The notes beneath the pieces were generated by a model that made no database searches, had not been told where the DNA came from, and saw nothing but the letters and a program-made list of their open reading frames with translations. A stretch of 50,734 bases of DNA from Desulfatitalea alkaliphila (GTDB taxonomy: Bacteria > Desulfobacterota > Desulfobacteria > Desulfobacterales > Desulfosarcinaceae), in contig NZ_JALJRB010000032.1 of the NCBI RefSeq assembly GCF_022968795.1, positions 1 to 50,734 on the forward strand, read 5' to 3'. Shown here one piece after another: positions 1 through 50,734 of the stretch (position 1 is its first letter; every line of letters begins with the position of its first letter). The position numbers and the translations under genes were made by a program.

Positions 1-35
1 CGCGCCTGCACGCATTGCATCACCCACCCCCCCGC

Positions 36-63
36 CCCACCCGCCTCCGTGCGAGAACAGGCG
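36..63 (+). repeat. 28-bp direct repeat, copy 1
   Basis: This 28-bp block starting CCCACCCGCCTCCGTG is identical to 225-252. The sequences on either side of the two copies diverge quickly, so the repeat unit is short. It does not look coding. Confidence 0.85.
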
Positions 64-160
64 ATGTCACTTTTACAATGGAGAACACCCTTTGTGATCG
101 GCGCGGCTGTAAGGGATTGCGCGTGATCACCATCACAATCGGTTGATGGAACCTTTCCAT

Positions 161-211
161 AAAATAGATAGAATTCATCAACTTAAAACTTTAAACTTAA
201 AAATTAAAACT
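161..211 (+). repeat. AT-rich direct repeat, copy 1
   Basis: Block beginning AAAATAGATAGAATTCAT followed by runs of the TTAAAACTT type. It matches 448-498 with scattered substitutions. Each copy consists of a GATAGAATTCAT core and three related TTAAAACTT-like units. Confidence 0.7.
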
Positions 212-224
212 GCCCGCCAGGGCT

Positions 225-252
225 CCCACCCGCCTCCGTGCGAGAACAGGCG
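225..252 (+). repeat. 28-bp direct repeat, copy 2
   Basis: Exact second copy of the block at 36-63. Each copy is followed some 100-200 bases later by one of the AT-rich repeats at 161-211 and 448-498, so the whole unit may have been duplicated and then diverged. Confidence 0.85.
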
Positions 253-329
253 GTGCGCCTTTTGCGGATGGATGCATTCGATTATACGGTGCCGGACGAA
301 ACGGCGATCGATGGTTAACGATCCCATAG

Positions 330-349
330 GGGCACGGCATGCCGTGCCC
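330..349. repeat. 20-bp perfect palindrome, copy 1
   Basis: GGGCACGGCATGCCGTGCCC is its own reverse complement. With the copy at 375-394 and flanking TAGGGG/CCCCTA it forms a larger nested inverted repeat of the kind often scattered between genes (REP-like). Confidence 0.85.
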
Positions 350-374
350 TTGCCGGATGTCCGAGGGGAAACCC

Positions 375-394
375 GGGCACGGCATGCCGTGCCC
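375..394. repeat. 20-bp perfect palindrome, copy 2
   Basis: Exact second copy of the palindrome at 330-349, 25 bases downstream of it. The outer flanks (TAGGGG on the left, CCCCTA on the right) extend the symmetry of the pair as a whole. Confidence 0.85.
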
Positions 395-447
395 CTACGG
401 GTTGGATGGGTGGCAATACCCATCTGCCTGATCGCCCCAAACCCATT

Positions 448-498
448 AAAATCGATAGAATTCATTAGCTTAAAACTTAACACGTAAAACTTAAAACT
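448..498 (+). repeat. AT-rich direct repeat, copy 2
   Basis: Imperfect copy of 161-211, beginning AAAATCGATAGAATTCAT, followed by three TAAAACTT-type units. It lies just after the paired palindromes. Confidence 0.7.
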
Positions 499-629
499 CT
501 CTAACATATGGAAATGCTTGCCCCGAGGGGCCGGAACGGGTATAAGAAAAGCGAGTATGCTGATATAATTGAGAATAAGGCGTCCCCAAAAATATCATAT
601 TGGATAAGGGCAACCCCTATATCTTGCGC

Positions 630-659
630 TTTACAAAAAGTGGGTGCACAGCCTATAGG
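630..659 (+). promoter_or_regulatory. Putative sigma-70 promoter of the OsmC gene
   Basis: TTTACA and TATAGG are separated by 18 bases, about 50 bases upstream of the OsmC start. Directly after it, GGCGTA and TACGCC form a 6-bp inverted repeat at 659-677 with a 7-base spacer, close to the expected start of transcription. The -10 match is only moderate. Confidence 0.4.
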
Positions 660-710
660 GCGTAATGGCGATACGCCGCCTTTCCGTGATCCTCATTCAG
701 GAGCGATTCA

Positions 711-1154
711 ATGCCGACCACAACCGTTCGTTGGGTATTAGGCAAACAGTTCGTGGGCACCGATTCCCGCCATCAGTCCGTGGTGCTGTCCGGCGACGAC
801 CCGGCCTCGGGCGTCAGCCCTTCCCAGGTGCTGCTGATCGGGTTGTCCGCCTGTTCGGCCTATGATGTGTTGAATATCATGAACAAGAAGCGGCAGCCGT
901 TGACCATGCTGGAGGTGATCGCCGAGGGCGAACAGGACGCCAAACCCCCTTGGGCCTACCGCCGCATCCATTTGACCTATCGGGTCAGCGGCAAGGATTT
1001 GACGCCCAAGGCACTGACCCAGGCGATCCGGCTTTCCCAGGAAAAGTATTGTTCCGTGGCTGCAACGGTGCGGGGAGTGGCTGAAATCACTACGGAATTC
1101 GTGATCGTGGCGCCAACAGACAGCAATGCAAAGAACGGCCCTGACGAAGAATAG
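711..1154 (+). CDS. OsmC-family protein
   Basis: 147-residue protein of the OsmC/Ohr fold, cytoplasmic thiol-dependent peroxidases. The two family cysteines are visible: C48 in LSACSAYD at the start of the long central helix, and C114 in KYCSVAAT. The spacing fits the YhfA-like OsmC branch rather than Ohr. The family reduces organic or inorganic hydroperoxides through a Cys-Cys pair. Its actual substrate here cannot be read from sequence. The ATG is preceded by AGGAGCGATTCA, a good ribosome binding site. The gene stands alone, with about 135 bases to the next gene. Confidence 0.85.
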   Translation: MPTTTVRWVLGKQFVGTDSRHQSVVLSGDDPASGVSPSQVLLIGLSACSAYDVLNIMNKKRQPLTMLEVIAEGEQDAKPPWAYRRIHLTYRVSGKDLTPKALTQAIRLSQEKYCSVAATVRGVAEITTEFVIVAPTDSNAKNGPDEE

Positions 1155-1289
1155 CGGGGGCATATTATTTGCATTTCATGGTCGGAACGGCGTGGCGCGT
1201 CAAAGGAGGAAACCGAAGGCATCCTCGGGCCGGGCCGGGCAGCGCCATCGGGTGTGAAGGCAACGAGGTGCCGTGGGTGCTGTTTCCGG

Positions 1290-1916
1290 ATGAACATTAG
1301 CGAACCGATGGAAAGCGTGGCGAAAGCGAGCGGACGACAACTGGCCTGCATCTGGGTGGCGGCCCTGTGGATCGCATGGGCCTGCTGGATTGTTCCGCCG
1401 GCGGCGGCCGACATTTACATTTACATCGACGAGAACGGGGTGCTCCATTTCACCAACACCCCCACATCGGGCGACTTCAAGCTCTACATGCGCGAAACGC
1501 CGACCCGGCCCCCATCCTGGCGCAACAACCGAAACTACGACGACGTGATCACCGAAGCCGCCGATATGACGGGCCTCTCCTTCTCCTTGCTCAAGGCGGT
1601 GATCCATGTGGAGTCCTATTTCGATCCGCGGGCGATCTCCAAGAAAGGGGCCATGGGTTTGATGCAGATCATGCCGGACAATTTCAGTTTGCTGAATATT
1701 TCCGACCCCTTCGATCCGTGGGAGAACATCATGGGCGGCGCCCAATATCTGAAAAGCATGCTGGAGCGGTTCGATCATCAGCTGCCCCTGGCCCTGGCCG
1801 CCTACAACGCCGGCCCCACGGCCGTCAGTCGATACAACGACATCCCCCCTTTTCCTGAAACCCAAGACTATGTGCAGAAGGTGCTGCGCTTTTTCAACTT
1901 TTACAATAAAGAGTAG
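1290..1916 (+). CDS. Lytic transglycosylase (SLT domain) with DUF4124 N-terminus
   Basis: Exported peptidoglycan lytic transglycosylase. A hydrophobic signal segment (WVAALWIAWACW) ends near AAADIYIY. It is followed by a DUF4124-like segment (IDENGVLHFTNTP) and a Slt-type lysozyme-fold domain. The catalytic Glu sits in HVESYFDPRA, followed by the family block KGAMGLMQIMP and the AAYNAGP motif. Such enzymes cleave the MurNAc-GlcNAc bond to give 1,6-anhydro ends. The ATG at 1290 is chosen for signal-peptide length. A GTG at 1254 and an ATG at 1308 are in frame, and none has a strong ribosome binding site. It is convergent with the downstream flavoprotein gene, 15 bases away. Confidence 0.85.
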   Translation: MNISEPMESVAKASGRQLACIWVAALWIAWACWIVPPAAADIYIYIDENGVLHFTNTPTSGDFKLYMRETPTRPPSWRNNRNYDDVITEAADMTGLSFSLLKAVIHVESYFDPRAISKKGAMGLMQIMPDNFSLLNISDPFDPWENIMGGAQYLKSMLERFDHQLPLALAAYNAGPTAVSRYNDIPPFPETQDYVQKVLRFFNFYNKE

Positions 1917-1931
1917 CACCGGCGCGAAGCA

Positions 1932-2843
1932 TCAGGCGGCCGCCCTTTTGGCCTTGGCATGGTTGGCGGCGTAAACACCGGCCACGCAACCCTCCCCCAC
2001 GGCCTTGGCCATCTGCCAGGGCGGGCCACAAATATCCCCGGCGGCGAAGATGCCCGCCATGTTGGTGGCCTGTTGCTTGTCGGTCTGGATGTAGCGCATT
2101 TCCGGGTCCAGCATGATCCCCAGGTTGGTGGCCAGCTGCAGCAGCCCCTTGGCGCCCTGTTCGATGAACACACCGGTGAGCGGCAGGGATTCGCCCGACG
2201 CCAGGATGAGCCTTTCCACTTGATTTTCGCCTTCTATGGCTTTGACGGCGGCGCCCTGGTGCACGACCACCGTTCCGGCGTCCAGTTTGTCCCTGAGGTG
2301 GTCGGATACCTCGAGCTTGTCGCAAATCAGGTGCACCTTGTCGGCGATCTCGGTCAAGGTCAAGGCGCCATCCACGGCGGCGCTTTCGTTGCCCACCACG
2401 GCCACGGTTTCGCCTTTGTAAAAGTGGCCGTCACAATCCACGCAGTAGCTGACCCCCTTGCCCAACAGGGTCTTCTCGCCCGGCACGCCCAATCGATTGC
2501 GCTGCGTTCCGGTGGCAATGATCAAGGCGGTGGCCAAGAAGGTCGTCCCGGTTTCGGTTTTCAGGGCATACCCGTTCTCCTGCGGATCGATGGCCAACAC
2601 ATCCTCGTCCAGAAACCGGGCACCGAAGTTGGCCGCCTGTTGCCGGCCGTTCTCCAGCATCGTGTCCCCGGCCACATCGAACATGCAACAAAAATTTTCG
2701 ATGTGGGCATGAAACAGGCTGCTTTTGGCCTCCTTACCCAATACCACCACCGACACCTTTTTGCGCGCGGCATGAATGGCGGCCTGCAAGCCGGCCGGGC
2801 CGGTACCCAAGATGGCCACATCGACGGTTTGGCTGTTGTCCAT
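1932..2843 (-). CDS. Thioredoxin-reductase-like FAD/NAD(P) disulfide oxidoreductase
   Basis: 303-residue flavoprotein of the low-molecular-weight thioredoxin reductase family. It has the N-terminal FAD motif GTGPAG (13-18), the redox pair C134-V-D-C137, a second dinucleotide-binding loop (VVGNESAAVDGA, changed from the usual GGG form) and the C-terminal FAD block AAGDICGPP. These enzymes move electrons from NAD(P)H through FAD to the CxxC and on to a partner protein. No thioredoxin gene is adjacent, so the partner is unknown. The altered NAD(P)-binding loop may mean changed cofactor preference. Start ATG at 2843 has GGAGAATCAGT upstream. A promoter is visible at 2893-2921. Confidence 0.87.
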   Translation of the reverse strand: MDNSQTVDVAILGTGPAGLQAAIHAARKKVSVVVLGKEAKSSLFHAHIENFCCMFDVAGDTMLENGRQQAANFGARFLDEDVLAIDPQENGYALKTETGTTFLATALIIATGTQRNRLGVPGEKTLLGKGVSYCVDCDGHFYKGETVAVVGNESAAVDGALTLTEIADKVHLICDKLEVSDHLRDKLDAGTVVVHQGAAVKAIEGENQVERLILASGESLPLTGVFIEQGAKGLLQLATNLGIMLDPEMRYIQTDKQQATNMAGIFAAGDICGPPWQMAKAVGEGCVAGVYAANHAKAKRAAA

Positions 2844-3147
2844 ACTGATTCTCCTTCACTGATTGGAATTGCATTGAATCATTCAGGGGTAAATGATATA
2901 GGTTGCTATTTTTTGTGTCAGCACCATGCCCTGGGTGTCAAAATGGGCATGCAAGGACGAAAAATCAAGGGACAACCCTTCTTGGAGAGGGGTACAGCGC
3001 AACATCGATCCGGATCCGCCGGAGGCACAATGATGCCTTGCCGAAGGGGCGGCGGATGGCGTCACGGTCGGCAGCACCCTTGCCTCATGGTGCATGGGCC
3101 TTATATTAGCGATCTCCCGGCCTACCATTCTAAAGGAGCATAACCGC
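2844..3147. other. Divergent intergenic region between flavoprotein and cysE
   Basis: About 300 bases without a gene. It holds the minus-strand promoter at 2893-2921 and a potential leader hairpin before cysE. In the hairpin, ATCCGCC (3014-3020) pairs with GGCGGAT (3051-3057), and AGGCA (3023-3027) pairs with TGCCT (3034-3038) inside it. A weak TTGCCT...TATATT pair about 30-60 bases upstream of cysE could be its promoter. I see no known riboswitch class. Confidence 0.5.
2893..2921 (-). promoter_or_regulatory. Putative sigma-70 promoter of the thioredoxin-reductase-like gene
   Basis: Read on the minus strand: CTGACA (5 of 6 to consensus), a 17-base spacer, then TATCAT (5 of 6). The -10 is about 50 bases upstream of the ATG. 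Confidence 0.55.
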
Positions 3148-4146
3148 ATGAACGATCGCCACACAACTTCCGGACACCATCATCACGACCACACGGATAC
3201 CTGCAAAACCGACCTGGCCGCCAGCAAACGCATGAAGGCCAAGGTGCCGGAGATCGCCGAGCGGATCATCGAACATTGCCGGAGTGCCGAGTGTTATACC
3301 CACATCGACTATGAGCCCATCCCGGGGGAAGGTTTTGTCGCCGACCTCATCGACAAGTTCCGCGAAATATTGTTTCCCGGTTATTTTTCCCGGGGCAAGC
3401 TGGATCCGGCCAACATGAAATACAACCTGGGCCAAAGCATCTCCCAGCTTTACGACATGCTGGCCGAACAGATCGGCCACCACATCCGGCACGACTGCAT
3501 GCGCTACGACCTGCCTTGCAGCGAGTGCGAACACGGCGGACAGGTCAAAGCGCTGGCCCTGCTGGAAGCCATTCCCGGCATCCGGCGGATGCTGGCCACC
3601 GACGTGCAGGCCACCTTCGACGGTGATCCGGCCGCCAAGAGCCACGACGAAATCATTTTCAGCTACCCCGGCATCTTTGCCATCATGGTGCACCGCGTGG
3701 CCCACCAACTTTTTCAACAGGAGGTGCCGCTGCTGCCGCGCATCATGAGCGAACACGCCCACAGCTTGACCGGCATCGACATTCACCCGGGCGCAACCAT
3801 CGGTCCGCGGTTCGTCATCGACCATGGCACCGGCGTGGTGATCGGCGAAACCACCTTGATCGGCACCAATGTGCGCATTTACCAGGGGGTGACCCTGGGC
3901 GCCCTCAGCCTGCCGAAAAACGCCGGCGAACAGTACCGGGGCAAGAAGCGCCACCCCACCATCGAGGACGACGTAATCATCTATTCGGGCACCACCATTT
4001 TGGGTGGCGACACCGTCATCGGCGCCCGCTCGGTGATCGGCGGTAATGTCTGGTTGACCCAATCGGTGCCCCCGGACACAACGGTCATGATGGAAAAACC
4101 CCGGCTGATCTACAAATCGACCGAAGAGAAACGGAAAGGAGCCTGA
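3148..4146 (+). CDS. cysE: Serine O-acetyltransferase
   Basis: 332-residue serine acetyltransferase, which makes O-acetylserine from serine and acetyl-CoA, the first step of cysteine synthesis. After a His-rich start (GHHHHDH near residue 10) comes a long N-terminal helical region of about 180 residues, then the left-handed beta-helix. The beta-helix shows hexapeptide-type repeats ([30 protein letters not shown]). The catalytic region HEIIF-like/[10 protein letters not shown] and the [11 protein letters not shown] block are present. The long N-terminus is the EpsC-type form common in anaerobes. ATG at 3148 follows TAAAGGAGCATAACCGC. It lies 1 base before cysK, so the two form an operon. Confidence 0.93.
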
Positions 4147-4147
4147 C

Positions 4148-5068
4148 ATGCATATCCACAATAGCGTCAGTGCCACCATCGGCCACACCCCCTTGGTACG
4201 CCTGGGCCGCATCGCCGCCGGAGCGGCGGCGGATGTGGTAGCCAAACTGGAATTCGCCAACCCCCTGGGCAGTGTCAAGGATCGCATCGCCGCCGGCATG
4301 ATCGCCGATGCGGAACGCCGGGGGCTGATCAACGCCCAAACCCTGGTGGTGGAGCCGACCAGCGGCAACACCGGCATCGGCCTGGCCTTCGTCTGTGCCG
4401 CCAAGGGATACCGGCTCTGCCTGACCATGCCCGAAACCATGAGCCAGGAAAGGCGCAAGCTGCTGGTTCATCTGGGCGCCGAACTGGTGTTGACCCCAGG
4501 TCCGGAAGGCATGGGCGGCGCCATTGCCAAGGCCCGGGAGATCCTGTCGCGCCAGGAGAACACCTTCATGCCCAACCAGTTCGAGAATCCGGCCAACGCG
4601 CAATCCCACCGGGAAACCACGGGCCCCGAAATTTGGGAAGATACGGAGGGGCGGGTCGATTTTCTGGTCTCCGGCGTGGGTACCGGGGGCACCATCACCG
4701 GCGTCAGCCAGGCCATAAAGCCCAAGAATCCCGATTTCAAAGCCATCGCCGTGGAGCCGTCCGCATCGCCGGTACTGTCGGGCGGTGCCAAGGGCCCCCA
4801 TAAGATTCAAGGCATCGGCGCCGGGTTCGTGCCCAAAGTCCTGGACCAAAGCCTGGTCGACGAGGTGATCACGGTCGGCGACGACGACGCCTTCACCACG
4901 GCCCGCCGCTTGGCGGCCGAAGAAGGCATCTTGTGCGGCATCTCCTCGGGCGCCGCCGTGTGGGCGGCGCTGCAAGTGGCGCAACGCAAGGAGAATCAGG
5001 GCAAGCGCATTGTGGTCATTCTGCCCAGCACGGGGGAACGCTACATTAGTACGCCGTTATTTAAATAA
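4148..5068 (+). CDS. cysK: Cysteine synthase (O-acetylserine sulfhydrylase)
   Basis: 306-residue PLP enzyme that combines O-acetylserine with sulfide to give cysteine. The PLP lysine is in NPLGSVKDR (about residue 43), the substrate loop is PTSGNTGIG, the phosphate-binding loop is [10 protein letters not shown], and the C-terminal SSGAAVWAA block is present. Length is typical for CysK. Directly coupled to cysE, it should form the cysteine synthase complex with it. Sulfide would be freely available in a sulfate reducer. No regulatory site was found between the two genes. Confidence 0.95.
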
Positions 5069-5254
5069 GCACGACTTCATTTAATAATTGACATTTTTTA
5101 CTTTTTGCTTCAAACAATGGACAAGCTGGACACTTGTTGCACCCGCACCGGATGACCGTGCAACTTGAACGAGGGCAGGTAGTCGCTGTTATCCGTCTGT
5201 TTTAATGTGAAAAGCGGTCCGACAATGGGATAGAACCGATTAGACAGGAAGCGA

Positions 5255-5896
5255 ATGATGGGAATTCAAGAGCGCAAGGAGAGGGAAAAGGAGAGAAGAC
5301 GCCAGCAGATCGTTGTAGCTGCCAAACGGGTCTTCTCGGAGAAGGGCTTCAACAAGGCCACCATGGAGGATATCGCCAAGGAGGCCGAACTCAGTCCCGG
5401 AACACTTTATCTTTATTTTAAAAACAAGGAGGAGCTGTATGCCTCCTTGTCTTTGCGTATTCTGCAATATCTGCACATCCGCATCTCCCACGTGATCAAT
5501 CAGCAGGAGTTGGATCCCTGGCAGAAGCTGGATGCGCTCAAGGAGGTGATGTTCGACGTCTACGATTTCGATCCGTTGATCATCATCAACATGTTTCACC
5601 TCCAATCCAGCGAGACGCTGAAGAATCTGTCCGAGGATCTGATCGAGGAGATCAAGACCCTCTCGCGCAACTCCATCGGCGCCATCGCCCAGGTGTTCGA
5701 GGAAGGGATCAAGAAGGGGCTGTTCATTGATCGCCACCCGGTGGCGCTGTCCGACATCACCTGGGGCATTTTCGCCGGCGTGGTGTTGTGGGAATCGAGC
5801 AAGAAAATCATCGACCAGGACAAGGACCATCTTAAGTCCACGCTCAAAACCGCTTATGAAATTTTCGATCGCGGGATCATGCTCAAGCGGCCGTAA
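5255..5896 (+). CDS. TetR/AcrR-family transcriptional regulator
   Basis: 213 residues. The N-terminal helix-turn-helix is clear: AAKRVFSEKGFNKATMEDIAKEA followed by LSPGTLYLYFKNKEELY. The remaining 150 residues form the variable ligand-binding domain. A highly charged start (KEREKERRRQQ) precedes the DNA-binding domain. Two ATGs in tandem (5255, 5258) follow CAGGAAGCG. No obvious target gene is adjacent: cysK lies upstream in the same direction with a 186-base gap, and the next gene is convergent. The ligand cannot be deduced. Confidence 0.85.
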   Translation: MMGIQERKEREKERRRQQIVVAAKRVFSEKGFNKATMEDIAKEAELSPGTLYLYFKNKEELYASLSLRILQYLHIRISHVINQQELDPWQKLDALKEVMFDVYDFDPLIIINMFHLQSSETLKNLSEDLIEEIKTLSRNSIGAIAQVFEEGIKKGLFIDRHPVALSDITWGIFAGVVLWESSKKIIDQDKDHLKSTLKTAYEIFDRGIMLKRP

Positions 5897-5926
5897 GGGA
5901 GAGCGTACCCGTAAGGGCGACCGTAC
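5892..5926 (+). repeat. Tandem imperfect 17-bp repeat
   Basis: CGTAAGGGAGAGCGTAC (5892-5908) is followed after one base by CGTAAGGGCGACCGTAC (5910-5926), with two differences. The first copy includes the stop codon of the TetR gene. No function is apparent. Confidence 0.7.
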
Positions 5927-5975
5927 GCCGTTTGTCTGAAAGATGGTGCCGGTCAAGTCAAGCAAAATGCCGACG

Positions 5976-6023
5976 AAAAAAGGCCCGTCGCGCGACCCTT
6001 GAGTCGCCGGGTGGGCCTTTTTT
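5976..6023. terminator. Bidirectional rho-independent terminator
   Basis: AAAAAAGGCCC on the left and GGGCCTTTTTT on the right form an 11-bp stem with further partial pairing (GTCG/GTCG region) inside. It lies between two convergent genes, with a T-run on either strand, so it should serve both. Confidence 0.85.
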
Positions 6024-6074
6024 AATGGCGTGCCGGCAAACCGCCTTCACCGTTGCGGTTGTGGTTTCAAAAGT

Positions 6075-6554
6075 TTAATAGTCGGCGGGGTGGCACTGAA
6101 CGCACCCGGTGGGGCCGGTGGGGGCCACACGCTCGGCGTCCGGTCGCCGGGAGGACATCAACTTCTCGTTTTCCCGTTTGATTTCCAGGTGACAACCGAT
6201 GCATGACTCATGGAAAGCGTTCTTGTGGTAACGGATCTGCAGCTGCCGATCCTTTGACGGCTGACCGACGTCATCCACGGGGGCTTCGGCCACATCGTGG
6301 CAACCGGCCGCGCTGCAACTGCCGATGGGCGACACCTTGTCCCATGTGTGATGGCACTCCCGGCAACTGTAACCGAAATGGGCGGCATGGGGAAAAGTGA
6401 CGGAGGCGCGCTTGGCTTCCGCAGTCAACGGCTCCAGGATGATATTGCCCATGGGCACGCACATCTCGTTATCCTTGGCGGCCGATACCGGCCCCCAAAC
6501 CAGACCCACTACGATCATCGACGCTGCTGCCAACAACCACAAACGCTTTCGCAT
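6075..6554 (-). CDS. Periplasmic tetraheme cytochrome c3-family protein
   Basis: 159 residues with a Sec signal peptide (MRKRLWLLAAASMIVVGLVWG, cleaved near VSAA). It has four heme-attachment sites in order: CRECH, CSAAGCH, CIGCH and CVQCH. The second has four residues between the cysteines, as seen in class III cytochromes c3. Extra His residues for distal ligation are present (FPHAAHF, HHTW, YHKNAFH). Such proteins carry electrons between periplasmic hydrogenases or formate dehydrogenases and membrane redox complexes in sulfate reducers. No hydrogenase is nearby, so the partner is unknown. The gene stands downstream of the DUF4388 gene with its own promoter-like sequence. Confidence 0.9.
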   Translation of the reverse strand: MRKRLWLLAAASMIVVGLVWGPVSAAKDNEMCVPMGNIILEPLTAEAKRASVTFPHAAHFGYSCRECHHTWDKVSPIGSCSAAGCHDVAEAPVDDVGQPSKDRQLQIRYHKNAFHESCIGCHLEIKRENEKLMSSRRPDAERVAPTGPTGCVQCHPADY

Positions 6555-6595
6555 GTTCTACCCCCTCTGACATGTTTCCGGAAAATATGCCGCCC

Positions 6596-6628
6596 GCTAT
6601 AATATGTTCCGCGCCAATTTTCAATCAA
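6596..6628 (-). promoter_or_regulatory. Putative promoter of the cytochrome c3 gene
   Basis: On the minus strand two overlapping readings exist: TTGAAA, 17 bases, TATAGC; or TTGATT, 18 bases, TATTAT. Both place transcription start about 35-45 bases before the ATG. Confidence 0.45.
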
Positions 6629-6645
6629 ATTCTGGCGTCGATGGC

Positions 6646-9129
6646 TCAGCGACGAACGGCCCGCACCGCGCCACACTCCTCCTGGCTACGGTTTTCCCGG
6701 ACAAACACCGACTCGCCCCGCGCGGTGACCACATCCGCGACAGCGTGAAAGCCGCGCACATAGGCTTGGGAGGTCCAGTACCACTCGGCATCGCCGGCCG
6801 GAAAATAGGGCGCTTGCTTGTGCAAGGCCGCCAGTTCGTTGGCGGAAGGCAACCGCCAATCCCGGTGGCCGCCGGTATTCAGGTTTTGTACATATTGACG
6901 GGCGGCTTCGTAATCCAGACAGCGGCCCAATGCCTGTTGTGAATCCAACAGCGTCCATGTCAATCCGGTGGATCCATCGGTGAATGTGCCGTCGCCATTA
7001 GGTCGATAACGTGGCGAGCCGGCCAGCTGTTGCGCCACGCGGGCTTCCATGCGCGCCGTCCGTCGTTGCTGCTCGGCCTGACGGGCCTGTTCCTCTTGGC
7101 GCCGGGCCGCCGCTTCGCGACGCTGCAATTCGGTTTGGCGCTGCTGCAAGGCCTGCTGCCGCTGGGCGGACAACTCGCTGAGCAATCGCCGGGCTTCAAT
7201 GGTCTCACGGGCGGCGCTGTTCTTTTGCAGGAAATCCTCCAGGCGCCGAATACGCGCCAACACATCGTTGCGCGGATTGGTGGCATATTGTCTCAACGCA
7301 TCCCATTGCCGCCGCGCCTCCAAGCGGGACCGCAAGGCCGTCAGATCGGCCGTCAGCGCCTCTTTTTGGGTGCTGTCGGGATGGTCGACAAGATAGGTTT
7401 CATAGGCCGCCACCGCCGCCGGCAGATCCTCTTCGGCATCCTCGGCCTCCCTGCGCAGGCGGGCCAGATCCGCCTTGTCCTGCAAGGCCCGCATGCGGCT
7501 GCGGGCCTCATCGGCCAAAGGGATGCCTTCGTTGCTCTCGATAAACAGCTGATAACGTTGAATGCAAGGCTCCCATCGCCGCTGCCGCTCACACTGCGCG
7601 TCCTCGGTTTGCAAATATTCCAGATATTGCTCCCCCATCTGGCGCAGCAGAAAATTGACATCCGCGTGGTAGCGGCCTTCCGGAAACTGCTCCAGATAGC
7701 GGCGATAGACCGCCAACCGCTGATTGTAATCCAGCCGTGCCGCGCGACGCAACTCGTCGTAATAATGCTGATCCAACAGGTCCTTGATTTCGCCCATGGC
7801 CTCCTGGATACGCGTGACGAAGCGGCTGTCTGGATATTGTTCAAGAAAAGCGTCATACAACGCCCGGGCGTTTTCTTCATACCCTTCACCCATCGGCAAC
7901 GCGCTGACCTGCATCTGCGTCGCTTCGAAATCGCGCGCCTCCATGCGGTTGCGGACGATCTTAATGCGGGACTGAATATCATCCGCATGGGGTGTTTCGG
8001 GGTTCTCCGCCAAATAGGTATCGAGTAGCGCCAGTTGCTGTTCGAGAGCGTCCGTGCGCTCCAAGCGGGTGATCAGTTGCTGATACCGATCGGCGGTGGC
8101 GCGCTGCTGCATCACATGAAGGGCGGCAACGGTGCCGCTGCCCAGAATCACCAACAAAGCCAGCAAGGCGATCAGGTAAGTGGAGGGTTTATACCCGCGC
8201 CGGGGCGGAAGCGGCTCCGGCGGTCGTTCCAGGCGCACCAGCCGCTTGGCCGGCTTGGCCGCACCGGCCTTGGGACGTTGTCTCTTGGGTGGCGCAGGGG
8301 GTGCATCGGCACCGCTGGTGATCTCGTCCTTGAGCTTGAGGCTCTCCATCAGCAGGTGCATCAACGGCTGGTCGATTTCATCGGCGCGCGAAGGGTCGGC
8401 CGGCTCGATTTCGATGGCGGCATCGTCCCAACTGACGATGCGATAAGCGGCTTCGCGTCCGGTCCAACTGCCGGTTTCCGCGGCAATCAACTTACCTTCG
8501 GTCACATGCAGTTGACCGAAGCGGCCAGCGGAGGTGATGCGCAGGGTAAAGCTGGACTGCTCCAGTTCCGCCATCTGCAAGAAGGAGGGCAGGCCGATAC
8601 CGCGAATCTGACCGCCCACCCGGGCATCCATGTGCTGAAGGGCGCTTTGGCTCAAACTGCGCTTGACCAACGTTTCGATCTGCCGGTAGTCCTCGTCGGT
8701 CATCCAGTCGGAGCAGTACCCCAGGTGAATTTCAATTTTAGCCTTGTTGCGCCGCCAGGGCCACAAGGCGCCATAGAACTCACCGGTGTTGAGGGGCAGC
8801 AGAAAGAGGGATTGATCTTTTTCGATCCCGCCCAAATATTTGACCGAAGCATTTTTGCGCAATTTGCGCGGCAAGGATTTGCCGGCGGGTTTGACCGGGG
8901 GACCGAAAAACTTGGCCAACAGGGATTCCAGGTCGCCGATGGAACGCCCGCTGCAGGTGACTTGATAAAGGCTGCGGGACTCTTCGTAAAACCGTTTGCT
9001 GGTCTCGGAAAGGGTTTCCAGTTGCCGTGCCAACTCGATGAATCCTTCGAGAATGGCGATGTTCAGCTTAAGATCGGCAATCTCGTCGCTGTCACCGGTC
9101 AATATCTGGTTCACCAGCTGTTGATCCAT
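6646..9129 (-). CDS. DUF4388 / single-TM / helical-repeat / DUF1566 protein
   Basis: 827-residue protein of unusual architecture. An N-terminal helical part leads to a DUF4388 (PATAN-like) domain at about residues 180-290, with the block GRFGQLHVTEGKLIAAETG. After a Pro/Lys-rich linker comes one membrane helix (LIALLALLVILGSGTVAAL). A long region with TPR-like helical repeats follows, then a Gln/Arg/Glu-rich coiled coil (about 655-710). The C-terminus is a DUF1566 (Lcl) domain with the signature GLTW and WRLPSANELAAL, usually extracytoplasmic. It may connect a cytoplasmic signalling domain to the periplasm, but its function is unknown. ATG at 9129 is preferred over an in-frame TTG at 9156. 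Confidence 0.75.
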   Translation of the reverse strand: MDQQLVNQILTGDSDEIADLKLNIAILEGFIELARQLETLSETSKRFYEESRSLYQVTCSGRSIGDLESLLAKFFGPPVKPAGKSLPRKLRKNASVKYLGGIEKDQSLFLLPLNTGEFYGALWPWRRNKAKIEIHLGYCSDWMTDEDYRQIETLVKRSLSQSALQHMDARVGGQIRGIGLPSFLQMAELEQSSFTLRITSAGRFGQLHVTEGKLIAAETGSWTGREAAYRIVSWDDAAIEIEPADPSRADEIDQPLMHLLMESLKLKDEITSGADAPPAPPKRQRPKAGAAKPAKRLVRLERPPEPLPPRRGYKPSTYLIALLALLVILGSGTVAALHVMQQRATADRYQQLITRLERTDALEQQLALLDTYLAENPETPHADDIQSRIKIVRNRMEARDFEATQMQVSALPMGEGYEENARALYDAFLEQYPDSRFVTRIQEAMGEIKDLLDQHYYDELRRAARLDYNQRLAVYRRYLEQFPEGRYHADVNFLLRQMGEQYLEYLQTEDAQCERQRRWEPCIQRYQLFIESNEGIPLADEARSRMRALQDKADLARLRREAEDAEEDLPAAVAAYETYLVDHPDSTQKEALTADLTALRSRLEARRQWDALRQYATNPRNDVLARIRRLEDFLQKNSAARETIEARRLLSELSAQRQQALQQRQTELQRREAAARRQEEQARQAEQQRRTARMEARVAQQLAGSPRYRPNGDGTFTDGSTGLTWTLLDSQQALGRCLDYEAARQYVQNLNTGGHRDWRLPSANELAALHKQAPYFPAGDAEWYWTSQAYVRGFHAVADVVTARGESVFVRENRSQEECGAVRAVRR

Positions 9130-9200
9130 GCTTGCCGTTCCCGCGGTCCTTTTCAAACCCTCGTTGGATTGTTCAAATGTATCAATGTTTTCAAGTGGCT

Positions 9201-9230
9201 ATTATAGGTAGAAACCGACAGGGATGTCAA
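9201..9230 (-). promoter_or_regulatory. Consensus sigma-70 promoter
   Basis: On the minus strand: TTGACA, 18 bases, TATAAT, both hexamers perfect. It lies about 70 bases upstream of the ATG of the DUF4388/DUF1566 gene and is among the strongest promoter matches in the window. Confidence 0.8.
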
Positions 9231-9413
9231 AGGGAACATCGTTGCCGTCCAATACCATTTTCGCCACCCATGGCCCGAAACTTAAGCCACCCATCTTCCA
9301 ACCCGACAAACTCAAAAAAACACAACAAACCGGATCAACCCAACAAACACACTCATCCGAACTACTTTCGGTCACTGATACAAGGCGTTCATCGGAAGGA
9401 TTGCGCTTGTGGA

Positions 9414-11294
9414 TCACCACAATCGCGGTAACAGAAAGGCGGCCGCGGCAGCGAGCGAGTGACTGAGCATAGCGGGAAACAGACTGTGGGAGCGCTCACG
9501 GATCCAACCGGCCGCAAAGCCGAACAAGAAGGCCCCGCCAAGCGCTGCCGCAACAGACAGCCAAGCCCCCGGCGCAGCTGCGGCACCCGGGTGCCCGAAT
9601 ATGTTCAGAGCCGCGAATCCTGCGTACAGCACGGTGCTGCCCAGGATGGGCCAAGAGAGAAACCAGCGGCTGTCGCTGCGCTGCACCAACGCGTGTTGTG
9701 CCAACAAACCGTGCACCAATCCGCGAAACAGCAATTCAACGGCAATGGGCATGGCGATCAAGCCCGGAAGGAACAGGGCTACCCGGTTGCCGTCGGCCGC
9801 CGCCGGCGCTGCGGGGGCCCAGACACCTCCCAGCCAGCCGCCCAAGGCTGCCACGGGCAGCAGCAGCATCCACTGTTTGCCAATGGGGGCAGACCAGCCA
9901 TATTGCCAGGACCGGCGCCGGGCGACCACCATCAGGCTCAGGCCGGCGCCCATCAGCAGCGCAAGGACAAACCCGAATTCGGCGGAGGCCCACAAGTGCG
10001 CAACCGGTGACGGTGCGATCCATGCCGCAGGATCCCAGATCCACCGAATGGCATGGGCGCACAGCACGATCAATACGGTCAAGGCCGCGATGGTCCCGAA
10101 ACGATAGAGGCGCTCGAGCAGGCCGGGCTTGGCCACCGCCGCGCCACAGGCGTGAACGATCTGGGCGGGGGTCAGGTAGGTGCCCGTTTCACGGGGGGAT
10201 CCGCCGATATCGTTGGCTCCGCCCCATTTGTTGGTGCGGGTACGCCCTTTGACGGCGGTATCCATGAAATTGAGCCGCTCGTAAATGGGGTCCAGGGTGA
10301 TGGGCATGAACAGATCCGTTTGACGGACCGTATAGGTGTTGGGCCCTTTCTTCAGAAAAACCACACCCAACCGATCACCGTAAAGTTTGTTGAGATGGGG
10401 TTCGATCTCGTAAATGCCCATGTCCGCCTCGACCGCCACGGCGATGCGCTGATCGGACAAATCGATGCGCGCCAACTCCTCCATCCCTTGATAATCGATG
10501 AAATCGCTGGGCTTGTAAAAAATCTGATCGATCTTGTTCAGCGCGGCGGCGGTGTAGTCCATGTAGTTCGTCGCGTTCCAGCCGCCCTCTTTTTTGATTT
10601 CCAGCTCATTGGCACGCAGATGGTCCACCACCCGCTGCATTTTGCGCATGAGGGTCTCGGGCAGCGCGGACAACTCCTTGAGTTCCAAACCCAGGGCGTC
10701 GATCACCCCTTCATAACGGACCAGGGCAAACAGCAGACGCCGCTGGTTGGCGTCCTGGCGACCGATGCGGGTGTGATTGAGAAGGATCCAGATGGCCAGC
10801 AGGGTGTCCAGATCCGGCTCGTTGGCAAAAATGTGCCACTCGCGATTGCGCAAATCGAGCCCCTTCATGTACATCACCAAGGCCTGCTCGCAAGTGGACA
10901 AGGTGAAGGCCCGCACGCAGCCCTCGTGGTGGTCCAGGTTGTAAACCTGCCGTTCGTGATCCATGAAAGGTTCGCACTGGGCCACCCCATCCAGAAAAAT
11001 GGTGCCCGAGGGCGACTTGCGGGCGACGGCGGCGGTGAAACTCAGCCCGGCTTCGATGTGCACATTCAGATTGGGGGCTTCCAGGCAGGTGAGGGCCTTT
11101 TCCTTGCCGCTGGTCTTGATGGCATATCGCTCCGGCAACTTCCTGCCGTTGCCGGAGCCGGCGGCAACCGCAAGACCGGCGGCGCCATTGCCGTTATCGA
11201 TCACGGGTCGCCGCGACGTGCCGGAATCGGCATCCGGTGAAGCCATCTTGCCTGCTTGCTCCTGACGTGGCTGCCCGGCATTTCGTTGTTTCAT
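9414..11294 (-). CDS. DHH-like phosphoesterase domain fused to CPBP-type membrane domain
   Basis: 626-residue protein. The N-terminal 420 residues resemble DHH-family phosphoesterases: FLDG, the DHH signature in YNLDHHEG, and acidic motifs in FANEPDLDTLLAIW and RYEGVID. The C-terminal 210 residues hold six or more membrane helices and look like the CPBP (CAAX/bacteriocin-processing) family. Motif 1 reads VELLFRG where EExxxR is expected, and a His is present in MLSHSLAAA. The first catalytic Glu is thus replaced, so protease activity is doubtful. The substrate of the DHH part is unknown. ATG at 11294 has GAGGGCTTCGAGG upstream and is chosen over a TTG at 11327. Confidence 0.7.
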   Translation of the reverse strand: MKQRNAGQPRQEQAGKMASPDADSGTSRRPVIDNGNGAAGLAVAAGSGNGRKLPERYAIKTSGKEKALTCLEAPNLNVHIEAGLSFTAAVARKSPSGTIFLDGVAQCEPFMDHERQVYNLDHHEGCVRAFTLSTCEQALVMYMKGLDLRNREWHIFANEPDLDTLLAIWILLNHTRIGRQDANQRRLLFALVRYEGVIDALGLELKELSALPETLMRKMQRVVDHLRANELEIKKEGGWNATNYMDYTAAALNKIDQIFYKPSDFIDYQGMEELARIDLSDQRIAVAVEADMGIYEIEPHLNKLYGDRLGVVFLKKGPNTYTVRQTDLFMPITLDPIYERLNFMDTAVKGRTRTNKWGGANDIGGSPRETGTYLTPAQIVHACGAAVAKPGLLERLYRFGTIAALTVLIVLCAHAIRWIWDPAAWIAPSPVAHLWASAEFGFVLALLMGAGLSLMVVARRRSWQYGWSAPIGKQWMLLLPVAALGGWLGGVWAPAAPAAADGNRVALFLPGLIAMPIAVELLFRGLVHGLLAQHALVQRSDSRWFLSWPILGSTVLYAGFAALNIFGHPGAAAAPGAWLSVAAALGGAFLFGFAAGWIRERSHSLFPAMLSHSLAAAAAFLLPRLW

Positions 11295-11616
11295 CCTCGA
11301 AGCCCTCGTTTCGATGGCCGATTGCAACGGAATTTTTCAATGAAGCGTCGTCGGTGTGGATGGTTGCGGTTGCGCACGGCCTCCGGTTGCCGCCCCCCTT
11401 CTTTCAACCGGATCGGTTCGGCACGCAATTGCCTTCACCCATATCAGTCGCCGGATACGGGGTCAAGACTGCAAGGTTGTTGCTTGTGGCGAGACCAGGA
11501 CAATGGTATGGGGGGATTGGCGGTAAGCGGGCGGCAATGGAAATCCGTCCCCGGCGAAGGCATCGTCAAACGCCGATCGCACGGAACGGGGATGAACAAC
11601 GGAATCGGGGTGTGCT
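11295..11616. other. 322-base intergenic region
   Basis: No gene, repeat or strong promoter recognised. Open frames here have no ribosome binding site and no family resemblance. A weak minus-strand TTGACC...TATGGG pair near 11440-11470 is the only promoter-like signal for the DHH/CPBP gene. Confidence 0.5.
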
Positions 11617-11979
11617 TCAGGCGGCCAAATCGGGTGCGCCTTTGTGCAATCTTACCTGGTTGTTCGTTTTGTCCAGAACGCCTTGAAAAAGGATCAACTC
11701 GGGAAGGTCGTCCAGGGACTGAAAATGGGTGATACGCACACCCCGGGTACCGGCTTGCACGGGGCTGAACACCCTGAAATCCACAAAAGTCCTCTCGCCC
11801 TCTCGAGGACGGATCACGCATCGCAGGGACCAGACCCAATCGGGATCCTGTTTCCCGGTGGTCACCAGATATTGGCCGATGGCCTGGGGCAACTCCTTGG
11901 GACCGGGCAACTTGGACATATGCGCGCCGGGGCCGCCGGCGGTATCGGTTTTATTACGACGCCAGAATTTCCATTCCAT
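11617..11979 (-). CDS. Hypothetical protein
   Basis: 120-residue protein that I do not recognise. It starts MEWKFWRRNKTD, is soluble without signal peptide or membrane helix, and has an alternating hydrophobic pattern (WVWSLRCVIRP, RTFVDFRVFSP, RGVRITHF) suggesting a small beta-rich domain. The ATG at 11979 has GGAGGTGTGCCC upstream, which supports it as real, and codon use matches its neighbours. It is divergent from the sigma-54 activator at 12260, sharing a 280-base region with an inverted repeat. Confidence 0.6.
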   Translation of the reverse strand: MEWKFWRRNKTDTAGGPGAHMSKLPGPKELPQAIGQYLVTTGKQDPDWVWSLRCVIRPREGERTFVDFRVFSPVQAGTRGVRITHFQSLDDLPELILFQGVLDKTNNQVRLHKGAPDLAA

Positions 11980-12150
11980 GGGCACACCTCCTCAAGTTTA
12001 CTTTCAATGAATAAGCAACACAAATGCCACAACAGACAACCATATGACTTCATGAGAAAAACGTATCACTCACCCCCTCTACGGCAGGAACCGGCTGTTC
12101 CGATTTACGACCCGGCAATGCCCGGTGGGCCGGCAAGCCAGGGGATCAGA

Positions 12151-12179
12151 ATACACAACCCTTTATAATTGTTGTATAT
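12151..12179. promoter_or_regulatory. Inverted repeat in divergent promoter region
   Basis: ATACACAAC and GTTGTATAT (9-base arms, one mismatch) flank an 11-base centre that contains TATAAT at 12164-12169. It lies about 80 bases before the sigma-54 activator gene and may be an operator for it or for the divergent orphan. No good -35 was found at the right distance on the plus strand. Confidence 0.4.
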
Positions 12180-12259
12180 CGTAAGAAGGAAATACCTATT
12201 CCGATCCGACCGGCAATCGGAAGCGCCACTTCCCGTGGTTCGACCAAAGGAGCATCGAA

Positions 12260-13669
12260 ATGCGATCAGCGATGGTGATTGCCAGCGACGCCAATGACAT
12301 TGAAGCCGTTCGCAAGGCCCTGGGTGCCGCTTTTCGATTCAAAGCCGCCGCCGATGTGTCCGCGGCGCTGCAAATACTGGATCGGGAGCGCTATGAACTG
12401 GTTTTCGTCGACCTGGATTGCCTGTCCCGCCATGCGGACACCCATGGCACGGAGGCGACCCTGCAGGCCTTTCAACAGCGGCACCCTTCCATCGAAATGG
12501 TCGTGATGACCCCGCCGCACCGGATTCGCAGTGCCGTCGGCTGGGTCAAGACGGGCGCCAGCGACTACATCGGCTATCCCATTTCCCACGACGAGGTGAA
12601 ATTGGTCGCCGAGTCCATCGCCGAGTCGATCCTGCGTCAATCGGAACTGGACTACCTACGCGATCAATTCTGGCAGACCGACGCCCTCGAGGTGGTGCAA
12701 ACCAAGAGTCCCACGATGGCCGAAGTCTTTCGCAAAATCCGTTCGGTGGCATCCACCCGTACCACGGTGTTGTTGGTGGGGGAAACCGGCACCGGCAAAG
12801 GGGTGATGGCCAAATTGGTACATCAGCACAGCAACCGCCGGGAGGCCCGGTTCATCAGCGTCCACTGCGGCGCCATTCCCGACACCTTGCTGGAAAGCGA
12901 GCTGTTCGGCCACGAAAAGGGGGCGTTTACCGGGGCGGTGCGCAAAAAGCTGGGCAAGTTCGAAATCGCCAACGGCGGCACCATCTTTCTGGACGAAATC
13001 GGCACCCTCACCCCGCCGGCCCAAATCAAACTGCTTCAAGTGCTCCAGGACGGCACATTCAGCCGCGTGGGCGGTGAAGAGACCATCCACACCGGCGCCC
13101 GGGTGATTGCGGCCACCAACGCCGACCTGAAAGCGTTGAGCGAAGCGGGACTGTTTCGCAAGGACCTCTATTACCGGCTCAATGTCTTTCCCATCGAAAT
13201 TCCCTCCCTGCGCCGGCGCACCGAAGATCTGCCCCACTTGATCGAGGTTTTCCTCAAAGGGTTGAACCGGGAATTCCAAAAATCCATTCACGACGTTCAT
13301 CCCCGGGTGATCGAAGCTTTGGCCCGGTACGATTGGCCCGGCAATGTGCGCGAACTCGAGAACCTGCTGGAGCGGGCCTATATTCTGGAAAACAGCAGCC
13401 TGCTGACCCCCGCCGCCTTTCCCTCCGAACTGTTCGAGGATCAAGAGCGTCTCGCGGTAGTGCCCATCAATGAACACCTGCCCTTGGCCGAAGCCCGCAA
13501 ATCGGCCCTGGACGATTTCGAGTGCCGCTACATCAAGGCCCTTGTGGCCCGTAATCAAGGCCGCATCAACCTCTCGGCGTCCGAAGCGGGCATCAGCACC
13601 CGCCAGTTGCACAAATTGATGAGCAAGCACGGCATCCGCAAAGAGGCCTTCCGCAAACCGTCGCAATAA
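12260..13669 (+). CDS. Sigma-54-dependent transcriptional activator with degenerate receiver
   Basis: 469 residues. Residues 1-120 have a receiver-like fold with an acidic residue at the usual phosphorylation place (VFVDLD, D51). The N-terminal acidic pair is reduced (ASDAN), and the switch lysine is replaced (YIGYP where KP is expected). The AAA+ domain is complete: Walker A GETGTGKG, the sigma-54 contact loop GAFTGA, Walker [11 protein letters not shown] and the arginine-finger region. A Fis-type helix-turn-helix ends the protein ([18 protein letters not shown]). It should activate sigma-54 promoters. No phosphorylation partner is adjacent. ATG at 12260 follows AAAGGAGCATCGAA. Confidence 0.88.
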
Positions 13670-13992
13670 GGTCCAAAAGGTGCCATCGTCAATCCATGTT
13701 CGACCATGACATACTCTCGGCACCCCTCCAAACCCGTCCTGTTTCCGGTTTATAAAACTGTTTTTATTATCTATTTAGACAATCACCCCTCCTTTCCGCA
13801 GCGCCTTGCAAATCCGGTGTTTTCAGGTTCTGCTTGTGTCGCCATTCATTTTGTGATTGGTTGTCGCCAACTGGACGAATAATAGCGTTCAGCCGCCTGC
13901 GGCAAGGATCGGGCGGCGGCCCCATCGTTTGAACCCCGCCCGCTGAACCGCCGGATTGAGCACCAACCCAACGCAACCGAAAGGAAACGCCC
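13670..13992. other. 323-base intergenic region before the CoA-transferase
   Basis: No gene seen. An AT-rich part at 13742-13770 gives a weak sigma-70 candidate (TTTCCG, 17 bases, TATTAT). A GG-N10-GC arrangement at 13901-13914 was considered as a sigma-54 site but matches the consensus poorly. Confidence 0.4.
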
Positions 13993-15387
13993 ATGAACCA
14001 TATCCCCTTTAACGACCTCTATGCCCAAAAACGCATCTCCCCGGAAGCGGCCACCGCCATGGTCAAACCGGGCATGGAGATCTTTCTGGGCGGTGCGGCC
14101 AGCATCGCCCACAACATCGACAAATACCTGGCCCGCCGCAAGGACGAACTGCACAATGTGGTGGTGCGCACCTTTCTGGACACCGCCGAACATGAATTTC
14201 TCAAGGCCGACCCCGACGGCAAGGTGTTTCGTTGGCACAGCGGTTTTCTTTTGCATTCGGTCAGATCCCACGTCCAGCGTCGGGGCAGCGGCGTATACCA
14301 GGGGGTCTCCTGGCACATGGCGCCGGAACTGATCCGCCAGAACTACAACCTGGACATCAGTTATGTGGTCACCGCCCCCATGGACAAGCACGGCTTCTTC
14401 AATTTCGGCCTGACCATCGCCGAAATGCAAGCGTTTTGCGAAGTGTCCAAGAAGATCGTGGTGGTGGTGCGCAAAGACATGCCGGTGGTGTGCGGCGGCC
14501 AGGAGGAGGCGATTCACATATCGGCGGTGGACCACATCGTGGAGGACGACACCTTCGCAACCCCGACCCTGCCGGCCATCCCGGCCAAGGAGGAGGATCG
14601 TCTGATCGCCGACAACGTGGTTTCAGCCGGACTGATCCAAGACGGCACCACGTTGCAGATCGGTATCGGCGGCCTGCCCAATTCGGTGCTGGACGCCCTG
14701 GTGGATGCCGGTGTCAAGCATCTGGGCATTCACTCGGAGATGTTGACCGACAAAATGTACGACCTGATCCAGGCCGGGGTGGTGGACAACAGCCGCAAAA
14801 CCATGGACCGCTACAAGTCCACCTTCTCTTTCTGCCTGGGCAGCCGCCGGCTGTACGACTTTCTGGACAACAACCCATCATTTGCGTCCTACCCGGTGGA
14901 CTATGTGAACAGTCCACTGGTCATCGCCCAGCAGCCCCGCATGTTCTCCCTCAACAGCACCATGCAGGTGGACCTGGTGGGCCAGGTGGCTTCGGAGCAG
15001 TTAGGCGGCGACCGGCCGCGGCACATCAGCGGCACCGGGGGCCAGCTCGACTTCGTCATGGGCACCCTCTTCGCCCATGACCGCAAGGGGATCAGCGTGC
15101 TGGCCCTCTATTCGGAGCACAAAGGCAAATCGCGCATCGTCCCGACCCTGGCCAAGGGCACGGTCATCACGGTGCCCCGCTCCCTGGTCGATTACGTGGT
15201 CACCGAATACGGCCTGGCACGACTGCGGGGCCTATCGCTCAACGAACGGGCACTGGCCCTGATCCGCATCGCCCACCCCCGTCACCGTGAGGCCCTGCTC
15301 AAACAAGCGGTGGATGCCGGCTTCCTGAGCTACACCTCCACTTTGGGCGCCAAACCGCCGCGGGGCGTGATCAACTGCCGCGACTGA
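13993..15387 (+). CDS. Acetyl-CoA hydrolase/transferase family protein (4-hydroxybutyrate CoA-transferase type)
   Basis: 464-residue family I CoA-transferase. The glycine-rich motif GIGGLPNSVLDAL and the catalytic glutamate in GIHSEMLTD, which forms the glutamyl-CoA thioester, are present. The C-terminal block GTGGQLDFVMG is also present. Length and motifs fit the 4-hydroxybutyrate/butyrate:acetate CoA-transferase group, cytoplasmic enzymes that move CoA between acetyl-CoA and a carboxylic acid. The acid cannot be read from the sequence. ATG at 13993 follows GAAAGGAAACGCCC. The sigma-54 activator upstream points the same way and might control it. A strong hairpin follows at 15421. Confidence 0.88.
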   Translation: MNHIPFNDLYAQKRISPEAATAMVKPGMEIFLGGAASIAHNIDKYLARRKDELHNVVVRTFLDTAEHEFLKADPDGKVFRWHSGFLLHSVRSHVQRRGSGVYQGVSWHMAPELIRQNYNLDISYVVTAPMDKHGFFNFGLTIAEMQAFCEVSKKIVVVVRKDMPVVCGGQEEAIHISAVDHIVEDDTFATPTLPAIPAKEEDRLIADNVVSAGLIQDGTTLQIGIGGLPNSVLDALVDAGVKHLGIHSEMLTDKMYDLIQAGVVDNSRKTMDRYKSTFSFCLGSRRLYDFLDNNPSFASYPVDYVNSPLVIAQQPRMFSLNSTMQVDLVGQVASEQLGGDRPRHISGTGGQLDFVMGTLFAHDRKGISVLALYSEHKGKSRIVPTLAKGTVITVPRSLVDYVVTEYGLARLRGLSLNERALALIRIAHPRHREALLKQAVDAGFLSYTSTLGAKPPRGVINCRD

Positions 15388-15420
15388 CCCCCCTGATCCA
15401 TCCGCCCAAGACACCCCTTT

Positions 15421-15449
15421 GCCGCCGCCGGTCGACAACCGGCGGCGGC
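15421..15449 (+). terminator. Terminator hairpin after the CoA-transferase
   Basis: Perfect 12-bp arms (GCCGCCGCCGGT and ACCGGCGGCGGC) with a 5-base loop, followed by TTTCG. It lies between convergent genes. The T-run is short, so termination is likely but not certain. Confidence 0.7.
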
Positions 15450-15477
15450 TTTCGCTGTCTGCCGTATGAACCGCCAA

Positions 15478-16290
15478 TCAGTAATAGCGACGCGCACCTT
15501 TGTAACGTGCGGCAAAATAGGTGTTGGCAAGGGAAGCGCTGCGGATAGCATTGCCCCGACTGGGCGCGTGGATGAATTGGCCGTCACCGCTGTAAATACC
15601 TACATGGGAAATACGGCTGGTGCGACCGGTGGCGAAAAAAACCAGGTCGCCGGCACGCAGGGCCCCTCGCGCCACGGGGGTGCCGGCCCGAAACTGTTCC
15701 AGGGCAGTACGGGGCAGATCCAACCCATTGAGACGGTACACCGTCATGGTCAAGCCGCTGCAGTCGAACCCCTGCTCGATGCTGGCGCCCCCCCAGCGGT
15801 AATCGGTCCCGATGAAGCGGCTCGCCGTGGCGACGAGCCGCTCTCCCAGGGCCATGGGTGGTTCCGGCAGGATCCGGTCGATTTGGGGGTGCACAATGAA
15901 AAAATCGTCGATCAGACCCCTTGCCTGGATGTCCAGGGCACGGGCCATGGCGGCCTCCCGGGTCTCGAACCGCTCCAGACGCACCTTGAAGAGCCGATCC
16001 AGATCGATGAAGTAGTAGGTGTCCAAACCCGCGCTCTGCAACAGATCGGCATAGGCGGCGGCGCGCTCGCTGGTGGTGAAGGCGCCCACTTGGATGGTGT
16101 ACTGAATGCGAGGCAATACCGCATCGGGCGGTGGTAGGGGTTCGGGCTGTACCGCGGGAAGGGGCGCCGCGGGAACCGGCGGTGGTGCCGGTAATGGCGC
16201 CGGCCGGCCGCACCCCTGGAACCCCGACAACAGCAACAGCATCACGGCCCAAAGCCACCTGCATCCAGCTTTGGACATCGGTGGCACCAT
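15478..16290 (-). CDS. SPOR-NlpC/P60 cell-wall hydrolase, probable lipoprotein
   Basis: 270 residues. A lipoprotein-like signal (LWAVMLLLLSGFQGC) is followed by a Pro-rich linker and an SPOR domain (IQYTIQVGAFTTSERAAAYADLL to about residue 120), which binds denuded glycan strands. The C-terminal NlpC/P60 domain has the catalytic Cys in FDCSGL and the His in SHVGIYSGDGQFIHAP. It should cleave D-Glu/diaminopimelate-type bonds in peptidoglycan. The lipobox (FQGC) is atypical, so anchoring is uncertain. The ATG at 16290 is chosen because CGGAGGTGTCAAGGC precedes it. It is divergent from the marR-tolC operon. Confidence 0.85.
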   Translation of the reverse strand: MVPPMSKAGCRWLWAVMLLLLSGFQGCGRPAPLPAPPPVPAAPLPAVQPEPLPPPDAVLPRIQYTIQVGAFTTSERAAAYADLLQSAGLDTYYFIDLDRLFKVRLERFETREAAMARALDIQARGLIDDFFIVHPQIDRILPEPPMALGERLVATASRFIGTDYRWGGASIEQGFDCSGLTMTVYRLNGLDLPRTALEQFRAGTPVARGALRAGDLVFFATGRTSRISHVGIYSGDGQFIHAPSRGNAIRSASLANTYFAARYKGARRYY

Positions 16291-16412
16291 GCCTTGACAC
16301 CTCCGAAAGGAGAGTTGATCGTTCAACTTCAGATTGCCGCCACGCCCCATTGACATGCCGGCAAGACTACCGAACAGCACCGCAAATTTCAACGGGATTC
16401 GGCAACCGCCCC

Positions 16413-16441
16413 TTGACACCCGATTCGCCCCGCGCTAAAAG
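16413..16441 (+). promoter_or_regulatory. Sigma-70 promoter of the marR-tolC operon
   Basis: TTGACA (perfect), a 17-base spacer, TAAAAG (4 of 6). Transcription would start near 16448, just before the operator at 16459. Confidence 0.6.
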
Positions 16442-16458
16442 CGATGGAAACATTTAGC

Positions 16459-16477
16459 CACCCTAACCATTAGGGTG
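16459..16477. promoter_or_regulatory. Probable MarR operator
   Basis: CACCCTAACCATTAGGGTG: perfect 8-bp arms around a 3-base centre. It lies immediately downstream of the promoter at 16413-16441 and 26 bases before the marR ATG, where a bound dimer would block transcription. Size and symmetry fit MarR-family operators. Confidence 0.75.
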
Positions 16478-16502
16478 ACAAATCAATTTGGCGCTATTGG
16501 CA

Positions 16503-17018
16503 ATGGCATCCGTGATCGACAAAGAAACCACAAGGGCACAGGCCCTTTACATCATCACCACCGGCCGCCGGATACACGAGGAGATTCTCAACCTTCAGAG
16601 CCGGCACCTGGCCAACCTGGCTTCCCCTCCCCACATCGAGTTGTCACTGGCCCAATTCAATGCCATCGGTGTGGTGCGCAGCCAGGAACCGCTGACCATG
16701 GGTGACCTGGCGGACCGGCTCGGCATTTCCGCCCCTTCGGCCTCGGCCATGGTGGATCGGCTGACGGAAAAAGGGCTTTTACAGCGGGAACCGAGTACTG
16801 AGGATCGACGCAAGGTGGTGGTGCGCATCGCGCCGGACGCCAAGCAGGACATTGATGCCATTGAAGCCGGCTTGCTTGCACTTTTTGAAGATCTGGTGCA
16901 GAAACTGGGACCGAAGACCACCGACCAATGGTGCCGGGTGCTGGCGGCCGTCCAAAAGGTATTGCTGTCGGAAACCGGCCCGACGGCCGTTTCCGGAAAT
17001 TCGCCCCCTGGGCCATGA
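16503..17018 (+). CDS. MarR-family transcriptional regulator
   Basis: 171 residues with the winged helix-turn-helix of MarR: LTMGDLADRLGISAPSASAMVDRLTEKGLL followed by the wing REPSTEDRRKVVVRI. It probably represses its own operon with tolC through the palindrome at 16459-16477, releasing on ligand binding. The ATG at 16503 gives a normal N-terminus. A TTG at 16488 is in frame, and neither has a strong ribosome binding site. It lies 19 bases before the tolC-like gene. The ligand is unknown, possibly a substrate of the export channel. Confidence 0.88.
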   Translation: MASVIDKETTRAQALYIITTGRRIHEEILNLQSRHLANLASPPHIELSLAQFNAIGVVRSQEPLTMGDLADRLGISAPSASAMVDRLTEKGLLQREPSTEDRRKVVVRIAPDAKQDIDAIEAGLLALFEDLVQKLGPKTTDQWCRVLAAVQKVLLSETGPTAVSGNSPPGP

Positions 17019-17037
17019 AGAAGAGAGAGGTATACCG

Positions 17038-18459
17038 ATGCAACCCAAATCGACGAGCAGCTTGATGTGGCGTGTTGCCCTGTGCCTGTTCGCGGCACTG
17101 ATGCCCTTGGTCGCCATGGCCGCCGACACGCAACCTCCGGATACCATCGATATCGAGCGCATCGATGTGCTCGACCTGGCAACGGCGGCCCGCATCGCCC
17201 TGGCTGACAACCCCTCGCTGGAGGCGGCCCGGGCACGGGTGGAGCAGGCGGCCCAGGTGGTCCGGCAGGCCCGTTCGGGCTACTGGCCCCAATTGGATGC
17301 ATCGGCCAGTGCCGCCAGGGTGAAAATGTCGGAACGGGATCTGAACTCCCAACTCGCCATCTTCCGAGCCTTGAACCTCCCGGCACCGGACATTGAAAAC
17401 CCGGACGACTATTACCAGGCCGATCTCACGGCCAGTTGGCTGGTGTTCGACGGATTCGCGCGCCGCTTCCGCCTGGCGGCGGCCCGCTTCGGGGAACAGG
17501 CTTCCGGCGCGGCCCGCGAGGACGCCCGTCGCCTGCTGCTGTCGGCCGTCAGCTTCGCCTTTTTACAAGCCCAGTTGGCCCAGGAGAACATCGCCATCGC
17601 CAAAGCCGACGAGGCCTTCAACGACCGGTTGTTGTCCGAAGCCCGCCTGCGCTACGACGTGGGCGCCGGCCCCCTGAGCGATGTGCTCAACTTTCAGGTG
17701 CGCGGCAACACGGCCACCAACCGCCGCCTTCAGGAGGAACGGGCTTTTCAGGCCAGCTTGATCAGCCTGGCCGGCCTGCTGGGGCTGCCCAGCGGTCGGC
17801 TGCCCGGACATGTCCGCCTGGCGTCACTGGAACCCACGGCGGACCGGGAACTGATCGATCCACAGACGGACACGGATGTCATCTTACAAGCCGCCTTGGA
17901 CCATCGGCCCGATTTGCGCCGCAGCGACTGGCTCGTGCGGCAGGCGGAAGCGGGTGTCAAAACGGCGCGGGCGGGCTATTTTCCCACCGTTGCCGTGACC
18001 GGTTCGGTGTTCGGCGAACGGCCGGGGGACATGGGATTCAATGAAGACGATTTCGGTAACAGCATCGGTGTGGGGCTGAGCTGGAATCTCTTCGCCGGCG
18101 GCTTGACGCGCGCCCGGCATGGTGAAGCGCGGGCCCGGTTGTACGAAATCGAGCAGTTGCGTAACAGCGCCCGCATCGACGTGGTCGCCGAGGTGCAAGA
18201 CGTGATCACCCGGATCGAAACGGCCCAGCGCCAACTGACCTTGCAAGAGGCCAATGCCGAACTGGTGCAACAGCAGCGCGACCTGGTGGAAAAGGAGTAC
18301 AAGGCCGGCGTGGGTTCCCTGGTGCGGCTCAACGAAGCCCAACGGGACCTTACGGTGGCCCAGTCCCAACTCACCCTGTCCCGGGTGGCCTTGAAACTGG
18401 CCTGGTACGATCTGCAAACGGCCACCGGCCAGATTCTGGATACGTTTCAAGCCCGTTAG
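17038..18459 (+). CDS. TolC-family outer-membrane efflux protein
   Basis: 473 residues with a signal peptide (VALCLFAALMPLVAMAA) and two OEP repeats. Each repeat carries long periplasmic helices and strands of the TolC barrel (SYWPQLDASASA-type and GYFPTVAVTGSV). Coding follows marR with AGAGAGAGG before the ATG. No inner-membrane pump or adaptor is in this operon, so it may work with a pump encoded elsewhere or share the RND pump at 20670. A strong hairpin follows. Confidence 0.88.
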   Translation: MQPKSTSSLMWRVALCLFAALMPLVAMAADTQPPDTIDIERIDVLDLATAARIALADNPSLEAARARVEQAAQVVRQARSGYWPQLDASASAARVKMSERDLNSQLAIFRALNLPAPDIENPDDYYQADLTASWLVFDGFARRFRLAAARFGEQASGAAREDARRLLLSAVSFAFLQAQLAQENIAIAKADEAFNDRLLSEARLRYDVGAGPLSDVLNFQVRGNTATNRRLQEERAFQASLISLAGLLGLPSGRLPGHVRLASLEPTADRELIDPQTDTDVILQAALDHRPDLRRSDWLVRQAEAGVKTARAGYFPTVAVTGSVFGERPGDMGFNEDDFGNSIGVGLSWNLFAGGLTRARHGEARARLYEIEQLRNSARIDVVAEVQDVITRIETAQRQLTLQEANAELVQQQRDLVEKEYKAGVGSLVRLNEAQRDLTVAQSQLTLSRVALKLAWYDLQTATGQILDTFQAR

Positions 18460-18515
18460 CGCGTCAAGGTCAACAAGGACGCCCCGGCGCCAAGCAACGG
18501 CGGCCCATCCCTTCA

Positions 18516-18553
18516 CCGGCCCCGCTTGCCCCGCAAAGGGGGGTCGGGGCCGG
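18516..18553 (+). terminator. Terminator-like hairpin after marR-tolC
   Basis: CCGGCCCCG and CGGGGCCGG form 9-bp arms with a further GCCCC/GGGG pairing inside. It lies between convergent genes. The T-run is weak (CACGCTTTGT). Confidence 0.6.
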
Positions 18554-18607
18554 CACGCTTTGTCTCAACAGACCGATTTGTCGATCCCGTTCATCCAGCA
18601 ACGGCGG

Positions 18608-18904
18608 CTACTCGCTGAAACCGTAGTGATACACCTCGTATTGGGTGGCGCCCCCCAACAACGCATCGATCTGCTCCTGAATCTGCTGGCGATCGGCACT
18701 GTTGAGCCACTTGACCCACGCATCGGAGGATTGCCAATTGCTGATGACCAGGAACTCCTCGGGGTTGTTCAGATTGCGCAGGGTTTCTCCTGAAATGTAC
18801 CCCTCCTGGTTCATGGCCAGGGAACGCATCTGCCGGAACAGGGGAATCATCTCTCTGGCCTTGTCTTCCGGAACGACTCTTTTGATGAGGGCTTTGACGG
18901 CCAT
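18608..18904 (-). CDS. Antibiotic biosynthesis monooxygenase (ABM) domain protein
   Basis: 98-residue single-domain protein with the ferredoxin-like ABM fold: ALIKRVVPEDKAREMIPLFRQMRSLAMNQEGYISGETLRNLNN, then EFLVISNWQSSDAWVKWL. Members include heme-degrading and quinone monooxygenases as well as many of unknown role. The catalytic residues are not diagnostic here. ATG at 18904 follows GGAGGTTGTA. It is monocistronic. Confidence 0.8.
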   Translation of the reverse strand: MAVKALIKRVVPEDKAREMIPLFRQMRSLAMNQEGYISGETLRNLNNPEEFLVISNWQSSDAWVKWLNSADRQQIQEQIDALLGGATQYEVYHYGFSE

Positions 18905-19090
18905 TACAACCTCCTTGCCGGAACGGCGTTTGGGGTGAAGGACGGTGGCCTTGCAGCGGTGTCAGGGAAAGGTCTCGGGACAACGCCGACACTGGTTGGA
19001 GAGCACTGCTATTGGTAAGTATAAGGGGACGTTGAGCCGCCTGTCAAAGAGAAAAGCGGTTATACACAAATCCCGAATAAGATCAGCAGC

Positions 19091-19148
19091 GGGATCGAAA
19101 TCGAAATCGAAATCAGGATCGGGATCCACTACCCATCCATCCCGATCC
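19091..19148. repeat. Hexamer tandem repeat and hairpin at the end of the RND operon
   Basis: At 19091-19113 ATCGAA is repeated three times. At 19116-19125 GGATCGGGAT pairs perfectly with ATCCCGATCC at 19139-19148, overlapping the stop of the minus-strand tolC-like gene. The hairpin could end transcription of that operon, though no clear T-run follows. Confidence 0.5.
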
Positions 19149-20640
19149 CCCGACGTTCCAGCAAGGTCCCTTCGAAACGGTAAAGGTCGGTGAGCGCTTT
19201 CAGGTAGGCCACCACGGCGCGCACCTCGTCGATCCGGCTGACCAACAGGTCCCGCTGGGCCTGGGCCACCAAAAGGTTGGTGGAGCGCCCCACGCGGAAC
19301 TTTTCGGTTTCGATGCGCAGTTTCTCCTCTTGCCACTGGCGGGTGGCCGCACTGGCGCCGATCTGCTCCCGGGTGCGGTCCACCTCCAGGTGGGCGATGC
19401 GAATGTCCAAGGCTACCACTTGGCGCAAGTTGTCCAGGGCCTTTTCCGCTTGCTCGCGGCTCAAACGGGCACGCCGGTGGCGGGCCTTGGCGTCACGGTT
19501 GACCAGCGGATAGGCCAGGCGGATGCCGGCCTGCGCGTCGTAATGGTCGCCGTCCAATTCGCCGAAGGCGCTGCCGAAGGAATCGGCATAACCGCTTTTG
19601 CCCAATTGAACGAACAGGTCCAGGCGGGGCAGCAGCCCGTTGCGGGTGCGCACCACCTCCAATTCGCCCCGATCGATCTCCAGGCGGGCCTGGTTCATCT
19701 CTGGACGGCGGCGCAACCCTTCATCGACGGAACGGCCCACCGGATCGAGCTGCACCGATGGAATGGCGGGTGGATGGGAAAGGGCCAGCTCTCGATCGAA
19801 CATCGCTCCCGGCGGATTGACCAGCTGCAGCAGTCGCAGCCGGTTGGCGGCCACCGCGTTTTTGGCGTCGATCAACCCCTGCCGCTGCAACGCCACCTCG
19901 GCCTGCACCGCGGGCAGTTCCGCCTCGGCCATGGCGCCCACGGCGATCATGGCCCGCGTGTCGGACAACTGCTGCTCGGCCAGCTTGAGACTCTCGCGCA
20001 CGATTTCGATCTGCCGCAGGGAGAGGGCGTAATCCCAATAGGCATGCTCCACCCCGGCCACCAAGGCTTCGCTGAACCCCTGCAGTTCGTATCGACTGAT
20101 TCGGGTTTCCAGTCGTGCCTGCCGTAAACGGGCCAGGTTGACCGCCGTGCCGAAACCTTGCAACAGCGATTGGTTCAGGGCCAGCCCCAGGCGACCGGCG
20201 TAGCGCCCGTCGTCGGGCCGGCCGGCATCGGCACGGCCGGCGGCGGCTTCCAATGTGAGGGCCGTGCCGGTGGGAAAATAGGTGTCCAGGGCGATGAAGC
20301 CTTCATCCACCTTGTTGACCTGGTTCTGCTCGGCGGTGGAGGGACGAGGTCCGACGACGCGCTGGGTGGCAGCGCCGGCCGACAGCACGGGATCGAAGAC
20401 GGACCGGGCCTCGTCCTCGAAACTTTGGATGATTTCCGGCGTCAGTCGCTCGACGGCCAGCGAGCGGTTGTTCTCCAGGGCCATGAGCACGGCATCGGCC
20501 AAGGTGATGGTCAGAACGGCGGTGTCGTGGGGCGGGGGTGCATTGTCCATGGGGGCGGATTGCGGTTCCGCCGCGACGGGCGACGCCCCCAGCGCCAGGA
20601 TCAGCAGACCGAACATCAGTGAACGGATGGCAACCGGCAT
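19129..20640 (-). CDS. TolC-family outer-membrane protein of an RND system
   Basis: 503 residues. A signal peptide (SLMFGLLILALGASPVAAE) is followed by two OEP repeats, with typical blocks ALENNRSLAVERL, GYADSFGSAFGELDG and ALDNLRQVVALDIRIAHLEVDR. ATG at 20640 has GAGGAGCCAATTTC upstream. It is the last gene of the adaptor-pump-channel operon, 29 bases after the pump. It would form the outer-membrane exit duct of this pump. It is only distantly similar to the channel at 17038. Confidence 0.87.
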   Translation of the reverse strand: MPVAIRSLMFGLLILALGASPVAAEPQSAPMDNAPPPHDTAVLTITLADAVLMALENNRSLAVERLTPEIIQSFEDEARSVFDPVLSAGAATQRVVGPRPSTAEQNQVNKVDEGFIALDTYFPTGTALTLEAAAGRADAGRPDDGRYAGRLGLALNQSLLQGFGTAVNLARLRQARLETRISRYELQGFSEALVAGVEHAYWDYALSLRQIEIVRESLKLAEQQLSDTRAMIAVGAMAEAELPAVQAEVALQRQGLIDAKNAVAANRLRLLQLVNPPGAMFDRELALSHPPAIPSVQLDPVGRSVDEGLRRRPEMNQARLEIDRGELEVVRTRNGLLPRLDLFVQLGKSGYADSFGSAFGELDGDHYDAQAGIRLAYPLVNRDAKARHRRARLSREQAEKALDNLRQVVALDIRIAHLEVDRTREQIGASAATRQWQEEKLRIETEKFRVGRSTNLLVAQAQRDLLVSRIDEVRAVVAYLKALTDLYRFEGTLLERRGIGMDG

Positions 20641-20669
20641 GAAATTGGCTCCTCGTTGCCCGCGACCGC

Positions 20670-23600
20670 TCAGGAAGCCGGCGCATCGGTTTCCCGAACC
20701 AGGTGCTTGCGCGCGATCAGGGCATAGGCCGTGGGCACAACGATCAGGGTGATGAAAGTGGAGCTGAACAGACCGCCCACGATGGCCCGCGCCATGGGCG
20801 CCTGGGCCTCGCTGCCTTCGCCCAATCCGAGGGCCAGGGGGGTCATGGCCAGCATGGTGGTCATGGCGGTCATCAAGATGGGCCGCATGCGGCGGCGGCC
20901 GGCCTCCTCGATGGCGGCGTTCATGGCCATACCGTCCCGCCGGCGCAGCAGGTTGATATGGTCCACCAGCAGAATGGCGTTGTTGACGACGATGCCGCCG
21001 AGCATGATGCAACCGATGTAGGACTGCACATTGAAAGTGGTGCCGGTCAGATAGAGCATCAGGATCACGCCGATGGCGGCGAAGGGCACCGAAAACATCA
21101 CGATGAAGGGATCGCGCAGCGATTCGTAAAGGGAGGCCATCACCATGTAAACCAGCACCAGAGCCAGCACGAAGCTCAGCAACAACTCAGCAAAGGCTTT
21201 CTGCTGCTCCTCGTAATCGCCGCTGATGGGGATGCTGAAATCCCGCGGCACCGGTATGGTCGCCAACCCGTTGCGCACATCAGCCAGAATGGCGCCCATG
21301 TCCCGGCCGCTGTATTCGGCCGTTACATAGACCACCCGCTCCTGGTCCTTGCGCTCGATGAAGGTCGGTCCGCGCCGCTGGGTGGTGGAAACCACGTTGC
21401 GCAGAATCACCGGTTCGCCGTCCGCATTGATCACCGGCAGATCCAGGATTTCGCGTAAGGAGCGGCGCTGGGCATCGGCCAACTGCACCAGGATGGTGTA
21501 TTCGTTGCCCCCTTCGCGAAAGGTGCCCGCCGAAGTGCCCGACAACACCGTCTGGAGCGTGGTGGCCACTTGGGAAACGGTCAATTTCATGTCGGCGGCC
21601 TTGCCCCGATCCACCACGATCAGCTCCTCGGGGGAGCCGGTTTCCCGGCTCACGCGGGTGTCGGTCACGCCCGGCACCGCGGCGATCACCGTTTCCACCT
21701 GGCGCGCCAGGGCATCGGCCGTCTCCAGATCGTGGCCCCGCACATCCACCTGCAGCCGATCATCGCCCTGGGTGCCCATGCGCAGCAAAAACAGCCCCTG
21801 GCCCGCCCGGGTACGGATCTCCACCCCGGGCAAATCGCTCAGCGCCGAACGCAACGCCTGGGCGATCTGTTCACTGGAGCGATTGCGCTGGTTGACCGGC
21901 ACCAGGGCGATGCGCATCTCGCCGGCATTGGTGCCTCGGGCCCGCCAACTGGACGCGCCGATGAAAACCACGGTGTTGTCGATCTCCGGCACGGCCTCGT
22001 AAACGAGGGGTTCGATCTCCTGAAAAGCTTGATCCACGACTTCCAGGCGGGTGCCCACGGCCATCTCCGCATTGACCCGCACCTCGCTCTCGTCGGTGGA
22101 CGGCATCAGTTCCACGCCCACCAGGGGAACCAAGGCCAGACACAGAATCAGAACAGCGACGGCGGCGCCGAGGGTGCGTCCGCGACGGTACAAACTCCAG
22201 TGCAAGAACCGCCGGTAGCGCTCCTCCAAACGGGTGTAGAACCCTTCGAGGCGGCTGGAGAGGGCGGCGCCGGCCGTCTCCGGCACGTCGGCCGCCGCCA
22301 CCGCCGGGCCACGCCCCCCGCGGGCGGCCAACATGGGCACCAGGGTCAGCGCCACGGTGAGGGAACAGGCCAGGGCGAATCCCACCACGTAGGCCAACTG
22401 CCGGAAAATGAGTCCGGACATTCCCTCGACGAACACCAGCGGAAGAAAAACCGCCAGGGTGGTGATGGTGCTGGCGATCACCGCGGCCCGCACTTCCTGG
22501 CTGCCCTGAATGGCGGCGCGCTTGGCGTCCAACCCCTTTTCACGCAGCCGGTAGATGTTCTCCAAAACCACGATGGCGTTGTCCACCAGCATGCCGATGC
22601 CCAGGGCCAAACCGCCCAGGGTCATGATGTTGAGCGTGAAACCGCCCCAGTACATCAGCGCGAAGGTGGCCACGATGGAGATGGGAATGGTGGTGACGAT
22701 GATAGCCGTACTGGAGATGTTGCGCAGGAACATCAGCAGCACCAAAACCGCCAGCACGCCGCCGTAGACGATGGAGCGGCCCACGTTGGCGATGGAGCGC
22801 TTGATGTAGGCCGATGTGTCGATAATGGGGGTGATGCGCATCTGGGGGATGTCCTCATTGATCCGCGCCACCTCCGCCAGCACGCCGTCGGCCACCTCCA
22901 CGGTGTTCTTGCCCGATTGCTTGTTGACCGCCAGCCGCACCCCCGGTTGGCCATTGACCCGGATGATGCGGGTCACCCGTTCCCACTTGTCCTCCACCGA
23001 GGCGATTTCGCGCAGCTTGACCGAAGCCCCTTCGCGCAGGGCCACCACCGTATCCCCCAACTCATCCAGGCGCACGAATACACCCGGCGTGCGAATGGTG
23101 ATGTCCAACAAACCGTACTCGATGGTGCCGGCTGGCAGGGTCACGTTCTCCGCCCGGATGCGCTCGATGATCCGCTCCACCCCGATACCCAAAGCTTTGA
23201 TCTTGTCCGGATCCAGATTGACATGGATCTCCCGCTCCAACCCGCCCCGGATATCCAGGGAAGCCACCCCCGGCACGCGCTCGATGCGGTACTTGACTTG
23301 GTGGTCGATGATGGAACGCAGCTGGATGGGGTCCAGGGAGCTGGCAACACCCAGGATCAGAATGGGAAAGGACGCCAGATCGAATTTGCGCAAGATGGGT
23401 CGATCGGCATCGTCGGGCAGCAGGGGAATCACCCGATCCAGTCGGTCACGCAGGTCGTTGGCCGCTTCATCCAGGTCGGTGCCCCAGGTGAAGGTGACCC
23501 GCACGCTGCTCATCCCCTCGGAGGAAACGGAGGTCACCTCCTCCACCCCCGGCACGGCGCTGACCGCCTCTTCCACGGGACGGGTGACCAGCTCCTCCAT

Positions 23601-23774
23601 CTCCTCGGGGCTGGCGTTGCTGTATTCCGTGACCACGCTGAGGGTCGGGTAGGTGATGTCCGGCATCAGGTCGATGGCCAGACGGGAAAGGGAAACCAAA
23701 CCGAGAATGATGACGATCAGCGCCGCCATCACGCTCATCACCGGCCGCTGAATGGCAAAGGTGGAGATGTTCAT
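20670..23774 (-). CDS. RND efflux transporter, AcrB/HAE1 type
   Basis: 1034-residue inner-membrane pump with the 12-helix RND plan: first helix near the N-terminus ([18 protein letters not shown]), a large periplasmic loop, a helix bundle with [19 protein letters not shown], a second loop, then [21 protein letters not shown] near the C-terminus. Length and motifs fit hydrophobe/amphiphile pumps rather than CusA-type metal pumps, since no Met-rich sites stand out. It is driven by the proton gradient. It overlaps the adaptor gene by 4 bases and so is translationally coupled to it. Confidence 0.92.
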
Positions 23775-24955
23775 GGCCGTTCGGTCAGCGCTGCGGTGGA
23801 GCGGCTCTCGGGAATGGAAATGGCCGCGCCGTCCACCACAAGGTGCACGCCCAGGGTCACTACCTCACCCTCCAGTTGCGGCGTGAGCACTTGGGCCAGA
23901 TCACCTTCGGTGATGCCCACGGTCACCGACACGAACCGGGCGGTGCCGGCATCGCGGTCGGCCAGAAAAACACCCCTTTGACCGCCGCGGGTCACCAGGG
24001 CCGACAGCGGCACCACCGTGGCGTCCGCGTACTCGGCGAACTCGATGTGGGCGCGCACAAACATGCCCGGCTTCAATTCCATGGCGGGATTGGGCACTTC
24101 GATCTCCACCCGCGCCTGGCGGGAAGTTTCCTTGAGCAGGGGCGCAATGCGCGCCACCCGTCCGGTGAAGGTCCGGCCGGGAAAGGCATCGGTGGTCACG
24201 ACGGCCGTCAGATCCGGCGTAATCCGCGCATAGTCCCGCTCGATCACATGCACCACCGCATTGAGACGACGGATGTCCAGCACTGAAACAATGGGCGTGT
24301 TGGCGGACAGAAGCGCGCCTTCGTCCACGAACCGTTCGCCGACCACCCGCTGGACGCCGTTGCTTTCAGGCACATGGATGCGCGTGTAGGCCAACCGCAC
24401 TTCGGCGAGACGCAACGTCGCCTCCCGCTGGGCCACCTGGGCCGCGGCCACCCGCATACGGGCCTGCAGGGCATTGTATTCCGATTCGGCGGCATCCAGC
24501 TGGGATTCGGAAGCGATGCGCTGCCGGTGCAAGGCCACGGTGCGCTCGAACTCCCGCCGGCTGCTCTCCAGGGTGGTGATCGCCTCCTCGAGACTGGCCC
24601 GGGCCACCTCCAGCTCCGCCCGCGCCTGACTCACCTGCTGGCGATACTCTTCATCGTCCAGCACCGCCACCAACTGGCCGGGAGCCACCGCATCGCCGAT
24701 ATGGACCAGTATCTTTTCCAGCCGACCGGCGATCTTGGGTGCGACCTCGAATCGGGACGTCGGCAGCAGGGTGCCGGTGAAGGTCGCCACATCCCGCATG
24801 TCCGCACGCCGCACGGGCACCACCTCCACCGCCACCGGGCGAACGGCCCGCGGCTGCCCCGCCTCGTCCCGCCCAGTGCTGAAGTGGCTCCACAACTGCC
24901 AGACCAACAGCAACAAAACGGCGGCACCGATGCCAATGGCAATATTTCTTTTCAT
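23771..24955 (-). CDS. RND periplasmic adaptor (membrane fusion protein)
   Basis: 394 residues. An N-terminal membrane anchor (IAIGIGAAVLLLLVWQLW) is followed by the lipoyl half-motif (GRLEKILVHIGDAVAPGQLVAVLDD), an alpha-helical hairpin, the second lipoyl half (GERFVDEGALLSANTPIVSVLD), a beta-barrel and a membrane-proximal domain. It links pump and outer-membrane channel in the periplasm. It is the first gene of the operon, and no regulator lies next to it. Confidence 0.9.
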   Translation of the reverse strand: MKRNIAIGIGAAVLLLLVWQLWSHFSTGRDEAGQPRAVRPVAVEVVPVRRADMRDVATFTGTLLPTSRFEVAPKIAGRLEKILVHIGDAVAPGQLVAVLDDEEYRQQVSQARAELEVARASLEEAITTLESSRREFERTVALHRQRIASESQLDAAESEYNALQARMRVAAAQVAQREATLRLAEVRLAYTRIHVPESNGVQRVVGERFVDEGALLSANTPIVSVLDIRRLNAVVHVIERDYARITPDLTAVVTTDAFPGRTFTGRVARIAPLLKETSRQARVEIEVPNPAMELKPGMFVRAHIEFAEYADATVVPLSALVTRGGQRGVFLADRDAGTARFVSVTVGITEGDLAQVLTPQLEGEVVTLGVHLVVDGAAISIPESRSTAALTERP

Positions 24956-25131
24956 GGGACCAAAATAACCAAACCGAACCCTGTTCGCAATAGGTATTAA
25001 AAAGGCTCAACAGATGATTCAAAATCGGCTAATGTAAATAGCCCGAGAATGGAGACGGGCAAGCGATCCGAGCAAACGGTCGGCAATCCGGCCTCGACCC
25101 CCGAAACCGGACGACAACCGATGGAGCGATC

Positions 25132-25512
25132 ATGACTTTCAAAACCTTGGTGCTGATCATGTGCGGCGGCGGCCTGGGGGCCGTCGGTCGCTACGGCGTG
25201 GGTTTGCTGACCATGCGCTTCTGGGGCCACCTCTTTCCCTGGGGCACCATGCTGGTCAATCTGGCGGGCTGTTTTCTGGCGGGTTTGCTTTACGGACTGG
25301 CGGAGCGGGCGCGATGGATCACGCCCGAGCTGCGCCTGTTGCTCATCACCGGCTTTCTGGGGGCCTTCACCACCTTTTCCGCCTTTGCCCTGGAAACGGT
25401 CAACACCGCCCGCGCCGGTTTGCTGCAACAATCCCTGACCAACATCCTGATCAACACCCTGGGCGGCATCGCCCTGGCCTTTCTGGGCCTCTGGCTGGCG
25501 CGCCTGCAGTAG
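25132..25512 (+). CDS. crcB: Fluoride channel Fluc/CrcB
   Basis: 126 residues, four membrane helices. Family motifs are intact: GGGLGAVGRYGVG, WGTMLVNLAGCFLAG and GFLGAFTTFSAFALET, including the Asn and Phe residues that line the fluoride path. It works as a dual-topology dimer exporting fluoride. No fluoride riboswitch was recognised in the 170 bases upstream. It ends 12 bases before the stop of the convergent nine-gene operon. Confidence 0.93.
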   Translation: MTFKTLVLIMCGGGLGAVGRYGVGLLTMRFWGHLFPWGTMLVNLAGCFLAGLLYGLAERARWITPELRLLLITGFLGAFTTFSAFALETVNTARAGLLQQSLTNILINTLGGIALAFLGLWLARLQ

Positions 25513-25527
25513 GCGCATCCGCGCCTA
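25510..25527. terminator. Hairpin between convergent crcB and the nine-gene operon
   Basis: TAGGCGC and GCGCCTA form perfect 7-bp arms with a 4-base loop, covering both stop codons. There is no T-run, so it may only partly end transcription. Confidence 0.45.
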
Positions 25528-25953
25528 CCACCCCTTGCTGACCAGAATATCCCTGACTTCCTGCTCCACCTTGCGCTCCACGAGAATCATCTTGCGTGCC
25601 TGGGCCTTTTTGATTTTTTCGGTCAGTACCTCCAAATCGGCCGGTTTTTCGATGAAATCCATGGCCCCCTGGCGCATGGCCTCCACCCCTTTTTCGATGC
25701 TGCCGTGGCCGGTGAGCAGGATCACTTGCAGCTCGGGGTGTTTGGCCTTCAAGTTTTTAAGCACCTGAAGACCGTCCATCTCCGGCATCATCAGGTCCAG
25801 CACGATGGCGTCGTAGGTGTGATCCTCGGTGATCTTGAGGGCATCGGTGGCCGATGTGGTGCTGTCGACCTCCATGCCGCGGGCGGTCATGCGCTCGCCC
25901 AACAGGTCCAGAAACTCTTTTTCGTCGTCCACCAACAGCACTTTCGTTGTCAT
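25525..25953 (-). CDS. Single-domain response regulator
   Basis: 142-residue stand-alone receiver. It has the acidic pair D9-D10 (LLVDDEKE), phospho-acceptor D53 (VLDLMMP), the switch Thr in LLTGHGS and the Lys in FIEKPADLEVL. A 25-residue basic helix follows. There is no output domain. It is the last gene of the operon, 63 bases after the ChpT-like gene. ATG at 25953 follows AAAGGAGTCACGCC. It probably acts as a phosphate carrier or a protein-binding switch. Confidence 0.88.
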   Translation of the reverse strand: MTTKVLLVDDEKEFLDLLGERMTARGMEVDSTTSATDALKITEDHTYDAIVLDLMMPEMDGLQVLKNLKAKHPELQVILLTGHGSIEKGVEAMRQGAMDFIEKPADLEVLTEKIKKAQARKMILVERKVEQEVRDILVSKGW

Positions 25954-26016
25954 GGCGTGACTCCTTTCGTCGGGTTCCATGAGGGTGTTGTTCAGCGACG
26001 CTTGGTCACTTGATCT

Positions 26017-26679
26017 TCAGGCGGCCATCCGCCGGGGCAGCACCGCGACAATCGCCTGTTGCGCAGTGTCCATCTCCACGCGGGCGGCCAGCAATTCCAG
26101 TAATTCGGTCCATGGGGCCGGCGGAAACGCGGCAGCGGCCGTCGCACCGGCGATCCCCCGGCATTCCAGGTGGACATGATCCTGCACCGAGCGGGCCTGC
26201 AGCGACAACCGCTTGCCTTCGTCGACATGATCCATCGCCCACGCCAGCAGCAGCCAAACCAAATGGAGCAGATGAAAGGGCCGGGTCACGATGCCGATGT
26301 CCGGATCGGACGGGGTGACCGCAACCGCCACCCCCCGGGCATCGGTCAACCGGCGGCAAATGGTCGACAGCATCTGCAGGTTGGCGGTCAAGCCGATCTC
26401 CTTGAACGAATGGTCCACGCTGTGGGCGAACTGGTTCATGTTGCGCACGATGCCGTCGTTGCGTTGGATTTGCCTTTTGATGGTGGCGCCCAACTGATGA
26501 ATGCGCTGTGGGTCCAGCGGGCGCCCTTTGTTCTCCGCCATCAGGGCCAGATCTTCGATCAAGCCGGCGCTCTCGTTCATGATGCTCAGCGTGTTCTTCA
26601 AATCGTGGGAGATGGCGGCCGACATCCGGCCGAAAAAGCGCAATCCATCCACAGTCGTCTCTTTGTTGGATTGTGTCAT
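26017..26679 (-). CDS. Histidine phosphotransfer-like protein (HisKA helices, degenerate ATPase)
   Basis: 220 residues. The phosphoacceptor box is clear (AAISHDLKNTLS, H25) and is followed by the second dimerisation helix. The C-terminal half has the size of a kinase catalytic domain. Where an N-box is expected it reads LLLAWAMDHV, and the DxGxG and GxGLGL loops are absent. This pattern is that of Spo0B/ChpT-type phosphotransferases, which dimerise through a His helix and carry a dead ATPase fold. It lies between two receiver genes, with a 4-base overlap to the one before it. No membrane segment is present, so it should be cytoplasmic. Confidence 0.65.
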   Translation of the reverse strand: MTQSNKETTVDGLRFFGRMSAAISHDLKNTLSIMNESAGLIEDLALMAENKGRPLDPQRIHQLGATIKRQIQRNDGIVRNMNQFAHSVDHSFKEIGLTANLQMLSTICRRLTDARGVAVAVTPSDPDIGIVTRPFHLLHLVWLLLAWAMDHVDEGKRLSLQARSVQDHVHLECRGIAGATAAAAFPPAPWTELLELLAARVEMDTAQQAIVAVLPRRMAA

Positions 26680-27077
26680 GGCGCGCCCTCCTTTTCGGGC
26701 GGCGGCCCATCCGCCGCTGTGATTTCCCTGATCTTGGCCACCAACAGCTCGATGTCCACCGGCTTGAGCAGATAGTACGGCCGACCGGCTTCGGCGGTCC
26801 CCTCCTGGAAACTGGCATAAGAGCCGTGCCCGGTGATGAAAATGAACTTCATGTGCGGGGCCACGCGGACCATCTGCTTTTTGAGTTCGAAGCCGCTCAT
26901 TCGGGGCAGTTTCACGTCCAGCACGGCCACGTCATACCGTTTCTCCCGGAGCAGTGCGACGGCCGCCTCGCAGGTGGACACCCCGTCGGCCTCGATGCCG
27001 CGCAGGGCCAGGCGTTCCACCAGCGCCGTCACCAACTCTTCTTCGTCATCGGCCAGCAGTACCCGTATGGATTTCAT
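26676..27077 (-). CDS. Single-domain response regulator
   Basis: 133-residue receiver: acidic residues D10-D11 (LLADDEEE), acceptor D54 (VLDVKLP), Thr in FITGHGS, Lys in LLKPVDIELL. The tail is short and Pro/Glu-rich. The start overlaps the end of the sensor kinase gene by 32 bases and the end overlaps the ChpT-like gene by 4, so all three should be made together. Confidence 0.88.
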   Translation of the reverse strand: MKSIRVLLADDEEELVTALVERLALRGIEADGVSTCEAAVALLREKRYDVAVLDVKLPRMSGFELKKQMVRVAPHMKFIFITGHGSYASFQEGTAEAGRPYYLLKPVDIELLVAKIREITAADGPPPEKEGAP

Positions 27078-28803
27078 CCCTATCGACCTCCGGTTCCAAT
27101 GGCAGGGTTATGGTAAAGCGGGTGCCCTGGTTCACCTGGCTCTCGACCGTGATGGTCCCTCCCAACTCCTGAACCAAACCATAGGTGATGGAAAGGCCCA
27201 GTCCGGTGCCCCCTTTTTGGGTGCGGGTGGAAAAAAACGGCTCGAACACCCGTTTAATATCCTCGGGCGCGATGCCGCAGCCGTCATCGGCCACGGCGAT
27301 GGTGATCCGTTTGCGCGATGTCCGGCTTCCCTCGATGCGCAAATGGCCACCGTCTTCCACCGCGGCGAAGGCATTGTTCATCAGGTTGAGGAAAATCTGT
27401 TCCAGCTTGCCGCGATCACTCGGGACAGCGGGGATGTCGGGATCCATGGCGACACGGATGTCGATCCCCCGGTACTCGGCCTCCTTGCCCAAAAACCCGA
27501 TCACGTTTTCGATCACCTCCCCGATCTGGACCGGCTGCAGGGAAACGCTGCCCGGCCGGGCGAAACTCAGCAGGCGCCGGGTGATGGTGGCACACCGGTT
27601 GACCGAGTTGAGAATGGAGGCGATTTGGGCCGCCAACTTCTCCATCACCGGTCCGTTGCCACGGCTCTGGAGCAGATCCTGCATCAATCCCGCCTTTTCG
27701 TTGATGATCGCCAGCGGATTGTTGATTTCATGAGCCACCCCGGCCGCCAGGCGACCGATGGAGGCCATCTTGTTGACATACTCCACGTTGTGCAGGGCGG
27801 CCAGGCGGGTCTGGTCGGCGGTGTGGATCTTGGCGACCAAGTAGGTCGAAACCGCCACCGCCACCAGCAGGATGGTCAGCACCCCGGCCACCATGTATGT
27901 GAAGATCTGGCGATGCTCCTTCTGCCAAGGATGCATCAAGACCGATTTGGGTTTGGCCACCATGAGGATGAAGGGGGTGTGATTCAAGTAAGCATACCCG
28001 ATCACCAGCGGTTGGCCCCTGGCGTCCAGCGACTCGAAGACACGGGTGGAGGTCGAGAAGTCGGGGACCGGCAGGGACATCCGTTCGAAAACAGCCCCGA
28101 ACCGCTGGGACGGGGTCTGGAGAATGCCCTCCTGGTTGATGATGAACATGTCGCCGCCGCTGCCCGCCTCGATGTGGACCAGTTCACCATGAAACTGCTC
28201 GGCTTCGATGGTGGCCCGCAGCACAAAGGGCTCCCCCGCAGCGTTCAAATGGCGCACCGCGATGACCAGGTGCGGACTCTGCCGGTACCCCATGAACACG
28301 TCGCTGATATAGGTACCTTGCTCCAGCGCCTGGGCAAACCAGTTTTGTTGGCTGTAGTCGAAGTTGGTCAGCTCGTAGGGCCCGCTGTAAGCCAGTTGGG
28401 TGCCGTGGCGATCGATCAACCCCAAATCGGTGAACCCGCCGAAACTGCCTTGCAAGCTGATTAAAATCCGGTCCAACCGTTCCGGCAGGCGCAACAGCGC
28501 GAAAGCGTTGTCGCGCACCAGGAACTGAAGCGCGTACTGTCGCTCCAGAATCATGAACGACAGGGTGCGACGCGCATTGGACACCAGCCGGGAAGTGCGC
28601 AGGATGATTTCCGATTCGATGGCTTTTTGGGTCACCTGGTAGTCGATGGCCGCCAGGAAGAAAATGGGAATCACCGCCACAACCGTGGTCAGCAACACGC
28701 TCAAGTACCAGATGCGCCGGAAGTTGAACATGTGCTTGTGCAGTCCGGTCGCCACATCCCGGTGGTCCCAAAATTGCGGCTTGATTTTTTGCCAAAAAGA
28801 CAT
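27046..28803 (-). CDS. Membrane sensor histidine kinase (periplasmic Cache-like sensor)
   Basis: 585 residues. Two membrane helices (about 32-53 and 300-322) enclose a 245-residue periplasmic region of dCache type, often a small-ligand sensor. HisKA has GVAHEINNPLA with H358. The ATPase domain has NLMNNAF, DDGCGI and GTGLGLS. The ATG at 28803 is chosen over one at 28809 for better spacing to AGAGGA. It probably phosphorylates the receivers in its own operon, possibly through the ChpT-like protein. The ligand is unknown. A periplasmic anion would fit the neighbouring permease. Confidence 0.87.
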   Translation of the reverse strand: MSFWQKIKPQFWDHRDVATGLHKHMFNFRRIWYLSVLLTTVVAVIPIFFLAAIDYQVTQKAIESEIILRTSRLVSNARRTLSFMILERQYALQFLVRDNAFALLRLPERLDRILISLQGSFGGFTDLGLIDRHGTQLAYSGPYELTNFDYSQQNWFAQALEQGTYISDVFMGYRQSPHLVIAVRHLNAAGEPFVLRATIEAEQFHGELVHIEAGSGGDMFIINQEGILQTPSQRFGAVFERMSLPVPDFSTSTRVFESLDARGQPLVIGYAYLNHTPFILMVAKPKSVLMHPWQKEHRQIFTYMVAGVLTILLVAVAVSTYLVAKIHTADQTRLAALHNVEYVNKMASIGRLAAGVAHEINNPLAIINEKAGLMQDLLQSRGNGPVMEKLAAQIASILNSVNRCATITRRLLSFARPGSVSLQPVQIGEVIENVIGFLGKEAEYRGIDIRVAMDPDIPAVPSDRGKLEQIFLNLMNNAFAAVEDGGHLRIEGSRTSRKRITIAVADDGCGIAPEDIKRVFEPFFSTRTQKGGTGLGLSITYGLVQELGGTITVESQVNQGTRFTITLPLEPEVDRDEIHTGTAGR

Positions 28804-28829
28804 GGCCATCGATCCTCTGAAGCTTTCGC

Positions 28830-30053
28830 CTATTTGTTCTCCAAGTTGCGCCGCATGCGCTCGTTGGCCTGTTTCAGGGTGTCGCTGAGCACCTCGATGT
28901 CCACCGGCTTTTCCAGATAGGCAAAGGCTCCCAGGCGCAAACACTCCTGGCGGTGGCTGTCGGTGCCGTGACCGGTGAGGATCACCACCTCGATTTCCGG
29001 GTGGGTCGCCTTGACCCGCTTGAGCACCTCCATGCCGTCGATGCCGGGCATCTGCAGATCCAGCAACATGACTTCGGGCGCCTCCCGGGCCACCATCTCC
29101 AGTGCGCTCTCGCCGTCGAAAGCCACCGCCGAACCGATATCGCGCATGCCCAATCGCTCGGAGAGGGTTTGCACGAACTCCCGCTCGTCATCCACCAAGA
29201 GCACCTTGGAAGGCCGATCGGCATCGTAGCGGCGGTAGGCATCGCCGCCATTGGCGGTCGGTGCCACGGTAAAGGTGATCGGTTCTTGAATGTTCATGGT
29301 TGCCAAGGCCTCCTTGAGTTCCGCTTCCAGCCGTTCGCGCATCAATACCGGCCGGTCGATGTGCAGCGCGACGGCACCCCCTGCCACGGACACCCCCACC
29401 GCATGGCCCATGGCCGCCAGGCCGGTTTCGATGCGTGCGGCTTTCAGAAAATCGGCGGCCGCCCGGCGGGATGGGTCGGTGGGCTGCACCGCCTCGGCCG
29501 CCAATCCCTTGGTGATCAGCGCCACGGCCCGATCGCCGTCCAGGGTGTGCGTCGGCACCACCATGTCGTACAGGGAGGCCGCCCAGGGATCGTCCTCGCC
29601 CTTGATCGACCGGACCCAGGCGGCCCGCAGGCGGTCCTCGGCTTCAATGCGTCGCAGTGCCTTGGCGCGCATTCCCTTTTTGTCGCCCCCCGCCGCCGCA
29701 ATGCGGTGCGCCGCATCGGCGATCAGGCAAACGTGCAGCACGTGGTCGATGGAGGGGGGCAACAGATGGCTGCTGAATCCGTGCAGCACCCAATCGGTGT
29801 CGCGGCATCGTTCGGCCAGGGCCAGCTTCAACCAGGCCAGGCAGCGCTCCCGCTCGCGGGTGAAGGGGTTGAACACCGAGGGTTCGAGCGCGAAACAGCG
29901 CTGCAATTGTTCGGTCGGCAGCCCCGAGAGGGTGGCGGCCCGCGCCACCAGGTCATCATCGGTGTACAGCGTACGACCTGTTTCGGCCACCAGACGCGCC
30001 GCGATCGCTTCCGCTCCGCAATAGGTGGCGCTGAACAGCGCGATAACAGACAT
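28830..30053 (-). CDS. Cytidylate-kinase-like / BON-like / receiver fusion protein
   Basis: 407 residues. Residues 1-185 look like the cytidylate-kinase-like family (MSVIALFSATYCGAEAIA, DDDLVARAA, LAERCRDTDWVLHG, HVLHVCLIAD). The P-loop, however, lacks the GK[ST] lysine. Residues about 200-265 resemble a short BON-type fold. Residues 283-407 are a full receiver with D288-D289, acceptor D332 (LLDLQMP) and Lys in YLEKPVDIEVL. The N-terminal part is similar along its length to the protein at 39529. It may bind a nucleotide or ligand without transferring phosphate. ATG at 30053 follows AGGAGGAGGCC. Confidence 0.72.
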   Translation of the reverse strand: MSVIALFSATYCGAEAIAARLVAETGRTLYTDDDLVARAATLSGLPTEQLQRCFALEPSVFNPFTRERERCLAWLKLALAERCRDTDWVLHGFSSHLLPPSIDHVLHVCLIADAAHRIAAAGGDKKGMRAKALRRIEAEDRLRAAWVRSIKGEDDPWAASLYDMVVPTHTLDGDRAVALITKGLAAEAVQPTDPSRRAAADFLKAARIETGLAAMGHAVGVSVAGGAVALHIDRPVLMRERLEAELKEALATMNIQEPITFTVAPTANGGDAYRRYDADRPSKVLLVDDEREFVQTLSERLGMRDIGSAVAFDGESALEMVAREAPEVMLLDLQMPGIDGMEVLKRVKATHPEIEVVILTGHGTDSHRQECLRLGAFAYLEKPVDIEVLSDTLKQANERMRRNLENK

Positions 30054-30064
30054 GGCCTCCTCCT

Positions 30065-32776
30065 TCACGCTTGCCCTTGAATCGATGGTGACGATCGTTG
30101 CTGTGGGCCGGCCGCCGGCTGCTCCGGCGGCCTCCCGAACCGCTCCTCGATATCACTTTTGATCCGTTGGCGATAGTGCTCGACCATGGCATTGCGGGAC
30201 ATGACCATATCCAGTTGACGGGTGTGCATGGTCAGATAACCGACGATTTGCAGGCGGTGGCACATCACTTCCATGGGAAAATCTTCGAACCGGGCGCGCA
30301 GGGCATCCTCGGTGAGGGAGACGGCGAAGCCCTGCTCTTCCAGGATTTCGGCGATCAGTTGAATGCGCCGCATCTTGCGAAAGTCATCGGCCGCGCCGCC
30401 CTTGAAACGGAAAATGATGTAGTTCTCCGGCACCCGCTCGCTCACATAGCTTTCCACCGTGGAAAAATGAAAACCGAAGCGGGACATGAGGCTGCAGTAG
30501 TTTTTGGCGATCATGAAATAGTTACGCTGGGCGTAGCTGGAGCGCACCCCGGGCACCAGGGCGGTGTTGCGCGTGGCCTGGAACATGACCGACATGAACC
30601 CCTTGCCGTCGATGGGCGGCGGTCCCTGCCAGGGCACCTTGGTGATGCCCTGCCACAAGGCCTGCATGGGGATGGAAGCGATGTTTTCCAGGCGCACTTT
30701 GGGCCCCGTCACCTCGTCGCTGAAGCCGTCGTCCAGATTGAGAATCCACCACTGCATGGGCACATCCACCACCAGCTGCTTGCTCGATCGCATGGGAAAG
30801 GCGTTGTCGCGCCCGAAGGCGAACATCTCCTGCACCGCCTTTTCGTGGCAGTACCGGATGATATCGTGCAGACTGGTGCAGTGGGCCGGCGCGAAGGTGG
30901 GCGCGTCCGGATCGAGCAGGGTCAGGGGCGCGATGTGGGGCATGATCTGCGCCAAAGTATCGAACACCGGCGTTCCCGCCATCACGTGGGGCGCACGCAG
31001 TCGGCCGCGCAGCAGGGCGTCGACCTTGCCGTCGTGGATTTTCAAACCATCGGCATCCACGGTCACCGTTTGCCCGTCGGCCAGGCGGCTCATGGCCCCC
31101 TCGACCCCGAACAGGGCCGGCACCTGGTACTCGCGGGCCACATTGGCCAGATGACTGCTGACACTGCCGTGTTCGGCGACAACGGCGGCGGCGCGATGGA
31201 GCACCACGGCATACCCCGGCAGCGATTGCTGGACCACCATCACCTCGCCATCGGCGAAACGCATGGTGTCGGCTTCCCGCTTGAGCACGCGCACCGGCCC
31301 GGCCCCCACCCCACGGGCTGCGGTCACCTGGCCGTGAAGCAGCACCGCATGAACGGCGCCCTCCTCCCCTGCTGCGGCATCGTGCGCCACCTCCGCTTCG
31401 GACACCGGTGCGGCATCCGCATCGCTCGCTTGCGCTTCGGCCGGGGCCACGCTCAGGGGGCGGCACTGCAGCAACACGATGTGTCCGTCGCTGTCGATGG
31501 CCCACTCGATGTCCTGGGGCCCGCCGCAGTAATTCTCGATGTCCACCGCCATACGGGCCAGTGCCGCCGCCTGGTCGTCATCGATGGACGGCGCATGGCT
31601 TTGATCCTCCAACAGTTCGTTGCGGCAGATGCCCTCCTCGGCCAGGCAGCGATAGGCCACGGTTTTGGCACCGATGCGGCGCTCCCGCACACGGTGGGGC
31701 GCCTGGCGCGCGACCTCGAAATGGTCCACGGCGCTGCGGCCGTCCACCACCATCTTGGGCAACCCCCACACGGCGTTGATAATGATGGTGTCCTCCCGGA
31801 TGTCCAAGGGGTTGCGGGTGTAAACCACGCCCCCGCAGACCGCATCGACCATCTGCAGGCAGCCGACACACATGACGATGTCTTCGTCGCGCAGGCCGCG
31901 ATGGAAGCGATAGGTCATGGCGGTGGCGCCGAACTTGCCGGCCACCACCTCCTTGAAGGCATCGATCAGATGCCCGGGCCGCACATTGAGCAGGGATCGA
32001 TATTGTCCCGCGAAAGAGGCGCCGGGCAGATCCTCGTTCACGCCGCTGCTGCGCACGGCCAGGGCCAGTGGCCCATCGACCTGCTTGCGCAGCTTGTCCA
32101 CGGCCGCCTCGATGGCGGCAACCACCTCCGGCGGCACCTCCGCTGCCATGACCAGCTGCTGCAACACCGAACTGAGCTCGTAGAGCCGGTCCAACGCTTC
32201 TCCGTCGTGGCTTTGGATGCGCTGATGGATCTCCTCTTGCAGCCGCCGGTGCTGCATGAAGCGATGATAGGCCGCCGAGGTGATGACGAAACCGGCCGGC
32301 ACGGCGATATCCAACTGTCGGGCGATATCGCCCAGGCTGGCCATCTTCACCCCGGCCACCTCCGCGTGGCGCCGATCGATGGCCGTCAGGTCGAGCACCA
32401 GTTCGGCATCTTCGCCGGGCACCGCGCTTTCCAGCAGCGGGGAGATGGTTTCCTGCAGGCGGCCGAAGGTGTCGTACAACGCCTGGTGACGACCGCCGGA
32501 AAGGGTGTCCAGATGTTGAATGATCTGGTACACGTTGACGAAAAGCAGGGCGCAGCGCGAACGAATGAAACTCATCCCGAAGGGCTTGTTGCCCGCCTGG
32601 ACGCTCTCCATCTCCGAAATGGTCTTCAAGGCCTTGTCATTGGCGTTGAGCAGTCGCCGGAACTGCATATAGCGCAGTTTGAAGGCCCGCCGCAGTTCCT
32701 CGTCGTCCTGCGCGGCCTCCGGGAGCCCGGAAACGCCCTTGAAGGCATCGATGATATTGCGCAAAATTCGCAGCAT
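30065..32776 (-). CDS. PEP-synthase-like protein: ATP-grasp and swivelling His domain, no PEP barrel
   Basis: 903 residues. After 120 helical residues comes a pyruvate-phosphate-dikinase-type ATP-grasp domain (about 140-445): AVRSSGVNEDLPGASFAGQY, GGVVYTRNP, QDIEWAID and LLQCRP. A swivelling phospho-His domain follows (about 475-620), with H542 in SVSSHLANVAREYQVPAL. The PEP/pyruvate TIM barrel of true PEP synthases is missing. The last 280 residues form a domain I do not recognise. The arrangement recalls rifampicin phosphotransferases and other ATP-dependent dikinases acting on unusual acceptors. It sits between the permease pair and the kinase-like/receiver fusion, with gaps of 18 and 11 bases. 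Confidence 0.75.
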   Translation of the reverse strand: MLRILRNIIDAFKGVSGLPEAAQDDEELRRAFKLRYMQFRRLLNANDKALKTISEMESVQAGNKPFGMSFIRSRCALLFVNVYQIIQHLDTLSGGRHQALYDTFGRLQETISPLLESAVPGEDAELVLDLTAIDRRHAEVAGVKMASLGDIARQLDIAVPAGFVITSAAYHRFMQHRRLQEEIHQRIQSHDGEALDRLYELSSVLQQLVMAAEVPPEVVAAIEAAVDKLRKQVDGPLALAVRSSGVNEDLPGASFAGQYRSLLNVRPGHLIDAFKEVVAGKFGATAMTYRFHRGLRDEDIVMCVGCLQMVDAVCGGVVYTRNPLDIREDTIIINAVWGLPKMVVDGRSAVDHFEVARQAPHRVRERRIGAKTVAYRCLAEEGICRNELLEDQSHAPSIDDDQAAALARMAVDIENYCGGPQDIEWAIDSDGHIVLLQCRPLSVAPAEAQASDADAAPVSEAEVAHDAAAGEEGAVHAVLLHGQVTAARGVGAGPVRVLKREADTMRFADGEVMVVQQSLPGYAVVLHRAAAVVAEHGSVSSHLANVAREYQVPALFGVEGAMSRLADGQTVTVDADGLKIHDGKVDALLRGRLRAPHVMAGTPVFDTLAQIMPHIAPLTLLDPDAPTFAPAHCTSLHDIIRYCHEKAVQEMFAFGRDNAFPMRSSKQLVVDVPMQWWILNLDDGFSDEVTGPKVRLENIASIPMQALWQGITKVPWQGPPPIDGKGFMSVMFQATRNTALVPGVRSSYAQRNYFMIAKNYCSLMSRFGFHFSTVESYVSERVPENYIIFRFKGGAADDFRKMRRIQLIAEILEEQGFAVSLTEDALRARFEDFPMEVMCHRLQIVGYLTMHTRQLDMVMSRNAMVEHYRQRIKSDIEERFGRPPEQPAAGPQQRSSPSIQGQA

Positions 32777-32794
32777 ACGCCCTGCCCGTTGTCG

Positions 32795-33481
32795 CTAATG
32801 CCCCAGGTTCATGCCCCAGCCTTCAAACAGGTACATGATGCCGAACCCGTACCACAAAGTATAAACCACGTAAAAGACCAGGGAAAGCAATACGATACCG
32901 ATCTTGTTGCTGATGCTCTCGGCCGTGATGCCGTAGTAGTTGTAGGCGGTCTCCACCGCCTTGGCCTGCACCAGGTTCACCAGCTTGGCCGCGTCGAAGC
33001 GCCGCTGTTTGTTCAGCTCGTACTCCAGGGCCTTGAGCCCGCTCCACCAGTCGTACATCACCTGCCGCTCGTTGTAGCCGTGCTTGGCCAGTATCCGCGC
33101 GGCGTCGTTTGCATACATGATGTCCGCATCCGCCAGGGCCTCGTTCAACAAAGCGTTGAGACTGCCGCTGATCGCCACCTGTTTGCCCGTGGCGGCGGCG
33201 GCCATGCCCTGGCCGGTCAACAAACCCCGAAAGCGTTCGGCTTGCTCCGATGTCTCCATGCTGACGGTCACTGCAAGGGGCGCGCCCTGGTAGGCGTCCA
33301 CCGACGCTTGGGCATTGGGAATGTAGTAGGCCGAGCCCTTGGAGATGGAGTTGTAAAGGTTGTCCATGTACGCCATGGGATTGTGCCCGTCCAAGATGGG
33401 CATGAACATCAGCACCAACACCACGGCGAAGCTGATCATCATTCCCACACCTTTATACATAGCCTGTTTCCTTGTTTGCAT
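32795..33481 (-). CDS. Membrane protein of unknown function, partner of TauE/SafE-like permease
   Basis: 228 residues, not recognised. One N-terminal membrane helix (GVGMMISFAVVLVLMFMPIL) is followed by a periplasmic or cytoplasmic region of about 140 residues with predicted alpha/beta character. A C-terminal helix (IGIVLLSLVFYVVYTLWYGFGIMYLF) ends the protein. The soluble part includes VTVSMETSEQAERFRGLLTGQG, which could be a small ACT/heavy-metal-type ferredoxin fold, though this is a guess. It begins 5 bases after the permease gene, so a fixed partnership is likely. ATG at 33481 follows GCAGGAGTGATCGCC. Confidence 0.6.
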   Translation of the reverse strand: MQTRKQAMYKGVGMMISFAVVLVLMFMPILDGHNPMAYMDNLYNSISKGSAYYIPNAQASVDAYQGAPLAVTVSMETSEQAERFRGLLTGQGMAAAATGKQVAISGSLNALLNEALADADIMYANDAARILAKHGYNERQVMYDWWSGLKALEYELNKQRRFDAAKLVNLVQAKAVETAYNYYGITAESISNKIGIVLLSLVFYVVYTLWYGFGIMYLFEGWGMNLGH

Positions 33482-33486
33482 GGCGA

Positions 33487-34785
33487 TCACTCCTGCGACT
33501 TGAGGGTTTTCAGATTGGCGAGAAAGGTGCCGATCACCCACACCCCGAACCCGCCGATGACAATGAAGAAGGCCCAGATGCCGAACACCTCCAGGGCATG
33601 GCCGGTGGCCTTGGAGATGGGCAGGATCTCCATCTCGCCCAACTTGCCCGGCAGGGCGAAGATGCGATTGACGAAACCGGCCAGCACCGCCATGGCGTAG
33701 AAGCCGCGAATGGTGATGCCCTTGACCACCTGGGTCACCATGGCCCCCACCTGGATGCCCACCAGCGAACCGATGAGCATGCCCATGGCCAGCGTGTAAA
33801 AGATGAAGCCGTAGATGGCGTATTGGCTGATGGAGGCATACCCCGCGGTGAAGATGATCTGGAAGATGTCGGTGCCCACAGTGGTCATGGAGGAGACCCC
33901 CAGCACGTAGACAAAGATGGGGAAGGTGAGAAAACCGCCGCCCACGCCCATGATACCGGCGGCCAATCCCACAAGGGCGCCGCTGGCCACCAGAAAGACC
34001 CAGGAGACGGAGCGGCCGCCGGGGGTGATATCGTGATCGAAGCGGATCATGGGAGGAATCTTCATCCCCTGGATGCGGTGGGGCAGATTGCCCAGCTCGG
34101 CGCCCTCGTCCCGGCCGCCGTGCACCGCGCAGGCATCTTCCGAACCCTCGACCGCGGTCTGGGCCTTGCGGCACTTGAGGTAGTCCAACATGGCATACAT
34201 GCCTAGAAAACCCAGCATCAGCGAATAGATGGTGGTGATGAAGGCATCGCTCATCACCGGGTTGATCTCATAAAAGAAGCGGTTGACCATCCCGCCCACC
34301 GTGGCGCCCAGGATAGCGCCGATGAGAAACACCACCGCCAGGATGGCCGACACATTGCCCAGCTTGCGGTGAATGACACTGCCCATGATGGCCTTGGCGA
34401 ATATGTGGAACAGATCGGTGCCCACGGCCAAAATGCCCTTGATGCCCGCGCTCATCAATGCGGGGGCGATCACGAAACCGCCGCCGGCGCCGATGCAGCC
34501 GGTAATCAGGCCCGCCCCCAGACCGATGAGGATGGAGACCAGAAAGATGCCGAGGGAATAAAACGCCGGACTGTAGGCCTTTTTCCCGCCCAACACGTCC
34601 GGCAGCATCTCGCTGATCGGTTCGGCGAAAGCATAACCGCCGATAATCACCGGCACCAGGAACAGTGCCAACAGCAAAAGGCGCCTGCGGTCCCCCAAAA
34701 TGGTTTTGGATACGTCCAATTCCCATTTGGCGTGGGCGACGGCACCGGCCATCATGAATCGACCCAACTGTTTGAAAAATCCCAT
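33487..34785 (-). CDS. TauE/SafE-family sulfite/sulfonate-type permease
   Basis: 432 residues with the two internal repeats of the family: GAGGGFVIAPALMSAGIKGILAVGTDLFHIF and GVGGGFLTFPIFVYVLGVSSMTTVGTDIFQIIF. About eight or nine membrane helices are present, with a hydrophilic loop of 60 residues between the halves. Members export sulfite, sulfoacetate and other organosulfur anions or take up sulfate-like anions; the substrate here is not determined. In a sulfate reducer a sulfur oxyanion is the first guess. ATG at 34785 follows AAAAGGAGCAAGCA. It is the second gene of the operon. Confidence 0.83.
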   Translation of the reverse strand: MGFFKQLGRFMMAGAVAHAKWELDVSKTILGDRRRLLLLALFLVPVIIGGYAFAEPISEMLPDVLGGKKAYSPAFYSLGIFLVSILIGLGAGLITGCIGAGGGFVIAPALMSAGIKGILAVGTDLFHIFAKAIMGSVIHRKLGNVSAILAVVFLIGAILGATVGGMVNRFFYEINPVMSDAFITTIYSLMLGFLGMYAMLDYLKCRKAQTAVEGSEDACAVHGGRDEGAELGNLPHRIQGMKIPPMIRFDHDITPGGRSVSWVFLVASGALVGLAAGIMGVGGGFLTFPIFVYVLGVSSMTTVGTDIFQIIFTAGYASISQYAIYGFIFYTLAMGMLIGSLVGIQVGAMVTQVVKGITIRGFYAMAVLAGFVNRIFALPGKLGEMEILPISKATGHALEVFGIWAFFIVIGGFGVWVIGTFLANLKTLKSQE

Positions 34786-34847
34786 TGCTTGCTCCTTTTC
34801 TATCGCTGTTTTCCGGAAAATCCGGTTTACGTGCGCAATCGGGGCGG

Positions 34848-35237
34848 TCACTGTTGTTGCAGCATCAGGGCCCGCTTTTCGCAGGCGTCTTGCAGTCGGA
34901 AAGAGAGTTCGTCGATATCCACCGGCTTGATCAGATAATCGAAGGCCCCCTGCTGGATGCCCTCCAGGGCCGCCTCGGTGCGGGCGTGCCCGGTCAGCAG
35001 AATCACCTCCGGCGGATCGTCCCCTTTTTTGATTTCCCGCAACACCGCCAAACCATCCATGCCGGGCATCATCACGTCCAGTACCACCCCTTGGAAGCGG
35101 TGCTCACGGAGCAGCGCCAGTGCACCGGCGCCATCGGACGCAACGGCGATGTCGAACCCTCGCAACCGAAGCCGTTCGGCCAGGCTCTCCACGAACTCGG
35201 CTTCATCGTCGACCAGCAGAATGTTGAATTTGCCCAT
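34848..35237 (-). CDS. Single-domain response regulator, first gene of the operon
   Basis: 129-residue receiver: D10-D11 (LLVDDEAE), acceptor D54 (VLDVMMP), Thr in LLTGHAR, Lys in YLIKPVDIDEL, with a short helical tail. It has no output domain. ATG at 35237 follows AAAGGAGAAAGGCC. The tail and the KPVDI block match those at 26676 and 28830 closely, so these receivers probably arose by duplication. Confidence 0.88.
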   Translation of the reverse strand: MGKFNILLVDDEAEFVESLAERLRLRGFDIAVASDGAGALALLREHRFQGVVLDVMMPGMDGLAVLREIKKGDDPPEVILLTGHARTEAALEGIQQGAFDYLIKPVDIDELSFRLQDACEKRALMLQQQ

Positions 35238-35296
35238 GGCCTTTCTCCTTTAAAGGACGCCTCCTCCCGGTGGCCTGGAAAGCGCCGAATATCTTT

Positions 35297-35314
35297 ATAG
35301 TGAGTACTCAGTAT
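35297..35314. promoter_or_regulatory. Probable TetR-type operator at the operon promoter
   Basis: ATAGTGAGTACTCAGTAT: a perfect 10-bp core palindrome (TGAGTACTCA) with partly symmetric flanks. It overlaps the -10 and the expected transcription start, so binding would shut off the operon. The TetR gene at 35535-36116 lies just upstream and is the obvious candidate ligand-responsive repressor. Confidence 0.65.
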
Positions 35315-35342
35315 AATAATCAGACCCAAAAATGAAAGTCAA
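35313..35342 (-). promoter_or_regulatory. Sigma-70 promoter of the nine-gene operon
   Basis: On the minus strand: TTGACT (5 of 6), 18 bases, TATTAT (5 of 6). Transcription would start near 35306, within the palindrome, leaving a leader of about 70 bases. Confidence 0.7.
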
Positions 35343-35534
35343 CAGGAAAAACGACCCTCGCAGAGGCCCCTTGGCATTGTAAATTTAATCAACTATTTCA
35401 GTATCTTTTTATAATCCATGAGGAAATATCGGGCGGGCGACCGGTAAATTTTCCGGCCGTTGGCTCGGGCCGTCGCGACCCGCAAGGGAGTTGCATGAGT
35501 GGAAAAGTTGCTGCCGGGGACGGCAGCCGATCGG

Positions 35535-36116
35535 TTATGCCTTGCGCAGCATGCGGCGGCAGTTGATCACCAACTGTTCATAAAGGGCGCTGGCATCATA
35601 TAAATTGAAGGTCTTCAGACGGGCAATGCCGTCGACCATGGCAAAAACGATGAAGGCGGTCTTGCCGGCCGGCAGGTCTGCGATGGAGCCGTCGGCCTGG
35701 CCGCGGGCGATGGCCTTTTGGAAGGTGTCCAGGATGAAATTGTAGATGCCGGAAAATTCCTTGCCGAACACGGGGTTGCCCAGCGCCATTTCGTAGGCGT
35801 CGTATCGGTGCAGGATCAGAAACAGCTCTTCGCGCGTGCCGACCAGGTAGAGATAGTAAAAGATGCTGCCCTCGATCATCTCCAATCCGCTGGCAAATCG
35901 CTTTTCGGCAAAAAAGTCCTCGAAGGCGCCGATGAGCGTTTGCCGCAGGTTTTCCAGAATGGCCAGGAACAGCTCTTCCTTGGTTTTGAAATGGTAATAG
36001 ATGGTGCCTTCCGCCACCCCCGTCAGCTTGGCCAACTCGGCGATGGCGGTGTTGCGGTAGCCCTTTTCGGAAAAGAGGCGCGTAGCGGTTCGCAGAATGT
36101 CGTCTTTCTTGGACAT
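35535..36116 (-). CDS. TetR/AcrR-family transcriptional regulator
   Basis: 193 residues. The N-terminal helix-turn-helix reads ATRLFSEKGYRNTAIAELAKLTGVAEGTIYYHFKTKEELF. The ligand domain is aromatic-rich (SIFYYLYLVGTREELFLILHRYDAYEM), which suggests a hydrophobic or acyl ligand as in FadR/AcrR-type members. ATG at 36116 follows AGGATCCGTTC. It lies 297 bases upstream of the nine-gene operon in the same direction, with the palindrome at 35297 between them, and probably represses it. Confidence 0.87.
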   Translation of the reverse strand: MSKKDDILRTATRLFSEKGYRNTAIAELAKLTGVAEGTIYYHFKTKEELFLAILENLRQTLIGAFEDFFAEKRFASGLEMIEGSIFYYLYLVGTREELFLILHRYDAYEMALGNPVFGKEFSGIYNFILDTFQKAIARGQADGSIADLPAGKTAFIVFAMVDGIARLKTFNLYDASALYEQLVINCRRMLRKA

Positions 36117-36466
36117 GAACGGATCCTGTGGGTCTCGATGGGTAGTTACAAACGCCCCCTGCAATGGATGTACCGCATATTGCCACGGATCGAGACGGTT
36201 GTCCACCAATCGGGCACCGGAATTGCTACACCCTTATATTGTAACGCTTGAAGGCCATGGTAAGGCCGCAAAACCCCTTTTTCGCACCCGCACACGTCCG
36301 CAATCGGTTGTCCGTCGGGCGCGCTGTTTCAAATTGAAACATATTTGTGGCCGCCAATCCCGGCCCGTTACAACATCGCAACACTTGTCCCGGGAGAATT
36401 TGATTCATTCTGAAACACGCACTGCGCATTCGCGGCGCCGAGGGGAAAAACACAAAGGAGTGGCCC
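36117..36466. other. 350-base divergent region between TetR and receiver genes
   Basis: No gene seen. It carries the first two TGTTTC/GAAACA-type palindromes (36325-36341, 36401-36417). I found no clear sigma-54 (GG-N10-GC) site and only weak sigma-70 candidates on either strand. Confidence 0.5.
36325..36417. promoter_or_regulatory. Two 17-bp TGTTTC-N5-GAAACA-type sites upstream of a receiver gene
   Basis: Site 1 (36325-36341) is TGTTTCAAATTGAAACA, symmetric except at the centre. Site 2 (36401-36417) is TGATTCATTCTGAAACA, a weaker copy with the same 17-base layout. They lie 142 and 66 bases before the receiver ATG at 36467. The same layout recurs at 36934 and 36968. Confidence 0.6.
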
Positions 36467-36877
36467 ATGCAACCGTTGGTCATGGTCGTGGACGATGAAG
36501 AGAAGGTCCGTAAATACCTGTCGCGCCTTTTGCAAAAGCGCGGTTTCACGGTGGAAACGGCGGCCGATGGCGAAGCGGCCCTGGCCCTGCTGGCGGAGCG
36601 CGATTTCGATGTGGTGCTGCTGGATGTGCTCATGCCGGGCCTGGACGGCATTGCCGTGCTCAAGGAGATAAAGCAGCGCCGCCCCCTGACCGAGGTGATC
36701 ATTCTCACCGGCAACGCCTCGGTCAACACCGGCGTGGCGGGCTTGCAGCACGGTGCCGTCGATTACCTGCTCAAGCCGGTGAACCTGGACAACCTCATGG
36801 TGTGCATGGGCGAAGCCCTTGAACAGCGCCGTTTCCGTCAGAGCCAACCGCCCCATCGGCCGCAAAAGGGGGGGTAG
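36467..36877 (+). CDS. Single-domain response regulator
   Basis: 136-residue receiver: D9-D10 (VVDDEEK), acceptor D53 (LLDVLMP), Thr in ILTGNAS, Lys in YLLKPVNLDNL. The tail is Pro/Arg-rich. There is no output domain. ATG follows CAAAGGAGTGGCCC. Operator-like palindromes stand both upstream and downstream, so this gene and the transporter operon after it are probably controlled by the same factor. Confidence 0.88.
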   Translation: MQPLVMVVDDEEKVRKYLSRLLQKRGFTVETAADGEAALALLAERDFDVVLLDVLMPGLDGIAVLKEIKQRRPLTEVIILTGNASVNTGVAGLQHGAVDYLLKPVNLDNLMVCMGEALEQRRFRQSQPPHRPQKGG

Positions 36878-36895
36878 CGCGCCATTGGTGGATGT

Positions 36896-36984
36896 GTGTT
36901 TCCGAAACACGCTTTGGCGACAAACCCAAACCGTGTTTCAAAATGAAACTGCCGTACGCCACGGATCTGTTTCGGATTGAAACT
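36896..36984. promoter_or_regulatory. Three TGTTTC/GAAACA-type sites upstream of the USP-SLC13 operon
   Basis: Site 3 (36896-36910) is GTGTTTCCGAAACAC, a perfect 7+1+7 palindrome with a shorter centre. Site 4 (36934-36950) is TGTTTCAAAATGAAACT. Site 5 (36968-36984) is TGTTTCGGATTGAAACT, followed directly by another half-site. The sites are spaced by 34-38 bases (about three helical turns or slightly more), as in activator or repressor arrays. Confidence 0.65.
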
Positions 36985-37046
36985 GTTTCAACCGGAAGTA
37001 GGGCCATGATTTACCCAACCATTGGAATTTGTAAGGTTTGCCGACA

Positions 37047-37062
37047 TGGAATGCTTATTGAA
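37047..37062 (+). promoter_or_regulatory. Possible sigma-54 promoter
   Basis: TGGAATGCTTATTGAA resembles the -24/-12 pattern (TGG at -24, G at the right place, TTG at -12). The -12 has GA where GC is expected. It lies 62-150 bases downstream of the three palindromes at 36896-36984, the usual enhancer distance, which is the main reason to note it. Confidence 0.3.
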
Positions 37063-37169
37063 ACTGCCATGGTGGCCCGAGGTCGCGCATGGGGTCGACC
37101 GGCACGGCGCAATACCGCATCGCATCGGACGATCCGGCCAAGGCAGCGACCGTTTTTGTTTCGGGAGGA

Positions 37170-37655
37170 ATGGTGACCGCCTACTTGATACCCATAAAGG
37201 AACTTTCGCCTCCGGCCTTGGCGGCGGTGCGTTTCGCCTTGGAGTTCGGCAAGCGCAACGGCGGGGTCTTCTACTGCCTCTTCGTGACGGAGCGTGACTC
37301 TGCCGGCAGTGCTGCCGGGGCCCTGGATGCCGCCGGCCCTCCCCGGCCGGCCGACGCCAAGCCCTCCGATCCGCTGCGCCGGACCCTGGAAGGCCAAATC
37401 GCCCAGGCGCGGGCGGACGCGGGTTTGCAGATCGAATGTGTGCAACGCCAGGGGGATTATTTGCAAGAGGTGCGACAGTTCGTGCGGGATCACCACATTG
37501 CCGAAATCATCCTGGGTTTGCCCGAGGATGCCCGCGACAGTCGGGCCAAACCCCATCCCGATGCCCTGCTGCTGCACCAGTTGACCCACTGCCGCATCTT
37601 AACCGTCAAACCCAAAACAAAGGAACCCGACCCCTCATGGAGCCCATCGTCCTGA
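37170..37655 (+). CDS. Universal-stress-protein-like protein
   Basis: 161 residues. It opens like a UspA fold (YLIPIKELSPPALAAVRFALEFGKRNGGVFYCLFV). A linker rich in Ala/Pro follows, then the second half with GLQIECVQRQGDYLQEVRQFVRDHHIAEIILGLP and a short HCRILTVKP end. The usual ATP motif G-2x-G-9x-G(S/T) is not complete. USP-like domains often sit with transporters as regulators. Start is uncertain: ATG 37170 is chosen for its Usp-like beginning, though GGGAGG is close to it. ATG 37089 in frame has GAGG at good spacing. The end overlaps the SLC13 gene by 19 bases. Confidence 0.65.
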   Translation: MVTAYLIPIKELSPPALAAVRFALEFGKRNGGVFYCLFVTERDSAGSAAGALDAAGPPRPADAKPSDPLRRTLEGQIAQARADAGLQIECVQRQGDYLQEVRQFVRDHHIAEIILGLPEDARDSRAKPHPDALLLHQLTHCRILTVKPKTKEPDPSWSPSS

Positions 37656-39445
37656 ATACGGAAATCGCCCTTGTACTCGGCATCATCGCACTGGCGGTGT
37701 TTCTCTTCATCGTGGAATGGATCCGGGTGGATATGGTGGCCATACTGATGACCGTTTTGCTGCCGATCCTCAACCTGGTCACTCCCAAAGAGGCCTTTTC
37801 CGGCTTCAGCAGTAACGCGGTGATCTCCATCATCGCCGTGATCATCATCGGCGCCGGACTGGACAAGACCGGCTTGATCAACCGGGTGGTCCAGCCGGTG
37901 GTGAAAATCGCCGGCAACAGCGCCTCCCGGGTGGTCATCGCCATGGGCGCCACGGTGGCGATCATCTCCAGCTTCATGCAGAACATCGGCGCCGCCGCCC
38001 TGTTTCTGCCGGCCATCCGCCGGGTCGGCAAATCCATGCATCTGCCTTTGTCGCAGATGTTGATGCCCATCGGTTTTTGCGCCATTCTGGGCGGCACCAT
38101 CACCCTGGTGGGATCGAGTCCCCTGATCCTGCTCAACGACCTGCTCCTGCCATATCAACTGAAGCCCTTCGGATTGTTTGACGTCACGCCGGTCGGACTG
38201 GCCCTGGTGGGTGCCGGCATCGCCACCTTCATTCTGTTCGGCCGCTTCGTGCTGCCCAAAGAAAAACCCGACGCCCGCAGGGAAGCAATGCCCACCCAAG
38301 CCACCGCCTACGAGGATATCGGCGAGGTTTTCGAGCTGCAGGCCCCGGCCGATCTCACCGCTTTCCGCGAGCCGATCTCCGTAAAACAGCTGCGCGACAC
38401 TTACCAGGTCAACGTAGTGGCCTACGCGGGGCGGGATCGTTTGAAAATGATGACCCTGCCCCCCGACTTCGAGATCCGGGACAACAGCCACCTGGCCGCC
38501 TTCGGCAAGGCGGACAACGTCCGCCGTTTGGCCGATGACCATGGCTTCACCGTCAAGGAGGGGCTCCAATTGTTCAAGGAGGACTTTTCCCAGGACCGCT
38601 TCGGCATCCTGGAGGCGGTGGTGGCGCCCCGTTCCGAGCTGATCGGCAAAACCCTGCGGGATGTCCACTTCTGGGAGCAGTACCAGGTCAACCCGGTGGC
38701 CCTCTACCGGGCCGACCAAGTGTACCTCAGCGGCCTGTCCAGCATGGTGCTGCGCTCGGGGGACTCCCTGGTGCTGGAGGGCAGTTGGGACCGGTTCAAG
38801 ATTCTGGAGGAGAAGCACAACTTCATCTTCACCACCCCGGTGGGCGAAGTGCTCAAGCCTGAAAAGGCCCTGGCGGCCGGTTTCTGGCTGGCCGCCGCCC
38901 TGGTGATGATCATCGTTTTCAAAATGCAACTGTCCGTCTGCCTGATGACCGGTGCCTTTGGCATGATTTTGTTCCGGGTGCTCTCCATCGACGAGGCTTA
39001 CCAGGCGGTGGATTGGCGCACCGTGTTTCTGCTGGCCGGCCTGATTCCCCTGGGCATCGCCACCCAGAAGTCAGGGGCGGCCGGATGGATCGCCCAGACC
39101 GTACTCGGGCTCATCGGCGATGTCTCGCCCATCGGCCTGTTGACCGCCATCGCCGTGTTGTCCACCTTCTTCACTTTGGTGATTTCAAACGTGGGGGCCA
39201 CCGTCCTGCTGGTGCCCCTGGTGGTGAACATGGCCCTGGCCACGGGCACCGATCCGCGCATGGCCGCCCTGGTGGTGGGGTTGGCGACTTCCAATTCCTT
39301 CATATTGCCCACCCACCAGGTCAATGCACTCTACATGGGGCCGGGCCGGTACCGCAGCGTCGATTTCATGAAGGCCGGGGGCCTGATGACGGTGGTCTTC
39401 ATCGTGGTGCTGATCGCCATGCTGGTGCTCTTTTACGGCATATAG
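37637..39445 (+). CDS. SLC13/DASS-type permease with two RCK_C (TrkA_C) domains
   Basis: 602 residues. The membrane halves surround a cytoplasmic insert of about 180 residues with two RCK_C domains. The first is poorly conserved; the second is clear (VVAPRSELIGKTLRDVHFWEQYQVNPVALYR...SGDSLVLEG). The second half has FTLVISNVGATVLLVPLV and ATSNSFILPTHQVNALYMGPGRY, typical of the family. The first half carries the matching SSFMQNIGAAALFLP. Members move sulfate, dicarboxylates or similar anions, usually with sodium. In sulfate reducers this branch often takes up sulfate, but the substrate is inferred only. ATG at 37637 overlaps the USP gene. Confidence 0.85.
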   Translation: MEPIVLNTEIALVLGIIALAVFLFIVEWIRVDMVAILMTVLLPILNLVTPKEAFSGFSSNAVISIIAVIIIGAGLDKTGLINRVVQPVVKIAGNSASRVVIAMGATVAIISSFMQNIGAAALFLPAIRRVGKSMHLPLSQMLMPIGFCAILGGTITLVGSSPLILLNDLLLPYQLKPFGLFDVTPVGLALVGAGIATFILFGRFVLPKEKPDARREAMPTQATAYEDIGEVFELQAPADLTAFREPISVKQLRDTYQVNVVAYAGRDRLKMMTLPPDFEIRDNSHLAAFGKADNVRRLADDHGFTVKEGLQLFKEDFSQDRFGILEAVVAPRSELIGKTLRDVHFWEQYQVNPVALYRADQVYLSGLSSMVLRSGDSLVLEGSWDRFKILEEKHNFIFTTPVGEVLKPEKALAAGFWLAAALVMIIVFKMQLSVCLMTGAFGMILFRVLSIDEAYQAVDWRTVFLLAGLIPLGIATQKSGAAGWIAQTVLGLIGDVSPIGLLTAIAVLSTFFTLVISNVGATVLLVPLVVNMALATGTDPRMAALVVGLATSNSFILPTHQVNALYMGPGRYRSVDFMKAGGLMTVVFIVVLIAMLVLFYGI

Positions 39446-39528
39446 GACCGGCGCTTTTTCTCGAAGACAAAAGATGAACAACCTTTTTACGATAAACCGA
39501 TTGCAAAATCCCATTCCGAGGTGCAACC

Positions 39529-40323
39529 ATGTCCATTGTCGCCATCATCTCCCGGCATGGCCGGGAAAGTGCCGCCATTGCAGGCTTCACCGCCTCCCGC
39601 CTGGGCTACCGCCTGGTGCTGATGGAGGATCTGGTGAAATCCGCGGCCCAACGTTTCCAGATTTCCGAGGCGGACCTGTTCCGTGCACTTAAAGAACCCC
39701 CCGTGTTGCAACGATTGAACACCAAACCGCTGCGTAAGCACATCGCACTGCTGGAACAAACCCTGTGCGAATTGATGGCCGGCAATCAGATGGTGTTTTG
39801 CGGTTACCTAGGATATCCCATCTTTCACGAGATCTCCCATGTCCTCAAAGTATTGGTGCTGGCCCACCCGGCAGCCGAGGCCCATCCCACCACCCCCCCC
39901 GAAACAACCAGCAGCAACGGCCGCGGCCAGGTGCGCAAAGGCAGGTGGTTCCAGCGTGTCTATAATGCCCGTCTGGACGATCCCAACCTTTACGATTTGA
40001 CGCTGAACCTGGATCACATGAGCACCGAGGAAGCGGCCGATGTGATCGTCAACACCCTTGGACAGCAGCGCTTCCGCCCCATGACCTATTCGATGAACTG
40101 CATGGGCAACCTGGAACTGGCCTGCCAGGTCAAATCGACCATCGTGGATCAAGTGCCCGACGTTGAGGTCAAAGCCCATGACGGCACGGTATATATCTAC
40201 GCCAAGGCCTTCAAGCGGGGCAACCGCCGCAAGGCGCTGCAGATCAAGGAGTCGGTCATGCACATGGAAGGGGTCAATTATGTGGAAGTGATCGGCGAAA
40301 AAGAGTTGTTCGAAGGCATGTAA
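39529..40323 (+). CDS. Cytidylate-kinase-like protein with C-terminal BON domain
   Basis: 264 residues. The first 175 match the N-terminus of the protein at 28830 along the length: MSIVAIISRHGRESAAIA, MEDLVKSAAQ, LCELMAGNQMVFCG, HVLKVLVLA and a shared LYDL/LYDM block. The P-loop is again without lysine. The region where the lid is expected is replaced by a Thr/Pro linker. Residues about 190-264 are a BON domain (LACQVKSTIVDQVPDVEVKAHDGTVYIYAKAF), which usually binds phospholipid or small ligands. It follows the SLC13 permease by 83 bases. A nucleotide- or ligand-sensing role is inferred. Confidence 0.75.
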   Translation: MSIVAIISRHGRESAAIAGFTASRLGYRLVLMEDLVKSAAQRFQISEADLFRALKEPPVLQRLNTKPLRKHIALLEQTLCELMAGNQMVFCGYLGYPIFHEISHVLKVLVLAHPAAEAHPTTPPETTSSNGRGQVRKGRWFQRVYNARLDDPNLYDLTLNLDHMSTEEAADVIVNTLGQQRFRPMTYSMNCMGNLELACQVKSTIVDQVPDVEVKAHDGTVYIYAKAFKRGNRRKALQIKESVMHMEGVNYVEVIGEKELFEGM

Positions 40324-40378
40324 CGGCACCCACATTCATTGCCGGGCGGCGCCCGGCCTATCGCACAGGGAGAGAGCC

Positions 40379-40771
40379 ATGAAACGCCCGACCGTTTTAC
40401 TGATCGATGACGAACCCATTGTGGGCCAACGCCTCAAGGGCACCCTTGAAAAGCTGGGTTGCGAGGTGGATGTGTTCCAGGACCCCGGCAAAGCCCTTGA
40501 CCGCATTCGGGAAAAGGGGTTTGATATTATCGTCACGGATGTGATGATGCCCGATGTCAACGGCATTCAGATTCTCGAAGCCGCCAAGGCGGTCAATGCC
40601 GATGCCAAGGTGATCATCATCACCGGCTTCGCCACCAGCGACCTGGCCCGCGAATGCATGGAAAAGGGGGCCTTCGACATGATCGCCAAGCCCTTCAAAC
40701 CCAGCGACCTGCGGTCCATGGTGGTGCGTGCCGCCACGGAAATGGGGTTCACGGATATACAGGAGCGTTGA
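40379..40771 (+). CDS. Single-domain response regulator
   Basis: 130-residue receiver: D10-D11 (LLIDDEPI), acceptor D54 (VTDVMMP), Thr in IITGFAT, Lys in MIAKPFKPSDL. ATG follows AGGGAGAGAGCC. It is coupled to the sensor kinase gene that starts within a few bases of its stop. There is no output domain. Confidence 0.88.
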   Translation: MKRPTVLLIDDEPIVGQRLKGTLEKLGCEVDVFQDPGKALDRIREKGFDIIVTDVMMPDVNGIQILEAAKAVNADAKVIIITGFATSDLARECMEKGAFDMIAKPFKPSDLRSMVVRAATEMGFTDIQER

Positions 40772-40776
40772 TCTTC

Positions 40777-42300
40777 GTGTGGTTCTTCAACAGCACCCCC
40801 ACCCATGACGAGCGGGACGATTTGCTGGGCCGGCCAAGCTTCAACTTTCGGCTCCAGATCATCCTCGGTTTTTTCACCTTTTTCATCCTCTCGGTGGTGA
40901 TCACCATCGGTGCCATGCTGACCATCAGCCGCATCGAGCGCAAGATCGAAACGGTGTCGACCTGGGAGCGGTTCCTCTACAACATCGAGCAGGCGCGGCG
41001 CTGGGAGAAGAACTACTTTCTCTACGGCACCAATTTGGACGACGCCCTGGAAAGCACCGCCAACGCACAGGCCATCTTGAACGAAAACCTGCACTACTTG
41101 GAGCAAATGTCCATTCCCTGGCCCAAGGAGGAGCTCATGCGGGACCTGGCGTTGTATCAAAGCAGCCTTAAAATGCTAGCGCCCATATCCCTGCAAGAGT
41201 TCAATACCGCCGACGGACGCATGGCCGTGGAGGCCGACCTGCGGCGCTACGGCGCACAGGTCGTCACCGAAGCGGCCGCCTTGGCGGCCAAAGAGCATGA
41301 ATTGATCGCCAAGTGGCTCAATATCGTGCAAAAAGTGCCGGTCTACTTTCTGATCTTTCTCTTTTTTCTGATGATCTACGTGGCCCGTTTTTTATCGCTG
41401 CGTTTCATGCAACCGCTCAAACAACTGGTGCAACACACGCAGCGCATCGCCAAGGGCGATTTCACCCCCGTCAAGCCGGCGCGCAAGTACCGGGACGAGT
41501 TCACCACGGTGGAGGTGGCCATCAACCGCATGCTGCGGGAGCTGGAAAGCCGCCAGAACTCACTGATCGAATCCCACAAGCTTCGCGCCGTGGGCATCCT
41601 GACCGCCGGCGTGGCCCACGAGCTGAACAACCCGCTGAACAACATCATGCTCTCGGCCCACTCCCTGCTGGAAGAGTATGATGAGTTGTCCAAGGACGAG
41701 CACACCGAGATGATCACCGACATCATCCAGGAAACCGACCGCTCGCGGGCCATTGTCCACAACCTGCTCGATTTCACGCGGGAGAACAAGTCGGTGATGC
41801 AGCCCCTGGACCTCTCCCTGTTGTTGAACGAAACCGCCAAGCTGGCCTTCAACCAGGCCCGGGTGCGGGGGGTGGCCATCCAGCTGGACATCGAACCGGA
41901 GCTGCCCGCCATCCGGGGCGACCGGCAGCAGTTGAAGCAAGTGTTTCTGAACCTGGTGCTCAACGCCCTGGATGCGGTGAACAAGGGCGGTCGCATCCAG
42001 CTCAAGGCCCGCAAGCAGCCCAACCACCGGATCATCGTCGAGGTCGAGGACAACGGTTGCGGTATTCCTCCCGAGGTACTGCCCAACATCTTCGACCCCT
42101 TCTTCACCACCAAGCCGGTCGGCAAGGGCACCGGCCTGGGACTGTCCGTCTCTCACGGCATCATCAGCAACCACGGCGGCCGCATCGAAGTGGCCAGCGA
42201 GCAGGGGCGCTACAGCCGATTCACGGTCACCCTGCCCTGGGGGGCGACCCAAACAGCCGCCACCAGCGATCAACGGCAACCACAGGAAGGCGCTTCGTGA
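40777..42300 (+). CDS. Membrane sensor histidine kinase
   Basis: 507 residues. Two membrane helices (about 27-50 and 187-205) enclose a 135-residue helical periplasmic domain (YNIEQARRWEKNYFLYGTNLDDALE), like four-helix-bundle sensors. A HAMP domain (206-258) follows, then HisKA with GVAHELNNPLN (H281), and an ATPase with NLVLNALD, DNGCGIP and GTGLGLS. GTG at 40777 is chosen with AGGAG 11 bases before it. A TTG at 40768 overlapping the previous stop is possible. It overlaps the next gene by 4 bases (GTGA), marking them as a cognate pair. Confidence 0.85.
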   Translation: MWFFNSTPTHDERDDLLGRPSFNFRLQIILGFFTFFILSVVITIGAMLTISRIERKIETVSTWERFLYNIEQARRWEKNYFLYGTNLDDALESTANAQAILNENLHYLEQMSIPWPKEELMRDLALYQSSLKMLAPISLQEFNTADGRMAVEADLRRYGAQVVTEAAALAAKEHELIAKWLNIVQKVPVYFLIFLFFLMIYVARFLSLRFMQPLKQLVQHTQRIAKGDFTPVKPARKYRDEFTTVEVAINRMLRELESRQNSLIESHKLRAVGILTAGVAHELNNPLNNIMLSAHSLLEEYDELSKDEHTEMITDIIQETDRSRAIVHNLLDFTRENKSVMQPLDLSLLLNETAKLAFNQARVRGVAIQLDIEPELPAIRGDRQQLKQVFLNLVLNALDAVNKGGRIQLKARKQPNHRIIVEVEDNGCGIPPEVLPNIFDPFFTTKPVGKGTGLGLSVSHGIISNHGGRIEVASEQGRYSRFTVTLPWGATQTAATSDQRQPQEGAS

Positions 42301-43685
42301 CCTCCCCGGCATCATCGCTGCCCCCCTTGACCATCGCCGTCGTTGAGGATGAGGCCGTCGCACGCAAACAGATCGGCCGCATCCTGGCGCGCCGCAATTT
42401 CCAGGTGACCCTCTACGAAGATCCGATCCAGGCCCTGCGCGGTTTGCAAGCCGCGCCCGCGCAGATCGTGCTCAGCGACATCCGCATGCCCCATATGGAC
42501 GGCTTGACCCTGCTGCAACGCATCAAGGCCGCCGCACCGACCACCGAAGTGGTGCTGTTCACCGGTTACGCCGCCATCGACGACGCGGTGCAGGCCATCA
42601 AGCACGGGGCCTTCGACTATATCGAAAAACCCTTGACCCCCGAAAAGATCATGGCCGTGCTGCAGCGTGCCGCGGACAAGCTGGCCCTGCTGGCGGAGAA
42701 CAAGCAACTGCGTGAAGAGCTGCTCAAAAAGGACAACACCCGCGAGATCCTGGGCATCAGCCCCCACATCCGGGAGCTGATCAAAGTGATCAACAAGGTG
42801 GCCCGCATCGACTGCAACGTGTTGATCCACGGCGAAAGCGGCACCGGCAAGGAGCTGGTGGCCCGGGCGATTCACAACGGGAGCCTGCGCAAACACAAAC
42901 CTTTCGTGGGGTTCAACTGCGGCGGCTTTGCCGAAGAGCTGATCGCCAACGAGTTGTTCGGCCACGAAAAGGGCGCTTTCACCGGCGCCGACAGCGTCAA
43001 ACAGGGGCTTTTCGAAGCCGCCGCGGGCGGCACGGTGTTTCTGGATGAAATCGGCGAGATGGCCTTGCCCACCCAGGTGAAATTGCTGCGGGTGCTGCAG
43101 GAACGGCAAGTGCTGCGGGTGGGGGGCAACAAGTCTATTCCGCTGGATATCCGTTTGATTTCAGCCACCAACAAGGACCTGGAGCACGAAGTGCAGGCCG
43201 GCCGTTTCCGCGAGGACCTCTTCTTCCGTCTCAAGGTGGTGGTGATCCGCACCCCGCCGCTGCGCGATCGCCCGGAGGACATCCCCTTGCTGGCCGACCA
43301 CTTTCTGCGGGCTTACAATCGGCTTTACAACAAAGCCTTCGAAGGGTTCACCCGCAAAGCCGCCGACCTGCTGCTGCGCTACCCCTTTCCCGGCAACGTG
43401 CGCGAATTGGAGCACATGGTCTGCAGCGCCGTGGCCCTGGGAGAAGACAAGTGGGTCGATGCCGCCGACCTGCCCGAAGATCTCAATCTGCTGGAAGTGG
43501 ACACCGTCACCACCGACCCTCTGTCCACCCTGGCCGAACAGGAAAAGGCCCACATCATCCGCGCCCTGGAGGCCACCAATTACAACAAGGTACGCACCGC
43601 CAAAATCCTCGGCATCCCCCGCACCAGCCTCTGGCGCAAAATGAAAAAATACGGGGTGGACGAACTGCGCCCAAACGGGTTATAA
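42297..43685 (+). CDS. Sigma-54-dependent response regulator
   Basis: 462 residues. A full receiver has acceptor D61 (VLSDIRMP) and switch Lys in YIEKPLTP. The AAA+ domain has GESGTGKE, the sigma-54 loop GAFTGA and GGTVFLDEIGE. A Fis-type DNA-binding helix pair ends the protein (KVRTAKILGIPRTSLWRKMK). It pairs with the kinase at 40777. It is the best local candidate to bind the TGTTTC/GAAACA sites and drive the operon through a sigma-54 promoter. GTG start at 42297 follows CAGGAAGGCGCTTC. Confidence 0.9.
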   Translation: MTSPASSLPPLTIAVVEDEAVARKQIGRILARRNFQVTLYEDPIQALRGLQAAPAQIVLSDIRMPHMDGLTLLQRIKAAAPTTEVVLFTGYAAIDDAVQAIKHGAFDYIEKPLTPEKIMAVLQRAADKLALLAENKQLREELLKKDNTREILGISPHIRELIKVINKVARIDCNVLIHGESGTGKELVARAIHNGSLRKHKPFVGFNCGGFAEELIANELFGHEKGAFTGADSVKQGLFEAAAGGTVFLDEIGEMALPTQVKLLRVLQERQVLRVGGNKSIPLDIRLISATNKDLEHEVQAGRFREDLFFRLKVVVIRTPPLRDRPEDIPLLADHFLRAYNRLYNKAFEGFTRKAADLLLRYPFPGNVRELEHMVCSAVALGEDKWVDAADLPEDLNLLEVDTVTTDPLSTLAEQEKAHIIRALEATNYNKVRTAKILGIPRTSLWRKMKKYGVDELRPNGL

Positions 43686-43713
43686 CCGTCTAAAAAGATG
43701 ACGATTGCAACCC

Positions 43714-45132
43714 ATGCCGCCACACAAGCCCCAAAACGCCGCAGCACCCGCCGGCGCCGCCGATTATGATGTGATCATCGTGGGCGCCGGGCCGGCCGGG
43801 CTGTTCGCCGCCCACGCCCTGTGCGAACAAGGCCACCTCAAGGTCCTGATCCTGGACAAGGGCAAGGCGCCCGACCGGCGCCGATGCCCCATGCTGCTGA
43901 CCGCCGTCGCCTGCCAACGCTGCAAACCGTGCAACATTCTGTGCGGCGTCGGCGGCGCCGGGCTCTTTTCCGACGGCAAACTCAACTACATCCACAAGCT
44001 GGGCAAAACCGACCTGACCCAGTTTCTGCCCCTGCCCGAGGCGCGTGCCCTGATCGATGAAACCGAGGCGATCTTCAACCGCTTCGGCATGGACGGACCG
44101 GTCTACCCCACCGACATGGCGGTGGCCGAAGCGATCCGCAAAAACGCCAAGCGCTACGGCATCGACCTGTTGCTCATCAAGCAAAAGCACCTGGGCAGCG
44201 ACCATTTGCCCGGCCACATCGGCGCCATGGCCGATCATCTGCGCCGCAAAGGCGTGGCGTTGCACACCTCCGAGGAGGTGCGCACGGTGGAGGTGGCCAA
44301 CGGCCGGGTGCAGGGGGTGCGTACGGCACGGGGTGCGTACCGCGCCCCCCATGTCATTCTGGCGCCCGGCCGGGCCGGGGCGGACTGGATGGGGCGACTG
44401 GCCGAGCAACTCCAATTGGGCGTCACCCAAAGGGGTATCGAAGTGGGCGTGCGGGTGGAAGTGCACAACGACATCCTGCACGACCTGTGCAGCGTGATCT
44501 ACGACCCCACCTTCTTCATCCAGACCCGCAAATACGACGACCAGACCCGCACCTTCTGCACCAACCAGGGCGGTTTCGTCGCCCTGGAGAACTACGCCCG
44601 CTTCGTGTGCGTCAACGGCCACGCCTACCAGGACCACAAATCGGAGAACACCAACTTCGCCTTCCTGTCCAAGGTGGTGCTCACCGAACCGGTCACCGAC
44701 AACCAGGCCTACGGCGAGGCCATCGGCCACCTGGCCACCCTCATCGGCGGCGGCAAACCCATCCTGCAGCGGTTCGGCGATCTCAAGCGCGGCCGCCGCA
44801 GCACTTGGCCGCGCATCCAAAAAAGCTACATCCGCCCCACCCTGACCAACGTGGTGTGCGGCGACATCGCCATGGCTCTGCCCGAGCGGATCCTGACCAA
44901 TATCATCGAGGGGCTGGAGCAGCTCAACCGCGTGGTGGTGGGTGTGGCCAACGACGAAACCCTGCTCTACGCGCCGGAAATCAAATTCTTCGCCACCCAG
45001 GTCGAAACCGACGCCCACCTGGAAACCGCCGTCCGGGGGCTCTACGTGGCCGGCGACGGCCCCGGCGTGGCCGGTAACATCGTCTCCGCCGCGGCCACCG
45101 GCCTGATTCCGGCCAAAGCCATCCTGGAATAG
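43714..45132 (+). CDS. COG2509-type FAD-dependent oxidoreductase with four-Cys motif
   Basis: 472-residue flavoprotein. The FAD motif is near the start (VIIVGAGPAGLFAAHAL). Directly after the first beta-alpha-beta unit stands a Cys-rich segment: C58, then C67-x2-C70-x2-C73-x3-C77, followed by GVGGAGLFSDGK. A large substrate domain and the C-terminal FAD block GLYVAGDGPGVAGNIVSAAATG complete it. The family is of unknown substrate. The C-x2-C-x2-C-x3-C spacing is like that of a 4Fe-4S ligand set. ATG at 43714 is used; a TTG at 43705 is in frame. It is followed by a large palindrome overlapping its stop. Confidence 0.8.
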   Translation: MPPHKPQNAAAPAGAADYDVIIVGAGPAGLFAAHALCEQGHLKVLILDKGKAPDRRRCPMLLTAVACQRCKPCNILCGVGGAGLFSDGKLNYIHKLGKTDLTQFLPLPEARALIDETEAIFNRFGMDGPVYPTDMAVAEAIRKNAKRYGIDLLLIKQKHLGSDHLPGHIGAMADHLRRKGVALHTSEEVRTVEVANGRVQGVRTARGAYRAPHVILAPGRAGADWMGRLAEQLQLGVTQRGIEVGVRVEVHNDILHDLCSVIYDPTFFIQTRKYDDQTRTFCTNQGGFVALENYARFVCVNGHAYQDHKSENTNFAFLSKVVLTEPVTDNQAYGEAIGHLATLIGGGKPILQRFGDLKRGRRSTWPRIQKSYIRPTLTNVVCGDIAMALPERILTNIIEGLEQLNRVVVGVANDETLLYAPEIKFFATQVETDAHLETAVRGLYVAGDGPGVAGNIVSAAATGLIPAKAILE

Positions 45133-45205
45133 GGGGGACGCCCTTTATATTTTTATATTTCTGCCTTTTTGGGCAGAAATATAAAAATATAAAGGGCGTC
45201 CCCCC
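45132..45205. repeat. Palindrome with 34-bp perfect arms
   Basis: 45132-45165 and 45172-45205 are exact reverse complements around a 6-base loop. The arms begin GGGGGGACGCCC and continue through an AT-rich block. A partial copy of the outer end (AAAGGGCGTCCCC) follows at 45219-45231. It overlaps the stop of the oxidoreductase gene and is much longer than a normal terminator. It resembles a REP/MITE-type element, although it could also end transcription. Confidence 0.85.
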
Positions 45206-45244
45206 GTCAGTACTCGTGAAAGGGCGTCCCCTCCTGAGCACCTG

Positions 45245-45273
45245 TTTACATTTTACCCGCAAACGCCTATTTT
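45245..45273 (+). promoter_or_regulatory. Putative promoter giving a leaderless transcript
   Basis: TTTACA (5 of 6), 17 bases, TATTTT (4 of 6). The -10 ends 6 bases before the ATG of the sensor kinase at 45280, so transcription would begin at or next to the start codon. No ribosome binding site is present. Confidence 0.45.
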
Positions 45274-45279
45274 GCCCCC

Positions 45280-47082
45280 ATGAGAATCACCAAGACCCAA
45301 TCGGCGCCCGGCGCCGGCATGCGCACCTCGCCCTGGCTCATCCTGGGCGCCGCCCTGATTCTGCTGATCGTGGTGGTGGTGCTGGCATTGCAGAACATCC
45401 AACGGGACCACCGCCACATGACCGAAGTGCTCAGCGCCCGCGGGGTGGCCTTGATCCGGGCGGTGGAGGCCGGCGCGCGCACCGGCATGACCGGCATGAT
45501 GTGGGGCGGCAACCAGGTGCAGCGGCTGCTGGAAGAGAGCGCCCTGCTGCCCGAGGTGCTCTACATCGCCTTGATCTCCGCCGACGGCACGGTGACGGCC
45601 CACAGCGACCCGGAACGAATCGGACGGCCTCTCCATCCTCACCTGGACGCGCTTGCTTTGTCTGATGACCTCGAAGAGCAGAAAATACCACTGGTGCTAG
45701 AAGACGGGCGATCGGCCTTCGAGGTGCTGCGCCCCTTCCGGCCCCTGATACCGCCGCGGCGCGGCCGCAGCCCCGGCATGGAAGCCATGCATCGCCGTCG
45801 CATGTTGCCGGATTATGCACCCTGGGGCGATAGCGCCGCGCAGGGAGACCGGTTCATCGCCGTCGGCCTGGACATGCAGCCGCTGGAAGAGATGGTCGAA
45901 GGCGCGGTGCGCCACACCATCGCCATGTCCGCCGGACTGCTGTTGCTGGGATTCGCCGGGTTCGTATCGCTTTTCTGGATGAACAGCTACCGCGCCACGC
46001 GGCGCTCGCTGCAGGACACCAGCGCCTTTGCCGATCAGGTGGTCACCCATCTGCCGGTGGGGCTCATCGCCACCGACCGCCTGGGGCGCATCGCTTTTTT
46101 CAACGCCGCCGCCGAGGCGCTGTTCGGCGCTCCGGGCCGCCAAGCCCTCGGCATGACCCCGCAAGCGGTGCTGCCCCAACCCTTGTGCGACCTGCTCACA
46201 CAACTGGAACAAGGGCAGGCGATCAACGACCGGGAAATGAACATCGACGTGCACCCGGACCACAGCGTGCCCATCAGCGTCAGCGCCACCCGCATTTTCA
46301 ATGAAGCCGGGCAGTTCGTGGGTCACGTGCTGATCGTGCGGGATCTGGGGGAGTTGCGGCGCCTGCAGGCCGAGGTGCGGCGTCAGGAGAAGCTGGCCGC
46401 CTTGGGCGGCATGGCCGCCGGCATGGCCCATGAGATCCGCAACCCGCTCAGTTCCATCAAGGGGATGGCCACCTACTTCGCCGGCAAGTTCCCCGCCGAC
46501 AGCCCCGACCGCGAAGCGGCCCGGGTGATGTCCCGCGAGGTGGACCGCCTCAACCGGGTGATCAGCGACCTGCTGGCCTTCGCCCGGCCCTCCGACGTGG
46601 CGCCGCGGCGCAGTGACACCAACGCCTTGATCGAGCGTTCCCTGCAATTGGTGCAGCAAGATGCCGCCGCCGGGGGCATCACCATGCAAACCGACTTGGC
46701 GGCCGACCTCTGCGCGGCCCATGTCGACCCCGACCGGCTGGCCCAATGCCTGCTCAACCTCTACTTGAACGCCATCCAGGCCATGGCGCCGGGAGGCCGC
46801 CTGAGCGTCGCCAGCGTCCCGGCCGGGAAGCACCGGGTGCGCATCGACATCAGCGACACCGGCAGCGGGATCGCCGCGGCGGACGCTGACAAGATCTTCA
46901 ACCCCTACTTCACCACCAAGCCCAAGGGCACGGGGCTGGGCCTGGCCATCGTGCACAAGATCATCGAGGCCCACGGCGGGCGCATCACCTTCGACAGCGT
47001 TCCCGGCCAGGGCACCCGTTTCACCATCACCCTGCCCTGCGCGGACGACGTCCCTTCCCCATCGGAGGCCGCAAATGAATGA
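45280..47082 (+). CDS. ZraS/HydH-like membrane sensor histidine kinase with PAS domain
   Basis: 600 residues. Two membrane helices (about 18-37 and 214-233) flank a periplasmic sensor of about 175 residues, whose end is His/Arg-rich (MEAMHRRRMLPDYAPWG). A PAS domain follows (about 250-355), then HisKA with GMAHEIRNPLSSIKG (H384), and an ATPase with NLYLNAIQ, DTGSGI and GTGLGLA. The domain order is that of ZraS-type kinases; the stimulus may be a metal or envelope stress but this is not shown. It overlaps the regulator gene by 8 bases. Confidence 0.87.
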   Translation: MRITKTQSAPGAGMRTSPWLILGAALILLIVVVVLALQNIQRDHRHMTEVLSARGVALIRAVEAGARTGMTGMMWGGNQVQRLLEESALLPEVLYIALISADGTVTAHSDPERIGRPLHPHLDALALSDDLEEQKIPLVLEDGRSAFEVLRPFRPLIPPRRGRSPGMEAMHRRRMLPDYAPWGDSAAQGDRFIAVGLDMQPLEEMVEGAVRHTIAMSAGLLLLGFAGFVSLFWMNSYRATRRSLQDTSAFADQVVTHLPVGLIATDRLGRIAFFNAAAEALFGAPGRQALGMTPQAVLPQPLCDLLTQLEQGQAINDREMNIDVHPDHSVPISVSATRIFNEAGQFVGHVLIVRDLGELRRLQAEVRRQEKLAALGGMAAGMAHEIRNPLSSIKGMATYFAGKFPADSPDREAARVMSREVDRLNRVISDLLAFARPSDVAPRRSDTNALIERSLQLVQQDAAAGGITMQTDLAADLCAAHVDPDRLAQCLLNLYLNAIQAMAPGGRLSVASVPAGKHRVRIDISDTGSGIAAADADKIFNPYFTTKPKGTGLGLAIVHKIIEAHGGRITFDSVPGQGTRFTITLPCADDVPSPSEAANE

Positions 47083-48451
47083 AACCATCCTGGTGGTGGA
47101 TGACGATCCGGGCCATCTGACCACCCTCAAGACCTTGATCACCAGTTGGGGCTACCGCGTGGAAGGCGTGGACGACGGCACCGGCGCCGTGGAACGCATC
47201 CAGCAGGGACCGGTGGACCTGATCCTGATGGATGTGCGCATGGCCCGCATGAGCGGCATCGACGCCCTCAAGGAGATCAAGGCCTACAATCCGGCCATTC
47301 CCATCATCATCATGACCGCCTACTCCTCGGTGGCCTCGGCGGTGGAGGCCCTCAAGGCCGGGGCCTACGACTACCTGATCAAGCCGCTGGATTTCGACGC
47401 GCTAAAAATCAGCATCACCCGCGCCCGCGAGCATGCCGGCCTCAAGGCCGAAAACCGACAACTCAAGGCCAAACTGGGGGCCGGGTTCCACGCCGACAAC
47501 ATCATCGGCCGAAGCCCGGCCATGAAGGCCCTGCTGGACACCCTGGCCATGGCGGCGCCCGCCGAGGCAACGGTGCTGATCGCCGGCGAGAGCGGTACCG
47601 GCAAGGAGCTGATCGCCCGCTCCATCCATTTCAACAGCCCGCGGCGGGACAACCCCCTGGTGGTGGTCAACTGCGCGGCCATCGCCGAAACCCTGTTGGA
47701 ATCGGAACTGTTCGGCCACGAAAAAGGGGCCTTCACCGGCGCAGACCGGACCCGGCCGGGCCGCTTCGAGCAGGCCGACGGCGGCACCCTCTTTCTGGAC
47801 GAAGTGTCCGAAACCACCCCCACCATGCAGGCCAAGCTGCTGCGCGCCATCCAGGAGCGGGAAGTCCAAAGGGTCGGCGGCCGGCAAACCCTGCACGTGG
47901 ATGTACGCATCCTGGCCGCCACCAACCGGGACCTGGCCAAGGAGGTGGCCGAGGGCCGTTTCCGCGAAGATCTCTTCTATCGGCTCAACGTGATCACCCT
48001 GGAAGTGCCGCCCCTGCGCCGCCGCAGCGACGACATCCCCCTGCTGGCACAACACTTCCTGAAACGCTACGCCGCCAAGAACCGCAAAACGGTCAAAGGG
48101 TTCTCGCCCCAAGCCATGGACCTGCTGCTCAAACACGACTGGCCGGGCAACGTGCGCGAACTGGAAAACGCCGTGGAACGGGCGGTGATTCTGATGACCG
48201 GCGACTACATCACCGAAAAGGAGCTGCCCGCTACCATCGCGGCAGCCGAAGAAAAAAACGATATCGATCAGGCCAAGGGGGCCGCGGAAGCGACCGCCGC
48301 CGCGGTCGACCGCCCCCTGGAAGAAATCGAGCGGGAAGCGATCCTGGCGGCCGTGGCGGCCGCCGGCGGCAACAAAAGCGAGGCGGCCCGGCGCCTGGGC
48401 ATCACCCGCAAGACCTTGCACAACAAGTTAAAGCAATACGGAGAAATGTAG
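47075..48451 (+). CDS. ZraR/NtrC-like sigma-54-dependent response regulator
   Basis: 458 residues. The receiver has D9-D10-D11 and acceptor D53 (LMDVRMA), and a Lys in YLIKPLDFDAL. The AAA+ domain has GESGTGKE, GAFTGA and GGTLFLDEVSE. A Fis-type C-terminus ends the protein (KSEAARRLGITRKTLHNKLKQYG). The cognate kinase is the overlapping gene upstream. The PP-loop gene begins 4 bases downstream and is probably co-transcribed. No ZraP-like gene is present. Confidence 0.9.
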   Translation: MNETILVVDDDPGHLTTLKTLITSWGYRVEGVDDGTGAVERIQQGPVDLILMDVRMARMSGIDALKEIKAYNPAIPIIIMTAYSSVASAVEALKAGAYDYLIKPLDFDALKISITRAREHAGLKAENRQLKAKLGAGFHADNIIGRSPAMKALLDTLAMAAPAEATVLIAGESGTGKELIARSIHFNSPRRDNPLVVVNCAAIAETLLESELFGHEKGAFTGADRTRPGRFEQADGGTLFLDEVSETTPTMQAKLLRAIQEREVQRVGGRQTLHVDVRILAATNRDLAKEVAEGRFREDLFYRLNVITLEVPPLRRRSDDIPLLAQHFLKRYAAKNRKTVKGFSPQAMDLLLKHDWPGNVRELENAVERAVILMTGDYITEKELPATIAAAEEKNDIDQAKGAAEATAAAVDRPLEEIEREAILAAVAAAGGNKSEAARRLGITRKTLHNKLKQYGEM

Positions 48452-48455
48452 CCCA

Positions 48456-49466
48456 ATGACTTTGGAAGCATCCGCATCCCCCGACCCTATTCGCGCCCTG
48501 GGCCTTTGCTCCGGCGGCCTGGACAGCATGCTCTCGGCCCTGGTGCTTCGGGACCAGGGCATCCACGTGGAGTGGATCAACTTCGAAACCCCCTTTTTCA
48601 ATGCCGACAAGGCACGCAACGCCGCCCGCCTCACCGGTGTACCCCTGCACGTACTGAACATCACCGAAGACTATCTGGCCATGCTCGCCGCACCGCGGGC
48701 GGGCTTCGGCAAAAACATGAACCCCTGCATGGACTGCCACGCCCTGATGTTCCGCAAGGCCGGCGAATTCATGCAGGCCCACGGCTTCGACTTTCTGTTC
48801 AGCGGCGAAGTACTGGGCCAGCGCCCCATGTCCCAAACCGCCTCCTCCCTGCGCTACGTGGCCAAGCACTCCGGATTCGCCGACCGCATCCTGCGGCCCC
48901 TGAGCGCCCAACGCCTGCCCGAAACCCCCATGGAAGAGCAGGGCCTGGTGGACCGCGGCCGGCTGCTGGATCTCAGCGGCCGATCACGCAAGCCCCAGAT
49001 CGCCCTGGCGGCGCACTACGGGATCACCGACTACCCCGCCCCTGCCGGCGGCTGTCTGCTCACCGACCCCGGCTACTCGCGACGCCTCAAGGACCTGATG
49101 GACCACGACAGCCAACTTGCGCCCGGCGCCCTGCACCTGCTGCAGCACGGCCGCCACATGCGCCTGAACCCGACCACCAAGATCGTCGTCGGCCGCACCC
49201 AGCAGGACAACGAACAACTGGCGCAGCTTTACGATCCCCAGCACGATTTGCTGCTCAAAACCAATGGGCGGCCCGGCCCCACCGTCATTATGCCCGGCGG
49301 CGGCAGCCGGGAAATGGTCTTTCTGGCCGCCGCCATCTGCGCCGGCTACAGCAAAGCCCCCGAAACCAGCCCCACCCCAATCCAGGTCAGCGGCGCCGGA
49401 CGCGATGACACCATCAGCGTGCTGCCGGTGCTGCCCGAAGAGGCACGCCGCTTCCTGATCACATGA
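48456..49466 (+). CDS. PP-loop ATPase, MnmA/ThiI-like
   Basis: 336 residues. The PP-loop reads LCSGGLDSMLSAL, as in adenylating ATP-pyrophosphatases. A Cys pair in NPCMDCHALMF matches the place of the first catalytic Cys region in tRNA thiolases of MnmA type. A later Cys lies in AGGCLLTDPGYSRRL. The last 100 residues (IVVGRTQQDNEQLAQLY, GPTVIMPGGGSREMVFLAAAICAGYSK) form a second domain that I do not assign. A tRNA- or sulfur-transfer role is likely; the exact substrate is not. It lies 4 bases after the ZraR-like gene, an unusual neighbour. Confidence 0.75.
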   Translation: MTLEASASPDPIRALGLCSGGLDSMLSALVLRDQGIHVEWINFETPFFNADKARNAARLTGVPLHVLNITEDYLAMLAAPRAGFGKNMNPCMDCHALMFRKAGEFMQAHGFDFLFSGEVLGQRPMSQTASSLRYVAKHSGFADRILRPLSAQRLPETPMEEQGLVDRGRLLDLSGRSRKPQIALAAHYGITDYPAPAGGCLLTDPGYSRRLKDLMDHDSQLAPGALHLLQHGRHMRLNPTTKIVVGRTQQDNEQLAQLYDPQHDLLLKTNGRPGPTVIMPGGGSREMVFLAAAICAGYSKAPETSPTPIQVSGAGRDDTISVLPVLPEEARRFLIT

Positions 49467-49482
49467 GGAATGCGCGATAGGC

Positions 49483-49911
49483 TCAAAGGGCGGGCAGCGC
49501 CTGAACACCCTCCCGCAAAAGCCCCGCCAGCCGTTCCAGCTCCTCTCGGGGCGGGTGCTTGGCGGGCCAAGTGAGCGCAACCCCGTCGTCCACATGGCGG
49601 GGCAGTACGTGGAGATGAAAGTGGAAGACGGTCTGCAACCCCGCCGGCTCGTTGGCCTGCAGCAGGGTCATGCCGTCGGGATGAAAGGTCTGCTTGGCCG
49701 CCCGGGCCACCTTGGCGGCCGTCTGAAACGCCGCCGCCGCCAGGGCATCCGAAAGCCCGTAGATGTCGGCCACATGGGGCTTGACCGCCACGATCACATG
49801 GCCCGGGTTGACCTGGCCCAAATCCATGAAGGCCAGGGTCTGGTCGTCCTCGTACACCTTGGCGACCGGCACTTCGCCGGCCACGATACGACAGAATATG
49901 CAATCGGTCAT
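49483..49911 (-). CDS. HIT-family hydrolase
   Basis: 142 residues. The histidine triad is present as HFHLHVLPR near residue 100, with the N-terminal zinc-type CIFCRIVAGE and NPGHVIVAVKPH. HIT enzymes cleave nucleoside phosphoramidates, AMP-linked compounds or dinucleotide polyphosphates. ATG at 49911 follows GGGAAGGAGCGGCCG. It is 31 bases downstream of the thioesterase gene and co-directional with it. Convergent with the PP-loop gene. Confidence 0.9.
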   Translation of the reverse strand: MTDCIFCRIVAGEVPVAKVYEDDQTLAFMDLGQVNPGHVIVAVKPHVADIYGLSDALAAAAFQTAAKVARAAKQTFHPDGMTLLQANEPAGLQTVFHFHLHVLPRHVDDGVALTWPAKHPPREELERLAGLLREGVQALPAL

Positions 49912-49942
49912 CGGCCGCTCCTTCCCGTCAACGTCATCATGA

Positions 49943-50428
49943 TCAACCGTTGGCCTGCTCCTTTTGCTTCTCGCAGCGACGCAGCTGCGCACGGGCGATG
50001 GCTTCCTGGTTGCGCCGAAGCTCCTCACCCGATTCGCAACGCAACCGCGGCACCGGCTTGGGCCGGTGGTTTTCGTCCAAACTGACAAAAGTCAAATAGG
50101 CCGAAGCAATGTGCCGCACATCAGCGCTGAGCAGGTTCTCCGCCTCCACCCGCACCCCGATCTCCATGGAGCTGCGGCCCACATAGTTCAAACTGCTTTT
50201 AAAGGTCAGCAGCTCCCCCACGAAAGCCGGGTTGTGAAAATCCAAACGATCGATGGAGGCGGTCACCACATTGCTGCGCGCATGGCGATGGGCCACGATC
50301 CCCGCGGCATTGTCGATATGCTTCATGATCACACCGCCGTGCACATTGCCCGCCGGATTGGTATCCCCCGGCAGGACCAAATGGGACACCACCAGGCTGC
50401 TTTGGCCTGCCGTTCGCTCCTCTTCCAT
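49943..50428 (-). CDS. Acyl-CoA thioesterase, hotdog fold (BFIT/YciA type)
   Basis: 161 residues of the hotdog fold. It begins with VVSHLVLPGDTNPAGNVHGGVIMKHIDNAAGIVA, the usual catalytic helix block (Asn and His near the start of the helix, Asp in HID). It continues to SLNYVGRSSMEIGVRVEAEN. It hydrolyses acyl-CoA to free acid and CoA, probably cytoplasmic and as a hexamer. The C-terminal 35 residues are charged (RRNQEAIARAQLRRCEKQKEQ). ATG at 50428 follows AAGGAGGGGGTTGT. It forms a two-gene operon with the HIT gene. Confidence 0.9.
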   Translation of the reverse strand: MEEERTAGQSSLVVSHLVLPGDTNPAGNVHGGVIMKHIDNAAGIVAHRHARSNVVTASIDRLDFHNPAFVGELLTFKSSLNYVGRSSMEIGVRVEAENLLSADVRHIASAYLTFVSLDENHRPKPVPRLRCESGEELRRNQEAIARAQLRRCEKQKEQANG

Positions 50429-50734
50429 ACAACCCCCTCCTTTTTTCATCGTTACCCAATCGGCCACACCGGCCGCACATCCAACGCGACCCGACAAAAC
50501 AACCTGCCGCCCTGTCGCCGCGTTCCATTGCAATGGCCCCATTATAGGGCCGGTCCCCCGATGCCGCAACACCTGCGCTGCCGGACCGACGCTGCCAGGA
50601 CGGTAGACCAGCAGCACAAGAGCCGGAGGCATTCCTATTGGGATGACATGATTTGCGACACAAGGCGCGTTGTTCGAAAATCGATACTGATACTGGTTTT
50701 GTGGTGCGTTGAACGACCGCCGGCGGGTGGGTCC
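50429..50734. other. Gene-free end of the window
   Basis: 306 bases without a supported gene. The open frames on the minus strand upstream of the thioesterase ATG have no start with a ribosome binding site. A promoter for the thioesterase-HIT pair should lie here but none is clear. The next gene may begin outside the window. Confidence 0.5.

Follow-up and report, generated by a model that had tools for sequence, protein, structure and literature searches.

A putative regulated sulfur-oxyanion uptake operon combining a TauE-family permease, a phosphorelay and a dikinase-like protein in Desulfatitalea alkaliphila

Introduction

What does an operon do that places a membrane permease among the parts of a phosphorelay and beside a relative of PEP synthase? 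We asked this of nine genes of Desulfatitalea alkaliphila (GCF_022968795.1, contig NZ_JALJRB010000032.1), in a window that denotes the whole analysed stretch of 50,734 nucleotides. Sulfate respiration begins with the uptake of sulfate. In a review, proteins of the TSUP family were present in 44 of 44 sulfate-reducer genomes, with a function judged unpredictable, and in 3 of the 44 TSUP-type proteins were the only candidate sulfate transporters (PMC5840216). An Archaeoglobus TauE homologue has been proposed as a sulfite importer (PMC3949148).

Results

All nine reading frames are intact; they occupy positions 35237 to 25525 and are read from the minus strand (Table 1). With ATG starts, the gaps between them are 62, 5, 18, 11, 20, -32, -4 and 63 bases, so that order, strand and spacing are as the sequence-only reading had described them. 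By Pfam, the first four genes encode a receiver, a TauE protein (PF01925), a protein without Pfam match (TM2) and a PPDK_N plus PEP-utilizers protein (PPS, the dikinase); the last five encode a Cytidylate_kin2 (CMK) domain with a receiver, a dCache_1-HisKA-HATPase_c kinase, a receiver, a protein with HisKA only, and a receiver. The spacing suggests that all nine are transcribed together. The one promoter proposed earlier is a predicted sigma-70-type site before the first gene (TTGACT-18-TATTAT), a consensus match that ranks top of 7 promoter-like sites, against 3.4 expected in shuffled sequence. No -24/-12 site with two or fewer mismatches was found between 35238 and 35500.

Table 1 Features of the operon and its neighbours in the window.
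Feature	Position	Strand	Length (aa)	Details
Predicted sigma-70-type promoter	35313..35342	-		~76 bases before RR1; consensus match 10/12
RR1, stand-alone receiver, first gene	34848..35237	-	129	PF00072, E 4.5e-29
TauE/TSUP-family permease	33487..34785	-	432	ATG 34785; PF01925, E 3.7e-34
TM2, partner membrane protein	32795..33481	-	228	Hydrophobic segments ~12-30 and ~194-212
PPS, PEP-synthase/PPDK-like	30065..32776	-	903	PF01326, PF00391
Cytidylate-kinase-like domain, middle domain, receiver	28830..30053	-	407	PF13189, PF00072
dCache sensor histidine kinase	27046..28809	-	587	ATG 28809; PF02743, PF00512, PF02518
RR2, stand-alone receiver	26676..27077	-	133	PF00072, E 1.4e-21
Histidine phosphotransfer protein	26017..26679	-	220	Kinase dimerisation domain, decayed ATPase half
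RR3, stand-alone receiver	25525..25953	-	142	ATG 25953; PF00072, E 9.5e-31
RR, Usp and DASS/CitMHS-TrkA_C transporter genes	36467..39445	+		Opposite-strand neighbours; Pfam

The permease assignment holds, with a PF01925 score of 118.9 bits against a cut-off of 32.6; the longest frame begins at a GTG 66 bases before the ATG. A phmmer search (E ≤ 0.01) returned no PDB relative. TM2, first described as a membrane protein with two helices and no known family, fits that description: its two hydrophobic segments flank an alpha/beta domain (predicted model, pLDDT 92) that would lie in the periplasm, and it matched nothing in Pfam or NCBIfam (E ≤ 0.01), nor did its model match a PDB fold (E ≤ 0.001). 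PDB sequence and profile searches with TauE, TM2 and the dikinase C-domain gave no useful relative.

We then turned to 297 Desulfobacterota genomes, one sample of the phylum. TM2 is present in 72, and TauE is its direct upstream neighbour at all 69 testable loci, three loci at contig edges having been set aside. At one locus (L131, from a single metagenome assembly) the pair forms one open fused frame; a second apparent fusion (L154) was rejected as the artefact of a run of N. A DUF4881-type companion adjoins a short TauE in other genomes and is absent from the D. alkaliphila genome. On the basis of their family matches we treat TM2 and DUF4881 as different proteins: no Pfam family was hit by TM2, and PF16222 was hit by the second companion.

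The dikinase is encoded within 3.5 kb downstream of TM2 at 40 of 62 loci and anywhere in the locus at 48 of 62, and the core genes are associated more often than chance would give. A receiver gene stands directly before TauE in only 31 of 64 testable loci and the downstream dikinase is missing from 22 of 62, so the TauE-TM2 pair seems able to work without them. One locus (L097) has eight of the nine genes in the same order and two others (L051 and L052) have eight rearranged; RR2 was not found in any of these three, and the full set was not seen in the other loci scanned. Permease, TM2, dikinase and relay thus bear out the expected conserved neighbourhood in sulfate reducers, except for the CMK-receiver fusion, which lies near TM2 in 5 of 71 loci, three of them on the operon's strand. 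Its matches are widespread, but few genomes have it near TM2, and we rejected it as a core gene. That phosphoryl groups may gate or energise TauE, as the sequence-only reading inferred, gained no example of a TauE-receiver fusion among the loci scanned. The recurrence of the core across many sulfate reducers indicates that it probably serves the regulated uptake of sulfate or a close relative.

To see how the families are distributed over sulfur metabolism, we compared their occurrence with dsrA (E ≤ 1e-50) and aprA, the latter counted in 120 genomes (128 matches at E ≤ 1e-50; of those scoring below the curated cut-off, 8 weak ones were left out and 3 truncated ones retained). dsrA accompanies TM2 in 68 of 72 genomes and the dikinase C-domain family in 102 of 107; the four and five genomes without it are 62-80% complete. 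With counts only partly corrected for ancestry, TM2 occurs in 67 of 115 dsrA+aprA+ genomes (it is missing from 48) versus 1 of 29 dsrA+aprA- genomes, and the dikinase in 98 of 115 versus 4 of 29. By taxonomic family, the dikinase is found in 38 of 44 with aprA versus 0 of 7 without. The TM2 and dikinase families therefore show a statistical link to the APS pathway.

Reduction of thiosulfate or sulfite does not need aprA. Because TM2 and the dikinase follow aprA and not dsrA alone, a function restricted to sulfite or thiosulfate was rejected as first choice. Export of sulfite or another sulfur anion for the protection of the cell, in line with the TauE that has been characterised, which exports sulfite (cited in PMC5840216 and PMC3949148), and with the sulfite pathway carried by TM2 genomes, is very unlikely in our estimate: dsrA+aprA- genomes should also handle sulfite and nearly all lack TM2, and the sensor that the operon shares with DASS-linked kinases (below) suggests control of uptake. 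We regard it as rather unlikely that the permease imports thiosulfate and leaks nitrate. In favour, Korte et al. (2014, PMC4001038) suggested a leaky thiosulfate transporter in the Desulfovibrio nitrate cluster and cite unpublished data on G20 mutants that are mildly sick on thiosulfate; against it, TM2 is nearly confined to the aprA+ members of the dsrA genomes, with a single exception, and the published permease gene is shorter (963 bp, versus 1299 in D. alkaliphila) and may therefore encode another TauE type.

Inspection of the dikinase agreed with the description of an ATP-grasp/swivel-His protein without PEP barrel. It consists of an ATP-grasp half (residues 139-452), a swivelling His domain (508-576) and a C-domain without assignment (~590-903). 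PPDK_N, the His domain and the catalytic His are kept, and in an alignment of 91 sequences K144, R242, D422, E424, Q437, R439 and H542 show conservation of 95% or more; we assume for these residues their familiar roles in PPDK_N and the His domain. PPS thus resembles PEP synthase and pyruvate phosphate dikinase in these two parts and their key residues, and differs in its C-domain: residues 590-903 gave no Pfam match at E ≤ 1, including PF02896, which we take to be the PEP/pyruvate barrel family, and neither a PDB fold (E ≤ 0.001) nor a PDB relative was found for them.

In the next gene, both domains of the cytidylate-kinase-like/receiver fusion are present as first described, but the P-loop is gone, and an active cytidylate kinase was rejected on this ground. 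All six aligned receiver-linked copies (five fully fused, one cut by a contig end) lack the P-loop and have a conserved Cys there instead, and three of three aligned relatives without receiver link keep an S-K-G-K motif. There are more matches of fused length than the aligned ones. By eye, and without family support, the middle domain looks BON-like.

The phosphotransfer protein had been called ChpT-like. It does have an acceptor His, on the H-box of the dimerisation helix, and a decayed ATPase domain that has lost the kinase G-boxes; in Pfam it matched only HisKA (E 2.1e-4, 21.7 bits, below the 26.9 cut-off), with no match to HATPase or to PF10090, presumably the family of ChpT, and is better described as a histidine kinase whose ATPase half has decayed. 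Six residues of the Cache sensor, Arg and His among them, are invariant in 94 aligned sequences (94 of 98 matches, short ones dropped, with some near-duplicates between two locus sets). Three further D. alkaliphila kinases carry this sensor, and all three stand beside DASS anion transporters, with receivers fused to CBS domains and an adjacent adenosine-specific kinase. Counting against regulated uptake through this sensor, a kinase of 480 aa or longer lies within 9 kb at 40 loci, and at 8 of them the sensor is not of this type.

One D. alkaliphila DASS transporter has a receiver fused to its N-terminus and lies beside a kinase with the operon-type sensor, which makes a direct action of receivers on such transporters probable; among 30 genomes of the family, 3 others have relatives of the fusion. 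The genome has many DASS-family genes that could carry sulfate, which counts against the operon as the sulfate importer. The plus-strand neighbours of the operon possibly share its physiology: at another locus (L214), a DASS protein 73% identical (best local match) to the neighbouring one occurs with Usp, receiver, CMK and the dikinase family. These findings bear on whether relay and dikinase form a separate energy-state signalling cassette, merely co-expressed with transporters and not acting on the permease. Many TauE-TM2 pairs stand alone, and in 18 hand-picked loci dikinase-family genes also occur away from any recognised transporter; the recurrent association with transporter genes of three kinds, the receiver-DASS fusion of this genome and the shared phenotype of Desulfovibrio permease, receiver and dikinase mutants (PMC4001038) make such a cassette unlikely.

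Discussion

A literature search that covered few subscription papers did not find this gene set described, as the sequence-only reading had supposed. The operon is nevertheless a variant of two published kinds of cluster. The Desulfovibrio nitrate cluster (DVU0251-DVU0245 / Dde_0597-0605; Korte et al. 2014, PMC4001038) likewise brings together a TauE permease, a small companion, a histidine kinase, a stand-alone receiver and a PPDK-like protein, a likeness drawn from gene descriptions, with a companion, DVU0250, that may or may not be related to TM2. Growth in 100 mM nitrate was the phenotype common to insertion mutants of the permease, hypothetical, receiver and dikinase genes; one gene differed between pooled and single mutants, and the mutant of the last gene remained sensitive. 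That cluster lists a PtxB-like protein and a tyrosine phosphatase, neither of which is among the nine genes here, and lists no CMK-receiver fusion or phosphotransfer protein, both of which the D. alkaliphila operon has.

The second kind is the DASS/SulP sulfate-uptake clusters of Desulfobacteraceae (Sci Adv 2025, PMC11887813), which also combine a Cache sensor kinase with receivers and for which a second control by adenylate or energy state was proposed, as we propose here. Within D. alkaliphila, the operon's Cache kinase is homologous to the three kinases beside DASS genes. The published clusters have a DASS or SulP transporter, a WalR-type response regulator with output domain and CBS proteins, whereas the operon has a TSUP transporter (DASS/CitMHS only in its plus-strand neighbours), three bare receivers plus the CMK fusion, the CMK-like domain in place of CBS, and the dikinase in addition; the main text of that paper uses none of the terms TauE, TSUP and dikinase. 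A two-gene TSUP operon under two-component control, DVU0132-DVU0133 of D. vulgaris (PMC4641369), may by analogy be the TauE-TM2 pair itself. It is sigma-54 controlled; no such site was found before the D. alkaliphila operon.

Taken together, we consider it on balance probable that the operon provides regulated import of a sulfur oxyanion, with sulfate as the likeliest, under an anion sensor and the adenylate state. Gene content, conservation, the statistical link to the APS pathway, the shared sensor family and one receiver fused to a transporter of this genome (a DASS, not TauE) are observed; substrate, transport direction, receiver targets and nucleotide sensing are what we infer. TauE would be the permease, and TM2, its partner in the membrane, would expose a domain to the periplasm. 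An external anion would be sensed by the Cache kinase, from which phosphate would pass to a receiver, on to the phosphotransfer protein and then to the single-domain receivers. As the latter lack a DNA-binding part, their targets would be proteins: the permease or TM2, the dikinase, or other members of the relay. The dikinase may transfer phosphate from ATP to its His and release AMP. The CMK-like domain probably has no catalytic role and senses nucleotides or redox state for its receiver. Both would be placed to report the adenylate state, a relevant signal given that pyrophosphate and AMP arise in sulfate activation.

A bolder version, which we think quite unlikely, makes the dikinase the adenylate-coupling enzyme of sulfate respiration and not a PEP synthase. 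It would interconvert ATP and AMP (with phosphate or pyrophosphate) through His-phosphate and pass the phosphoryl group on to an acceptor that binds to its unassigned C-domain. AMP and pyrophosphate from sulfate activation would then set the activity of TauE-TM2, short TauE and DASS transporters, with TM2 as the gate, and bare receivers would gate transporters directly, as the receiver-DASS fusion suggests. If so, the activation of the anion would yield the very products that gate its uptake.

For the regulated uptake system that we prefer, the findings define one TSUP type with a constant partner and tie it, with an uncharacterised dikinase family, to genomes with the APS pathway. A link between adenylate state and anion uptake, earlier only speculated for CBS proteins (PMC11887813), becomes testable, and the receiver-DASS fusion suggests that two-component relays set transporter activity directly. 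In Desulfovibrio, loss of related genes gave nitrate resistance (PMC4001038), and the operon is therefore relevant to the control of souring by nitrate.

Operon organization and conservation of its core

All nine minus-strand reading frames are free of internal stops and are separated, with ATG starts, by 62, 5, 18, 11, 20, -32, -4 and 63 bases in order, which bears out the sequence-only reading of nine genes on one strand with short or negative gaps. We observed a sigma-70-like site ~76 bases before the first gene, near a terminator-like stem, and found no sigma-54-type site in 35238-35500 with up to two mismatches allowed. Judged from its sequence, the operon is likely expressed as a single unit.

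Pfam domains of the operon genes and positions of the features discussed (L, scanned locus; C, contig of the window's genome)
Feature	Location	Strand	Pfam domains or observation
Operon	window 35237-25525	-	nine genes, in the order below
RR1			receiver
TauE permease			TauE (PF01925)
TM2			none
Dikinase			PPDK_N + PEP-utilizers
CMK-receiver fusion			Cytidylate_kin2 + receiver
Sensor kinase			dCache_1 + HisKA + HATPase_c
RR2			receiver
Phosphotransfer protein			HisKA alone (under cut-off)
RR3			receiver
RND-type efflux pump and membrane-fusion genes	window 20670-24955	-	downstream of operon; recognised from translation alone
CrcB-type gene (fluoride channel family)	window 25132-25512	+	meets operon end tail to tail
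TetR regulator	window 35535-36119	-	directly upstream of operon
Receiver, Usp-family protein, DASS/CitMHS transporter with TrkA_C	window 36467-39445 (DASS 37436-39445)	+	just past TetR gene; a further anion-transporter group that has a receiver of its own
Receiver-DASS fusion	L205 7021-9096 (C45, ~38.0-40.1 kb)		beside kinase with operon's sensor type
Other three sensor kinases	C45:161062, C45:41016, C18:54213		each adjoins, or is one gene from, a DASS-family (PF00939) gene
Single TauE-TM2 frame	L131 1038-3071		677 residues, open; possible natural fusion

The permease has 432 residues. In its partner membrane protein TM2, two hydrophobic segments (~12-30 and 194-212) flank an alpha/beta domain, and the basic N-terminus suggests that this domain is periplasmic. 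TM2 matched no Pfam or NCBIfam model at E<=0.01, and its confident AlphaFold2 model (pLDDT 92) matched no PDB fold at E<=0.001.

Of 297 Desulfobacterota genomes sampled, 72 encode a TM2 relative, and all 72 loci were scanned, the window's own included; a TM2 scan of a genome collection returned 537 stretches or more, and 80 of these were retained. The sequence-only reading had named rare co-occurrence of the genes as the result that would speak against it. The core withstands this comparison because TauE lies directly upstream of TM2 on the same strand in 69/69 testable loci, a receiver immediately precedes TauE in 31/64 and a dikinase follows within 3.5 kb in 40/62, whereas the CMK-receiver fusion does not, as it is present in only 5 of 71 TM2 loci, three of which have it on the operon's strand. 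This fusion is commoner elsewhere in the genomes than near TM2. Within 9 kb, 32 of the 72 loci also have a kinase that carries the window's type of sensor. Eight of the nine operon genes recur at L097 in the window's order and at L051 and L052 in rearranged order; RR2 was not found in any of these three. A further locus (L059, genome G163, contig C28) holds two TauE-TM2 pairs in tandem, in a genome that is 82% complete and gave no dikinase C-domain match.

The dikinase and the CMK-receiver fusion

Seven residues of the dikinase (K144, R242, D422, E424, Q437, R439 and H542) are conserved at 95% or more in an alignment of 91 sequences. Going by what is established for PPDK and PEP synthase, the N-terminal part is expected to form a working ATP half that carries a phospho-His. 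Residues 590-903 gave no Pfam match, no PDB relative at a meaningful E-value by profile search (best 0.08) and, as a model (pLDDT 85), no PDB fold at E<=0.001. This C-domain has 20 invariant positions across 59 aligned sequences, as would be expected for an acceptor-binding or catalytic role. The operon's copy is the single C-domain match in the window's genome at E<=1e-10.

Among 18 hand-chosen further loci of the dikinase family, the gene occurs with a TauE-family permease in L209, L216, L218, L220 and L225 (the short TauE type in L216, L218 and L220), with DASS in L210, L211, L214 and L220, and with an operon-type sensor kinase in L215, L216, L218, L220, L223 and L224. None of the three was recognised in L212, L213 (a short contig), L217, L219, L221, L222 or L226. 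At L219 the protein lies within a ~1830-residue frame, perhaps a larger fusion. Because L214 pairs a DASS protein 73% identical (best local match) to the window's own with a dikinase, Usp, receiver and CMK protein, the window's plus-strand neighbours may share physiology with the operon.

In all six aligned receiver-linked copies the cytidylate-kinase-like (CMK) domain has lost its P-loop, and a Cys occupies its place; this Cys is a possible redox or sulfide-sensing residue. The phosphotransfer protein retains its His, and the kinase ATP boxes are gone.

The Cache sensor and DASS transporters

The Cache sensor has four matches in the window's genome at E<=1e-5, the operon's and three near DASS genes. 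One of these DASS clusters encodes two receivers fused to CBS domains, another an adenosine-specific kinase beside the DASS gene, and the third a 691-residue DASS protein with a receiver at 16-126, before the transporter domain. Frames related to this fusion occur in 3 more of 30 same-family genomes, one split across two contigs. No SulP was found. G181, Y186, G188, W202, R221 and H225 (in the numbering of the longest frame, which starts at GTG 28944; minus 45 for ATG 28809) are invariant in 94 aligned sensors, and the invariant Arg and His would suit an anionic ligand.

For DASS and SulP clusters, a study from 2025 (PMC11887813) described the same arrangement; its authors suggest that sulfate is the shared effector and speculate that APS or energy state exerts a second control. 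Its main text does not use the words "TauE", "TSUP" or "dikinase".

Association with sulfate respiration

The window's genome carries dsrA and aprA. Of the 297 genomes, 144 have dsrA, including 68 of the 72 with TM2 and 102 of the 107 with the dikinase C-domain; the four and five exceptions are 62-80% complete. Among dsrA genomes, TM2 occurs in 67/115 with aprA versus 1/29 without, and the dikinase in 98/115 versus 4/29. By taxonomic family, the dikinase is found in 38/44 with both genes versus 0/7 with dsrA only, and TM2 in 27/44 versus 0/7. These counts correct for common descent only in part. PPi and AMP are released when APS is made and reduced, so the tie of the dikinase to this pathway is suggestive.

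Relation to described systems and proposed function

The sequence-only reading knew of no described system with this gene set; similar clusters are in fact on record, the DASS/SulP clusters and a nitrate cluster, DVU0251-DVU0245/Dde_0597-0605, which is the closest studied. In PMC4001038, insertion mutants of its TauE, receiver, PPDK-like and hypothetical (DVU0250) genes grew similarly whether or not 100 mM nitrate was present. In a pooled test the DVU0250 mutant was poor, and the mutant in DVU0245 was still sensitive; the authors suggested a leaky thiosulfate transporter. We observed a sister type at L089 (short TauE, DUF4881 companion, kinase and receiver, in this order), and short TauE, DUF4881 and dikinase together in L039, L197 and L199; by size and order only, this type may be the nitrate cluster's counterpart. 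D. vulgaris has a two-component-controlled TSUP operon of two genes, DVU0132-DVU0133 (PMC4641369), which may correspond to TauE-TM2. A transporter review recorded TSUP proteins in all 44 genomes, three of which had no candidates other than TSUP, and judged the function of these proteins unpredictable (PMC5840216). A table in PMC5701242 lists a membrane protein beside a 460-aa transmembrane protein (Ddes_2104, Ddes_2105), both raised in that nitric oxide table, whose sizes might match TM2 and TauE.

The system is a variant of the known sulfate-uptake and nitrate clusters in which two central protein families could be matched to no described family. It is most likely a sulfate-type uptake system, for which we infer substrate, direction and protein contacts. 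The sequence-only reading proposed that phosphoryl flow may gate the permease; the receiver-DASS fusion makes such gating of TauE a more plausible possibility. The external-anion sensor would act through the bare receivers on the system's activity, beyond its synthesis alone, and the dikinase and CMK-like domain would let the adenylate state set that activity.
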